From: Antedon mediterranea
Taxonomy: Eukaryota; Echinodermata; Crinoidea; Comatulida; Antedonidae
Direction of reading: 5' to 3'
DNA: 64,000 bases
Assembly: GCF_964355755.1 (NCBI RefSeq)
Contig: NC_092678.1
Span: 24,594,365 to 24,658,364, forward strand
This document shows positions 1-64,000 of this stretch, one piece after another. Both the position numbers and the translations under genes were made by a program. The stretch's first letter is position 1; the number at the start of each line of letters is the position of its first letter. Under the pieces are notes generated by a model that was not told where the DNA came from, made no database searches, and saw nothing but the letters and a program-made list of their open reading frames with translations.

Positions 1-902
1 AGGATGTGCATTCACATTGATGATGCCTTAAAGAAAGGTAGCAGGGTTATTTTGGTGCGTAAAGTTGATACTGATGTCATTGTTATCCTGGTTGGTATTT
101 TCTGCAATCTAATAGCCTGTTATCCTGGTACGTGTATCTGGGTCGCATTTGGCATGGGTAAGCACTTCCAATTATTTTAATATAAATACCATCTGCCATA
201 ACCTATGAGAGGATAAGTCAAGAGGGCTGCCAGTTTTTCATGCATTTACTGGGTCCGATACTACATCCCAGTTCTTCAGAAAAGCAAAACACTCCGCATG
301 GGAGACGTGGAACTCATTTCCAGCAGTCACAGAAGCCTTTCTTTTCATGGCACATCACCCTTTCAAATCTCTAGGAGTCAACTCATCTCAATTCCAGTTG
401 CTAGAGGAGTTTACATGTCATCTATACGACAAGACAAGTACTTTAAGAAGTGTTACTAAGCTAAGACAAGATCTTTTTTCAAGAAAGGCACGGACAATGG
501 ACAACATTCCTCCTACACAGGTAAGGGGAGCTTCCATATAATTGTCAATTGTCGTTTAATAATTTGTTATCAGGTTTATGTTTTTCTTTCATTAAAAGGT
601 AACACCAATCTTTAAATTGTTTATTGCAGGATGCACTTTTACAGCATTCCAACCGATCCATATACCAAACAAGCATTTGGACCACCAGTCTACAGCCACA
701 GCAGAATGCTCCATCACCAGAAGACTTTGGTTGGACTAAAACCGGCAGTACATGGACACCAGTCTGGACAATACTACCTGAAGCATCCAAGGCATGTAGG
801 GAATTGCTAAAGTGTGGCTGCAAAAAGTTGCCTTTTTGCTCAGGGAAGTGCCGTTCAGCAGTGCACTGGTCTTGTTACCCATGCCATGGAACTGTCATCT
901 AG
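1..902 (+). pseudogene. Broken gene of a multicopy, transposon-associated Cys-rich-tail protein family (partial, 5' end off window)
   Basis: Conceptual reading gives the family's recognisable pieces in order: a DALKKGSRVILVRKVDTDVI-like block (nt 1-180), FHAFTGSDTTSQF (about nt 233-275), HHPFKSLG (about 350-375), an exon ending in PPTQ, a canonical intron (521-629, gtaagg to ttgcag), then DALLQHSNRSIYQ, FGWTK, LPEASKACRELLKCGCKK and a Cys-rich tail. Proteins with this architecture occur in many copies in invertebrate and fish genomes, often ending in a CXC-like Cys cluster, and are usually considered mobile-element derived; that is recalled knowledge. The copy is broken: the frame shifts near nt 175, an in-frame TGA lies at 206-208, and the Cys-rich tail loses its usual spacing and stops at 902. 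The preserved intron shows it is not a processed copy. The exact superfamily is not determined. Confidence 0.6.
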
Positions 903-2405
903 CAACTCTGTACCATTATAAGTGTTTGTTTCCAGATAAATAATTTCATAAAAGTAAAGTTGATAATCACCTCCATGTATTGTTATGGATGCTAACGCTA
1001 TAATTGTCAGTCAAATGGTCTTTTGTCTGTTTACTTAGTCCAGTGATTATTGAGCCAAGTTTGATACAGTATATGTTTTATATACTTTTTTTCAGTGGTT
1101 CCTAATATTATGTTAAAGGAAAGTAACTGATACAGGATAAATATTATATTAGTATTACAAAAATGAATGTTGTTGTTCTTATAACTACAATGTTCATAAC
1201 ATAGCCCAATATTGGCGCGTTTTGATTGAAATCACCTTCAATATGACAGAAAATTACATTATTTGACCTATATATTCCATCTGAAGAAAAATCATATATT
1301 TATGTGTGTATTGCAATGTACATGTCATGAGTTTTAATTTGATACCAAACTCGGTATGTATACACGAAGATTTAAGTTTTCACCTAATTACGTAATACTA
1401 AAAAAAGGGCGTGGTCCAAATGACATCGTTAAATTGTTCCGATTTTTGGGCACCCCTTCTAGGATTGTTAGATATACCCTAAAGACGGTTTGTGCCAAAT
1501 TTGGTGCTTTTGTCACAAAGTGCACAAAAAAAGTGCTAAGTTACCCTGCTAATATGACATCATCCTGTCCATATATGGGCACATCACATTTTTGTGTCAC
1601 ATAAAGTTTGATAGTGTAGACAAAGCTTTAGTGACACCACGACACATAGTATGACACGCGTGTGTTAAAAAATGATAACTGTGACGACACGCTTTCGTAT
1701 TCGCCGGTCAATTTGTGTATTAGCATAGGCCTACCTAAAAATACATTCTAACATTGTCGATAATGTAAGTTGACATTAGTCTATATTTAAATAAATGTTG
1801 GGTGTCCGGTTCAGACTATAATCCTAATTTGCAGACAACTAATTAACAAGAATATCTTAATTAGGATGTATGTGTACCTTTGTACTTTGATGAATGACGT
1901 ATTCAATTATGGGTATCATATCATCAAAGATACTGAAACATAGTGTTACATGTTACATTCAGATTAATACAACCAAATTTAGTACGGTAGTACGTATTTA
2001 GGATTGACACCCCAAAGAGTTGATGATGACTCTCGGATTTCTTAGTCTTAATGGCAACATTGTACAAACTTGTTTTTCTGTCTTAATTATGAATTATTAT
2101 ATATTTTTTATCTACACTAGTTTTTTATATTAAGATTTTAACCAGCCTGTTAGTGGCGATGATTCGCTGTTGGTTTGGAGTGAAATAAATAAAGAAATAA
2201 ATAGACTTTGTTATGACTTTTGTCTTGAGCATGACGCGAATAATACGTTGAAAAACATTAAACTTCAACAAAGTTAGTTTGTGGCAGTTTCATGTAAAAA
2301 ATAATTTAATTATAGACGTGTATTTACTACAGTATACTGAATAGTCTAATAAAAACAAATGGAAATAGGAAATGAAACATGGAATAAACTTGGCTCATGT
2401 TAAAC
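903..2405. other. Non-coding stretch with one half-MITE
   Basis: No gene recognised. AT-rich unique-looking DNA. Nucleotides 1551-1630 are the right half of the palindromic MITE family described at 14986-15134, ending in AAGTTTGATAGTGTAGAC. The short open frame at 1356-1604 runs into this element and has no recognisable protein features. Confidence 0.6.
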
Positions 2406-2489
2406 TACGGGGCGCAGTTTTGGGACATGTATTATGTTACAATAAAGCCATGGTAACATAATTATACATGTCCCAAACGGCGCCCCGTA
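2406..2489. repeat. 84-bp foldback element
   Basis: Left arm starts TACGGGGCGC and contains GGGACATGTATTATGTTAC; the right arm is its near-perfect reverse complement and ends GCGCCCCGTA. The loop is only about 10-14 nt. Direct repeats of TAAACTACG lie on both sides (2401-2409 and about 2492-2500), which may be a target-site duplication. It looks like a small MITE or a cruciform-forming palindrome. Confidence 0.7.
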
Positions 2490-3129
2490 CTAAACTACGA
2501 TTTACGACATTTAGCATCACTTTCTTTATCTTTTATATTTTTAGGCCTATTTTGATCAAGATAACGACAAACACAGAAGTCAAAGAAACAGTAAGTTCTT
2601 TCATGTTACAAAACGTGTATTAATTATTAATATTATTTAATATCATTGTATTTTGGAATTGGCTGTCTAAATGAAAATTACACTGAAAATGCCTCCGAAC
2701 ATACTCAACATTTTAAACTTTTTGAACAGTAAATGAAATTGCATATTTTGGCCTATTAGAATGTAGGCCTATTTCCGAATAACATACACATTTGGAACCG
2801 TCGCCCGTGTGTATGTTCCATTTCTGGCATGGGGGCTATAGCTATAATAGTACGGTATACCCCATTTTCGAGTTATATTTCTTCTTATAGAACATTATGT
2901 TCATTAGGTTTAATAAATGAATAAAAATATTGATGTTTATTCACTTGACCTTCAAAAAAGAGGGAATGTTTCTCAATTGAATTACGTGTGATAATCAAGA
3001 GATACGGAAACCATTGTTGACGTGAGCGCTTCGGGCTGTATGTAGTCGATCAGTATAATGATTAGTAGGCCTAAAAACAGTAGGTCCCAACACCGTATAA
3101 TATGGAACTCACAATTGTATACGGTACAT

Positions 3130-3662
3130 TGCCAAACGTCTGCAGCAGCATCTGTAGGATGTAGTACCGTACTGTAGCAAGTAGGCCTACAATAACTGGA
3201 ATTACAGTACTGTAGTGAAGATCATGTAGGGAAACAGCAACAGTAGGCTAGTTAGTACAATAATTAGTACGCCTAAAACTTTAATACTACAGAAGTTCTG
3301 CAGCATCATATTATGTAGGTAATAGTTGTAGCACCGTACAGTAGCTAGTACAATAACTGTAATTACAGTATAGTAAGGAGTAGCAGAGAAGCAGCAACAG
3401 TAGGCTAGTTTTTAGTATAATAGGCCTAAACATGTAATACTTTACAGAAGTTCTGCAGCATCATTCTGTAGGTAATATAGTAATATAGTACAGTATAGTA
3501 AGGAGTAGCAGAGAAGCAGCAATAGTAGGCTAGTTTTGAGTATAATAGGCCTAAACATGTAACACTTTACAGAAGTTCTGCAGCATCATTCTGTAGGTAA
3601 TATAGTAATATAGTACAGTATAGTAAGGAGTAGCAGAGAAGCAGCAACAGTAGGCTAGTTTT
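3130..3662. repeat. About 125-bp tandem repeat, 2-3 good copies plus a degenerate one
   Basis: The phrase AGTAGCAGAGAAGCAGCAA recurs at about 3375, 3500 and 3625, a period of 125 bp, with shared sequence between copies that includes TTCTGCAGCATCATTCTGTAGG and ATAGTACAGTATAGTAAGG. A more diverged copy occupies about 3130-3362. Two of the units carry TAGGCCTA. Confidence 0.75.
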
Positions 3663-6368
3663 TAGCGTATAACAGATAATACACAACATAGCACTAACAA
3701 GGTAGACTGGCAACATTAGGCCTACTAGGTAGTAATTATGTTTAAACGGATTCGGTGACTAAACGTTCAATCGGACGGACGGGGCCGAGAAAAAGAGAAG
3801 GAATGCCCGACTGCTGACCCCAAAGTTACCAGGTGCACTGTACATAGTGCCCATATTATCGTATTGTGTTTTAGGCCAAAATAGAAGACATTAACTCATT
3901 TTTAAAGTTGGAATTAAGTCGATGTGAGAGTTAATATTTTGTTCTACGGAAATACTATAATCGGGTAACAATTTAGGCCTGCAGTTGTAATTAACAAAAA
4001 TCATCTTGACTTTACTTTAAATCATCCTTTTTTTTAGTAATAAAAAGTTAGAGCATAAAAACTTACGAAAGTAAAATAATCAAAGACAAATGAAATAACA
4101 CGTATATGCTTACCAATGTTGAAATGTGTAAGAAGTGTTCCTGTCCCTGTTTATTAATATATTGCTTTTGTTGTACGTCTGATGATATCAGTAACGGGAA
4201 GACTACTCCAACCTCATTCACCAGAGACTGTTTCACTAAAACTTTAAAGTTCTTTCAATTTTAGTTTCTGCGACGGAAACCAGTCACTTCTAATTTGTTA
4301 ACTGTGTCGCGCATGCGTTGTTGTATCATGATGATTCAGATAAGTTAGTCATACGTCATCAAACTTTTAAATTGTTAATAGAATTCGGATAATTAATAAT
4401 TCGGATAATTAATCGAAATCATCGAGAAAGAAGTATCTCTTGCTGAAAGTGTATACATTTTATTTTGAAATGAATGTGAGATGGTGATAAAGTGTCTTAA
4501 CGTTTCGCTTACTAAATTACGTTAAAGAAAAACTCATCAAAATATTTAACCGGAAATATTTAAGTAGCGGTAATATAAATAGCGTACTAATTAAACGCAT
4601 TCTTTCAAGTACGAAAGGACTATTTTGACTACAACCCGGACGAGTTTGAATCTCCTCCTCAGTCTACAACGAACTAGACGCACATGCATTTATCATGATT
4701 ACATGATGCAAACAAATATATAATTAGTCCCGCATATGTTTCCTCTTTTGAAGTTGTCATCTTCAAACTATTTGTGCTGTCTATTTTTAGTATTTTACCC
4801 AAAAAAAGGTTTGATTGTCAATGACAATAATTTTGCAACACAATGGCGCCCTCTGTCTTTTCTTACTTTCTGTAGTTGGCGGTATGTTGAATTTCCTCAA
4901 CCAATGTTCGCAAGAGAATTTTTTTCAAATATATATTAATATGATAATATCGAAAGGCAACCAACGTATAGGTATCGGTTTTGCACTTTTATTAAATAAA
5001 TTGAGAGGAACAATGTGAAGTAACAAGTAAACGATACAGAGAATAATTACGAGAAGAGACACATCGAGATGGGGAGGAAAAGAGGATAAAACGAAATCAA
5101 GAGGAGTGAATTCCGCCAGGATATAAGAGATAAAAGGAACATAAAACTTAGTAAGCTGAGGAGTCTCCTACCACAAATTGAGGAAATATGGAGATAACTC
5201 GAAAATAGCCAATTAGAAGATGATTTCATTGTGTCCCATTCGTTTTTAATGAGTTGAAGAATGATACGAGAAAATAAAAGAAATAATGATAAAAAATATG
5301 TAGCAAGATGAGCCAATGATATGAGAAGTCAAATTGTAGATGAAAAGACATCCAATAAAACGACTGATGTATTTATAAAAGTAAAGATTGTTTAAGCTAG
5401 TGCGCCACCAATGTGCATAACGTCTAATTCATTAATTCATTGTTTTCGAAATTTTTTAACAAGCCAAGTGATGGATGGGGTTACGTGACGTAACACGCAC
5501 GCGTAACGATGATAGACGACAGGAAATAAATACAATTAAGTGAATTATTAGGTGATTTTCGATCTAAATATAACGAGACCGATTCCATAAGATGAGAAAA
5601 ACACATGTCCTTGCGGTGAAGAAAAAAAAACGATTTTGGAAGAAAAATAAGACAGAAAAACAGAAATGTTAGGGAAAAAAAACTTTTAATCCATGTATGG
5701 TAGCCAATAGAAAATAATTACATCATTATGTAACTGGTTATGTAATAGAAAATTATCGTAAATAAGAAATTAGAAAAATCGATAATCTTTTGTTTAGGCA
5801 CGTGTTTGATATTAAAAGTATCACCAGCAGTACGATTGCTTGCATGTTAATACATAGGCCTATCTAGGTTCGAAGAAAAACATATTTCGACCATCCGCTA
5901 GATTATAGTTAGGATGTGCTTGGTCTTTATACAGACCAGACGGTGCTACGTTGATAACATAAACGTTGATTTTCTCTGTCCCATTCTGATTATTACCCAA
6001 ACCTGTCAGCTGGTAGATAAATATTACTAACAATTATTGATCCACCAACGCTGACAAGAACAAGATGAGTGATTAGTGCATATATTACATAATAGTTGGA
6101 TATGTATTGAGTGCGTAATGAATCAGATGACGTGGGCCTCCTTTGTAACACCCCTCCCCCCACACGCACACTTTTTTTAACTGTAATAAGTCTATCTTTA
6201 TTCTTAAATCTTTGTTTATTGATGATATATATTGTTTTATTTTATTTTTTATTTTATATGTGTCGTTCATATCTCAAAAACTTCGCATGCACCTATTTCC
6301 TAACGTTGTGTTAACATTCCAGAAATGATGTTCAATTTTAAAAGAATTTTATAATGGCCTATAACAGT
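3663..6368. other. Non-coding stretch
   Basis: No gene, RNA or element recognised. AT-rich sequence with short chance open frames only; none shows a domain, splice pattern or codon bias that I can recognise. Confidence 0.5.
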
Positions 6369-6502
6369 AGACCCCTTTCCCCCTTTCGGACACTCGCTAT
6401 TAAAGGGACACTTTCCCCTTCCCCCTTTCGGACACTCGCTATTAAAGGGAAAATTTCCCCTTCCCCCTTTCTGACACTCGCTATTAAAGGGACACTTTCC
6501 TA
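6369..6502. repeat. 42-bp tandem repeat, about three copies
   Basis: The phrase CTTTCGGACACTCGCTATTA recurs with a period of 42 bp, separated by CCCCTTCCCC-type pyrimidine tracts. Because 42 is a multiple of three, it opens a small frame that should not be read as a gene. Confidence 0.8.
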
Positions 6503-7302
6503 TGGAACGGACAAGGTAATTAGCACATTCCTTCGTTGGAGAACCAGTTTGTTTGGTGCCAAATTATTACATATAGGCCTATTATAAAAGAATGTATTGT
6601 TGTTTTTATTATTCTCGGATGGCATTATAAGTTCCCGGATGTTGGTCCTCATAGCCGTGAGAGGATTTCAATTTCCATAATGTAACACTTCCCGTTTCGT
6701 TGTTCTTACTTATATTCCTTTGTATATATACCACCTATAGTGTGTACTTAGCTGGCAATAGTCGACGAGAGTGAACAACAACAATTTAAATAGTACTTTC
6801 ACTTTTTGATGATCCAAATTGGCTTTGTTCTTTTGTGTGTTGTATTTTACCGTCTTTTATTGTCTTTTGTGTCATGCATGCGCAGTCACCACATGCTGAA
6901 TATTAATTGTAGTACCGCACTGGTATTCTCTAATTATCCAGATATGCATCTACCAAATGTTCAATATATATCTTTCATAACTTATTCACAAAGAAAGTTT
7001 TTTATTTGTATGTTTACGTGTTCTCTATTTAATTATTGGCATGTACATTCTAGTAACCACTAAATTGTACATTAAACATTTTTATTGGGAGATGTAATTT
7101 AAGGGTGTATATGACTAAAATTATCCTCTTATTTTTCTTGCTGACCTCTGACCTCAATGTACTTGTGTCCAAGACCATGTTAAAATCTTAGTTAGTTGTT
7201 CTGCTTGAGGCCCACCGTTTTAGTCATTTGTAGCGACGTTACACTTATAAACTATACAATCGTATTGTTCCTGCAACCTCACTGTACACACACACTTTAT
7301 AC

Positions 7303-7327
7303 CATGTCATGTCATGTCATGTCATGT
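7303..7327. repeat. ATGTC pentanucleotide microsatellite
   Basis: About five uninterrupted copies of the five-base unit CATGT. Confidence 0.9.
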
Positions 7328-7576
7328 TCATAACAATATTGTATCAAAGACCATTGAAATCCTTTGTTCGTTCTTCCGCTTACAGACTGTTAATTGCAAT
7401 TATTCCTAATTATTTTAAAATGAAAATAACCACATCCAAGGTCTCCTAGTTCTTAAACTTTGTAAGTAGTGTTTTCTTACCTTTTAAACTCTAATCGGAA
7501 GTACAAATAAAAACATTTGTTCAACTGTACACATGCCTCAATCTGGTTTAAGTAGTGGTTTTTATTTTGTGTTTTC

Positions 7577-7681
7577 TTGTTATTTTTGGACGTCGCACCT
7601 TCATGAGTGCAGTAGGCCTACCAATAAATTGTTATTTTTGGACGTCGCACCTTCATGAGTACAGTAGGCCTACCAATACAT
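7577..7681. repeat. 52-bp direct duplication
   Basis: Two adjacent copies of a 52-bp unit that includes GGACGTCGCACCTTCATGAG and GTAGGCCTACCAATA, differing at only a few positions. Each copy carries one TAGGCCTA. Confidence 0.85.
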
Positions 7682-7734
7682 TGTTATGTTTGCTTTTGTG
7701 TTAGGCCCATGGGTGTCAGTCGTAGCTCTAATTT

Positions 7735-7810
7735 AAATATAATAATAAATAATAATAGGTATAAGATTTATATAGCGCAAATAAACGATGTCTCTTTGCG
7801 CTCGACAATA
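7735..7810. repeat. SINE-tail-like fragment
   Basis: An ATA-rich run is followed by ATAAGATTTATATAGCGCAAAT and CTCTTTGCGCTCG. This resembles the tail module (TTATATAGCGC) of many invertebrate tRNA-derived SINEs, in reverse order relative to 53122-53240. Only a fragment is visible. Confidence 0.4.
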
Positions 7811-8253
7811 AAGAGAAAGAGTGAAAACAAAAGGAAGAGAACAAAAGACAAAAACACCAAGCTAGCACCCAAACTGAATGGGGATACACCATCACCACTA
7901 ACTGATGAACAGTGTTTAAGTACCCCAGTTAACGAATCCATTGGTATCCACAGCAGTATATGTAATAATAATAAATTCAGTTTTCGTAAACGATCATAAT
8001 TTAATATTAATCTAACTCAATGGATGTACATTCTATCCGAAGGACGTGGGGTCACATAATGTAGGACATTTTTACATGTGCCGGATGTTACTGTTCATTT
8101 TATAGACCTATCTTCATATGATACCTTACAGGTATATAGTGATTATACGTAATGGATATATTTACTGTAATGAATATATATGCCTATATCAACCATCAGC
8201 AGTAGATGCTAATTCTAGACGCGGAAGTAAAATTGTATCAGTATTAATTATAC

Positions 8254-8284
8254 CAGGGAGTTGTTATTAAATAACAACTCCCTG
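8254..8284. repeat. Perfect 15-bp palindromic hairpin
   Basis: Arms CAGGGAGTTGTTATT (8254-8268) and AATAACAACTCCCTG (8270-8284) are exact reverse complements separated by a single base. No U-tract or gene end sits beside it, so a terminator role is not implied. Confidence 0.85.
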
Positions 8285-8478
8285 ATTATACGATACATAT
8301 TGGTATAGATCTCCACCATTAGTATGGTGATTACGCATAATATATGCATTTCTCTTATTGATTATAAAATAAATGACATAATAAATGAATAGTCTAGTAC
8401 TGTCTGGCTTGAGCACGTCGATTCTAGACAACATGTATGGTATGACTTAATCACTTTATTTTACTCCGGTCCTATTGC

Positions 8479-8761
8479 CATTTTAGATGATAGACCTATG
8501 AGATGCATGTTAAGGCATATATACAGCCCTATTATTACTACCAGTTTATACCTTATATTTTAGATTTCATTTTAGATGATAGACCTATGAGATGCATGTT
8601 AAGGCATATATACAGCCCTATTATTACTACCAGTTTATACCTTATATTTTAGATTTCATTTTAGATGATAGACCTATGAGATGCATGTTAAGGCATATAT
8701 ACAGCCCTATTATTACTACCAGTTTATACCTTATATATTAGATTTCATTTTAGATGACCTA
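8479..8761. repeat. 89-bp tandem repeat, three copies plus a partial
   Basis: CATTTTAGATGATAGACC recurs at 8479, 8568 and 8657, with a fourth partial start at 8746, exactly 89 bp apart. The copies are nearly identical, which indicates recent duplication. Confidence 0.9.
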
Positions 8762-9811
8762 TGACCTATGGGCGTACGTAGACTCAAGTACGGGCATACA
8801 AAGCCCTATACTAGTTTATAAACTTTTGGTCCTCTTATGGAGGAAAAAAAATATATATCACATATTTTTTTGCTCTATGTCTTATTCAACCATTTTGAAG
8901 TATCAATCAATCATACATCATTGATTAATATGGATAGGGCTTCAAGTACGCAAAAGTTACCGAGTATCAAATCAATCTTTTTGCGTGATACGTGATCGTT
9001 TACTGGTTGTAAAGGATTCGCGAGTCTACTGAAATTCTTGAGGAATCGCAATGTAGCAGCAGCGCAAAAAAGCCTTAAAAAATGAGAAGGTATGATTACG
9101 TCATCACTGCTGCTATACACGATGTGTCTACTGCGCGTCATAGCTGCCATTTCAGAATCAATGAATCATGGAGATTTTATTACGTATGTTCCTTTTTTTT
9201 ATTAAAGCAATATCTGTGTTTTATAATGAAGCACTTGTGAATAGTTCAATGTTGGTGTACAGTAATACCCTTCATATAAAATGTGTGTGTATTTCAATCT
9301 AGAGTCTCCTACATCATATATATTGTTTAGGATTATTGCGTTATGTACAACTATCTTGTATGTATATAGTGTACTCGCTTTTATGACCGGCATCGTAAGA
9401 GCTCTTCCTGTCAGTCCATTTACACATTCTTTATTAGCGTGTAAGAGAATACGTATTGTGCCGTTGGTATACAATATATATTAGATAAGACATATACAAA
9501 CACCTACAAATCGAATTAAGTCGATACATAATACTACTGTTAACATCGCCCTAATCCGTTCCATGTAATTATGCCTAATAAATGAGAAAACGCATCGAAA
9601 TAGTAATCGCGGCATTATGATGTGTTCGCGCCTGTATGTGTTCGCGCCTTTGTTCTCAGTCACAATGGCTAAATTATTAAATTATTTAAATTGATATTTA
9701 CTGACATTTTGCATGATGCGATTAATCTCCTATCAGAACGGCGGTTATTTACAACGTTTCAACAATGTTTTAGTGTATAAAATAAATGATCGAGTAAGCC
9801 CCGTAAGTAAT
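8762..9811. other. Non-coding stretch
   Basis: Nothing recognised. Overlapping short open frames on both strands at 9200-9660 show no domain, signal or conserved motif. Confidence 0.45.
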
Positions 9812-9863
9812 TTGACCAATCACAAGCGATGAATCATCAGAACTGTCGCTTGTGATTGGTCAA
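9812..9863. repeat. Inverted repeat of CCAAT-containing 18-mers
   Basis: TTGACCAATCACAAGCGA (9812-9829) and its exact reverse complement (9846-9863) are separated by 16 nt. Each arm contains a CCAAT/ATTGG pentamer. A diverged copy of the right arm and its 3' flank (GTCACTTGTGGTTGGTCAACTC, then TTGCGTTG) is present at about 11878-11925, so this is a dispersed repeat. Confidence 0.75.
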
Positions 9864-10594
9864 CTCGATTTGCGTTGCGCGTATTTCTTTACGTTGCTTC
9901 TACGTCGTTGCTATGCGTCCGCGCGGGAACCAAATTTTACTTAATTATTGCACTGCGTTTGACCAAACCAGAGAGTGGAATCGAAACAGTCTCTAAATGC
10001 AACATAGGCCTATGGCCGGCCGGCCAGGTCGAGATATCTTAATAAGCTGACCACCATATCACAGTATTAAAGACATCCAATTATAACATTGCCGCGGTTG
10101 AATAATAAATAAATTAGGTTTCTTATTGAATTAATTAGTTCAAATATTAACATTATAAGAGAGCAGTGCCTTTGATTAATTTAACTGGATTATTAGCGTT
10201 AAACACTCGTATTAGGTGGACATCTGTTGTGGAATTGGTTACAATGTTCACTTAGGTGTGACTTTCGCACTTACCCACACCTTTGTCAAGGCGACACACA
10301 CTACCAGCACCTCTATCTCAAGAGAGCACCATCGTGACTTCTTCCGGTCCCACAAACTCTACCCACACCTTTCTATTTTTTTCTAGACACTACCAGCACA
10401 CCATCGTCAGGTCCAACACATTCCGTCGCTCCTTCTTCAATCTGTCAATTATGTTTTCTAATCTCACCAAAAACACAATGTCGATATTAAAACGGAAATG
10501 GTTCCAAACCAAAAGATTGCAACCTCTAAACGGAAACGATAACGAACAATAATTTGTAGCCATCTTGAAATTAAATTCTGAAAAAAAGCAATCT

Positions 10595-10682
10595 CTCATA
10601 TATGGACATGGTGATGTCATATCACTACCCTATTTGGGCACATTACATGTTTTTATGTCAAATAGAGTAGACAGAGCTTCTA
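10595..10682. mobile_element. Palindromic MITE family, partial copy
   Basis: The segment with ATATATGGACATGGTGATGTC, ATCACTACCCTATTTGGGCAC and GTAGACAGAGCTTC matches the core and right end of the family at 14986-15134. The left terminal part is missing. Confidence 0.7.
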
Positions 10683-13109
10683 GCGATCTTGAGCATTTGT
10701 TTCGGACAGGTAACCACTCAAATAAAGATTCTGGCTTAAGATCCAAATGGTCCCCTTTACATTTTACACGTCCGAATGACGTCGCCATAGACTATCGTAG
10801 TCTAACAAGCTTAATGTGACGTCATTGTGATGCTAGGCCTCATAACCCGTGTGGATCGTGCGTTAAAACTAGGTCACATGTCTTCTGCCAATCACTAAGC
10901 AGAATGCTAATCAGATCGTGGTATCGCAGACAAGAATCATTCTTATCGAAGAAATTACCTTTTAGAAAAAAAAATATATAAATGATATGAAAACCGATAG
11001 TTATCAGAGAAACTAGATCAAAATTCATAACATTTTATGCAATGAAACCGATTCAAAGTTTGATATATACCTGTGTTCAGAATAAACAACAATGTTCTGG
11101 TGATTGGCCGTGTTGTCTGCTACTGCTGCTGCACGACGACTTATCGTCATCAAAGCTAATTATGCTAAATGCTGACATTATACGCTACTGCTTGTAATTA
11201 TGAAGGAAAATGATCTTAGTACATCCCCCCGGGGGGTAATAGAAAAAATTATATAATCCGGGGAGCATGTTTATGAAATGTCATTCGCGTAGACTGGGGC
11301 CTATAACCGGTGTATTTTACTAGTACAGTTGCACTGTACAATATGCCTATGCTATAGAGTGCTTTTATCAGCTGATATTATGTTATATCGGTTTATTAAA
11401 TATTATTAGTAATGGTTGCAATCGATAGTGTTCGCAGCAGACGACGAATGACGTCACTGCTGTAACGCTGCGTGATTTGTCGAGGAAACGCGTGGACATC
11501 TAGTGTACAACAGCGTCGTTAAAACGTTTTTAAACGAATTGTGAATTGGTAATTTACAAGTAATAATGACACTGCAAACGATGTTATGAGGTCATTTTAT
11601 CATAACAAGGAAACGTTTACTATGTTTCTATGAAACTATCTAAATTTCCTTTTACACTATCACGGAAGGATATCAAATTTTAAGTACAGCTTTTTAGGGT
11701 GATTTTTTTTCAATAGTACTTTTAGTTCGTATACTTTAGACACAATAGAACAGACACCAAGATGACAATACTGTCTGAACGTGTGTTCAATGACATGGTT
11801 CCAACAACCCCACTAGACATTCGCGCCAATCCAACATTCCCGACCTATATTGTTGCAAGTCATTTGTGCCAAGCTAAACTGTCACTTGTGGTTGGTCAAC
11901 TCACTTGCGTTGAACTCGCGCCGTTACGTGGCGTCCAAGTGCGAATCAATCTTTAGTTAGGCAAGGCTTTCATTCGCGCGATAACAATTCGTCTAGTGTA
12001 AACTAGGATTAGGTTACCGAACTAGCTGAACATTGCAATGCAACAATAGGCCGCCTAAGGACGCTATGATTATAAATATTTGAAGCCCTTGAATCATGAT
12101 AAATCCCATAGATTTCAATCAACTCTGACCCAGAATAACCACATATCAAGTACGGTAGGCCTCTGTTGTGTAAAAACCCCACAAGTCACTACACCACACA
12201 AAAAATGTCGGTGCGTTTAAACGATGATGAAATGCTGTACTAATTATACGACGCGCGTGTACACGTTGCGTTGACACCGATGCATGGTTAGCTGAACATA
12301 ATGATAATACCTTTGAATATTATGAATATTTGTCTGGGGGTTTTATAGAATATTATCATTGTCTATATTAACCTTTGAAGGTTATAATAGAGAGATAGGA
12401 GGACGAGAAGGTCAACACTTTTTGCTGGTTGTGTTATTCATTGTACTGGCAACAATACGTTCAATAAAATAAACAGGCACTTACAAATTTACATAATGGA
12501 ACCACACACACACATACAGTTTAAAGTGTGAAGAACGTATCTTCTTCCTGCTGTCAGCCTACCACCATTGAGCAGCATCAAACGCAATCATGTTTAGTCA
12601 ATGTAATCCTATAGTGCTACACTTTCTTATTTTGCGATAGACTAAATACATGAGTTCTACTGAACATAAAAAAGGTGTTGATAAATAGGAATCCCCATTT
12701 ATTGAGATATATATTACTGTCTAATTGTTTACACAACATATTATATTTGATCATTATTACGGGGCAAAGATTCGTGTATTGTGTCGGATGGCATCCCGTA
12801 CGAGTTCATATTCTAAGAGTACGTTAAACAAAAACAATGAGACACAGATATAATCACTTTTCATTTAAATAACATTTTAATTTATTTCACATATAACATC
12901 TTTGCATTGACATAAGATTTTATATACAAACATTGCTTAGTCTTTAATATAATAAACTCCGAAAGTTGCACAATGGACAAACGCACGTCGGATGTTGCAG
13001 TCTCTGGGAGATCAAACCTTGATTGTTGTTGTAGTCTTTGGGACCAGACCTTGATTGAGAAAATGGAAGAACATGTACTAATCGAGACAGAAAGTAATAT
13101 AACGTATTA
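10683..13109. other. Non-coding stretch
   Basis: No gene recognised. A CCCCCCGGGGGG palindrome lies at about 11225-11236. The repeat related to 9846-9900 lies at 11870-11940. At 12990-13070 a phrase of the type TCT(C/T)TGGGA...ACCTTGATTG occurs twice, about 40 bp apart, and resembles SINE 3' sequence seen again near 26285-26330. Confidence 0.5.
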
Positions 13110-13368
13110 AGCTCTGTCCACATTATTAAACTCATGTGATGTGCCCATATATGGACATGATGATGTCACTACCGTATTAATAATAATAATAATATTTATT
13201 CGGTCATCAATGTAAAAAATAACCAGGAATGAGAATAGGCTAAAGCCCAAACAGATTCTGCACTCACTCCATACAACATAACCAGGAATGAGAATAGGCT
13301 AAATCCCAAACAGATTCTGTACTCACTCCATATTAAGGCACATCACACTAGTGTAGACAGAGCCTTAG
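13110..13368. mobile_element. Palindromic MITE split by a nested insertion
   Basis: The left part (13110-13175) has TTAAGCTCTGTCCACATTAT, GATGTGCCCATATATGGACA and ATGATGTC; the right end (about 13333-13368) has GGCACATCACACTAGTGTAGACAGAGCC. Between them lies foreign DNA: a (TAA)n run at about 13178-13195 and two tandem copies of a roughly 65-bp unit containing AACCAGGAATGAGAATAGGC. The MITE therefore predates the insertion. Confidence 0.7.
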
Positions 13369-13875
13369 TTTTAAACTGTCATTAAATGTATTTTACAGAT
13401 CTATGCAACAAACAAATGAACGTTTAGTATACGATAGACAATCAAATTGCACCAGTGCACTAGTGCGTTGATAGTCGATTTGTAGGCCTACAGACATAGT
13501 ACACACAACAAGCACATAAGATTATGCATATTATTCCTCTGGTTACAATTGCGATCAATATAACTGTTTCTGTTCTATTGTAGTATTGACACGGAAGTAA
13601 TTATAAATGTAGCCTTATGCTTGTATAATGTGATGCATAATTATATAAATGCAGGCCCAGATATGGAGTAGTAATCAGTAGGGATTATATCAACGGTTGT
13701 TGTAGGCCTACATTATCTAAACCCACGCAAGCTCACACCGTGCATTACCTAATAAACGCTCAATATTTGTGCTATTATCACATCCATTTTGAATGAATAC
13801 TAAAGGCGACTTAAACCATGGAAGAATGACCTAAATAATTCATCCATGGTTCAATCGTATTTTAGGCAATATTCA

Positions 13876-13982
13876 GTGACGTCACTACGAAAATACACAA
13901 TATCGACGCGCGCGTTCAAATCCTCTTACCATTTTTATCACAGTTTGAACGCGCGTGTCACTGTATATTTTCACGGTGTCAC
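13876..13982. mobile_element. Foldback element with about 40-bp terminal inverted repeats
   Basis: The left arm, starting GTGACGTCACTACGAAAATA and ending GCGCGCGTTCAAA, pairs imperfectly with the right arm, TTTGAACGCGCGTGTCACTG through CACGGTGTCAC. The spacer is about 25 nt. A related diverged element with GCGCGCGCACATAAC and GTTTTGAACGCGC lies at about 14340-14420. Confidence 0.65.
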
Positions 13983-14985
13983 AATACAAATTATCTTAGT
14001 GTCTATGGCATAGACCTGTATATACATTTACCATTCAAGGTATTGTAGGCCTGTTAGGTGCGTGCAACAGCTTCGGATTGGAGTCGACATCCAATATCAG
14101 CCAATAAATTAAAAAAAACCTCTTAAGTTAGCATAATATTATTTAATAACACATACATATTATGTTTACTCAACTGCACCAAAAATGTTGTAAAAAATAT
14201 ATAAATTATTATAATAAATACATCTCTTTCCTACCATTAACAATAATGGCTCTTGCTACTAAGCATATATCATTGGAAAATTCCTTTTTATCCTGTTTAA
14301 TTTAATAATTAATATAAAAAATGTGTCATTTATCCTACACCAGTGACACCACAAAGCGCGCGCACATAACCGTACCATTATCATCACGTTTTGAACGCGC
14401 TCTCATAACATTTTATGCCGTTTCGTTGAATTTTAATTTGGCAGACATGATCGCTAATTTATTACATGCGCCACAGAACAATGATGAAAGTAAAACCGTA
14501 TTGCTCATGCCATTATAAATATGATGGTACAGCTTGCTAACGTTTGCCATAATAGTCTTGCTTTATTAGGCCTACATTAAACAATACAATTCTGACCATC
14601 AAAAGGTAGCTAACATTATTATAAAGTAATACTGTTTGTTAGACTTACGACATCCCGCATGTCACAATCATTTTCATTTTGGGATTTTTTCAATAATAAA
14701 ATCATGTGTAATTAGGGCGTTTAACAATTGTGATATTTGTTTAAATAAATATCTAAGTATTTGTGATGGCCTGTTTATGGATGTTTACACCCGAACAAGT
14801 CCTGTTTCCAGTTGAACACATGATTTATTCCAGTTCAGCAGCAATCGTATTTTGTTTGTCTGCTGTATAGTAGGATATGATACTTTCATATTATCTATTT
14901 GGACGTTCTTCGTGTATTATTCATTCTGTATAACAGTATATTAGCATGGTTAAACCGTAATTAATATAAAGAAAAGATGAGGACC

Positions 14986-15134
14986 TTAAGCTCTGTCTAC
15001 ACTATCAAACTATAGTTTGACCAAAAAGTGCGATGTGCCCGAATATGGTAGTGATATGCTCAAATATATTAGTAATATGTCCATATTTGTGCACATCATT
15101 TGTAAGTAAGTTTTATAGTGTAGACAGAGTTTAA
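14986..15134. mobile_element. Palindromic MITE, full-length copy
   Basis: The left terminus TTAAGCTCTGTCTACACTAT and right terminus ATAGTGTAGACAGAGTTTAA form an inverted repeat of about 20 bp. The interior carries GTGCGATGTGCCC and TGTGCACATCA, also inverted, so the element is essentially one large palindrome of about 149 bp. At least five other copies or pieces lie in this window (1551, 10595, 13110, 25811, 38692). No open frame; mobilisation in trans by a DNA transposase is inferred. Confidence 0.8.
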
Positions 15135-15692
15135 GGAATGAAGGGTCAATTATCAAGTATATAGAAGGAAATGTTTAGATTTCGAACTATATAAGACCGT
15201 ATGCATCCAGTACAATGTTAGTAACTATATAAGACCGTATGCATCCAGTACAATGTTAGTTTCAATTGTGTACTGCGGTGTTGCGTTTGTCAGGAGAAAT
15301 AAATTATTCTAAAGAAATTAAGCGTGTAAAGTGTATACAATACCGACGTATGTTCTAAAATTGAACTTAATATGACCTTTGTTGAATTATCACATTTCTT
15401 CCTAGTAACAAAGAGCCTTTCTTACAATCAGGTGCACTAGTATTTCCATGAATTATTTTCATCAACATCATTCTTTAAAAATGACGTCAATTTTTTAATT
15501 TAGTGACATTAAATAAATTTTTTTAATAAAAACAATTACAGACTCTATGAGACATTGGAGGAATGCAATAAACATGTATTATCCAACTACAATATGACTC
15601 AGACTAGCTAGCTACCTTTGACTCAAAGAATATATTTTTATTAGAGCTTTAATGCAGGAATAATCATATGTATCGCTACACGTATAGTCATT

Positions 15693-16052
15693 GAGGTATA
15701 GATTTATGATTTAAAGTTTAACCATTGGGGTATACCTCTATGGTTTAAAGTGTAACCATTGTGATATACCTCCATGGTATAAAGTGTAACCATTGAGGTA
15801 TACCTCTATGGATTAATGTGTAACCCTTGTGATATACCTCCATGGTATAAAGTGTAACCATTGAGGTATACCTCTATGGATTAATGTGTAACCCTTGTGA
15901 TATACCTCCATGGTATAAAGTGTAACCATTGTGATATACCTCCATGGTATAAAGTGTAACCATTGAGGTATACCTCTATGGATTAATGTGTAACCCTTGT
16001 GATATACCTCCATGGTATAAAGTGTAACCATTGAGGTATATACCTCCAATGG
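15693..16052. repeat. 34-bp minisatellite with 68-bp dimer structure
   Basis: About ten copies of a unit built around GATATACCTCCATGGTATAAAG and GAGGTATACCTCTATGG alternate with GTGTAACC. Two subtypes alternate, giving a 68-bp higher-order period. The unit contains the short palindrome GAGGTATACCTC. Confidence 0.85.
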
Positions 16053-16848
16053 TGTAAGATACCATCGGGAAATTTACGCGATCGTACAATACCATACCAA
16101 ATATCATTTCATCAACATATTAACGCGCGCGTTTTCTTTGCAGTATTGTACAGTATTACAATGTTAAAAGATAATAGGTTGGTCGAATGAAAAGGATAGG
16201 AAGATATTTCTTTTGTTTGAAGCGTTTCCTGTATTGTCAACGTTTAGGTTTGATTGCCGACACATGATGTATGCACGTTATTTCCTCGTGTGGTATGTTG
16301 ATACAATAACATTGTTATGGACGAATTTATCGACTTCGTCTACAAATACAATTTCGTCAAATTATAATTTATTGCAAGCTATTTATAAATAAATGCAAGA
16401 TTAATAGCGCTTAGCCAATTCCCAAAAAAAAAATACATTTTTCAATTTCTACCTTCGTATTATTTCCATGACAACGCAATAATGATGTCACTGTAAACAC
16501 ATCTTTAAATGACAATAATACGACACGAGAGGAATGATGCGTCTCGTACAAAATAAATTAAAGATTCAAAATTAATACACTGATTTAAAATAGTTGTTAA
16601 ACTTGATAATTTTTGTTTAAATTTATTGGTAGGTTTACAAATTTAATTTGCAGCTATCTATTGGTTGGATGGATACACTGAACAGTTTAAAAATATTCTA
16701 CTTTTGCTATGCAATGTTTTTACGATGGACTATAATTTCTTCACGCACTTATTGCAAAATTGTTATTCAGGAGCTAGACAAAAAAACTCCAGTAGGCCTG
16801 TAATGATTAGTATCTTACTTATTATTCTTTATCATCTTCTTCTTCCCA
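16053..16848. other. Presumed 3' flank of the receptor gene
   Basis: AT-rich DNA downstream (on the minus strand) of the GPCR. No other gene or element recognised; it probably includes the receptor's 3' UTR. Confidence 0.4.
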
Positions 16849-18015
16849 TCATATAGTCTCGCTATTTATTTCCTCTTGATTCTCAGCTTTTTTGCAAATT
16901 ACAAAATCGTTTAAAACTGTTCGAACTTCCTTACTAAATAAGACTGATAATACAGGGACAATGGTAGTTTGTAGACACGTCAACCACGTCGACACGCCAA
17001 TAAAAATCTGCGGTACGTCACCGGTCCGTTTACTGGTTCTACAAAAACAGCACACAATGTATGGAATCCAAAGAACAACATATGTAACGGATATCAGACA
17101 CATTAGCTTGGTTGATGCTTCCTCTTTGTGGAAATTCCTTATCTGACTATTTCCCGGATGTCTTCTTCCCGTTGCCGCAGCCATGGGTGTACCTTGTCCT
17201 TGTCTAATTCCTAGGCTAGCAGATGTTGCTAGAATCTGGCTGGTAGTAGCTGCACCAGGACCGTAAAAGGTCCAATTATTAGATATTGCTGGGACATATT
17301 GCACGGGGGTCATTCGTCTATGTGCGTGCATATAACAGAATATTTTCAGATATGCTACGAGTAAAAACGAAGCTAATGTTGAAAACACGATAACGTAGCC
17401 TATAGCGTCTTTACGCGTGTGGATGCTGTATTTCAGATTACATTGGTGTTCACTCTCCACATATCCGTATAAGTCACTGTTAAACACTGGAGGGAAGGCC
17501 ATAGATACACTTAGTGCCCACATAAACAAAACGCAAAGGAGTCCGGTTAATCCACGTATTTTCCGACGGTGAAATTTATGGAAACGTAAAACCATGTAAC
17601 GTTCTATACTGATGAGTAACAGACTGTATAGAGATCCAAACGTTAAGTAGACGTTAAAGAACGATATAACCTCGCATAAAGAGCTGCTATGAACCCATGT
17701 ACGATCATGTAGTACAGACGAGATGAGGAACGGCAAACAAAGACCAGCTCGAATTGTATCAGCAACGGATAAATTTAACAAAAAGAAAAACGGATGTCTT
17801 TTTAATCGTTTGTCAATCGCTACAAGCAAACAAAGCATACCGTTACCGCATACACTGATTACTATTATTATCACCATAGAAACGATCCAAGAATATCTAC
17901 GAAGCGCGTACCAATCATGATGAGGTTCATCATTAAAAGATATTCCAATATCGTCTGCGCTCAAAGATACACTTGCGGATGTGTTATTATCTGATATATT
18001 TCCTTCTGTAGACAT
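16849..18015 (-). CDS. SREB-family orphan G-protein-coupled receptor (GPR27/GPR85/GPR173-like)
   Basis: An intact intronless frame of 388 residues encodes a seven-transmembrane receptor expected at the plasma membrane. I chose the ATG at 18015 (MSTEGN); the frame runs four codons further upstream but only to a GTG. Sequons lie at N6, N10 and N11. Membrane segments are near residues 43-68, 77-99, 114-136, 153-176, 203-228, 303-325 and 336-360. C114 and C192 can form the usual extracellular disulphide. The family signature is clear: LNLSVADTIRAGLCLPF in TM2, MAFPPVF after TM4, and PVQYVPAISNNWTFYGPGA (237-255) followed by LGIRQ (268-272) in loop 3, as in vertebrate SREB receptors. Oddities: ERY (138-140) stands where vertebrate SREBs have TRY, and TM7 has IVPVLSVLF instead of NPxxY. 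Vertebrate SREBs are orphan and mainly brain-expressed, so the ligand cannot be stated. An intronless coding region fits the family. Confidence 0.9.
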   Translation of the reverse strand: MSTEGNISDNNTSASVSLSADDIGISFNDEPHHDWYALRRYSWIVSMVIIIVISVCGNGMLCLLVAIDKRLKRHPFFFLLNLSVADTIRAGLCLPFLISSVLHDRTWVHSSSLCEVISFFNVYLTFGSLYSLLLISIERYMVLRFHKFHRRKIRGLTGLLCVLFMWALSVSMAFPPVFNSDLYGYVESEHQCNLKYSIHTRKDAIGYVIVFSTLASFLLVAYLKIFCYMHAHRRMTPVQYVPAISNNWTFYGPGAATTSQILATSASLGIRQGQGTPMAAATGRRHPGNSQIRNFHKEEASTKLMCLISVTYVVLWIPYIVCCFCRTSKRTGDVPQIFIGVSTWLTCLQTTIVPVLSVLFSKEVRTVLNDFVICKKAENQEEINSETI

Positions 18016-19744
18016 GTTCAATCTCACTCCAATTAATATTTAATAGAAAATAAATTATTTATTTATAGTTGCACTACGTCGATCTTACGTGTGTATGCTC
18101 TGTGACCGTCTTAGTAAAAATGAGGCAAGGATAGGCTTTGCTGGGATATAATATCCGCCGCACTGGTACACTCCTCTTTTCAGCATTTCCTGTCGGAAAA
18201 TAAACAAAACAATATCATTTGTCACCCGCATTTAATATATTAATGCGGGCTTCCCGATTCCCTTTAGGCCAATTAAATTCTGCTTTCCTTCGTTTCCGCT
18301 GCTATCGTAGGAAAACACACTCACATCTGGCCCCGCATGTTAACACCGATCTCTACAGGGTTTCATGCCTAAATGAATGAACACAAAGGCATTTTCGATG
18401 TCTGAATCTAAACAAAGGGTATATAATATATATTTCTAACCAGCAAGGCCATTGTCATATTCCTCGTAATACGAAATAAATTATCTTATTCTAACAGTTC
18501 AAACAAATTACAGTAAATTTATTTTACATGTGAACACGGTGTTTAAATCGTATACCAGAGGAGAGTATAATTAAATACATCCTCGTTGAAATATAAAGCC
18601 CTGTCCATATAGCTCCGATCGACTCAACCAATCCTAGGCTCCTGTTTTTACACAATCATAATTACATTTAGATACTGTAGTAGAAAATATGCATAGGTAA
18701 TGGGCACTAACGAATCGACCAAAATAAGAACATACTTACGAATAAATGAAGAGTTAAGTCACTACATTGTGCGTGTTTCTTCTATAAGTCTTTGCTCTTC
18801 ACTGTATATTATTATATACATATATACACACATAGAAGTATAACACAACGTCGGAAGTATTCTCAGTCTGTTGCTGAGCGCTCTTTGTCGTTCCAATCCA
18901 AAACATAATGTCAATAAAATTCTTTGTATGACCCGATCGACTGCATCGCGCATGTGCAGTTATGAAGATTAATTTTATAGGCAACAACAGATTTCAGAAG
19001 ATGAATTACTTAATATTCATCTATCAAAGTGGACAATATCCAATCTTCATTTTCATGAATTAAACATAATATTTATATCTGAAATACATCGACATTACAA
19101 ATACGTGGCCTTCACAATGTAATACGTGTGAGTGACGAATTACCCGACAAAAGGCATTGCCACGCACGCGTGCGCGTATACTAGGTATAACCTTTGTACG
19201 CCGCTCGTTGCGTATGTATTTTATTCCTAATTATATCAGTGAGGTAAATTAAGTGAATAGACCTACTGTTCAAATATTTTATAATCTGTCAGGCTATGAC
19301 CCGGGCTATGTTAACTTGGTTTTATAGTTTTGGTAATAACATCTTTTGTTGTTTTATCCATGTAGAGTCGGACGTACCAATATAGGCCTAATAAATTTGT
19401 TATATTATTTCCGATAAATAAATAATTGGTAGAGGTAGTTACATTACTACCAAAATTGCCATAATGCATTTTCTCAGGCCTAGCAACAATATTAATACAT
19501 TAATGACTGTAGATAATTATGTAAAATTATGTTTATTGTTTTGTATGTATTAGTAGCTGTACACGTCGTGTACGTGGCTTTTCAAGGCTAACATCATTAC
19601 CTGTTTTATCAAATCTTCCCTTTGTGTTTCACAATGCATGTACCACCACATTCAGCAATCGAGGGTAAACAATGGACCTGCTGTATTCCCTATAGACAAA
19701 CACTGCCAAGACCTAGAGATTCGTTAAATATAACACTTTATCGT
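18016..19744. other. Upstream region of the receptor gene
   Basis: Non-coding. Expected to contain the receptor's promoter and any 5' UTR exons, but no convincing core promoter element can be singled out. No repeat family recognised. Confidence 0.4.
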
Positions 19745-20600
19745 AAGTAGGCCTACTGCATTTTGCGTTAGAACTTAATTGTAGAAGGCCTGCCATCATG
19801 GTTATACGTGTTAACCAATGGCACGATAATGATTCAACCAATATACCGAGTTGTTTTTAAAATTATTTTATCACCATGACCACAAAACAGGCTGTTATTT
19901 ATTATGTTTATTTATATTATTGGTTTTTATTTATTTATTTATTTGTTGACCATACACCTTTGAATCAGTGGCACTCACAGTATGCGACGCGGTCCAACAA
20001 ACATAATACAACATATTGAAACATAAAAAGATGCATGAATAACTAAACTGAAACTAAGCTAAAACAAAAACGTTTTGTTTATTGTTTTGAGACGAATACA
20101 TGAAATGAAATGAAAAAAATGCTATGGTTATAAGAAGTTGATTCTTCTTACATAATTCCGAAATGACGGTTATACAAAGGTAATTCGATTCGGAACAAAA
20201 AAAATAAAATAATGGAGGTATAAATTATCTTCTGGGCATCATTTACGATTTTATTTTTTAAACTCCGGTGTTGCTAGGTTGATGTGAATGGGGTCTCTTC
20301 GGAATTTCTCGACGTTGTTTCTCGAGACCCTCCGGAGATCACTGTAAAGTTTGATGTCAAAGGAGGGGGTAGTACAAAACAACCATACTTACTTTATTAG
20401 AGGAAAGGCCCACTGATTTTTGCGTTAAAACGTTTATTATTTACGTAAGGTCAGGATAATGATTTAAAAATATTAATTACCGAGTTGCGTTTTGTTTTTA
20501 ATTATTCTATCAGCATGTCGTCGACAAAATGTTCGCGACGGTTATACAAAGGTAATTCTGAAAAGAAAATAAATAATGGAAGTATATTAAGCCTCTCCGT
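19745..20600. repeat. Diverged direct duplication of a mixed repeat block
   Basis: Sequence at about 19745-19900 (CTGCATTTTGCGTTA, ATAATGATT, TACCGAGTTG, TTATCACCATG) and about 20155-20215 (GACGGTTATACAAAGGTAATTC) recurs in the same order at about 20405-20590. Between the copies, about 20242-20345 holds a piece of the 544-bp MITE found at 24032 (GTTGCTAGGTTG, TTTCTCGACGTT). Confidence 0.6.
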
Positions 20601-20617
20601 GATTAAATGTAGTTAGT

Positions 20618-20696
20618 TAGGCCTACCAGGGAAGAGTCCCTGGTAGGCCTTGAAGTAAGTAGGCCTACCAGGGAAGAGTCCCTGGGCCTACTTACT
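20618..20696. repeat. Compound hairpin built on TAGGCCTACCAGGGA
   Basis: TAGGCCTACCAGGGAAGAGTCCCTGGTAGGCC is self-complementary around AGAG and is followed 40 bp later by a second, near-identical hairpin (GTAGGCCTACCAGGGAAGAG and TCCCTGGGCCTAC). The pair can fold as two stem-loops or as one long cruciform. Confidence 0.8.
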
Positions 20697-22445
20697 TTCG
20701 AGGAAAGTAAACGTGCGGGTGATATTTATATTCATTTTTAAAAAGTTTTAAAACATCAAGTCTATAAATAGAAATATAACTGAAAGGAAGATTGCCTTTA
20801 AGAGAGGGCGCTATATCAACATCTTGTAAAATATAAGAATGTTTTGTAGATTTTTTACTTGATTTAGTTGATGTTGAGACTTATAAAGCCGAAGCTTGTG
20901 TGTCCCTCGACGTGTTTCTATATATAAAATTCTAATTTGTTTCGGGCATTCATGTATACATATACATGGCAATTAATATACTTTTGTGTGACAAATATTA
21001 ATGGTGCATATTATATATATGTATACTTTATTTAAATCAATTACTGTATATTGATATATTGGAAAAAGCACAAAACCAAAAGAAATATATAAGGTGATAA
21101 GTACATTTTTATTGAATTTTCAAAGTGTAAAAATGCGTAAAAAACATTTAAAATTAAATGAACATATCGTAAAAGATATCAATAAATTTTAGAAAGAATT
21201 TAATTTGCTTTATTTAAATTATATAATAGTAACAAATATAATCCCACCGTACCTAATTTAGGCCCAGTCAGATGGGCTCAATCAATAACCTCATGTACTA
21301 TCATATCTTTGTTAACTGATTTTATCATAAAACTATTAGACATTCTGAATTTTCGAACTTACAACATAAAATATTTGATTATAATAATATATACAGCACT
21401 TTAATTTCTCAAATACACTATTCTGTGTACAATCATTTTTCAAAATCAACGAAAAAGCCTTTTTGGAAACATTTCAGGATTAATGACTATAATGTTAACA
21501 ATTATATATTGAATGAATATACTTTTACTTAAGTACGTAAGTTTTATCGATAACAAAATCTGTATCTGTTGTTTACATGGCATTTGTGAAAAATAAATTT
21601 GGAACGATGAGGAGAATGTTATAAATGTGATGTGCACACAGAGGACCTGGAAGAATTAAAAGTAAAAACAATAACATGTTATCATTTTAAAAAAACATGA
21701 CGTGTTGATATCATTTGATAGATACATACTTTGGCAATTTACAAATAACATTTAATTATAAAAATATCTGTAATGTATTTAATTTTTATCAGTAACATTA
21801 ACAAAATTGACGGGCTACATTTATGGTTTTTATTTGATCAAAAGTTCTTGTGGAGTTTTTATCCAGGAGTTTATTTCTTCTTCTTCTTCTTCTCTTCTTT
21901 TTTCTTTCTTCAGCCTTCTTAACAATTTATTTATCTATATCTGCAGTAGTAACAAGACATGACGCCATTCATTGTTAGTCCCGTCTAAGTTCTGTCTAAA
22001 AAACCTTCAAAATGTTTATTTCCTTCTTGACAACAAATGCTCTTTTTTATTTTAACTGATTCCATCGCTCTGTCCCAATTACTTACTTAGAGGTAGGCCA
22101 TAAATAACTTATTCTGTTTGATTTTTAATCACATCATAGAGTAACGATCACATCCTATCAGCCCTATTATACATATACAGTATTTAAAGGCCTTATTAGC
22201 AGCGGTGCTTTGTTTTTAAAATAGTTTCTTCTTGGTGTTGATTGTTTTCCCTATATAGATAGGCCTACGACGATTTGTAAAGTTAAACACACTAAATCAT
22301 TAATCTTAAAAAGGAATGTGGCTAAGACCTCTAAGCCACTAAGAAAACTACTGGCTGGTCTCTCCAGTCACATGCCTTTGAGTAAACATACCGCCTGATC
22401 AACAGTCAAAGTTCGAACAATAATTGACCTATGTAGGCCTAGCTC
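20697..22445. other. Non-coding stretch with a pyrimidine microsatellite
   Basis: Very AT-rich. A (TTC)n/CT-rich tract lies at about 21871-21912. The part adjoining 22446 is probably the 3' UTR of the small minus-strand gene. Nothing else recognised. Confidence 0.4.
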
Positions 22446-22619
22446 CTACGATTGTCCGGCTCTCTTCCTTGCGTAACAGCCTAGACATGCACATATTCCT
22501 AGAATTCCAAATATAAGGCCAAATATCAGTGCAATAGCATCTCCCGCATCAAATGCCGATACTACAGGCAAACAAGTTGCTATTAAAATAGCTATAATTT
22601 GTACAAATAGGGAAGACAT
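22446..22619 (-). CDS. Small predicted membrane protein, 57 aa, family unknown
   Basis: The frame starting at the ATG at 22619 encodes MSSLFVQIIAILIATCLPVV..., an apparent signal peptide or first hydrophobic helix (about residues 4-23), then an acidic DAGD, a Gly/Ile-rich membrane segment (about 28-47) and a short Cys/Arg tail (CACLGCYARKRAGQS). The frame is open upstream to 22757 with in-frame ATGs, but that extension looks like 5' UTR: low-complexity, no signal peptide, no recognised domain. The gene would start about 410 bp from eIF4E3 in a divergent arrangement. I do not recognise the family. Small single-exon frames can be spurious; in favour are the clean amphipathic layout and the position at a likely bidirectional promoter. 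Confidence 0.45.
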   Translation of the reverse strand: MSSLFVQIIAILIATCLPVVSAFDAGDAIALIFGLIFGILGICACLGCYARKRAGQS

Positions 22620-23040
22620 TTTAAAACCCTGTTTTCCAACAGACTTTACGTTAACAGCAGCAACGATCTTTTTTGGACCCGGAAGTATAACAAATATCAT
22701 GTGAGTGAACCACACGTGACTGACCTTTGTGGACTCGACCATTTTTTGGTTTATCATGATGTAAATAAAAAAAGTATAAAATAGTAAAGATTACAAAAGC
22801 AAAAACATACAGAGGGTTAGGCCCAGATTTCTTTCTATTTACAATGATAGATAATAATTGATTGCGATTGATTGTAAAATATACGTGGTATTTTATTCAA
22901 TAAAATATCCATTAGGATTCATGGAAGGCCTAGTAGAAATGGAATGGCCTACGTGTATGATAATTGATGACGTGTATTGTTTTTATCACGTGACCAATGA
23001 ACTTGATCGTTGCTGTTTTGACACCGAAAAAATGGCGGAG
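22620..23040. promoter_or_regulatory. Probable bidirectional promoter between the small membrane protein gene and eIF4E3
   Basis: The interval contains CCCGGAAGT (about 22678-22686, ETS-like), the palindromic E-box TCACGTGA at 22986-22993, a CCAAT pentamer directly after it (22994-22998), and AAAAATGGCGG overlapping the eIF4E3 start codon, which resembles a YY1 site. These motifs are typical of housekeeping-gene promoters. Function is inferred from motif clustering and divergent gene layout only. Confidence 0.45.
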
Positions 23041-26000
23041 TGTGAGAGTAAATATCCTAGCTCTTTAGAAGCCTCAATAAACCAGTTAGACGAATCTGAG
23101 CTCACTTCAGAAACAATATCAGAGGTAAAAAGCACAGAGGAAACTGGTGTTCCACTAAATACGCCATGGACGTTTTGGGTAGATCGGTAAGTGACAGCTG
23201 AATTCCTAGGCCTACCTAGCCTAGCTAGCAGTTTAAAAGTAGGTAGTTTACTGTGTCACTGTCAATAATGCATTTACTGTGGGTGGGTCAAAGAAACAAA
23301 CATTTGATGGGCTGGTTAAAGTGGTGGTGGTAGGCTAAAAGCCCAATGAATGATTTAATACAAACGTATTACATTAAATAAAAATTATACATTCTATCAA
23401 ATAATCTTTAGATGGGTTGTCCCATCCATGGTTGTCTCCCCAAAAAACAGTTAATTTTAAAAAAAACTTTTAATAGAATGTTTCACTCACATCCTAATAA
23501 AGTTAATCACTTCTGTAGAAAACAAAATAAAATAATGTTTTCACGTAATATATTTATAGAAAGACAAATCATTTCTCAGGTAAATAATTTATTTTCAGAG
23601 ATCCAATTTGTAAAATTGAATAATTGACATTAAATTGACATATTCAACCAACACATTTAAACAAATTATTTGATCAGGGGACAATATTAAAGGTAAAATT
23701 TGAATTTAACAATTTCTTGGTTTATTTCATTTTTTGTAGATCTGTACCAGGGACAACAGCCGCTGAGTATGAAGCAGAACTCAGAAAAATCTATACATTT
23801 CACACAGTTGAGGTAAATCCTTTATACCGTTAATTCTCTAATTTGAATACATTTTTATACATAAGCTATTCTATAACTATATTTATCACATTGTTCAATT
23901 GTTTTGTTTATTGAATAATAACATTTGATCTCAAAATATTAAGTTTTAAATTGTTTATTCAATGCAGCTTATTTTTAATTGGTGTATGTCATTATAACTT
24001 TGTTTTGTTTATTACTTAATTTGTGCTACTTATACCCCTTTCACACCAAAAGCAAAACTCCGGAGACACTCCGGAGACACCCCGGAGTTGACGTCCCGCT
24101 GTTTGGTGTGAAAGGTAAAATCAAGCTGAACATTCTCCGGAGAGCGAACTGCGGGGACACCCCGGTGTTTTGGTGTGAAAGGTACCAACATCAAACTCCG
24201 GAGTGTTTCGGGTCAAAAGGTCATCCTCACACGATCACTCATTGCTTTAGTTTTATTTCAAAATACTTTAAATATTTGTACAACATATATAGCGGGTTCA
24301 AAAATAATAAGTAGTATCAATAAAACATTATATTACTTCTGAGACTTTTGAAAGTAATTATTAAATTAAACATATTATTAATTAAAATGATTCTAATGAT
24401 CGTCGTTATGTAAACAAACAAAATAGAGGGCGACATTTACAATTTTATTTTATAAACCCCGGAGTTGCTAGGTTGGTGTGAAAGGGGTATCTCCGGAGTT
24501 TCTTGACGTTTTGAATGGTCATAAACCCCGGGGTGTCTCCGGAGACACTCCGGAGTTTTGGTGTGAAAGGGGTATGAGTTTTGTTATTTTTGTATTTTAT
24601 AAGTAATGATGGAGTAAGAGCAGTTTTCTGTTTGGGCTCATGCCTATTACTTGCTCCTGGCAAGATAAATTGTGAAATGTACTTTTATGAACTTTTGCCG
24701 AATAAATATTATTATTATAATTTTAATATATATTTAATGTAATTACATTCATAAACACAATATGAAAGAAAAAAATGCCTTTTCATGATTGATTGATTGA
24801 TTGATAATTATATATTTTTTAATTTATTCAGGGTTTTTGGAAAGTATTTAATAATATACCAGATGCCAGTCACCTAGCAACAAGATGCAGTTATCATTTG
24901 ATGAGAGGGATGAATAAACCAATTTGGTAAATTATAATTTTATTATTTATGATGCTACACAAGGAGGATGTAATTGAGGTGGAAAGAAGGGGTGGGGAAG
25001 GTGGGGTTGATAGAGGGAACATGTAAATGATTCCACCCTGAAACCTAAAGCTTATGTTAAGGTCTACCATCCAGCCTCAATGTAGCATCCACCCATGGCT
25101 ACCTAAATTTACTGTTTTGATTTGACTTGGTGAAAAGGGATAATGATTTTTGAACTTGTAATAAAAACCATAGTAAAATGTTGTAATGTACAATATAATA
25201 GTTCTCTAATACACTTATTGACTAAAGCTATATTATTAAGTGTCATATTATTATGATTATTTTGTTACAGGGAGGAACCTTGTAATGCACATGGCGGAGA
25301 CTGGAAACTAAAAGTACCAAAGAATTATAGTGTAAGTTTTATCAATTCTCTCTGACTAATTCACTTTACTTAACTACAGTGATTATTTGTGTTCGAGTTC
25401 AAATAAGATCACAAATAAGATAGTTTAACAAGAAAATTTTAATCATGTATTTTACCGCCATTTTTCATTTTGACATTTTAATTAACATCGTATCTAAAAT
25501 TTTAATGAAAACAAATATGGTTAATACTGAATTCAAGCATCTTATTATGTAAATATACCTGTATTTTAACTACTTTAAACACATACTTTTAATTGTCACA
25601 AATGTACTTATATGTATATAATATATTCACCAATGAGAATTTAAATAAACGTGAGATGAACTCACACAAGACAAAAAAAAGTACAGTGATTATTATTTAC
25701 AAATAGCCTATTAATAATAATAAAAAAGAATAACTAAGAAAGATATATAAAATTATACAATGATATGGAAATGTTGTAATTTATTTTACATTATTTAAGC
25801 TATTCAATTATATGTGACAAAGACAATTAATGTGCCCATATATGGACATGATGATGTCATATCACTACCATATTTGGGCATATCACTACCATATTTGGGC
25901 ACAGCACTTTTTTGTAGACAGAGCTTTATACTTTATATACAACAACATCCAGTTTATAATATTAATCAAAACATTAAATCAATCTTTAGTCAATAGTTTG

Positions 26001-29000
26001 GAAAGAAGTATTACTAGCAGCAATAGGTGAGCAGTTTGCAGACTGTTTTGCAAAAGGTAAAATATTTATCAGTTAATTCAAGATATTGCAAACGGTTAAG
26101 ACAGTGGAAATGTAAATACATCGTGTGGTTGTAGAACAAGTCATAGTTTCAGTGGAAAAAAACAAGTATTCTCCGGATACAGATTATTAACCGTAGGTCC
26201 AGTGTACGCACATCTAGCTTGTGCGCTTGAAAGTAGAGGGGGGTTACCCTTGTGTACTAGTACATCACAGCCACTGATCATAACTGGGCCCTCTGGGAGA
26301 CCAGTCTTTGACTGAAGAGGTCACCCAGTATAAATAAATAATAACAAACCAACCTACCACAGCCTGTAATTCTCAAGAATTTATTTAACTGACAGCTTAT
26401 CCCACAATTACCCATTTGCTATTGTTTAATTTGATAGGGGATGATATATGTGGAGTGAGTATCAGTAGAAGGGGTATGGAAGACGTTATTCAAATATGGA
26501 ATGCAAGTACTTTACTACATGAACAGTCCACAGTCATTGAGAAAATAATGAAACTATTACCAGATGTACAGTTTAAAACAGTATTTTATAAATGTAAGTT
26601 TCTGTATATTCAAGTTCACTATATTTATAAGCACTTTTCTCTTATGATGTTGACATAATGGCTGAGTGGGGTAATACAGGAGTACTGTACCACAGCCATA
26701 GTATCAGCAGCAAAGTACTAACAACCCTACCACCAATGAGATCACTTTGCAACCATGAGGGGACGACATAGAGAAAAGTCTGTCTGTGTCTAATAGACAC
26801 AATCCTGTCGCCCCTCCTAATAGACACAATCCTGTCGCCCCTCCTAATAGACACAATCCTGTCACCCCTCCTAATAGACACAATCCTGTCACCCCTCCTA
26901 ATAGACACAATCCTGTCACCCCTCCTAATAGACACAATCCTGTCACCCCTCCTAATAGACACAATCCTGTCACCCCTCCTAATAGACACAATCCTGTCAC
27001 CCCTCCTAATAGACACAATCCTGTCACCCCTCCTAATAGACACAATCCTGTCGCCCCTCCTAACAGACACAATCCTGTCACCCCTCCTATCAGACACAAT
27101 CCTGTCACCCCTCCTAATAGACACAATCCTGTCACCCCTCCTAACAGACACAATCCTGTCGCCCCTCCTAATAGACACAATCCTGTCACCCCTCCTAATA
27201 GACACAATCCTGTGGCCCCCTCCTAATAGACACAATCCTGTCGCCCCTCCTAATAGGCACAATCCTGTCGCCCCTCCTAACAGGCACAATCCTGTCGCCC
27301 CTCCTAACAGACACAATCCTGTCGCCCCCTCCTAATAGACACAATCCTGTCACCCCTCCTAATAGACACAATCCTGTCACCCCTCCTAATAGACACAATC
27401 CTGTCTCCCCTCCTAATAGACACAATCCTGTCGCCCCTCCTAATAGACACAATCCTGTCGCCCCTCCTAATAGACACAATCCTGTTGCCCCTCCTAATAG
27501 ACACAATCCTGTTGCCCCTCCTAATAGACACAATCCTGTCGCCCCTCCTAACAGACACAATCCTGTCGTCCCTCCTAACAGACACAATCCTGTCGCCCCT
27601 CCTAACAGACACAATCCTGTCGCCCCTCCTAACAGATACAATCCTGTCGTCCCTCCTAACAGACACAATCCTGTCGCCCCTCCTAACAGACACAATCCTG
27701 TCGCCCCTCCTAACAGACACAATCCTGTCGCCCCTCCTAACAGACACAATCCTGTCGCCCCTCCTAACAGACACAATCCTGTCGCCCCTCCTAACAGACA
27801 CAATCCTGTCGCCCCTCCTAATACACACAATCCTGTCACACCTCCTAATAGACACAATCCTGTCACCCCTCCTAATAGACACAATCCTGTCACCCCTCCT
27901 AATAGACACAATCCTGTCACCCCTCCTAATAGACACAATCCTGTCACCCCTCCTAATAGACACAATCCTGTCACCCCTCCTAATAGACACAATCCTGTCA
28001 CCCCTCCTAATAGACACAATCCTGTCACCCCTCCTAATAGACACAATCCTGTCGCCCCTCCTAACAGACACAATCCTGTCGCCCCTCCTATCAGACACAA
28101 TCCTGTCACCCTCCTAATAGACACAATCCTGTCACCCCTCCTAACAGACACAATCCTGTCGCCCCTCCTAATAGACACAATCCTGTCACCCCTCCTAATA
28201 GACACAATCCTGTGGCCCCCCTCCTAATAGGCACAATCCTGTCGCCCCTCCTAATAGGCACAATCCTGTCGCCCCTCCTAACAGGCACAATCCTGTCGCC
28301 CCTCCTAACAGACACAATCCTGTCGCCCCCTCCTAATAGACACAATCCTGTCACCCCTCCTAATAGACACAATCCTGTCACCCCTCCTAATAGACACAAT
28401 CCTGTCGCCCCTCCTAATAGACACAATCCTGTCGCCCCTCCTAATAGACACAATCCTGTCGCCGCTCCTAATAGACACAATCCTGTCGCCCCTCCTAATA
28501 GACACAATCCTGTCGCCCCTCCTAACAGACACAATCCTGTCGCCCCTCCTAACAGACACAATCCTGTCGCCCCTCCTAACAGACACAATCCTGTCGCCCC
28601 TCCTAACAGACACAATCCTGTCGCCCCTCCTAACAGACACAATCCTGTCGCCCCTCCTAACAGACACAATCCTGTCGCCCCTCCTAACAGACACAATCCT
28701 GTCGCCCCTCCTAACAGACACAATCCTGTCGCCCCTCCTAACAGACACAATCCTGTCGCCCCTCCTAACAGACACAATCCTGTCGCCCCTCCTAACAGAC
28801 ACAATCCTGTCGCACCTCCTAATAGACACAATCCTGTCACACCTCCTAATAGTCACAATCCTGTCACCCCTCCTAATAGTCACAATCCTGTCACCCCTCC
28901 TAATAGACACAATCCTGTCACCCCTCCTCATAGACACAATCCTGTCACCCCTCCTAATAGACACAATCCTGTCACCCCTCCTAATAGACACAATCCTGTC

Positions 29001-29919
29001 ACCCCTCCTAATAGACACAATCCTGTCACCCCTCCTAACAGACACAATCCTGTCACCCCTCCTAACAGACACAATCCTGTCACCCCTCCTAACAGACACA
29101 ATCCTGTCACCCCTCCTAATAGACACAATCACTGAACAACACAAGATCACATTTTACGTGTTCAATGGCACAAGTCCGTGGCCACTGAACAACACAAGAT
29201 CACATTTTACGTGTTCAATGGCACAAGTCCGTGGCCACTGAACAACACAAGATCACATTTTACGTGTTCAATGGCACAAGTCCGTGGCCACTGAACAACA
29301 CAAGATCACATTTTACGTGTTCAATGGCACAAGTCCGTGGCCACTGAACAACACAAGATCACATTTTACGTGTTCAATGGCACAAGTCCGTGGCCACTGA
29401 ACAACACAAGATCACATTTTACGTGTTCAATGGCACAAGTCCGTGGCCACTGAACAACACAAGATCACATTTTACGTGTTCAATGGCACAAGTCCGTGGC
29501 CACTGAACAACACAAGATCACATTTTACGTGTTCAATGGCACAAGTCCGTGGCCACTGAACAACACAAGATCACATATAAATCTAAAAATCCCTTTTACT
29601 GTATATTAAATTTAATATTATATCTTGTAAAATGTGTTATAATCTTGTGGGAGTTTGCTAAAATTATTAAAGAAGAGTTGTTTGAATTTTGTTTTTAATG
29701 TTGAAAATGTTTTTGCAGATGTTGTGATATTTACAATTGCGGTTCCATAACATTTTGCCATGTATTTTAATTGTGCCGCTATGTCGCAATAGAATGAAAA
29801 GAAAAGAAACTCTCTTTCTCACTTTAATATATTGATATTGTATAATAATTTTAATAATGATTTATATTTTCTCAGCTCATCAACAACACACAGCCTTTGA
29901 AGGAGGAGCCAAAAAGTGA
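23032..29919 (+). CDS. EIF4E3: Eukaryotic translation initiation factor 4E type 3 (class III cap-binding protein), seven exons
   Basis: Exons by splice sites and frame: 23032-23186, 23740-23812, 24832-24926, 25271-25331, 25990-26056, 26438-26593, 29876-29919 (stop TGA). All introns are GT-AG, and phases join cleanly into 216 residues, close to vertebrate eIF4E3. Order along the protein: acidic N-terminus; PLNTPWTFWVDR (W46 matches eIF4E Trp43); AAEYEAEL with Tyr62 at the eIF4E Trp56 cap-stacking position; FHTVEGFWKVFNNIP (W79, the eIF4G/4E-BP dorsal-site Trp73); RCSYHLMRG; KPIWEE (W108/E109, equivalent to Trp102/Glu103); VWKEVLLAAIGEQF; and the eIF4E3-type C-terminus HTAFEGG. Class III proteins bind the m7G cap atypically because Trp56 is replaced; mammals have Cys there. 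The protein acts in cytoplasmic cap recognition, possibly as a competitor of eIF4E. Intron 2 holds a 544-bp MITE, intron 4 a palindromic MITE, intron 5 a SINE, intron 6 two satellite arrays. Confidence 0.93.
24032..24575. mobile_element. 544-bp non-autonomous DNA element with long terminal inverted repeats, in eIF4E3 intron 2
   Basis: The left end reads ATACCCCTTTCACACCAAAA and the right end is its reverse complement, ending TTTTGGTGTGAAAGGGGTAT. Inside the ends come mirrored CTCCGGAGAC and ACCCCGG blocks, so the inverted repeats extend about 50 bp. Internal TCCGGA and CCCCGG motifs repeat several times on both sides, giving a subterminal repeat structure. No transposase frame. A partial relative lies at about 20242-20345. 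Confidence 0.8.
25811..25928. mobile_element. Palindromic MITE, partial copy, in eIF4E3 intron 4
   Basis: Carries ATGTGCCCATATATGGACAT, GATGATGTCATATCACTACC and a right end TGTAGACAGAGCTTTA. The segment CATATTTGGGCATATCACTAC is tandemly duplicated inside this copy. The left terminus is degraded. Confidence 0.75.
26165..26348 (-). mobile_element. SINE-like element in eIF4E3 intron 5
   Basis: Contains ACCGTAGGTCCAGTGTACGC, GGGGGGTTACCCTTGTGTAC and CTGGGAGACCAGTCTTTGAC, ending in a TAAATAAATAATAA tail. The first two blocks recur in reverse orientation at about 60471-60590 (ACACAGGGGTAACCCCCTAC and ACTGGACCTACGGTT), showing one dispersed family. The strand is uncertain because the A/T-rich tail and the shared core suggest opposite polarities. 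Confidence 0.55.
26792..29130. repeat. 27-bp minisatellite, about 86 copies, in eIF4E3 intron 6
   Basis: Units are AATAGACACAATCCTGTC followed by RCCCCTCCT, with few variants (AACAG/AATAG, TCACC/TCGCC). Blocks of variant units repeat at larger scale: the run marked by GTGGCCCC and AATAGGCACAATCC at about 27205-27340 reappears at about 28205-28340, a period near 1.0 kb. The strands are strongly pyrimidine/purine biased. The 27-bp period is divisible by three, so long frames open on both strands; they are not genes. Confidence 0.97.
29131..29576. repeat. 53-bp satellite, about 8.4 copies, in eIF4E3 intron 6
   Basis: Abuts the 27-bp array with no spacer. Each unit reads ACTGAACAACACAAGATCAC through TTCAATGGCACAAGTCCGTG and GCC. 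All copies appear identical by eye, indicating very recent expansion or strong homogenisation. Confidence 0.95.
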
Positions 29920-30170
29920 TGCTTCCCCCTGTAGTCAGTTATGGGTATAAATTCAAAAAGAGAGCTGTATGGTAGTGTTGAAGGTCAGTGTGTTTGTGAC
30001 CCATGTGGAATGTGCAATTAATGTATGTTATATTTAAGACATACAGCTCAGATTTGAAAAAATTAATATTTAAAAGAGTTGCTAGAGCTGCCTAGGCAAC
30101 TTTCATGGAATTTGTGAAAATACTATTTTTTTTAATGCTAAAACATAGTACTTTTTACATGGCTCAGTAT

Positions 30171-30272
30171 ACTATAGGTAAAGCACGGAGGTATAAAAAT
30201 AATTACTATAGGTAAAGCACGGAGGTATAAAAATAATTACTATAGGTAAAGCACGGAGGTATAAAAATAATT
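30171..30272. repeat. 34-bp tandem repeat, three identical copies
   Basis: Three copies of a unit beginning ACTATAGGTAAAGCACGGAG are followed at once by GTATACCTCCGTAGGTAAAGC, in which the GGAGGTATA block of the unit reappears in inverted form. Confidence 0.9.
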
Positions 30273-32611
30273 GTATACCTCCGTAGGTAAAGCAATGAAT
30301 GTTTGGACCAATGAAGTGGTAGTTTGTGATGTCTTGATTTTAAGGTGCTAATTTTAAACGCTGATGTGTTAGGGGTGGGCTTCTTTTATAGTGTTTCAGT
30401 GTGTTAAATGCTGACGGGTTAGAGAGGCTTCTTTTATAGTGTGTCAATTTTGTTAAAAGGGGTGGGTTAGGGGTGGGCTTCTTTTGTAGTGTTATGTGTG
30501 CTGCCATGTAGATTTTAAAATCATAGTTTTAAGTGATTTGCTTTGTATATTGAGAGTACTTACTTATTTATTGGTAAGCCTACTAAACACAGTTGCACCG
30601 TTGTTGCATTTTACCACTAGTTGTTACATGCCATGTGTGTTAATTCGTTAGTGGCGCCACAACACCAACCTGGTTCCTTGATGCCCAATGTAAAAATATG
30701 GTTGGTTGTGAGGTTATAGTATGACAATTTTAAGCGGTCTTTTTTCTTTGTTGACCGAGGTCCCCCTAAATTTGTTTAATTGAAATTAAAAAAATAGGAC
30801 ATAGGTTAAGTACAGAACTTAATTTAACCATTTAAACCCCTTTCCTTATATCACAATCTTGGATCCTCCACTGGTTATGTCAGATTACCATGTCTGGCCA
30901 AAAACAAAGACTTGTTCAGAACTTAAAATCTGTTAAAACACACATGTATTTTTTTACATTTATCATTCTTGAATCAACTTATTTAAGTATATTTTACAGT
31001 ATTGTATTAATTTTCATTTACTCTTTATATTTAATTATTTTGTTTCCCTTTTCAAATAAGTAATTGTGGACAATAACAAATTAACTAAATCAATTTAGTA
31101 GTTGAATTGAAAGAAATTAATTGTCATTTGCCTCCTATAGTAATTTTAGTATAAGGTGTTTAAGCAATAAATGATTCATATACACAGTATAGTTTATATT
31201 GAATTTAAAGACATTTCTGGTTACCATAAATGTAATGACTTAAGATGGGCTTACAATGATCACACTAATAACCTGGCAGTTATCCAGACCGTACAGAACC
31301 CTGCTGTGACAGATTTCATGTGAATCGTACCCCTTTTCCGTGATTAGTAGATCATGGCTTGGTACAAACGTTGTAGCTGTACCCTAGTAGTCGTCGAGCA
31401 TTAAACCATTACAAAACGCCGTCTTAATATTTTGTTGTGTGTGCCATTTTAGTGCGCAAATTTTAAACAATTTGTACAATTGAGGAAAAATCCGTTTTAA
31501 GGAGTATTTTTGTTTGCAGTAATTTTAGAGCTATGCAAAATGCTTGTGTAAATAGACACCTATCTAATAAAAATGTAATTGTAAATTTTATTGTACATTT
31601 AGAAAATTCATATTTTATGTGTAAATTAAGCTACTTAAATTTCGATCTTGCCTCTAATATACACCACTAAGTGTTAATTATTGTAAATAATTGTAGTTTC
31701 TCAACTCAACTATGTTTTATTTGTTTATTTAGGATTGGTTACTATACCATTAGAAGTAAAGTAAAAATGGGTTACTATTTAAGAGTATTTGGGAGTTTTG
31801 GCACACATCACATGTTGTTCCTTGGGGTCAATTTATCCTAAGTTAAGACATTTTCTCCTAAATTAAATGCATAAATACCTTATCCATAGAGTATTGCTCC
31901 CAATTATTACCTTGTATTGTATATCATGGTATTTAAACTCTATAGATTGAAAGATTTCAATGTTACAAAAGGTGCTGAATGAATACTGTACTGTATTAAG
32001 TTAGCCATTCAAACATCGTCTTATTCTTTGTTATTTCTTATCTAATTTACTTCTTGTACAAGACTGTAAACAAAGGGTAACATTTCAAAATTAAATTATA
32101 CATCAATACTTTTTAAATGTTTTTGAATTGTTGATCTGTTGTTTTTACCAATTGCGAGTTATCATGTTTCCCATAGAGATATCTGATAAAGCTAGAGGTG
32201 AATGTTAGGATTCTTGCGTGTATGTGCATCCGTCATGTGTATCTGTGCGTCCGTGCGTTGCCTCTTCAATCTTCACTTTCGTAAGTACCTGTAATCTAGG
32301 TGAAGGGAACCAATAGGTAAACATCATGTACCAAAGTCTACAATTGGCCAATAACAAAATATCACCTAGTTTACTCACCTTTTTGGCCCCTTTATTTGAA
32401 GGTCGAATGATAACACAAATATTATATTACAGATTACCTTTTGTACACTTGCTTGTACATACAGTACCACACCCCACTATAATAGTAACAGTTATTCTTT
32501 GAAACTTGAAAAAGCAAGAACAACTGGTAGAACAACTGGTAGAACACCGACGGTATCTGCTGCGATAGGCATCAACATTTGGAAGACTTAGAATCATTGT
32601 GCTGTTAAAAA
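30273..32611. other. Intergenic stretch: 3' flank of eIF4E3 and 5' flank of the sulfotransferase-like gene
   Basis: No gene recognised. At 30360-30500 the phrases GGGTGGGCTTCTTTTATAGTG and GGGTTAGAGAGGCTTC form two to three diverged repeats. The final 150 bp before 32612 (including GGTATCTGCTGCGATAG before GCATCAACATTTGG) could hold a 5' UTR and splice acceptor, but this cannot be decided. Confidence 0.4.
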
Positions 32612-33457
32612 ATGACTTCTGCTAAATCTTCTCCTCAGTCTGTGCGTGTCATCCTTTGGTCTGCACCTCGCTGTATGTCAACCGCTTTCACTCGATCCAT
32701 AATGACCTGTGAAGAAGCAGAAGTGTTCCATGAGAATTACGCCGCTGCCTATTTCTTGGGTCCTGAAAGATCTGACCGATTTGGCAAGTTGTCAACCAGT
32801 GTTTGTCTTTCACCGTATCATACTTATAACTATGTAAAGGCAATGCTACAAGAGAACATGTCTCCTGGCAAGCAATTTGTGTTTGTAAAGGACTTTCCAT
32901 TTGCCTTGCAAAAGATGTACGATAAGATACCAGAGGGCTTTGTGCATACGTTCCTCATTCGCAACCCAACAAAGGTGTTTATGTCTATACGAGAGAGATA
33001 CAACACTTGCTGGAGAAGACTTCGTTTTGGAACCGAAATACAAACGTACCAGCCCGAGTGCCACCTTTTCTTTGAAGAACTTTGGAAAGTATACAACCAT
33101 TTAAAAAATAATCTTAAGAAACCTGTTCTTGTTATTGATGTTGATGACTTCTTAAAAGATCCGGACGCCATGATGCAAGAGTATTGCCAGTTTACTGGCA
33201 TTCCGTTTAGAAGGTCAATGTTGTCATGGAAACAGCGCAGAATATTTGAAATGGATTGGACTTGTAGTAAGCCATTGAACTACCTGGCTTGGTGGTTTGG
33301 TTGGTATGATAACGCATTAAATAGTGACGGCTTCCACAAATCAAAAAGAAAAAGCACAATCCCAGACGTATCTATGCTGCCACCAGATATTAGACAAGTT
33401 GTTGAAGTTAGTGAACCGTATTACAACCTTCTATATAACGAAAGACTAACCATTTGA
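32612..33457 (+). CDS. PAPS-dependent sulfotransferase-like P-loop protein, 281 aa
   Basis: An intact single-exon frame. Near the N-terminus, VILWSAPRCMSTAFTRSI (residues 13-30) has the form of the sulfotransferase 5'-phosphosulfate-binding loop. LIRNPTKVFMSIRERY (115-128 region) matches the 3'-phosphate-binding motif with Arg117 and Ser125. FVKDFPFALQ (89-100) and the later VIDVDDFLKDPDAMMQEYCQ and GIPF blocks complete the usual fold order. Homologues in animals and plants are often mislabelled 'branched-chain amino-acid aminotransferase-like' because of fused plant proteins; that is recalled, not seen. It has no signal peptide, so it is probably cytosolic. The acceptor substrate is unknown. 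The ATG at 32612 (MTSAKSS) leaves 12 residues before the first strand, suitable for the family. No disruption seen. Confidence 0.82.
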   Translation: MTSAKSSPQSVRVILWSAPRCMSTAFTRSIMTCEEAEVFHENYAAAYFLGPERSDRFGKLSTSVCLSPYHTYNYVKAMLQENMSPGKQFVFVKDFPFALQKMYDKIPEGFVHTFLIRNPTKVFMSIRERYNTCWRRLRFGTEIQTYQPECHLFFEELWKVYNHLKNNLKKPVLVIDVDDFLKDPDAMMQEYCQFTGIPFRRSMLSWKQRRIFEMDWTCSKPLNYLAWWFGWYDNALNSDGFHKSKRKSTIPDVSMLPPDIRQVVEVSEPYYNLLYNERLTI

Positions 33458-33740
33458 AAACATGCAGAACAAGAATGTAACGCATCATCAGTGACATTAT
33501 ACGCACTTCTTTCGTCTCTTAGCGATATCATTACTAATGATTATGCCCATATATTCCATTAAACAGTAAAAACAATATCGGCCGAAGCACACAAAATTAA
33601 AACAAACATTAGTAACAAGAAAGAAGAACCAGTTAATTAATAATGTTAATGGATTAATGAAGTATTGATTAAATGTGCAAATTAATAAGCCAAGTTGAGT
33701 GTTGTTAGTAATGAACTAATTTGCCATATTATATGTATAT

Positions 33741-34055
33741 TATACAAATAATGAATGTTTATGAGTGCAATGGTACAAATAATGGCACGAGGTAAATGAT
33801 GAAAGGTTATATCAACGAGGCAAAGCCGAGTTGATATAACCTTTCATCATTCACCAAGTGCCATTATTTGTACCATTACACGAATACAAAACATTCATTA
33901 TTTGTTTTATATAACATCTAGACGTTTTTTTTTCGTACACAAAAATGTTTCAAAAAGTACTATTTAACGATCGTTGAATAGTGCGTACTATTGCACGCCA
34001 TGTGACCCACATTCGTCCAATCAAATGACAGGAATTTATATAGGTGTTATATAAA
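33741..34055. mobile_element. 315-bp foldback element, copy 1
   Basis: The first about 170 bp is a hairpin: CAAATAATGAATGTTT and ATGGTACAAATAATGGCAC on the left pair with GTGCCATTATTTGTACCAT and AAACATTCATTATTTG on the right, around the apex GAGGCAAAGCCGAGTTGATATAACC. A conserved unpaired 3' part follows (ACGATCGTTGAATAGTGCG, CCATGTGACCCACATTCGTC). The copy at 37304-37618 is the same length with only a few differences. No coding capacity. Confidence 0.85.
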
Positions 34056-34639
34056 ATGTGTTATCCTATAGAGTCGTAGTATAATAATATAATGGGTGAA
34101 TTTTAACCATGTTGTCATATAATTTTGTCTGCACATATTACGTACCCCTACGCACGGGCAAGCGGTAATCGTAAGAAGTGACAGTGAACTTTTTGTTGTA
34201 TGTGATCGGGCGCGATGTTATTAGTACAATGGTGGGTAGACTTGTAAATATAGTTGATTTGCGAATGATGCCGATTGTTACAAAGAGAGGATACCGCGTC
34301 GTAAGTGCGCGCGCGCGTATGGTAATTTTAATAAATCCGTACAAAGGGACACCGACAAGCAACTGCGTACTTATCACTAGTAACTACTGTACACGTTTCG
34401 GGTGGTCCCTGTAAGTTGTCTTCGACGCAAGTTGTACCCTGATATTGAATATTGAGTTTGAAGGAAGAATTTTTAGTAGACCTAAGAATCTGTTGTCCTC
34501 CTCTGAATAATGTATTGTGACGCGCGTAGTGATTGTTTGATGATGAATGATGCATATTGTTACAAAGGGTACCGCCCCATAACTATTGTTATTAGTAATA
34601 AATTAAATAAATAAACCGACAGACAAGTAATGTACAGCC

Positions 34640-34875
34640 TTTGGTGGTCCCTGTAACTTGTCATGGACGGTTGAACCACAATGAGAATGGGTTTTTTTAC
34701 GCTAGCAGCGAGGACACCGACATCTCAACACGACTGTTTCATCTGATGCAGGTATTTGGTGGTCCCTGTAACTCGTCATGGTTGAACCACAATGAGAATG
34801 GGTTTTTTTACGCTAGCAGCGAGGAGGACACCGACATCTCAACACGACTGTTTTATCTGATGCAGGTATTTGGTA
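34640..34875. repeat. About 115-bp direct duplication
   Basis: Two adjacent copies start TTTGGTGGTCCCTGTAAC at 34640 and 34754 and contain GAACCACAATGAGAATGGG and CTCAACACGACTG. A shorter third piece (GGGTGGTCCCTGTAAGTTGTC) lies at about 34399. The open frame through the duplication (HNENGFFYASSE, twice) shows no known domain. Confidence 0.8.
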
Positions 34876-34878
34876 CCT

Positions 34879-35589
34879 TTAAGGTAGCGCACGTACAATT
34901 TTAGGTAGCGCACGTCCAATTTTAGGTAGCGCACGTCCAATTTTAGGTAGCGCACGTCCACTTTTAGGTAGCGCAAGTCCACTTTTAGGTAGCGCAAGTC
35001 CACTTTTAGGTAGCGCAAGTCCACTTTTAGGGAACGCACATCCACTTTTAGGTAGCGCAAATCAACTTTTAGGTAGCGCACGTCCACTTTTAGGTAGCGC
35101 AAGTCCACTTTTAGGTAGCGCACGTCCACCTTTAGGTAGCGCACATCCAGTTTTAGGTAGCACAAGTCCACTTTTAGGTAACGCACGTCCACTTTTAGGT
35201 AGCGCAAGTCCACTTTTAGGTAGCGCACGTCCAATTTTAGGTAGCGCACGTTCAATTTTGGGTAGCGCACATCTACTTTTAGGTAGCACACATCCAGTTT
35301 TAGGTAGCGCAAGTCCACTTTTAGGTAGCGCACGTCCAATTTTAGGTAGCGCACGTCCACTTTAAGGTAGCGCAAGTCCACTTTTAGGTAGCGCAAGTCC
35401 ACTTTAAGGTAGCGCACGTACAATTTTAGGTAGCGCAAGTCCACTTTAAGGTAGCGCACGTACAATTTTAGGTAGCGCACGTCCAATTTTAGGTAGCGCA
35501 CGTCCAATTTTAGGTAGCGCACGTCCACTTTTAGGTAGCGCACGTCCAATTTTAAGTAGCGCAAGTCCAATTTTAGGTAGCGCAAGTAG
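34879..35589. repeat. 21-bp minisatellite A, about 34 copies
   Basis: Units follow TTTTAGGTAGCGCACGTCCA with substitutions (AAGTCCAC, CACATCCAG). The core GGTAGCGCACGTCCAA is the same as in the array at 58407-59654, but the joining bases are TTTTA rather than CATCA. Copies here are more diverged than in that array. It ends about 280 bp before the CLCA exon. Confidence 0.95.
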
Positions 35590-35871
35590 TAGTTAGTAGA
35601 GCTAAAGCAACCGGATCACTACCAAAACGACCAGGTATTATCATTTATACGCATGTCTTTTTTAAAGCATGTAGCAAAGTTAACAATTTGCACTAACGTA
35701 ATTATTTGCATAATTTTATACGTAAAATATTAAATACTATGGAACGCCACAAAGTTGGTATGACAAGCATTTTGTGCATTAAGTAAACTTTGTAATGAAA
35801 TTATTTGAATAATGTTAAGCAATGGTCTTGAGTTGTACGAGTATATAATATGATTTTAAATTAAATTGCAG

Positions 35872-36090
35872 ATACTATAAATGAGGAATTACCCGCCTTT
35901 GAGCCTACAGGAATGTTTGTTCGAACAGCATCAGGGGGCGTCATTGAGGTCGAAGGTTATAGTAAACAGACTCAGGATCAACAAGCACCTTCTAGAATAC
36001 TTGACCTCCGCGTAGTGCAGACGTCATACGCTGAACAAAGTGTCATTTTACAATGGACGGCTGTGGGTGACGATTTTGATAAGGGCACAG
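35872..36090 (+). CDS. Single exon of a calcium-activated chloride channel regulator (CLCA family)
   Basis: A 219-bp exon bounded by ttgcag and gtatgt, phase 1 at both ends, encoding about 73 residues. The translation contains FVRTASGGVIEVEGY, then APSRILDLRVVQ, then VILQWTAVGDDFDKGT. This matches the junction of CLCA proteins where an 'FSRTASGGSF'-type segment is followed by a fibronectin-III-like domain with 'ITDL...LTWTAPGDD(Y/F)DxGT'. CLCAs are secreted or surface metalloprotease-like proteins that modulate TMEM16A channels. No other convincing CLCA exon was found in 33.5-46 kb, so this is either one exon of a gene with very large introns or a stranded fragment. The frame is intact and the 1-1 phase is typical of extracellular modules. 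Confidence 0.75.
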
Positions 36091-37303
36091 GTATGTTTTA
36101 GTCATGTTTATGCAAGCCAGCATTCTTCCAAAAAGTTCCAAACTTAGTATTGACTTCTTTTTGTCCGTTAATCCTTCTTTGTTCAGTTTAATAATATAAA
36201 ATATTTCTTATATTGTTTGAAAGTTTTATGGTGATAATAATAAATACTGTATATCGAACACAAAAGCATTCCGTACACACCGTATGCCTAATGGCTGTTT
36301 TGCTAAGTACCGCTTTTTTTTACTATTATTCAATGTCAGTGGCACATTGTGTCGATACAAAAATACATAAGACACAGCGTGTCTCATGCGAACCGATTTT
36401 GTCTTTTATTCACTAACAAATTTAGGCAACGACCCCCACCGCAGCTCATATTCACAGCTCACTGGATGTCAACCCATTGCTATATTATGTATTTTCATTT
36501 TGCGTTATGATCGTATCGTGTCGCCAAGAACAAACAGTCGAAATTCTTAGATCTTAGAATAATTTCATGAAATGTTTGTTTGCTTCTTTGTTTTTAATGA
36601 ATAGTAAATCACATCATATCGTGATCGGAGAAACACCATTTAGTAGAAAAAGAATGATAATGACGATGGTTTTGATTCATCACGAATGTTTTTCTTGATA
36701 TTAGTTTGTTCCTTCCCTTCCCGGATTGAAATAAATAATCAGAGTTGCGTAAACAATCCGAATACAATATACCCCTATTCGGAAGACACCCTTATTTTGG
36801 AGACACCCATATTTTTGGGAAATACTCCTATTCAGGGCAATTGTAGAACAAGAACGAGATACACTTTTTTTAGTCCCAAAGTGTCCAGGGTTGTCAGTAA
36901 AAACATTTGACTTGGATGTGTGGATGGTTGTTAGTGAGGTGACGCATCCACAATTTAATATAGTTTATTATATATTACATCACGACCGGCCAAATAATGG
37001 TTGTCGTCCATCCGCACTCTCACGCCTATTTACACATTTAAATGTATTCAATACTTTAAGAAGAAGAGTAGTGTGTAAAACGTAGCAACATAATATCTAT
37101 ACTTATAGTGTATTTCCTACCGCACGTGGATATTCAAGAATACCGCGTCGGGTTTGATCATCGATGAACACGTGACAACAATGACAACAAAACATGGAAT
37201 ATTATTAAACAAGTACGTCTTCGATAACATACTTAAACCATGAAATCTCGTGAACCTAATAATGTTTTAAACGTAAGACATTGTTGTTTACAACAGTGAT
37301 TAT
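36091..37303. other. Presumed intron or intergenic DNA after the CLCA exon
   Basis: No further CLCA exon recognised. At 36765-36835 short phrases of the type CCCTATTCGGA and GGAGACACCCATATTT repeat loosely. Nothing else identified. Confidence 0.35.
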
Positions 37304-37618
37304 TATACAAATAATGAATGTTTATGAGTGCAATGGTACAAATAATGGCACGAGGTGAATGATGAAAGGTTATATCAACGAGGCAAAGCCGAGTTGATAT
37401 AACCTTTCATCATTCACCAAGTGCCATTATTTGTACCATTACACGAATACAAAACATTCATTATTTGTTTTATATAACATCTAGACGTTTTTTTTTCGTA
37501 CACAAAAATGTTTCAAAAAGTACTATTTAACGATCGTTGAATAGTGCGTACTATTGCACACCATGTGACCCACATTCGTCCAATCAAATGACAGGAATTT
37601 ATATAGGTGTTATATAAA
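37304..37618. mobile_element. 315-bp foldback element, copy 2
   Basis: Near-identical to 33741-34055 with no length change; visible differences include GAGGTGAATG versus GAGGTAAATG, and GCACACC versus GCACGCC. Different flanks on both sides point to two independent insertions rather than a segmental duplication. Confidence 0.85.
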
Positions 37619-38691
37619 TGCTTTTATGAAAGCCTAGTAGTAAGCTAGGCATATACTATGACTTTTGAGGCACAAAGCTCAAACTACAAATAGGTAGCCT
37701 GGTGCGCTACGAAACGCATGCTATGAACCAGGGAAGAGTGATTTCCCTGCTATGAACACTAGCCGATGCCTTTTGTTATGAACTCATTATCTATTAAATA
37801 TACTCTGAACAGGGTCTACTTTGTACATTCATTTAAAATATCATTTGGTTAAACTTGGGGAATGAGTATTATTGACATTCCTTTCCATAATAAAAATACT
37901 ATTTGTTTTTTCAAACAAATAAATTAATAAATAAAAATAATAACGAAAGCCAGCATGATAATTAAGAGATTGCCGTGGGATTGTCATTATTAGGCACCTC
38001 TTCTCTCCCCCTCGCTCTTGGAAAAATTATTGGACACATACTGAATGTGATGAGTAGTAATGGATAACATTGGCCTACAAAATGGCTGTTCGTTAAAAAC
38101 ACTGTCGTTTATCAACACGCACACACACCTTGCAAACAAAAATGCCGCACAATTAAAATAGTTGCATATATTAGCGAAGGATCCAATGAAATCGCGAACA
38201 ATTCAGTTTTTGAATAGCTGCGTGACGTGCACCTGTACTTCATTCACCGGTCTACTGTAGCGGAACGGGTTTTGCAGTGTGGGTAAGTAACAGAACATCA
38301 TTTTGTACATTTTGATGAATTATATTAATCTAAATAGTCCACTTTTTAATTTTAATAGTCTATATTCACTCTCTGAATCGAATTAAGAATATATTGAAGC
38401 CTCTAACCACCTCTATTACTAATAGTAGGCTACACTTCCAGTAGCTAGGCATATTGCTTGTTTTGGAATTCACTCTGTTTGGTCGCCCGTCTTCGTCGGC
38501 GGTTATCGTTGACATGTAAGGGCCTAAGCCAAGGACACGTTTCCCAATACAATTCCAGTTATTTGATATCTTATTATAAAAGTTGTATATTGAATGAAAT
38601 GGTGGACAATTTAGACGCCATTTTGACCACCATTTAATCCAAGAGGCGAATAATTATCAATTTCCGGTCATCGTACCAAAATGGGGAGAAT
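37619..38691. other. Non-coding stretch
   Basis: No gene or repeat family recognised. GCAGTGTGGGTAAGT at about 38274-38288 resembles a splice donor and could mark a non-coding first exon, but there is no supporting coding sequence. Confidence 0.35.
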
Positions 38692-38852
38692 CACTCTACT
38701 ACATTATCAAACTAGTTTGACAAAAAAAAGTGTGATGTGCCCAAATATGGTAGTGATACTGATATTCCTAAGTTTTGTAGTGATCATCATGTGGTCCATG
38801 AGCACATCACATTTTTTGTCACATAAAGTTTGATATTGTAGGCAGAGCTTTA
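38692..38852. mobile_element. Palindromic MITE, near full-length copy
   Basis: The left end CACTCTACTACATTATCAAACT and right end AAGTTTGATATTGTAGGCAG pair; the internal GTGTGATGTGCCC and GAGCACATCACA also pair. Same family as 14986-15134, with a somewhat different centre. Confidence 0.8.
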
Positions 38853-38957
38853 CCAAATTACATGTAGGCCTATTTAAACATTATTTAGATTTTAAGTGAA
38901 TCCATTATTTTGATGATTAAGTAATTCCTAAGTCACAGTCACACATGTTCGGTACAC

Positions 38958-41900
38958 TAACAATAAATATTCTTTTTAAGGGTAATCAATGTATTTTTGT
39001 CTTTCCAGAGATTGACGATAATTGTTTTTCTTTAGCAAATTTAGACTTTGTAACTTTTAAAAACTGAAAATATAAACGCAGCGTGACTTGAATGGCTTCC
39101 GTGCCCTTTTTTCAGTTTCCAATCATTTAGTTAACATTACCATAACCTACAAAGTAATAGCCGGCCTAACATTCATCAATCATGACGTCATCTAATAATA
39201 TTGGTTTGTTTTTTTCAGGTTCAGAAGAGGTGCACCGCGCGCGTTCATTTTTTTTATTCACATTTTTACATAATATAATAATTATTAACGAACTCAAAGG
39301 GGTACGGAAGCCATCAATCTTAAATAAATGATCATTTTTTAGCGTAAATTAAAAACATTAACCTACTACATTGAATGATTATATTATTCTTGTTTGTGTC
39401 TACGTCATCGTAGTCTACGTCATCGTACGTCATCGTAGTCCACGTCATCGTAATACTGTACAGCATAAACGATACAGAGACTAAAACACGATAATGTCGA
39501 GGTAAGGTATTTATGTTTTTTTGATTTTACGTGATTTTCTTTTAATACCTTTCGATAAATAACTATTATAAAAACGCATTTATAAAGTTAGTATTGCGTT
39601 ACCTTACTTGCAGGTATATTTACTAGTCGCGTGCAACGCGATTCTACAGCTCACTATGTCGGTCGGTCCGTCGGTCGGTCGGTCGGTCGGTCGGTCGGTT
39701 GGTTGTTCGGTCGGTCGGTTGGTTGTTCGGTCGGTTTGTTGGTCGGTAAACACTTAAACTTTAAAATAAACATAACTGGACCATACAAATATTATTTCCA
39801 TTTACTGACGAAATTCTACGTAGGCCTAAATCCATTTGATGATGGTGCAAATAAAATTATCTTTCATAATTTCCAACCTCAACCAGTTATCATAATGTGC
39901 AAATAATAATTGTATATTCTTTTTCAGATTAATCAAATGTATTTTTATTTTTTCAGATTATGGAGTTTTTTTAATTTTTTTTCGAGATTTCCTTTTTTTT
40001 TATCTTAAAATAAATAACTTATAAAAACGCTATTATAAATTGTCATTATTGGTTACCTTACTTGTAGGCCTATTTATTTAATAACTGGTATCCGTTTAAA
40101 AGAAACACCCATTTTGATTGTACCATAAATATTATTTCCATTTACGTAGGCCTAAATTCATTTGATGATGGTATAAATAAAATGAATTCTATTCCATAAT
40201 TTCCAACCCAACCCAGTTAATATCATAATGTGCAACTAACGATATTTATTCTTTTTCAGGTTAATCAAATGTATTTTTATATTTTCAGAGATTGGATTTT
40301 TTCTATTTTGTTTTGGAGATTTTCTTTTTATATTTGTCAATAAATAACTTAGTATTGGTTACCTTACTTGTAGGCCTATTTATTTTAATAACTGGTAACC
40401 ATTTAAAAGAAGCATCAATTAATCGTACCATAAATATTATTTCCATTTACGGAGGCCTAAATTCATTTGATGATGGTGTAAATAAAATTAATTCTATTTC
40501 ATACTTTCTTACTTTTTATCTTTTCAGAAATTGAGAGTTTTTTTAATTTTTCTTTTGTAGATTTCCTTTTTTTATCTTTCAATAAATAACTTATAAAAAC
40601 ACTATTATAAATTTACAATTGTCATGTAGTACAGTATCGGTTACCTTACTTGTAGGCCTATTTATTTTGATAATCGGTAACCGTTTAAAAGAAACATAAC
40701 TGAACCCACCTAACAATGTTTTTTTTTTTCAGGTTAATCAAAAAATGCATTTTTATCTTTTCAGAGATTGGAGTTTTGCTTTCGGAGATTTTCTTTTATC
40801 TTTCAATAAATAACTTATAAAAACGCTATTATAAATTTACAATTCTCATTTAGTATTGGTTATCTTACTTGTAGACCTATTTATTTTAATAAACGGAAAC
40901 CGTTTAAAGAAACGCAACTGGACCCATTTTGATTGTACCATAACAAATATTATTTCCATTTATGTAGAAATTCTACGTAGCCCTAAATCTATTTGATGAT
41001 GGTGCAAATAACATTAATTATATTTCATAATTTACAACCCAAAGCAATCATAATGTGCAACTAACAATATTTATTCTTTTTCAGGTTAATCAAATGTATT
41101 TTTATCTTTTCAGAGATTGGAGTTTTTCTATTTTTCTTTTGGAGATTTTCTTTTTATATTTTTCAATAAATAACTTAGTATTGGTTACTTTACTTGTAGG
41201 CCTCTTTATTTTAATAAACGGTAACCGTTTAAAATAAACATAACTGGACCCATTTTGATTGTACCATCTATATAATATTTCCATTTACGTAGGCCTAAAT
41301 TAATTTGATGATGCTGCAAATAAAATAATTCTATAATTACCAACACAGCCAGTTATCATGTGCAACTAATAATTATTTATTTTTCAGGTTAATCAAAATG
41401 TATTTTTATCTTTGCAGAGATTGGAGTTTTTCTATTTCTCTTTTGGAGATTTTCTTTTCATACCTTTAAATAAATAACTTATAAACACGCAATTATAAAT
41501 TCTCATATAGTATTGGTTACCTTACTTGTAGGTCTAATTATTTTAATAAACGGTAACCATTTAAAAACAAAACATAACTGGCATGGACCCATTTCGATTG
41601 TACCATAAACATATTATTTCCATTTACGTAGAAATTAATTATTTCCAACCCCAACCAGTTCCCATAAATGTGCAACTAACAATATTTATTCTTTTTCATG
41701 TTAATCAAATGTATTTTTAATTTTTCAGAGGTTGGAGTTTTGCTTTTAGAGATTTTCTTTATACCTTTAAATAAACTTATAAAAATGAAAATATAAATTT
41801 TCATAGTATTTGGTTACCTTACTTGTAGGCCTATTTATTTTAATCTGGTAACCGTTTAAAAGAAACGTAACTGGACCCATTTTTATTGTACCATAAAAAA

Positions 41901-42775
41901 TGTTATTTCCATTTACGTAGACATTATACCTAGGCCTAAATCAATTAGATGATGGTGCAAATAAAATTAATTATATTTCATAATTTCCAACCCAAACCAG
42001 TTATCATAATGTGCGACTAACAATATTTATTCTTTTCAGGTTAATCAGATGTATTTTTATCTTTTCAGAGATTGGATTTTGCTTTCGGAGATTTTCTTTT
42101 TTAATCTTTCAATAAATAACTTATAAAAACGCTATTATAAATTTACAATTCTCTTAATAGTATTGGTTACCTTACTTGTAGGCCTATTTTAATAAACGTT
42201 AACCGTTTTAAAGAAACGTAACTTGCCCTATTTTGATTGTACCATAAACAATTTCCATTTACGTAGAAATTCTACGTAGGCCTAAATCAATTTTATGATG
42301 GTGCAAATAAAATTAATTCTATTTCATAATTTCCAACCCAAATCAGTTATCATAATATGCGACTAACAATATTTATTCTTTTCAGGTTAATCAAATGTAT
42401 TTTTATCTTTTCAGATATTGGAGTTTTTCTATTTTTCTTTTTGAGATTTCCTTTTTTTATCTTTCAATGAATAACAATAAAAACGCTATTATAAATTCTC
42501 GTGGTATTGGTTACCTTATTTGTAGGCTCTTTATTTTAATAAACGGTAACCGTTTAAAAGAAACATAACTGGACCCATTTTGATTGTAATATAAAAATAC
42601 AATTTCCATTCATTTTCTTGTTATATTTTTCAATTTTAATAACTGGTAAACGTTTAAAAAGAAGTTTTGATTGTTTCATATATCGATTTAAGTGACGAAA
42701 TGTTACGTATGCCTAAATAAATAATCAAATGTATTTTTATCTTTTCAGAGATTGGAGATATTTTTTGTACCAATA
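38958..42775. repeat. Tandem array of about 240-350-bp units with splice-acceptor-like tracts
   Basis: Recurring blocks in fixed order: TTTATTCTTTTTCAGGTTAATC, TTTTTATCTTTTCAGAGATTGG, AATAAATAACTTATAAAAACGC, TTGGTTACCTTACTTGTAGGCC, GGTAACCGTTTAAAAG, CATTTACGTAGGCCTAAATC and GATGATGGTGCAAATAAAA. The AGATTGG block recurs at about 39010, 39950, 40286, 40525, 40762, 41112, 41416, 41725, 42066, 42412 and 42746. Each unit has one or two polypyrimidine-CAG tracts that look like 3' splice sites, and many carry two TAGGCCTA octamers. Units differ by small indels and substitutions, so the array is old. No open frame is conserved across units. Confidence 0.9.
39655..39748. repeat. GGTC microsatellite
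   Basis: Runs of GGTCGGTC interrupted by GGTTGGTTGTTC. It lies inside the left, more diverged part of the 240-350-bp array. Just upstream (39405-39450), ACGTCATCGTAGTC is tandemly repeated. Confidence 0.95.
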
Positions 42776-43314
42776 GAATTTAACGTTTCCACGTAAATAC
42801 ATTATATCATAAGTAGGTACGTCTTACTAAAACATTTACTATCCTGCAAACTAAGACAATATAAAATTACTGTAATAATCTTTGTTTTGTTTAGATTGGT
42901 ACAATTAAAAATCCCTGCATTCTAATTTTATTTTGTACAGATTACAGATCAACAACAGATTACGTCATCAGATTATGCCAATACTATATACTTGTTTATA
43001 TACTTATTTCTAACCTCAATAGTGACGGAAGCCTCTAACTAAATTAAAAAATCTAAGCAATATTTAAAATATAATTTTCAGAATTTCTTTTGTTTTTTTC
43101 TAGACTGAAAAATTAACGTAGTGTATGCCATCGTTGTATAAAAACTGTATCAAATACATCACGTAAATGTAAGTATAAGACCAACAATGTAGAGTCCATT
43201 TTTATAATAAACAATTTTGTTTTTAATGTTTTGAGACATTTGTGATCTACAATACATAGGAAATGTGGACATTTAGGCATATAATTGCTGTATTTTATTA
43301 TATTTTTTTTATAG

Positions 43315-43551
43315 ATTGAGAACTTGGACAACGGCGCGACAAGAACCGAACAACGGCTCGACAAGAACCGGACAACGGCGCGACAAGAACCGGACAACGG
43401 CGCGACAAGAACCGGACAACGCGCGACAAGAACCAGACAACGCGCGACAAGAACCGAACAACACCGGAAAGGGTACGGCAAGAAGCGGAAAAAGTACGAG
43501 ACCGCATTGGCGGTCAACGAGGCAGACGATGACAAATATATTGTGTTCTAA
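43315..43551 (+). CDS. Possible terminal exon with a 22-bp internal repeat and a basic tail
   Basis: A strong acceptor (T-rich tract then ATAG) at 43301-43314 is followed by a frame of 78 codons ending in TAA. It starts IENLDNGATRTEQR, passes through five to six copies of a 22-bp unit (GACAACGGCGCGACAAGAACC and variants) and ends KGYGKKRKKYETALAVNEAD, then DDKYIVF. The non-repeat tail looks like a real cytoplasmic C-terminus: a basic cluster then acidic. Because 22 is not a multiple of three, successive units are read in different frames. It could be the last exon of the CLCA gene 7 kb upstream or of another gene; no transmembrane exon linking them was found. Speculative. Confidence 0.35.
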   Translation: MENLDNGATRTEQRLDKNRTTARQEPDNGATRTGQRATRTRQRATRTEQHRKGYGKKRKKYETALAVNEADDDKYIVF

Positions 43552-43718
43552 TTTTGCAATTATGATAAAATAAAAATATATCTTATTTTAATCGAAGTAA
43601 ACACTTTAAAATGTCCATAATTCATCAATACAACTATACTAACTTGCTTAATCATTTTTTTCTCCTCCATTTTTTTCTAATTCACTAATTCGTTTGTACT
43701 ACTTGTTATTGTTGGCTT

Positions 43719-44007
43719 TCATGTAATGGTATCCCTCTTCTTATTTTACATCCCTCTCCATATCACCTTCCTATGTAAGTAGGCTAGATATGTAAATACT
43801 GTAAGTCCTATGTATGCAAGTTTAAGTCCAGGTATGTAAGTGTAAGTAAGAAAGTAAGTCCATGTAGGTAGGTCATGTATGCAAGTAGATCATGTATGTA
43901 AGTAGATCATGTATGTAAGTAGATCATGTATGTAAGTAGATCATGTATGTAAGTAAGTCCAGGTATGTTAGTAGGCCAGGTAAAGTAGGAGAGGATACCA
44001 TTACATG
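43719..44007. mobile_element. About 289-bp element with 16-bp inverted ends enclosing a 17-bp microsatellite
   Basis: The left end CATGTAATGGTATCCCTC is mirrored by GAGGATACCATTACATG at the right. The interior carries four tandem copies of CATGTATGTAAGTAGAT (about 43876-43950) and diverged relatives. No frame. Confidence 0.55.
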
Positions 44008-45734
44008 TCCGCTTATTGTTTAAACTTGTGTGTTACCAGCTAATTTTTTACTATCATTTCACTTTATATCTTCTTCATATTAACAGCACTGTAATATTGA
44101 TAACTATTATAATACCTATCATCTATTGTCTATTGATCAGGGAAACTAAACATAAATATATTTATATTTGTTGATTGATATTAATAAATATTATCAAATA
44201 TCATTATGAATACTTTATGCCTATTGCTGTTTTTATTGATTCTAACATTATTTATTAAATATATAATATTTTCCAAATACTTGCCATTTATAATTGAGAT
44301 TAAATTGTTGACAATGTTGACTGCAAGGTTTGCTCAACGTTGTAAAATCACAATATTATTATCATTATTTCGTAGTTGTAAATTATTTTAATAAAAAATA
44401 TCCAGTGTGAATGTCTGGTAAAAGTTGTCCATTTGTTTAGAACCCAAATGATTTCATATTATAAATAAAGAACCAATTTTAAAAAGTGTATAAGTAGGCC
44501 TACACAATTATTGTAAGGCCGGTTTGTTTCATTGTATGTACCTCAATTTACCTCCACGTAATATCACATTACATTTATTACTACAGGCAGTAGAGTCATT
44601 CCAGAAACTGAAAAGAGCGGTAAATTAAAATATAAGAGCCCTTTTTGTATATAACACCTAATACAATGTTTCTATGTGCTTTACACAAACAAAGATGATC
44701 CATAAAATATCCTAAAATAACGCCAAAAAAAGGAAGTAAAGCAGAGCACTTTGAAGTATTCAAATTCAAAAAGAAGGAAGGAGATGTTGCTTAACCACTA
44801 ACAAATCGATTGATGTTGCCTATTTAATTATTATTCCAAAGACGAGCAGATGAAAAGATCTGTTGCCATAGAGGATTAAACTACAATATAAAAGAAAATA
44901 ATAATACATTCTAATAACTCGTTCATAAACACTTGCTAACGTCAATAAAATAATTCATCTTTTATTGAAATCTCTATTCTCCATTGATGTGTTTTAAATG
45001 CTATATATAGTGAGTCTGTAAGAATTGAATTGTGGTTTTTATATTTTCTTTCATCATCAAAATCATTTAAATCAATGTATCAATCCAAAATATTATTTAA
45101 ATTATTTAAAGAATATTAGACAATCATCGACATTATTCACGTATAAATTCATACACTTATTTTCATTTCGTTTATTTTCCACTCTTCAAATGAACTTATT
45201 TGATTGATTATTTTAAAATGTAAACATCAATTAAGTTTTAAATTAATTAATATCAAGATAAAATAATCATAAATTAGAAGTTCGGAAGCTTGTTATGTCT
45301 TCACAATGAGGCATTCATTCTATTTAAAGTGATTAATTGAACGTTTATTTACAGATTATTTTTTCGACGTAGTTAAAGTAACTAATTTAACGTATATTTA
45401 TGTCTAAATGATGCGATGTTTAACTATAATTTAATATCGTTATTGTCGTTATATTACTTTAGTAAAATAATTAAAATAATCCGTCTTTTTGTAGCCTAAT
45501 GATGATATTATAATCACTCTAAATCAAACGCTACAGACAACCGCTTGTACATAATTCTATTCGTATTAAGTATGTGTATAGGCCTAATCAATTCCGGTAA
45601 AATTAAATTCTGAATGTATATTTTATTTATACAAGTCTACTAAACAGTTCACACTATTTATTTTATATTTAAAAATGATAAATTATTCACAATTTGTTTT
45701 ACCATTTACATGGCGATTTAAATCCGTGTACGTT
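44008..45734. other. Non-coding stretch
   Basis: Very AT-rich; no gene recognised. A tiny exon-like segment at about 44588-44620 (acceptor CTACAG, AVESFQKLKRA, donor GTAAAT) is visible but too short to support. Confidence 0.35.
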
Positions 45735-45910
45735 TCGACGCCTGTCCGATTAAAATCGCGCGCTCCCATCATCACCAAGTCCATCTCGTCAGGTACCAGC
45801 ACAGCTCTCGAACCACCAACCACTACAGCAAACCTACGTACGTCTGACTCTCCGAGCCACATAAGAACTTACTGGAAGTCTAAGTTAAGTTGTACCCGAT
45901 AAACATAAGC
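45735..45910 (-). repeat. Diverged copy of the tRNA-like block at 54640-54775
   Basis: CACCAAGTCCATCTCGTC, AGCACAGCTCTCGAACCACC, CATAAGAACTTACTGGAAGT and AAGCATCAATCG recur in order in both places. On the minus strand the block has a tRNA-like layout: box A-like TGTGGCTCGGAG and box B-like GGTTCGAGAGC. Confidence 0.6.
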
Positions 45911-45926
45911 ATCAATCGTTACTGAA

Positions 45927-46139
45927 ACTTTATTTGACGAATTTTGCCTTCCATAATACTGAATCAATACTTTATTTGACGAATTTTGCCTTCCATAATA
46001 CTAAATCAATACTTTATTTGACGAATTTTGCCTTCCATAATACTGAATCAATACCTTGTGTTGACGAATTTTGCCTTCCATAATACTGAATCAATACTTT
46101 ATTTGACGAATTGTGCCTTCCATAATACTGAATCAAAAC
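45927..46139. repeat. 42-bp minisatellite, five copies
   Basis: Units contain TTTGACGAATTTTGCCTTCC and ATAATACTGAATCAATAC, nearly identical between copies. The array begins 20 bp after the tRNA-like block. Confidence 0.92.
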
Positions 46140-47439
46140 TATTTTAACCATTTCAAGTTTGTAAAAAAAAACAAATTTGAGTAAAGTAATCTTTTTAAAA
46201 TGTTTCAAATGTTAGAATTAAGTATAAATTAAATTAAATAATTTTTTCAGTGATATTGTACAAAAAATGAAACTTGCATCTTGAAGTGAAATCCAAGAAA
46301 CATCGTTTCTTTTATTTTTCTTCCGATACAAAATAAAAAAAAAACAATACATATTTTGTTATTTATAAGTTACAAATAACATCGAATTCGAGTCAAAAAC
46401 AAAATAATGTTTTGCGGAGATAAGAAAATGATTCCGTTACAGACCTTTTTTATTTTTCCTCTCAATTACTGTTTTTACCGAATGTTAATTTTGTAATGAT
46501 AAAATAAGATCTTTTGTTTGTTTTGCATTTGTGTGTTTAGTTTCTATTATTGAAGGAGTTAATTGTAATTTCAGCAGTCCGATCGACCGGCCGACAAGGG
46601 ACACAAGGCTGGAATTGAAGCGATATCACATTAATATTACACCGGTAATGATTTTATTTATTTATTTATTTTATGTCTTTAGGCAATGTGGCCAAGGATT
46701 ACCAATAGTGAATTAATCACTGTCATATCAGATAGGTGGTAATCCCCCTGATACAGGGGCTATTGTGTGAACCAGTTCACCGGGCCGGGTAACCCCCTAC
46801 TCTTTTTCGAATAATGAACTGGGTTCTTTAAAGTACACACAGGTTACGGTATAATGATCGTAATGGTATAGTATTTTCTGCAGCAGCACATGCATATTCA
46901 AGTTTCCCGCGTCACGTCTGGGAATAGCTCATTTAAATATCAATGCATCACTGCACACAATAATAACAAACATGGAATAATATTGGCTCTGCACGTCGTC
47001 GACAACAGACATTTAAAGACGTTTGCTAGCGTAAAATCTCAGGACGTGAAACAATGATGTTTTAAAGGTAAGCAATAATTTTAAACAAAATATAGATTTA
47101 GATGTTATTAATAAAAGCCCAGTAGTTGGCTAGGCCTAGCATTGAGTCAAACTAACCTCAACTCCTCCCAATAGGAAGCACGTGGTTGATATAGCTTAAT
47201 ATTGGGGTAACATATGTATAGTCAAACAAATTGGTCTTAATACGAATTTATTAGGAGATTCAACATTGTTTAATTAGACTAACATCTTCTTTAGCAATCT
47301 GTCTTTATTTAAGAAGTTTTTTGAGTAGATGTGTGGATTTAAATTAAATGTCATCAATCAATCAATTTTTAAAGTTTCATATTTCCATAATTCAAAATGG
47401 ATTTTAATTGATACAGTTAACTTATTGGTACAGGTACAG
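46140..47439. other. Non-coding stretch with a SINE-core fragment
   Basis: At 46736-46860, GGTAATCCCCCTGATACAGG, GGGTAACCCCCTACTC and GAACTGGGTTCTTTAAAGTA match the SINE family at 60471-60590. An exon-like segment at 46575-46644 (TTTCAG acceptor; SPIDRPTRDTRLELKRYHIN; donor GTAATG) has no recognisable homology. Confidence 0.45.
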
Positions 47440-50400
47440 GTAAATTCGTGCAGGCAACTTAATTACATTGTAGAGTAGAGGGAACTGAATTGGTATGTGT
47501 TTGTACTTCACAGGCAATTAACTATTATTATTATAATTATTGTTGGTCACATTGAGGCTAGCAGTGTGAATTTCATGTAGACGGGGCCCTATTATTAATT
47601 CGTACACGTAGTGTTACGGGTATTAGTACAGCTTAATTGGTATATAGGTAGCTTAATTGGTAAACGTTGTCTTTATTAGTACATGAGCTAACTTGGTAAA
47701 ACCAACTTTATTAGTACAAGCTTTATTAGTACAGCTTATCTGATATAGGAGCTTAATTTGTACGGGTAGCTCAATTGAGTTCAGGTAACTTTATTAGTAC
47801 AGGAGTTTTGGTACAGGTACCTTCATTGGGCACAAACAATTTTATTAGTACAGGATCTTAATTGAGTTCAGGCAACTTTATTAGTACAGGAGCTTTATTG
47901 GTACAGGTACCTTCATTGGGTACACTCAACTTTATTGGTACAGGAGCTTTGGTACAGGCACCTTTATTGGGTACAAGCAACTTTATTAGTAAAGGATCTT
48001 AATTGAGTTCAGGCAACTTTATTAGTACAGTAGCTTTATTGGTACACGCAACAAATTACGATATTATCATTAACGTTTGGTCTCAGGTACCTTCGTTGAG
48101 TACAAGCAGCGTTTTTAGTACAGCTAATTGGTGGTAGTAGTACTGCAGGTTTTATCCCTAATTCGTACACGTCGTGATCATACAGTTGAATTTGTACAGG
48201 GGCTTCATTGGTATAGGTACTCATTGGGTACACTCAACTTGATTGGTACATGAGCTTTGGTACAGGTACCTTCATTGGGTACAAGCAACTTTATTAGTAC
48301 AGGGGCTTTGGTACAGGTACCTTCGTTGGGTACAAGCAACTTTATTAGTACAGGAGCTTTATTGGTAACAGGTACCTTTATTGGGTACAAGCAACTTTAT
48401 TACTACAGGAGCTTAATTGAATTTAGGCAACTTTATTAGTACAGGAGCTTTGGTACAGGCACCATCATTGGGTACAACTAACTGTATTAGTACAGGAGCT
48501 TTGGTACAGGTATCTCCATTGGTTACAAGCAACTTTATTAGTACAGGATCTTAATTGAGTACACAGGCAACTTTATTAGTACAGGAGCTTTGGTACAGGT
48601 ACCTTCGTTGGGTACAAGCAACGTTATTAGTACAGGAGCTTTGGTACAAGCACCTTCATTGGGTACAACCAACTGTATTACTGTAGTACATGAGCTCTGG
48701 TACATGTATCTCCATTGGGTACAAGCAATTTTATTAGTACAGGATCTTAATTGAGTTTAGGCAACTTTATTAGTACAGGAGCTTTGGTACAGGTACCTTC
48801 GTTGGGTACAAGCAACTTTATTAGTACAGGAGCTTTGGTACAGGTACCTTCATTGGGTACACGCAACTTTATTCGTACAGGAGCTTTGGTACAGGTACCT
48901 TCGTTGAGTACAAGCAACGTATTTTAGTACAGCTTAATTGGTGGTAGTAGTACTGCAGGTTTCATCCGTAATTCGTACACGTCGTGATCATACAGTTGAA
49001 TTTGTACAGGGGCTCCATTGGTATAGGTACCCATTGGGTACACTCAACTTTATTGGTACATGAGCTTTGGTGCAGGCACCTTCATTGGTAACAACCAACT
49101 GTATTAGTACATGAGCTTTGGTACAGGTACCTTCGTTGGGTACACGCAACTTTATTAGTACAGGAGCTTTGGTACAGGTACCTTCGTTGAGTACAAGCAA
49201 CTTTATTAGTACAAGAGCTTAATTGAGTTTAGCAACTTTATTAGTACAGGAGCTTTAATGGTACAGGTACCTTCATTGGGTACACGCAACTTTATTAGTA
49301 CAGGAGCTTTGGTACGGGTACCTTCGTTGGGTACAACCAACTGTATTAGTACAGGAGCTCTGGTATAGGTATCTCCATTGGGTACAAGCAGCTTTATTAG
49401 TACAGGATCTTAATTGAGTACAGGCAACTTTGTTAGTACAGGAGCTTTGGTACAGGTACCTTCGTTGGGTACACGCAACTTTATTAGTACAGAAGCTTTA
49501 TTGGTACAAGTACCTTCGTTGGGTACACGCAACTTTATTAGTACAGGGGCTTTGGTACAGGTACCTTCGTTGGGTACAAGCAACTTTATTAGTACAGGAG
49601 CTTTATTGGTAACAGGTACCTTTATTGGGTACACGCATCTCTATTAGTACAGGAGCTTTGGTACAGGTACCTTCGTTGAGTACAAGCAACTTTATTACTA
49701 CAGGAGCTTAATTGAGTTTAGGCAACTTTATTAGTACAGGAGCTTTGGTACAGGCTCCATCATTGGGTACAACTAACTGTATTAGTACAGGAGCTTTGGT
49801 ACAGGTATCTCCATTGGGTACAAGCAGCTTTATTAGTACAGGATCTTAATTGAGTACACAGGCAACTTTATTAGTACAGGAGCTTTGGTACAGGTACCTT
49901 CATTGGGTACAAGCAACGTTATTAGTACAGGAGCTTTGGTACAAGCACCTTCATTGGGTACAACCAACTGTATTACTGTAGTACATGAGCTCTGGTACAG
50001 GTATCTCCATTGGGTACAAGCAGCTTTATTAGTACATGATCTTAATTGAGTTTAGACAACTTTATTAGTACAGGAGCTTTGGTACAGGTACCTTCGTTGG
50101 GTACACGCAACTTTATTAGTACAGGAGCTTTGGTACAGGTACCTTCATAGGGTACACGCAACTTTATTCGTACAGAAGCTTTGGTACAGGTACCTTCGTT
50201 GAGTACAAGCAACGTTTTTTAGTACAGCTTAATTGGTGGTAGTAGTACTGCAGGTTTCATCCGTAATTCGTACACGTCGTGATCATACAGTTGAATTTGT
50301 ACAGGGGCTCTATTGGTATAGGTACCCATTGGGTACACTCAACTTTATTGGTACATGAGCTTTGGTGCAGGCACCTTCATTGGTAACAACCAACTGTATT

Positions 50401-53121
50401 AGTACAAGAGCTCTGGTACAGGTATCTCCATTGGGTACAAGCAATTTTATTAGTACAGGATCTTAATTGAGTTTAGGCAACTTTATTAGTACAGGAGCTT
50501 TGGTACAGGTACCTTCGTTGGGTACACGCAACTTTATTAGTACAGGAGCTTTGGTACAGGTACCTTCATTGGGTACACGCAACTTTATTAGTACAAGAGC
50601 TTTGGTACAGGTACCTTCGTTGGGTACAACCAACTGTATTAGTACAGGAGCTCTGGTATAGGTATCTCAATTGGGTACAAGCAGCTTTATTAGTACAGGA
50701 TCTTAATTGAGTACACGCAACTTTATTAGTACAGGAGCTTTGGTACAGGTACCTTCGTTGGGTACAAGCAACGTATTTTAGTACAGCTTAATTGGTGGTA
50801 GTAGTACTGCAGGTTTCATCCGTAATTCGTACACGTCGTGATCATACAGTTGAATTTGTACAGGGGCTCCATTGGTATAGGTACCCATTGGGTACACTCA
50901 ACTTTATTGGTACATGAGCTTTGGTGCAGGCACCTTCATTGGTAACAACCAACTGTATTAGTACATGAGCTTTGGTACAGGTACCTTCGTTGGGTACACG
51001 CAACTTTATTAGTACAGGAGCTTTGGTACAGGTACCTTCGTTGAGTACAAGCAACTTTATTAGTACAAGAGCTTAATTGAGTTTAGCAACTTTATTAGTA
51101 CAGGAGCTTTATTGGTACAGGTACCTTCATTGGGTACACGCAACATTATTAGTACAGGAGCTTTGGTACGGGTACCTTCGTTGGGTACAACCAACTGTAT
51201 TAGTACAGGAGCTCTGGTATAGGTATCTCCATTGGGTACAAGCAGCTTTATTAGTACAGGATCTTAATTGAGTACAGGCAACTTTGTTAGTACAGGAGCT
51301 TTGGTACAGGTACCTTCGTTGGGTACACGCAACTTTATTAGTACAGAAGCTTTATTGGTACAAGTACCTTCGTTGGGTACACGCAACTTTATTCGTACAG
51401 GGGCTTTGGTACAGGTACCTTCGTTGGGTACAAGCAACTTTATTAGTACAGGAGCTTTATTGGTAACAGGTACCTTTATTGGGTACACGCAACTCTATTA
51501 GTACAGGAGCTTTGGTACAGGTACCTTCGTTGAGTACAAGCAACTTTATTACTACAGGAGCTTAATTGAGTTTAGGCAACTTTATTAGTACAGGAGCTTT
51601 GGTACAGGCTCCATCATTGGGTACAACTAACTGTATTAGTACAGGAGCTTTGGTACAGGCACCATCATTGGGTACAACTAACTGTATTAGTACAGGAGCT
51701 CTGGTATAGGTATCTCCATTGGGTACAAGCAGCTTTATTAGTACAGGATCTTAATTGAGTACACAGGCAACTTTATTAGTACAGGAGCTTTGGTACAGGT
51801 ACCTTCGTTGGGTACAAGCAACGTTATTAGTACAGGAGCTTTGGTACAAGCACCTTCATTGGGTACAACCAACTGTATTACTGTAGTACATGAGCTCTGG
51901 TACAGGTATCTCCATTGGGTACAAGCAGCTTTATTAGTACATGATCTTAATTGAGTTTAGACAACTTTATTAGTACAGGAGCTTTGGTACAGGTACCTTC
52001 GTTGGGTACACGCAACTTTATTAGTACAGGAGCTTTGGTACAGGTACCTTCATAGGGTACACGCAACTTTATTCGTACAGAAGCTTTGGTACAGGTACCT
52101 TCGTTGAGTACAAGCAACGTTTTTTAGTACAGCTTAATTGGTGGTAGTAGTACTGCAGGTTTCATCCGTAATTCGTACACGTCGTGATCATACAGTTGAA
52201 TCTGTACAGGGGCTCCATTGGTATAGGTACCCATTGGGTACACTCAACTTTATTGGTACATGAGCTTTGGTGCAGGCACCTTCATTGGTAACAACCAACT
52301 GTATTAGTACAAGAGCTCTGGTACAGGTATCTCCATTGGGTACAAGCAATTTTATTAGTACAGGATCTTAATTGAGTTTAGGCAACTTTATTAGTACAGG
52401 AGCTTTGGTACAGGTACCTTCGTTGGGTACACGCAACTTTATTAGTACAGGAGCTTTGGTACAGGTACCTTCATTGGGTACACGCAACTTTATTAGTACA
52501 GGAGCTTTGGTACAGGTACCTTCGTTGGGTACAACCAACTGTATTAGTACAGGAGCTCTGGTATAGGTATCTCAATTGGGTACAAGCAGCTTTATTAGTA
52601 CAGGATCTTAATTGAGTACACGCAACTTTATTAGTACAGGAGCTTTGGTACAGGTACCTTCGTTGGGTACAACCAACTGTATTAGTACAGGAGCTCTGGT
52701 ATAGGTATCTCAATTGGGTACAAGCAGCTTTATTAGTACAGGATCTTAATTGAGTACAGGCAACTTTGTTAGTACAGGAGCTTTGGTACTTTGAATTACA
52801 TATACAGTACCCTATTAATAATTCGCACACGCATACTTTTATACAGGTTTATAGGGTACAGGCAACTTTATTAGGACGGTACAGGTGCTACTTTAGTTGG
52901 GCAACTTAACTATTATTAATATCATTATTGTTTTGTGACATTGTGGCTCTAGCTGTGTCTGAGAATGTAAATAGGGCTTTATTAATAATTCGTTCACGCA
53001 TTTATACAGGTTTATATGGTACAGGCAACTTTATTAGCTTACTTAGTAGTTGTAAGGGCAACTTAAATATTATTAATCATTTTTATTTTGTGAAATTGTG
53101 GCTCTTAGCTGTGAGAATGCC

Positions 53122-53240
53122 CTGAGGGTGTGTGGCGCAGTGTGTTGGACGTTCGACTACTGATCGTCTACTGACTGGGGTTGTTCAGCGCGTTGAGACC
53201 TTGCTTATATGCGCTTTATAAGAATGAACTATTATAAATA
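53122..53240 (+). mobile_element. tRNA-derived SINE
   Basis: The head has GTGTGGCGCAGTGTGTTGGACG (box A-like TGGCGCAGTG). The 3' module is GCGCGTTGAGACCTTGCTTA, ATATGCGCTTTATAAGAATG and ATTATAAATA. This head-plus-tail layout, with the GCGC...TTATAAGAA tail, is typical of deuterostome and other invertebrate SINEs. It is inserted in diverged edge units of the 51-bp satellite. Confidence 0.65.
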
Positions 53241-53518
53241 GGGCCCCATTATTAATTCGTACACGTATACGTGACTTTATAGCAACTTTATTAATACAGA
53301 CCTTATATCAGCTTAATTTGTAGATCAGAAAACTGATTTATTATCTCTTTTGATCGCGACATTATGCCCCAATTGGGCCTAATTTTAATTCGTTTTCACG
53401 TAGTATAACTTTGTATAGGGTACAGGCAACTTTACTGGTAGGCTACATGGCTTAATTGGTACCTGTATTGGGTACAAGCACTAGTAAATACAAAAACTAA
53501 CTATTATTATCATTATTG

Positions 53519-53519
<1 letters not shown>

Positions 53520-53549
<30 letters not shown>

Positions 53550-53562
53550 GTTTACTTGTTTG
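53520..53562. repeat. TTAC tetranucleotide microsatellite
   Basis: About six perfect ACTT units followed by degenerate GTTTACTTGTTTGG. Confidence 0.9.
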
Positions 53563-53919
53563 GTCATTGTGGCTTGCTTTTCATATGATTGCTATGTAAA
53601 TTTATTTATAATTCGCACTTTATTTTGTAGGACTTTATTAACTACTGACAAATTGGTAAAGAAGATATGATATATTTTAAATACACATTTAACGTAGATT
53701 ATTAAACTAACTAATTTAACATTTAACATACATATAATAATGTTTCTCCTCCCCCATTACTCTGGCCCTACCCCGTCCCATTTGAAATTGATAAATTGAC
53801 ATACATATATTTCATACTTTTTGATTTAAATTGAAAATTAAATACAAATTAATGTCCAAATGTTACTCTAAATCGTTGTCTTTGCCTGATTAATCAAAAC
53901 TTTTGAAAATATGTCAGTC

Positions 53920-54131
53920 TAAACCGCCGTTTTTCTGTGTTTTACCACTTATATGTCGTTCCAAATCGTATATATTCCGTGTTTTACCATTTTCTCATTT
54001 TAAAAACACGTCAGTCCAAACCGCCTATTTTCCGTGTTTTACCATTTACATGTCGGTCCAAACCGCTAATTTTCCATGTTTTACCAAAAAGAGATGGTAA
54101 AACATGGAAAATTTGCGGTTTGGACCGACAT
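53920..54131. repeat. About 50-bp tandem repeat ending in a long hairpin
   Basis: Units of the form GTCAGTCCAAACCGCC, TTTTCCGTGTTTTACCATTT repeat about four times from 53920. The last unit is followed by its own inverted copy: ATGTCGGTCCAAACCGC at 54050 pairs with GCGGTTTGGACCGACAT ending at 54131, and CATGTTTTACCA pairs with TGGTAAAACATG around AAAAGAGA. The stem is about 37 bp. Confidence 0.85.
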
Positions 54132-54198
54132 TTTTAAAAATTTTTGATTTTTGACCGAAGGTTTAACACTTCGAAAATTTTTTTTTTCTTTCAGGTTG

Positions 54199-54300
54199 AT
54201 TTTTGGCTTAACGTGCTACACTACCGGCTGTGGATCTAGAGATCGCGGGATCGATTCCCGCTATGGGCAAAAAAAAAAAAAAAAAAAAATTAAAAAAAAA
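54199..54300 (+). repeat. tRNA-like element followed by a poly-A tract
   Basis: TTTTGGCTTAACGTGCTACA (box A-like) and GCGGGATCGATTCCCGC (box B with a perfect 5-bp T stem GCGGG/CCCGC) are followed within a few bases by about 20 A residues and further A-rich sequence. This looks like a retroposed tRNA-type transcript or a SINE head. A full cloverleaf could not be drawn by hand. Confidence 0.55.
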
Positions 54301-54394
54301 AATTTTAAATTTAAATAAAATTATTTTCTCCGCATCTTCTCCCATCTCGCCTCCGCTTATCCTCCACTCTCCTCCACCACTATCCATTTCCTTG

Positions 54395-54640
54395 TCCGTT
54401 TCCGATGCGTATCCGATGCCTGTCCGTATCCGATGCCTGTCCGTATCCGATTGCCTGTCCGTATCCGTTTTCCTGTCCATTTTCGATGCCTGTCCGAATC
54501 CGATGCCTGTCCGATTGCCTGTCCGTATCTGATTGCCTGTCCGTATCCGATTGCCTGTCCGTATCCGATTGCCTGTCCGTATCGATTGCCTGTCCGAGTC
54601 ATTTCCAACCATCTCCAAGTGTATCTCCAGGTCCATCTCC
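54395..54640. repeat. 18-bp minisatellite
   Basis: About ten units of GATTGCCTGTCCGTATCC and shortened variants (GATGCCTGTCCGTATCC, 17 bp) are followed by looser GTCCATCTCCAAGTCTATCTC repeats. It lies between two inward-facing tRNA-like elements. Confidence 0.9.
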
Positions 54641-54775
54641 AAGTCTATCTCGTCCAGCACAGCTCTCGAACCACCGACCACATCAGTCATACGTCTGCCC
54701 CTCTGAGCTACCTAGGAACTTACTGAAAGTGTACGTTAATTTGTACGCCATAAACTTATAAAAGCATCAATCGAA
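54640..54775 (-). repeat. tRNA-like element, minus strand
   Basis: On the minus strand the order is CCTAGGTAGCTCAGAGGGGC (box A-like TAGCTCAGAGG) and GGTGGTTCGAGAGCTGTGC (box B-like GGTTCGAGAGC), with typical spacing. It faces the plus-strand element at 54199. Copy of the block at 45735-45910. Confidence 0.55.
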
Positions 54776-54820
54776 AGACGAAGGTTCTTATTTTTTTTTT
54801 TTTTAAGTTAATATGTTCAC

Positions 54821-54893
54821 TTGTGTAGCGCAGCGGTTAGTGCTACTGTATAGTGATTGGAGGGTCACTGGTTCGAGTCCCAGTGATACCGCA
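54821..54893 (+). repeat. tRNA-like element, plus strand
   Basis: Box A-like TAGCGCAGCGG (54826-54836) and box B GGTTCGAGTCC (54870-54880); the D stem GCGC/GTGC can pair and CACTGG/CCAGTG flank the T loop. The anticodon stem does not form well, so this is probably a pseudo-tRNA or SINE head. Preceded by a T-rich run shared with the element at 55130. Confidence 0.55.
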
Positions 54894-54939
54894 CTATTTA
54901 CTTTTGTTTTTTGCAAATTGAATTCAATTTATATAAAAA

Positions 54940-55075
54940 AATTGCACTTGGATTTGAACCCTCGCCAAAGCACACATGTTCAGATCCAATCACACTAGCA
55001 CTCACCAACATGCTACTTGAGGATTTGATGACCAACTAAAGATTCTAAAATACTTTATATTTTGTACATTTTAAT
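54940..55075 (-). repeat. Diverged tRNA-like unit, minus strand
   Basis: TTGGATTTGAACCC (box B on the minus strand) and CAACATGCTACTTGAGGATTT (box A on the minus strand), ending GATTCTAAAATACTTTATA. It aligns in order with the units of the 55203-58404 array and faces the plus-strand element at 54821. Confidence 0.6.
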
Positions 55076-55123
55076 TAATACAAAGGTTCTTAATTTTTTT
55101 TTTTTTAATAGTCTATATGTTAA

Positions 55124-55195
55124 CTTGTGTGGCGCAACGGATAGTGCCATAGTCTAAGGACTAAAGGGTTGCTGGTTCGAACCCCAGAATTGTTA
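55124..55195 (+). repeat. tRNA-like element, plus strand
   Basis: Box A TGGCGCAACGG (55130-55140), box B GGTTCGAACCC (55174-55184), possible anticodon-arm hairpin TAGTC-TAAG-GACTA, D-stem GGC/GCC. It shares its T-rich upstream tract with 54821 and lies directly in front of the minus-strand array. Confidence 0.55.
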
Positions 55196-55202
55196 TATTT
55201 TT

Positions 55203-58200
55203 AATTGAGTTCAATTCAATATAATAAAAATGTATCTGGTTTGATTCGAACCCCTTCTAAACGGGCAAAGGTTTAGATCAAAGTGCAGTAGTCTTAACCA
55301 CCTGAGCCACTTGGGATTTCGATGGATCGCCGCAAATTCTAAGATACTTTATACATTGTAATTGACACAATTTATATATAAATTTAAATGTACCTGGTTG
55401 GATTCGAACCCCTTCTAAACGGGCAAAAGTTTAGATCCAAGTGCAGTGATCTTAACCACCTGAGCCACTTGGGATTTCGATGGATCGCCGCAAATTTTAG
55501 GATACTTTATACATTGTAATTGACTCAATTTATATATAAATTTAAATGTACCCGGTTGGATTCGAACCCCTTCTAAACGGGCAAAAGTTTAGATCCAAGT
55601 GCAGTGGTTTTAACCACCTGAGCCACTTGGGATTTCGATGGATCGCCGCAAATTCTAAGATACTTTATACATTGTAATTGACACAATTTATATATAAATT
55701 TAAATGTACCTGGTTGGATTCGAACCCCTTCTAAACGGGAAAAAGTTTAGATCCATGTGCAGTGATCTTAACCACCTGAGCCACTTGGGATTTCGATGGA
55801 TCGCCGCAAATTCTAAGATACTTTATACATTGTAATTGACTCAATTTATATATAAATTTAAATGTACCCGGTTGGATTCGAACCCCTTCTAAACGGGCAA
55901 AAGTTTAGATCCAAGTGCAGTGATCTTAACCACCTGAGCCACTTGAGATTTCGATGGATCGCCGCAAATTCTAAGATACTTTATACATTGTAATTGACAC
56001 AATTTATATATAAATTTAAATGTACCTGGTTGGATTCGAACCTCTTCTAAACGGGCAAAGGTTTAGATCCAAGTGCAGTGGTCTTAACCACCTGAGCCAC
56101 TTGGGATTTCGATGGATCGCCGCAAATTCTAAGATACTTTATACCTTGTAATTGTCTAAATTTATATATAATTAACCAACTGTACCTGGTTGGATTCGAA
56201 CCCCTTCTAAACAGGTAAAGGTTTAGATCCAAGTGCAGAGTCCGAGTGCAGTGGTCTTAACCACCTGAGCCACTTGGGATTTCGATGGATCGCCGCAAAT
56301 TTTAAGATACTTTATACATTGTAATTGACTCAATTTATATATAAATTTAAATGTACCTGGTTGGATTCGAACCTTTTCTAAACGGGCAAAGGATTAGATC
56401 CAAGTGCAGTGGTCTTAACCACCTGAGCTACTTGAGATTTCGATGGATCGCCGCAAATTCTAAGATACTTTATACATTGTAATTGACACAATTTATATAT
56501 AAATTTAAATGTACCTGGTTGGATTGGAACCTCTTCTAAACGGGCAAAGGTTTAGATCCAAGTGCAGTGGTCTTAACCACCTGAGCCACTTGGGATTTCG
56601 ATGGATCGCCGCAAATTCTAAGATACTTTATACATTGCAATTGACACAATTTATATATAAATTAAATGTAACTGGTTGGATTCGAACCCCTTCTAAACGG
56701 GAAAAAGTTTAGATCCAAGTGCAGTGATCTTAACCACCTGAACCACTTGGGATTTCGATGGATCGCCGCAAATTCTAAGATACTTTATACCTTGTAATTG
56801 TCTAAATTTATATATAATTAACCAACTGTACCTGGTTGGATTCGAACCCCTTCTAAACAGGTAAAGGGGTAGATCCAAGTGCAGAGTCCGAGTGCAGTGG
56901 TCTTAACCACCTGAGCCACTTGGGATTTCGATGGATCGCCGCAAATTCTAAGATACTTTATACATTGTAATTGTCTAAATTTATATATAATTAAACAACT
57001 GTACATGATTGGATTCGAACCCCTGCTAAACGGGTAAAGGTTTAGATCCAAGTGCAGTGATCTTAACCACCTGAGCCACTTGGGATTTCGATGGATCGCC
57101 GCAAATTTTAAGATACTTTATACATTGTAATTGACTCAATTTATATATAAATTTAAATGTACCCGGTTGGATTCGAACCCCTTCTAAACGGGCAAAAGTT
57201 TAGATCCAAGTGCAGTGATCTTAACCACCTGAGCCACTTGGGATTTCGATGGATCGCCGCAAATTTTAAGATACTTTATACATTGTAATTGACTCAATTT
57301 ATATATAAATTTAAATGTACCTGGTTGGATTCGAACCTTTTCTAAACGGGCAAAGGATTAGATCCAAGTGCAGTGGTCTTAACCACCTGAGCTACTTGAG
57401 ATTTCGATGGATCGCCGCAAATTCTAAGATACTTTATACATTGTAATTGACACAATTTATATATAAATTTAAATGTTCCTGGTTGGCTTTGAACCCGTTC
57501 TAAACAGGTAAAGGTTTAGATCCAAGTGCAGAGTCCAAGTGCAGTGGTCTTAACCACCTGAGCCACTTGGGATTTCGATGGATCACCGCAAATTCTAAAA
57601 TACTTAATACCTTGTAATTGTCTAAATTAATATATAATTAAACAACTGTACCTGGTTGGATTCGAACCCCTTCTAAACGGGCAAAGGTTTAGATCCAAGT
57701 ACAGTGGTCTTAACCACCTGAGCCACTTGGGATTTCGATGGATCGCCGCAAATTCTAAGATACTTTATACCTTGTAATTGGCTAAATTTATATATAATTA
57801 AACAACTGTACCTGGTTGGATTCGAACCCCTTCTAAACGGGCAAAGGTTAGATCCAAGTGCAGTGGTCTTAACCACCTGAGCCACTTGGGATTTCGATGG
57901 ATCGCCGCAAATTCTAAGATACTTTATACCTTGTAATTGTCTAAATTTATATATAATTAACCAACTGTACCTGGTTGGATTTGAACCCCATCTAAACGGG
58001 CAAAGGTTTAGATCCAAGTGCAGTGGATGGTCTTAACCACCTGAGCCACTTGGGATTTCGATGGATCGCCGCCAATTCTAAGATACTTTATACCTTGTAA
58101 TTGTCTAAATTTATATATAATTAACCAACTGTACCTGGTTGGATTCGAACCCCTTCTAACTTCTAAGCAGGTAAAGGTTTAAATCCAAGTGCAGAGTCCG

Positions 58201-58404
58201 AGTGCAGTGATCTTAACCACCTGAGCCACTTGGGATTTCGATGGATCGCCGCAATTCCAAGATACTTTATACCTTGTAGTTGTCTAAATTTATATATAAT
58301 TAACCAACTGTACCTGATTGGATTCGAACCCCTGCTAAACGGGTAAAGGTTTAGATCCAAGTGCAGTGGTCTTAACCACCTGAGCCACTTGGGATTTCGA
58401 TGGA
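55203..58404 (-). repeat. Tandem array of about 20 tRNA-like units (about 158-172 bp each), minus strand
   Basis: Read on the minus strand, each unit has AAGTGGCTCAGGTGGTTAAG (box A TGGCTCAGGTGG), ACTGCACTTGGATCTAAAC, a CCCGTTTAGAAGG segment like a long variable arm, and GGGGTTCGAATCC (box B), then an AT-rich spacer with TTTATATATAA. The plus-strand marker GATTTCGATGGATCGCCGC recurs about every 158-172 bp from 55315 to 58230, with a last copy cut at 58404. Units differ by a few per cent; some contain a 12-bp insertion (CAGAGTCCGAGT) or a changed box B. T-stem pairing is poor beyond two pairs, so mature tRNA is unlikely, but the RNA polymerase III promoter boxes are well kept. Confidence 0.85.
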
Positions 58405-58406
58405 CT

Positions 58407-59654
58407 CATCAGGTAGCGCACGTCCAACATCAGGTAGCGCACGTCCAACATCAGGTAGCGCACGTCCAACATCAGGTAGTGCACGTCCAACATCAGGTAG
58501 CGCACGTCCAATATCAGGTAGCTCACGTCCAATATCAGGTAGCGCACGTCCAATATCAGGTAGCGCACGTCCAACATCAGGTAGCGCACGTCCAACATCA
58601 GGTAGCGCACGTCCAACATCAGGTAGCGCACGTCCAACATCAGGTAGCGCACGTCCAACATCAGGTAGCGCACGTCCAACATCAGGTAGTGCACGTCCAA
58701 CATCAGGTAGCGCACGTCCAATATCAGGTAGCTCACGTCCAATATCAGGTAGCGCACGTCCAATATCAGGTAGCGCACGTCCAACATCAGGTAGCGCACG
58801 TCCAACATCAGGTAGCGCACGTCCAACATCAGGTAGCGCACGTCCAACATCAGGTAGCGCACGTCCAACATCAGGTAGCGCACGTCCAACATCCGGTAGC
58901 GCACGTCCAACATCAGGTAGCGCACGTCCAACATCAGGTAGCGCACGTCCAACATCAGGTAGCGCACGTCCAACATCAGGTAGCGCACGTCCAACATCAG
59001 GTAGCGCACGTCCAACATCAGGTAGCGCACGTCCAATATCAGGTAGCTCACGTCCAATATCAGGTAGCGCACGTCCAATATCAGGTAGCGCACGTCCAAC
59101 ATCAGGTAGCGCACGTCCAACATCAGGTAGCGCACGTCCAACATCAGGTAGCGCACGTCCAACATCAGGTAGCGCACGTCCAACATCAGGTAGCGCACGT
59201 CCAACATCAGGTAGTGCACGTCCAACATCAGGTAGCGCACGTCCAATATCAGGTAGCTCACGTCCAATATCAGGTAGCGCACGTCCAATATCAGGTAGCG
59301 CACGTCCAACATCAGGTAGCGCACGTCCAACATCAGGTAGCGCACGTCCAACATCAGGTAGCGCACGTCCAACATCAGGTAGCGCACGTCCAACATCAGG
59401 TAGCGCACGTCCAACATCCGGTAGCGCACGTCCAACATCAGGTAGCGCACGTCCAACATCAGGTAGCGCACGTCCAACATCAGGTAGCGCACGTCCAACA
59501 TCAGGTAGCGCACGTCCAACATCAGGTAGCGCACGTCCAACATCAGGTAGCGCACGTCCAACATCCGGTAGCGCACGTCCAACATCAGGTAGCGCACGTC
59601 CAACATCAGGTAGCGCACGTCCAACATCAGGTAGCGCACGTCCAACATCAGGTA
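58407..59654. repeat. 21-bp minisatellite B, about 59 copies
   Basis: Units of CATCAGGTAGCGCACGTCCAA (core GGTAGCGCACGTCCAA, shared with minisatellite A), very homogeneous. Variant units marked by GGTAGCTCACG occur at about 58521, 58731, 59046 and 59256, i.e. 210, 315 and 210 bp apart, showing higher-order blocks of 10 and 15 units. It abuts the tRNA-like array without spacer. Frames through it on both strands are artefacts of the 21-bp period. Confidence 0.97.
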
Positions 59655-60379
59655 TTTTATTTATGTTATTTATTTTATTTACTATTATATTTATATTTGG
59701 GTGTTTTTCTAAAAAATCCGACCGTTTTATTTGTCGACTAACTGGTTACTATGTTATTAGATGATGTTAACAATATATCCTCATATTTAGCAATATTATT
59801 GCATAACAATTTAATTTTAAAAGATTGATATTTGGGCCATCAAAAATGTAAAACACTGCAATTAGACAAATAATATACATAAAGCTTTTCGTAATTATGG
59901 TTTAATTAGACTTATGTCAATATTTAATAAAATAAGCTGATTGATTACAATGTAAATGGCTAGCCAAGTGGTCAAGTATTAAAGCACCAGTTTTAGTGTG
60001 AAAAGAGTCCAAGATTTCTCTCAATCATAGATTAATTTTATAAAACAAACAACATAATTACATTAAAACATATGAATTGTAATACAAGACAATGGGGTTA
60101 TTTGTTGTAGTCAATTAAAAAGAACGGCATAGCATGTAACCTAGTATTTTGTTTGATGCCATCTACAGTAAAAGTGTTTAATTAAAACACTACATTTATA
60201 TCACAATAATTACCATTCTCCTTAGTGTTATAAAATAATACTACTAGTTAAATAAGTTGTTTAGTTGTTAATTACCAACTGGCTGCGACATATCTTCAGG
60301 AAAGAAACTGACCAAGTCATCAAACAACTAAAAAAACAATGAGATAATAATAATAATGGATCATTGCGATGTGGACTAG
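59655..60379. other. Non-coding stretch
   Basis: AT-rich, nothing recognised. Confidence 0.4.
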
Positions 60380-60620
60380 ATTTTACACTTTTCAACTACA
60401 TGCTTCTCCCGTGGGTCACGTCATGTCAGTGCGGCCACTATAAGGCGCTCTCATCTGTCCACAACACAGTGGCTGTGTGTATACTTAGTACACAGGGGTA
60501 ACCCCCTACTCATCTTGAAAGATGTTCTAGGTTCGTTAAAGTACATACAAGCAATGTGTTTACACTGGACCTACGGTTTATAGTTAATAATAGATAATAA
60601 TTATTGTTCGTACGTGAGAT
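60380..60620 (+). mobile_element. SINE-like element related to 26165-26348
   Basis: Contains AGTGGCTGTGTGTATACTTA, ACACAGGGGTAACCCCCTAC, TTCGTTAAAGTACATACA and ACTGGACCTACGGTTTAT, collinear with the reverse complement of the intron-5 element. Boundaries are approximate. Confidence 0.5.
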
Positions 60621-60744
60621 AACTATTAACTCGCCAATTACAGGATGGATGACCTATTTTATAATTTATTGTGCTTATGAATTAAGTGTTATTTGAGGCA
60701 TGGGAGTGGAGTTGAAAGAGTCATGAGTTACAACCCTGGCACTA

Positions 60745-60807
60745 GGTCAGGATTGAACCCTGGACCTGGAAGGCAGAGATGTTAACCACTAAGCTACAGC
60801 TCCACTA
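60745..60807 (-). repeat. tRNA-like element, minus strand
   Basis: The minus strand reads TGGAGCTGTAGCTTAGTGG (box A-like), TTAACATCTCTGCCTTCCAG and GGTCCAGGGTTCAATCCTGA (box B). CAGG/CCTG can pair around the T loop. A pseudo-tRNA or SINE head is most likely. Confidence 0.55.
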
Positions 60808-60994
60808 ATGGGTCAGATGTTTTGACGTCATTTTGTACTTTATACTAAGTACATTGAGATTAACACTTGCAAAAAAATGTGCAAGTAATTCTCAGATGGG
60901 ACCTCCAGATTACTAACTTGGCGTTCATACCTTTGGCCCACCACTAGGCGAGGGGTTGGGTTCGAGCGGGTAGTCATACCGCCCCTGTAGCCAA

Positions 60995-61193
60995 GCCTAA
61001 GTCATACTGCCTAAGTCACACTGCCTAAGTCACACGGCCTAAGTCACACTGCCTAAGTCACACGGCCTAAGTCACACGGCCTAAGTCACACGGCCTAAGT
61101 CACACGGCCTAAGTCACACGGCCTAAGTCACACGGCCTAAGTCACACGGCCTCAGTCACACGGCCTCAGTCACACGGCCTCAGTCACACGGCC
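60995..61193. repeat. 14-bp minisatellite
   Basis: About 14 units of CCTAAGTCACACGG, the first few with CATACTG or CACACTG ends and the last three with CCTCAGTCACACGG. It lies between the tRNA-like elements at 60745 and 61231. Confidence 0.95.
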
Positions 61194-61230
61194 TTATTTG
61201 CTAATTAACCCACAGGTTTCATTGACTTGC

Positions 61231-61298
61231 CGCGATGACTCAATGGAGTAAACGTGTGCTTACGGCCTACAGGGTTGTGGGTTCGAATCTCATTTGTT
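61231..61298 (+). repeat. tRNA-like element, plus strand
   Basis: GCCGCGATGACTCAATGGAG (box A-like TGACTCAATGG), GCTTACGGCCTACAGGG, and GTGGGTTCGAATCTCAT (box B), then TTTGTTTTTGTTTTTTT, which could act as a polymerase III terminator. Confidence 0.5.
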
Positions 61299-62094
61299 TT
61301 TGTTTTTTTCAACCAAAAAAATTATCTTTAATAATTGCAATGCACAAAACGAATAATTAAATATCCAAATTGTAACATGTGTTTTACTACATTTATACAG
61401 TAATAATAATAATAGATGTTACAGTTCCGGCTGTAAATTTTAATTTTGGTTGTTTGCATAGAAATAGACGGCAATTGTACAAAATGACTTTACTTTTTTT
61501 ACTCATTAAGTTTTTAATAACAATTAAACATACACCCATCAATAACAAATCAAGTAATCTTCTATGGATATTATAATTTAAAACTCTCAACAAATTAATA
61601 ACATTGCTCAAATTTTATAAAATATATTAAAACCATAAATTACATCAGTATATTTTTGTACTTTTAACTTTTTAATTGATTTTGAAGAATATATGTCTTA
61701 ACATTTGTAACTATTTTATAGAATTAAGCATTTTTACGTATTTGTATTTTCTATTTTTGATACAAATCAGTAGAAGCTAAGCTGACAGATACTATGGCAC
61801 GCATCTGCTCAAAGAGCATGCTTTAACTCGTCAATGTGACAACATCTCATAAAACTATCTATGGTAGAAAATTAATGGATGGTTTATCAGAACCAAAGTA
61901 ATTATTAGAAAGGAAGATTGTTTACAGCGACATTAGAAAGACTATTGAACTGAGGTAATGAATGATAGACCAACTCTAATCAACTAAGGACATCAATATA
62001 AAAAAACATACTATTTCACTGTTGTTTCCATAAATTTACATTTTGCAATAAAATATTTTTAGTTGTTTTTAAAATTATTATACGCGTTTTTAAC
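61299..62094. other. Non-coding stretch
   Basis: AT-rich, no gene or repeat recognised. Confidence 0.4.
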
Positions 62095-62233
62095 ATATAC
62101 AGTTTATACAGTATATATAAAGTATATATATAGTATATATAAAGTATATCTATATATTATACATATATATATATAGTATATATACAGTTTATATACAGTA
62201 TATATACTGTATATATATAGTATATATATATTC
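62095..62233. repeat. TA-rich palindromic microsatellite
   Basis: Runs of TATATA interspersed with CAGTTTATA, AAGTATATA and the palindrome ACAGTATATATACTGT. Confidence 0.9.
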
Positions 62234-62639
62234 CAAAGCACCATTTGAAATACCCTGAATTTGGTTTTAAAACAATTTAAACCAAAACCTCTTACATTGA
62301 AACAAATGAAACTTCATTTTGATAATTCATCTTCATCACTAGACAACTGCAGGATGAGAACCTCTCCACTCTCTGTTACAATCTTAATCTATGACACACC
62401 TATTTAGCACCCTATTTTATAAATATAATAAATTATTTAAACAAAAAGGCAGCATACGCAGACTCGGAGAACACAGAATCACATTGGCGGCCTATTTATG
62501 TCCGACAAACATCCTGTTGGTAGCACTCAAGTGCTAGTGTAAGGGGTCACTCACACATAAAGGCAATTGATGCTTAACACCATGTATAACTAACCATTAA
62601 AACAGACATCCATGTACGCTATTATACATTGATGTTATT

Positions 62640-62882
62640 TATAAAATCTCAAGACCATCCCACAAATTACTTGTACATAATCTGAAATCTCAAGACCATC
62701 CCCAAATTACTTATACATAATCTGAAATCTCAAAACAATCCCCAAATTACTTATACATAACTTTATCTTTAAAACTTATATAGATGATCGTCATTGGTTT
62801 TTCTATGTACCAAGTAACTTAATTCTTAGCAAGTAACTTAATTCTTACCAAGTAATTAATTTTTACCAAGTAACTTAATTCT
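62640..62882. repeat. Two adjacent small tandem repeats (40 bp and about 19 bp)
   Basis: 62640-62760: three copies of ATCTCAAGACCATCCCCAAA followed by TTACTTATACATAATCTGAA. 62808-62882: four copies of ACCAAGTAACTTAATTCTT with small changes. Confidence 0.85.
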
Positions 62883-63242
62883 AAGGTTTTGACAAACACT
62901 TTGCCAACATTGCACCAATCTGTATTTAAATAAATATGTAAACAAGAGCAGCAGTAGGCCACCAGCTTTAACAAAAAATAGTGACTTAAGTATACAGCTA
63001 TATGTTTACTCCAATTACCCTCTCCTCCCTTGTGTCCTGTATGCCCCAACAAACATATTCTTAATAATGAATAATTTGCTTTTAGGAGAAAAACAATGAA
63101 GTACTGAAATCTAGCATAGTGTGAATAGCAACCACACTAATCATCTAAAAACAGATAGATTTATAAAAATAAATTATTAAATGTAGTGTTTTTAATTTAC
63201 TATAAGTTATTGAAGAAATTGTATCATGTGGTCAATTTTAAA

Positions 63243-63635
63243 TGGTTGCAGCTTTATGAAGTTTGAGCTCTATAAAGTTGCAGATCTCACAAGTTACAGC
63301 TCTAGGACGCTGCAGATCACACAAAAAGCTCTATGAAGTTGCAGATCTCGCAAATTGCAACTCTATGACGTTGCAGATCACACAAGTTGAAGCTCTATGA
63401 AGTTGCAGAACTCGCAAATTGCAGCTCTATGATGTTGCAGATCACACAAGTTGAAGCTCTATGAAGTTGCAGATCTCGCAAGTTACAGCTCTATGACGTT
63501 GCAGATCTTACAATTTGCCACAAGTTGCAGCTCTTTGAAGTTACCGATCACACAAGTTGCAGCTCTATGAAGTTGCAGATCTCACAGATTTCCCAAATTG
63601 CAGCTCTATGAAGTTGCGGATCTCGCAAATTCACA
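63243..63635. repeat. 32-bp minisatellite, about 12 diverged copies
   Basis: Units follow AGCTCTATGAAGTTGCAGAT followed by CTCGCAAATTGC or CACACAAGTTGA. Two alternating subtypes suggest an older 64-bp dimer. Confidence 0.9.
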
Positions 63636-63702
63636 GTGTTATACCAGTAATAAAAATCTGCACAATTTTTGATCAAATGTTCTGGTAATAACATTACATA
63701 TG

Positions 63703-63789
63703 TCATGATACATATTCTAATGTCATTGTCACTGGTATGCATTTACCACAAAATCCTCCGCATTTCCCACGCTTTATAGATCCTGAATC
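63703..63789 (-). CDS. Possible Cys-rich terminal exon, minus strand
   Basis: On the minus strand a long T tract ending CAG (just above 63789) is followed by an open frame of 28 codons to TGA: DSGSIKRGKCGGFCGKC, then IPVTMTLEYVS. The CGGFCGKC motif and the strong acceptor suggest an exon; the other two frames stop quickly. No domain can be named, the upstream exon would lie beyond 64 kb, and 28 codons is too little for certainty. Confidence 0.3.
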   Translation of the reverse strand, partial: DSGSIKRGKCGGFCGKCIPVTMTLEYVS

Positions 63790-63887
63790 CTGAAAAAAAA
63801 AAAGATTTGCATTTAGTTTATAATATTAATCTTGATATTCTTTTATTATCATGTGCATATTTCCTACCATTTTTCCACTATGCGAAT

Positions 63888-64000
63888 TTGTTGGCACAAA
63901 TTTAAAGCGTCAGCTTATACGCATGTGTATTCATGTTTCCATCTCACAAATCCCTTTCTGCACATGCGTATAAGCTGATATTGTCGATTTGCGCAAACAA
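63888..64000. mobile_element. Foldback element at the window edge
   Basis: GTTGGCACAAATTTAAAGCG and CAGCTTATACGCATGTG on the left are mirrored by CACATGCGTATAAGCTG and GATTTGCGCAAACAA at the right edge, a roughly 45-bp imperfect inverted repeat. It may continue past the window. Confidence 0.65.

Follow-up and report, generated by a model that had tools for sequence, protein, structure and literature searches.

The window analysed here is a 64,000-nucleotide stretch of the genome of the crinoid Antedon mediterranea (C9:24,594,365-24,658,364; genome of 354 Mb in 18 contigs). It carries two likely genes, a rhodopsin-family GPCR on the minus strand at 16,849-18,039 (Pfam 7tm_1, E=1e-35) and a sulfotransferase on the plus strand at 32,609-33,457 (Pfam Sulfotransfer_5, E=2e-11), as well as a 27-bp minisatellite at 26,790-29,130 (86.6 copies, 96% matches) in which several reading frames are open. 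A repeat of ~320 bp, found at 33,736-34,060 and 37,301-37,620, has dozens of copies with 97-100% identity, spread over almost every chromosome, and contains an internal inverted segment (85%); it is probably a small mobile element that was recently active. The block from 37,863 to 60,446 has no long open reading frames outside tandem repeats and is apparently non-coding. Within it, a complex nested array with the motif TTATTAGTACAGGAGC and periods of ~19, 36, 51, 87, 138, and 436 bp occupies 47,700-52,900, and the tRNA-like cluster follows. The features of the block are as follows:

37,863-60,446, no strand: satellite-rich duplicated block of about 22 kb, present at approximately six C9 loci
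45,770-45,918, minus strand: another copy of the m1 segment (76% identity), lacking a plus-strand partner
53,997-54,134, no strand: foldback of 42-bp subrepeats adjoining the tRNA-like cluster, with arms of ~40 bp in the window
54,204-54,278, plus strand: tRNA-like element p1, with box A TGGCTTAAC at 54,204 and box B-like GGATCGATTCC at 54,248
54,650-54,717, minus strand: tRNA-like element m1, with box A at 54,700-54,710 and box B at 54,662-54,672
54,783-55,086, no strand: pair 2, the ancestral plus/minus unit of ~304 bp, with a T14 tract at its start
54,819-54,895, plus strand: tRNA-like element p2, class I and Lys/Arg-like, with intact box A (at 54,826) and box B (at 54,870) and TTTTGTTTTTT on its 3' side
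54,940-55,022, minus strand: tRNA-like element m2, class II and Ser-like, with box B at 54,950-54,960 and T7 directly 3'
55,087-55,365, no strand: pair 3, the second copy of the plus/minus unit, whose minus half doubles as the array's first unit
55,123-55,197, plus strand: tRNA-like element p3, Arg-like, with box A at 55,130 and box B at 55,174
55,202-58,404, minus strand: array of 19.8 units of 158 bp (TRF), with a class-II tRNA-like segment in every unit
58,407-59,654, no strand: 21-bp minisatellite abutting the array (TRF)

A scan of the window for combined A and B boxes returned 36 matches at 54.1-58.5 kb vs 4 in the remaining ~60 kb, and upstream of the array, at 54.20-55.20 kb, are tRNA-like elements, three on the plus strand and two on the minus strand. 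Together with TRF and the recurrence of the elements at six paralogous loci, this confirms the plus-strand elements, their minus-strand partners, and the minus-strand array of ~20 copies that a sequence-only reading of the region had described. The spacing from box A to box B is 44 nt in p1, p2, and p3, as in most real class-I tRNAs of this genome. An A21 tract directly follows p1, and no TTTT terminator was found downstream of m1. Pair 2 is 92-96% identical to its counterparts at five other C9 loci and matches pair 3 in 185 of 275 aligned columns (67%), with similarity in both the plus heads (z=19.4) and the minus heads (z=10.0), so the plus/minus unit was duplicated once and its minus half alone was then amplified. 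Homology of pair 1 to pairs 2 and 3 was not detected (z<=3.1); alignment gave only poly-A/T and chance matches, and pair 1 appears to resemble the others in nothing beyond its tRNA-likeness. The earlier proposal of a single ancestral unit behind all pairs hence stands for pairs 2 and 3 and is not confirmed for pair 1, while amplification of only the minus half is borne out for the unit of the pair 2/3 type, at 19.8 copies.

By sequence similarity, the array unit is nearest to class-II tRNAs (tRNA-Ser(GCT), z=9.2; Leu(TAA), z=7.7), and so is m2 (Ser-GCT, z=7.7), while p2 and p3 are nearest to Lys and Arg tRNAs with z about 8. ARAGORN called no tRNA among the tRNA-like elements and array units, the Rfam tRNA model gave no match to the elements even at E<=10, and their predicted folds depart from the cloverleaf, so that the poor cloverleaf pairing noted earlier is upheld. 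Lacking an intact cloverleaf with anticodon, the array was rejected as a set of functional tRNA genes, and its terminators speak against this as well: boxes A and B are mostly intact in the array units and the terminator is mostly lost, with TTTT within 60 nt in 13 of 97 units (missing in the other 84) vs 73 of 80 real tRNA genes sampled. T-runs do occur within ~25 nt after p2, p3, m2, and the first array unit, so the pairs may give rise to convergent Pol III transcripts; transcription of the array, if any, would mostly read through the missing terminators.

The arrangement as a whole is ancestral and is collinear at six C9 loci, namely the window and 1.21, 2.89, 4.69, 5.27, and 23.6 Mb, and one fragment of it lies at 3.25 Mb. 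Copies of the block are found near both ends of C9 and in both orientations; on the left, the two copies examined begin matching at 37,863 and 38,020, and the right edges vary among copies. The arms of the foldback measure ~135 bp at four other loci; in the window, as in the 23.6-Mb copy, they are cut to ~40 bp. Matches to Rfam miRNA families at 54,047-54,134 scored far below the gathering thresholds, reflect the palindrome, and were dismissed. Pattern searches of the whole genome with four element types, allowing up to 3 mismatches, recovered 103 array units (100 of 100 on C9 among the matches listed) and found p1 and m1 six times each, exclusively on C9; withheld parts of the assembly may harbour additional copies. 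For plus heads there were 13 matches on C9 and another two, weak ones with 3 mismatches, elsewhere. One weak 3-mismatch plus-head match, at C3:38955785-38955808, is ~650 bp away from the contig end. Beyond the C9 block, these searches found no dispersed single copies of the tRNA-like types except the two weak matches, and no free-standing or independent plus/minus pairs were found genome-wide outside the duplicated block. This confinement argues against the tRNA-like types being a dispersed SINE and equally against a mobile element that ends in tRNA-like sequences, and the restriction of the block to a single chromosome is the oddest feature of the case.

The arrays hold 11-22 full units per locus, and unit identity is 95.0% within loci vs 94.4% between loci. 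At four loci the array ends with a break at approximately unit position 57-60. These unit identities and the common break suggest that the array was mostly amplified, and joined to the 21-bp minisatellite, before the block was duplicated. For 69 of 99 units the nearest neighbour belongs to their own array, and 16 pairs of units match exactly, which shows homogenisation within arrays and indicates that unequal exchange went on locally after the block had been duplicated.

We found little to support the view that boxes A and B are specially well kept against the decay of the cloverleaf. Across 99 full C9 units the mean rate of non-consensus bases is 1.7% in box A, 1.2% in box B, 2.0% in the spacer, and 4.6% in the remaining tRNA-like part, and any comparison of boxes with flanks is biased toward apparent conservation because the elements were recognised by these very boxes. 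In a block test on the array units, 6.8% of block pairs were conserved as much as the boxes (~0.07). With the six copies of the pair region aligned, variation falls on 9 of 110 box positions (8.2%) vs 46 of 316 spacer positions (14.6%; Fisher p=0.10). Consensus box B is retained in 93 of the 97 array units that have box A, and the differences between p2 and p3 inside the boxes sit at degenerate consensus positions; p3 itself has lost consensus box B by mutation in 3 of 6 copies. The tRNA core at 54.6-55.2 kb shows a substitution divergence of 2.5% to the 23.6-Mb copy and of ~5% to the 1.2-Mb copy, much as unique sequence does at 45-46 kb and at 53 kb. Elsewhere, larger divergences are mostly confined to tandem repeats, whose copies misalign, and an apparent signal of selective constraint over 53.8-55.2 kb vanished once gaps and this misalignment were removed. 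The somewhat lower variability of the boxes in both data sets (p=0.09-0.10 in the six-copy alignment) would fit selection that is weak or lies in the past. Given the non-significant box tests, a core that diverges like its neighbours, and the loss of box B in half of the p3 copies, selection would favour boxes A and B no more than weakly.

It seems likely that the array is a decayed tandem satellite derived from a class-II (Ser/Leu-like) tRNA and spread by intrachromosomal duplication, and its units indeed lie head to tail in tandem with a tRNA-derived segment in each. The starting point would have been a convergent tRNA-derived pair, class I on the plus strand and class II on the minus strand, and a tandem duplication would have doubled this unit of ~300 bp. 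Only its minus half, 158 bp long, would then have been amplified to roughly 10-20 copies inside the satellite-rich block, which was presumably copied later to six sites of the same chromosome, with array length drifting separately at every site afterwards. As mechanisms we infer unequal exchange for the amplification and segmental duplication for the copying of the block. The youth and homogenisation of the array are probably the main reason why boxes A and B persist, and the array itself would have no function. The locus thereby resolves the history of a tRNA-derived satellite—a convergent pair, amplification of one half, loss of terminators, and duplication of the block on one chromosome—and cautions that intact A and B boxes in a homogenised array are no proof of selection.

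Other origins can be weighed against this decayed satellite. Each pair could be what remains of an ancient minus-strand tRNA-SINE, with the minus element as head, a body holding the inverted plus segment, and an A-tail now read as the T14 tract, so that the array would be a SINE-derived satellite. Pairs 2 and 3 do read as tRNA head, body, and A-tract on the minus strand, the A21 tract after p1 fits as well, and the SINE-derived satellites of squamates with units of 67-215 nt are a precedent (PMC10702118). We nonetheless regard this origin as unlikely and set it aside, as the four pattern searches (<=3 mismatches) found no dispersed copies, the two weak matches aside, and by eye no clean target-site duplication was seen. 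The sequence-only reading had also proposed an element bounded by inverted tRNA-like ends, and the pairs do face inward in a block that occupies six dispersed sites in both orientations. Such an element is nevertheless barely credible, since every copy is on one chromosome, the homologous stretch exceeds 20 kb with unequal right edges, the pairs are internal to it, and the block has no long non-repeat ORFs; nor did the genome yield the independent paired copies that this idea called for.

A functional reading, in which the array is retained as a TFIIIC-binding (ETC/insulator-like) or Pol III-transcribed noncoding locus with a dispensable cloverleaf, would have the kept boxes recruit TFIIIC or yield long read-through transcripts. 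The many intact boxes, their slightly lower variability, and the T-runs at the upstream elements and first array unit would all suit this, and tRNA tandem repeats are able to serve as boundary elements (PMC4041453). It remains improbable in our view, as the box constraint is non-significant, the core diverges as adjacent unique DNA does, most units have no terminator, and box B of p3 is so often mutated. tRNA genes act as insulators. By analogy, the six C9 blocks with their box A/B array and foldback might serve as chromosome-specific TFIIIC-binding boundary or chromatin sites, a speculation to which we give very little credence.

As a decayed satellite, the array fits into an already known class of tandem repeats with tRNA-derived segments that includes newt PolIII/TAN (Hirt), Xenopus OAX, and the SINE-derived satellites of squamates (PMC10702118). 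Like the C9 array, the two amphibian families are tandem satellites with a tRNA-derived segment for which no matching dispersed SINE is established. The newt unit is ~360 nt long and transcribed in vitro (PMC10702118), whereas the C9 unit measures 158 bp; unlike these families, the C9 array has mostly lost its terminator and counts only ~100 units genome-wide, on one chromosome. The squamate satellites share with it units of ~70-215 nt that include the tRNA-derived promoter region (PMC10702118), a modest amplification, and a probably subtelomeric location, but their parent SINE is abundant, whereas no dispersed parent of the C9 array was found. Functional tRNA tandem repeats such as the human 1q23.3 tRNA VNTR (PMC4041453) and the tRNA arrays of Entamoeba (PMC2652664) are likewise tandem and tRNA-containing with variable copy number, but the tRNA genes they hold are functional and their units far larger; that of the human VNTR measures 7.3 kb and binds CTCF. 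Opposed tRNA genes have been suggested as a possible source of small RNAs in a survey of eukaryotic tRNA genes (PMC2888827).

The same genome also contains intact head-to-tail arrays of tRNA genes, mostly of a single isoacceptor and in a single orientation with units of ~138-290 bp, so tandem amplification of tRNAs is routine here. These arrays resemble the C9 array in having head-to-tail units with one tRNA or tRNA-like segment each, but have intact cloverleaves and mostly T-run terminators, both of which the 158-bp array lacks. Since such large intact one-isoacceptor arrays share a genome with the decayed one, young and old states can be compared directly. The tRNA-Lys(TTT) array on C8 spans ~90 kb at 23.58-23.67 Mb in 175-bp units (L024-L053); an upstream TCTNAGAAT motif shared by its units and those of C9 proved not to be general among the other tRNA families sampled. 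Further arrays comprise Ser(GCT) at C10:14.37-14.39 Mb (L062), Leu and Gly on C7 (L063, L064, L066, L069), iMet at C1:37.16 Mb (L065), Asp at C11:19.44 Mb (L067), Cys at C2:14.18 Mb (L058, L059), and Lys(CTT) at C3:8.10 Mb (L060).
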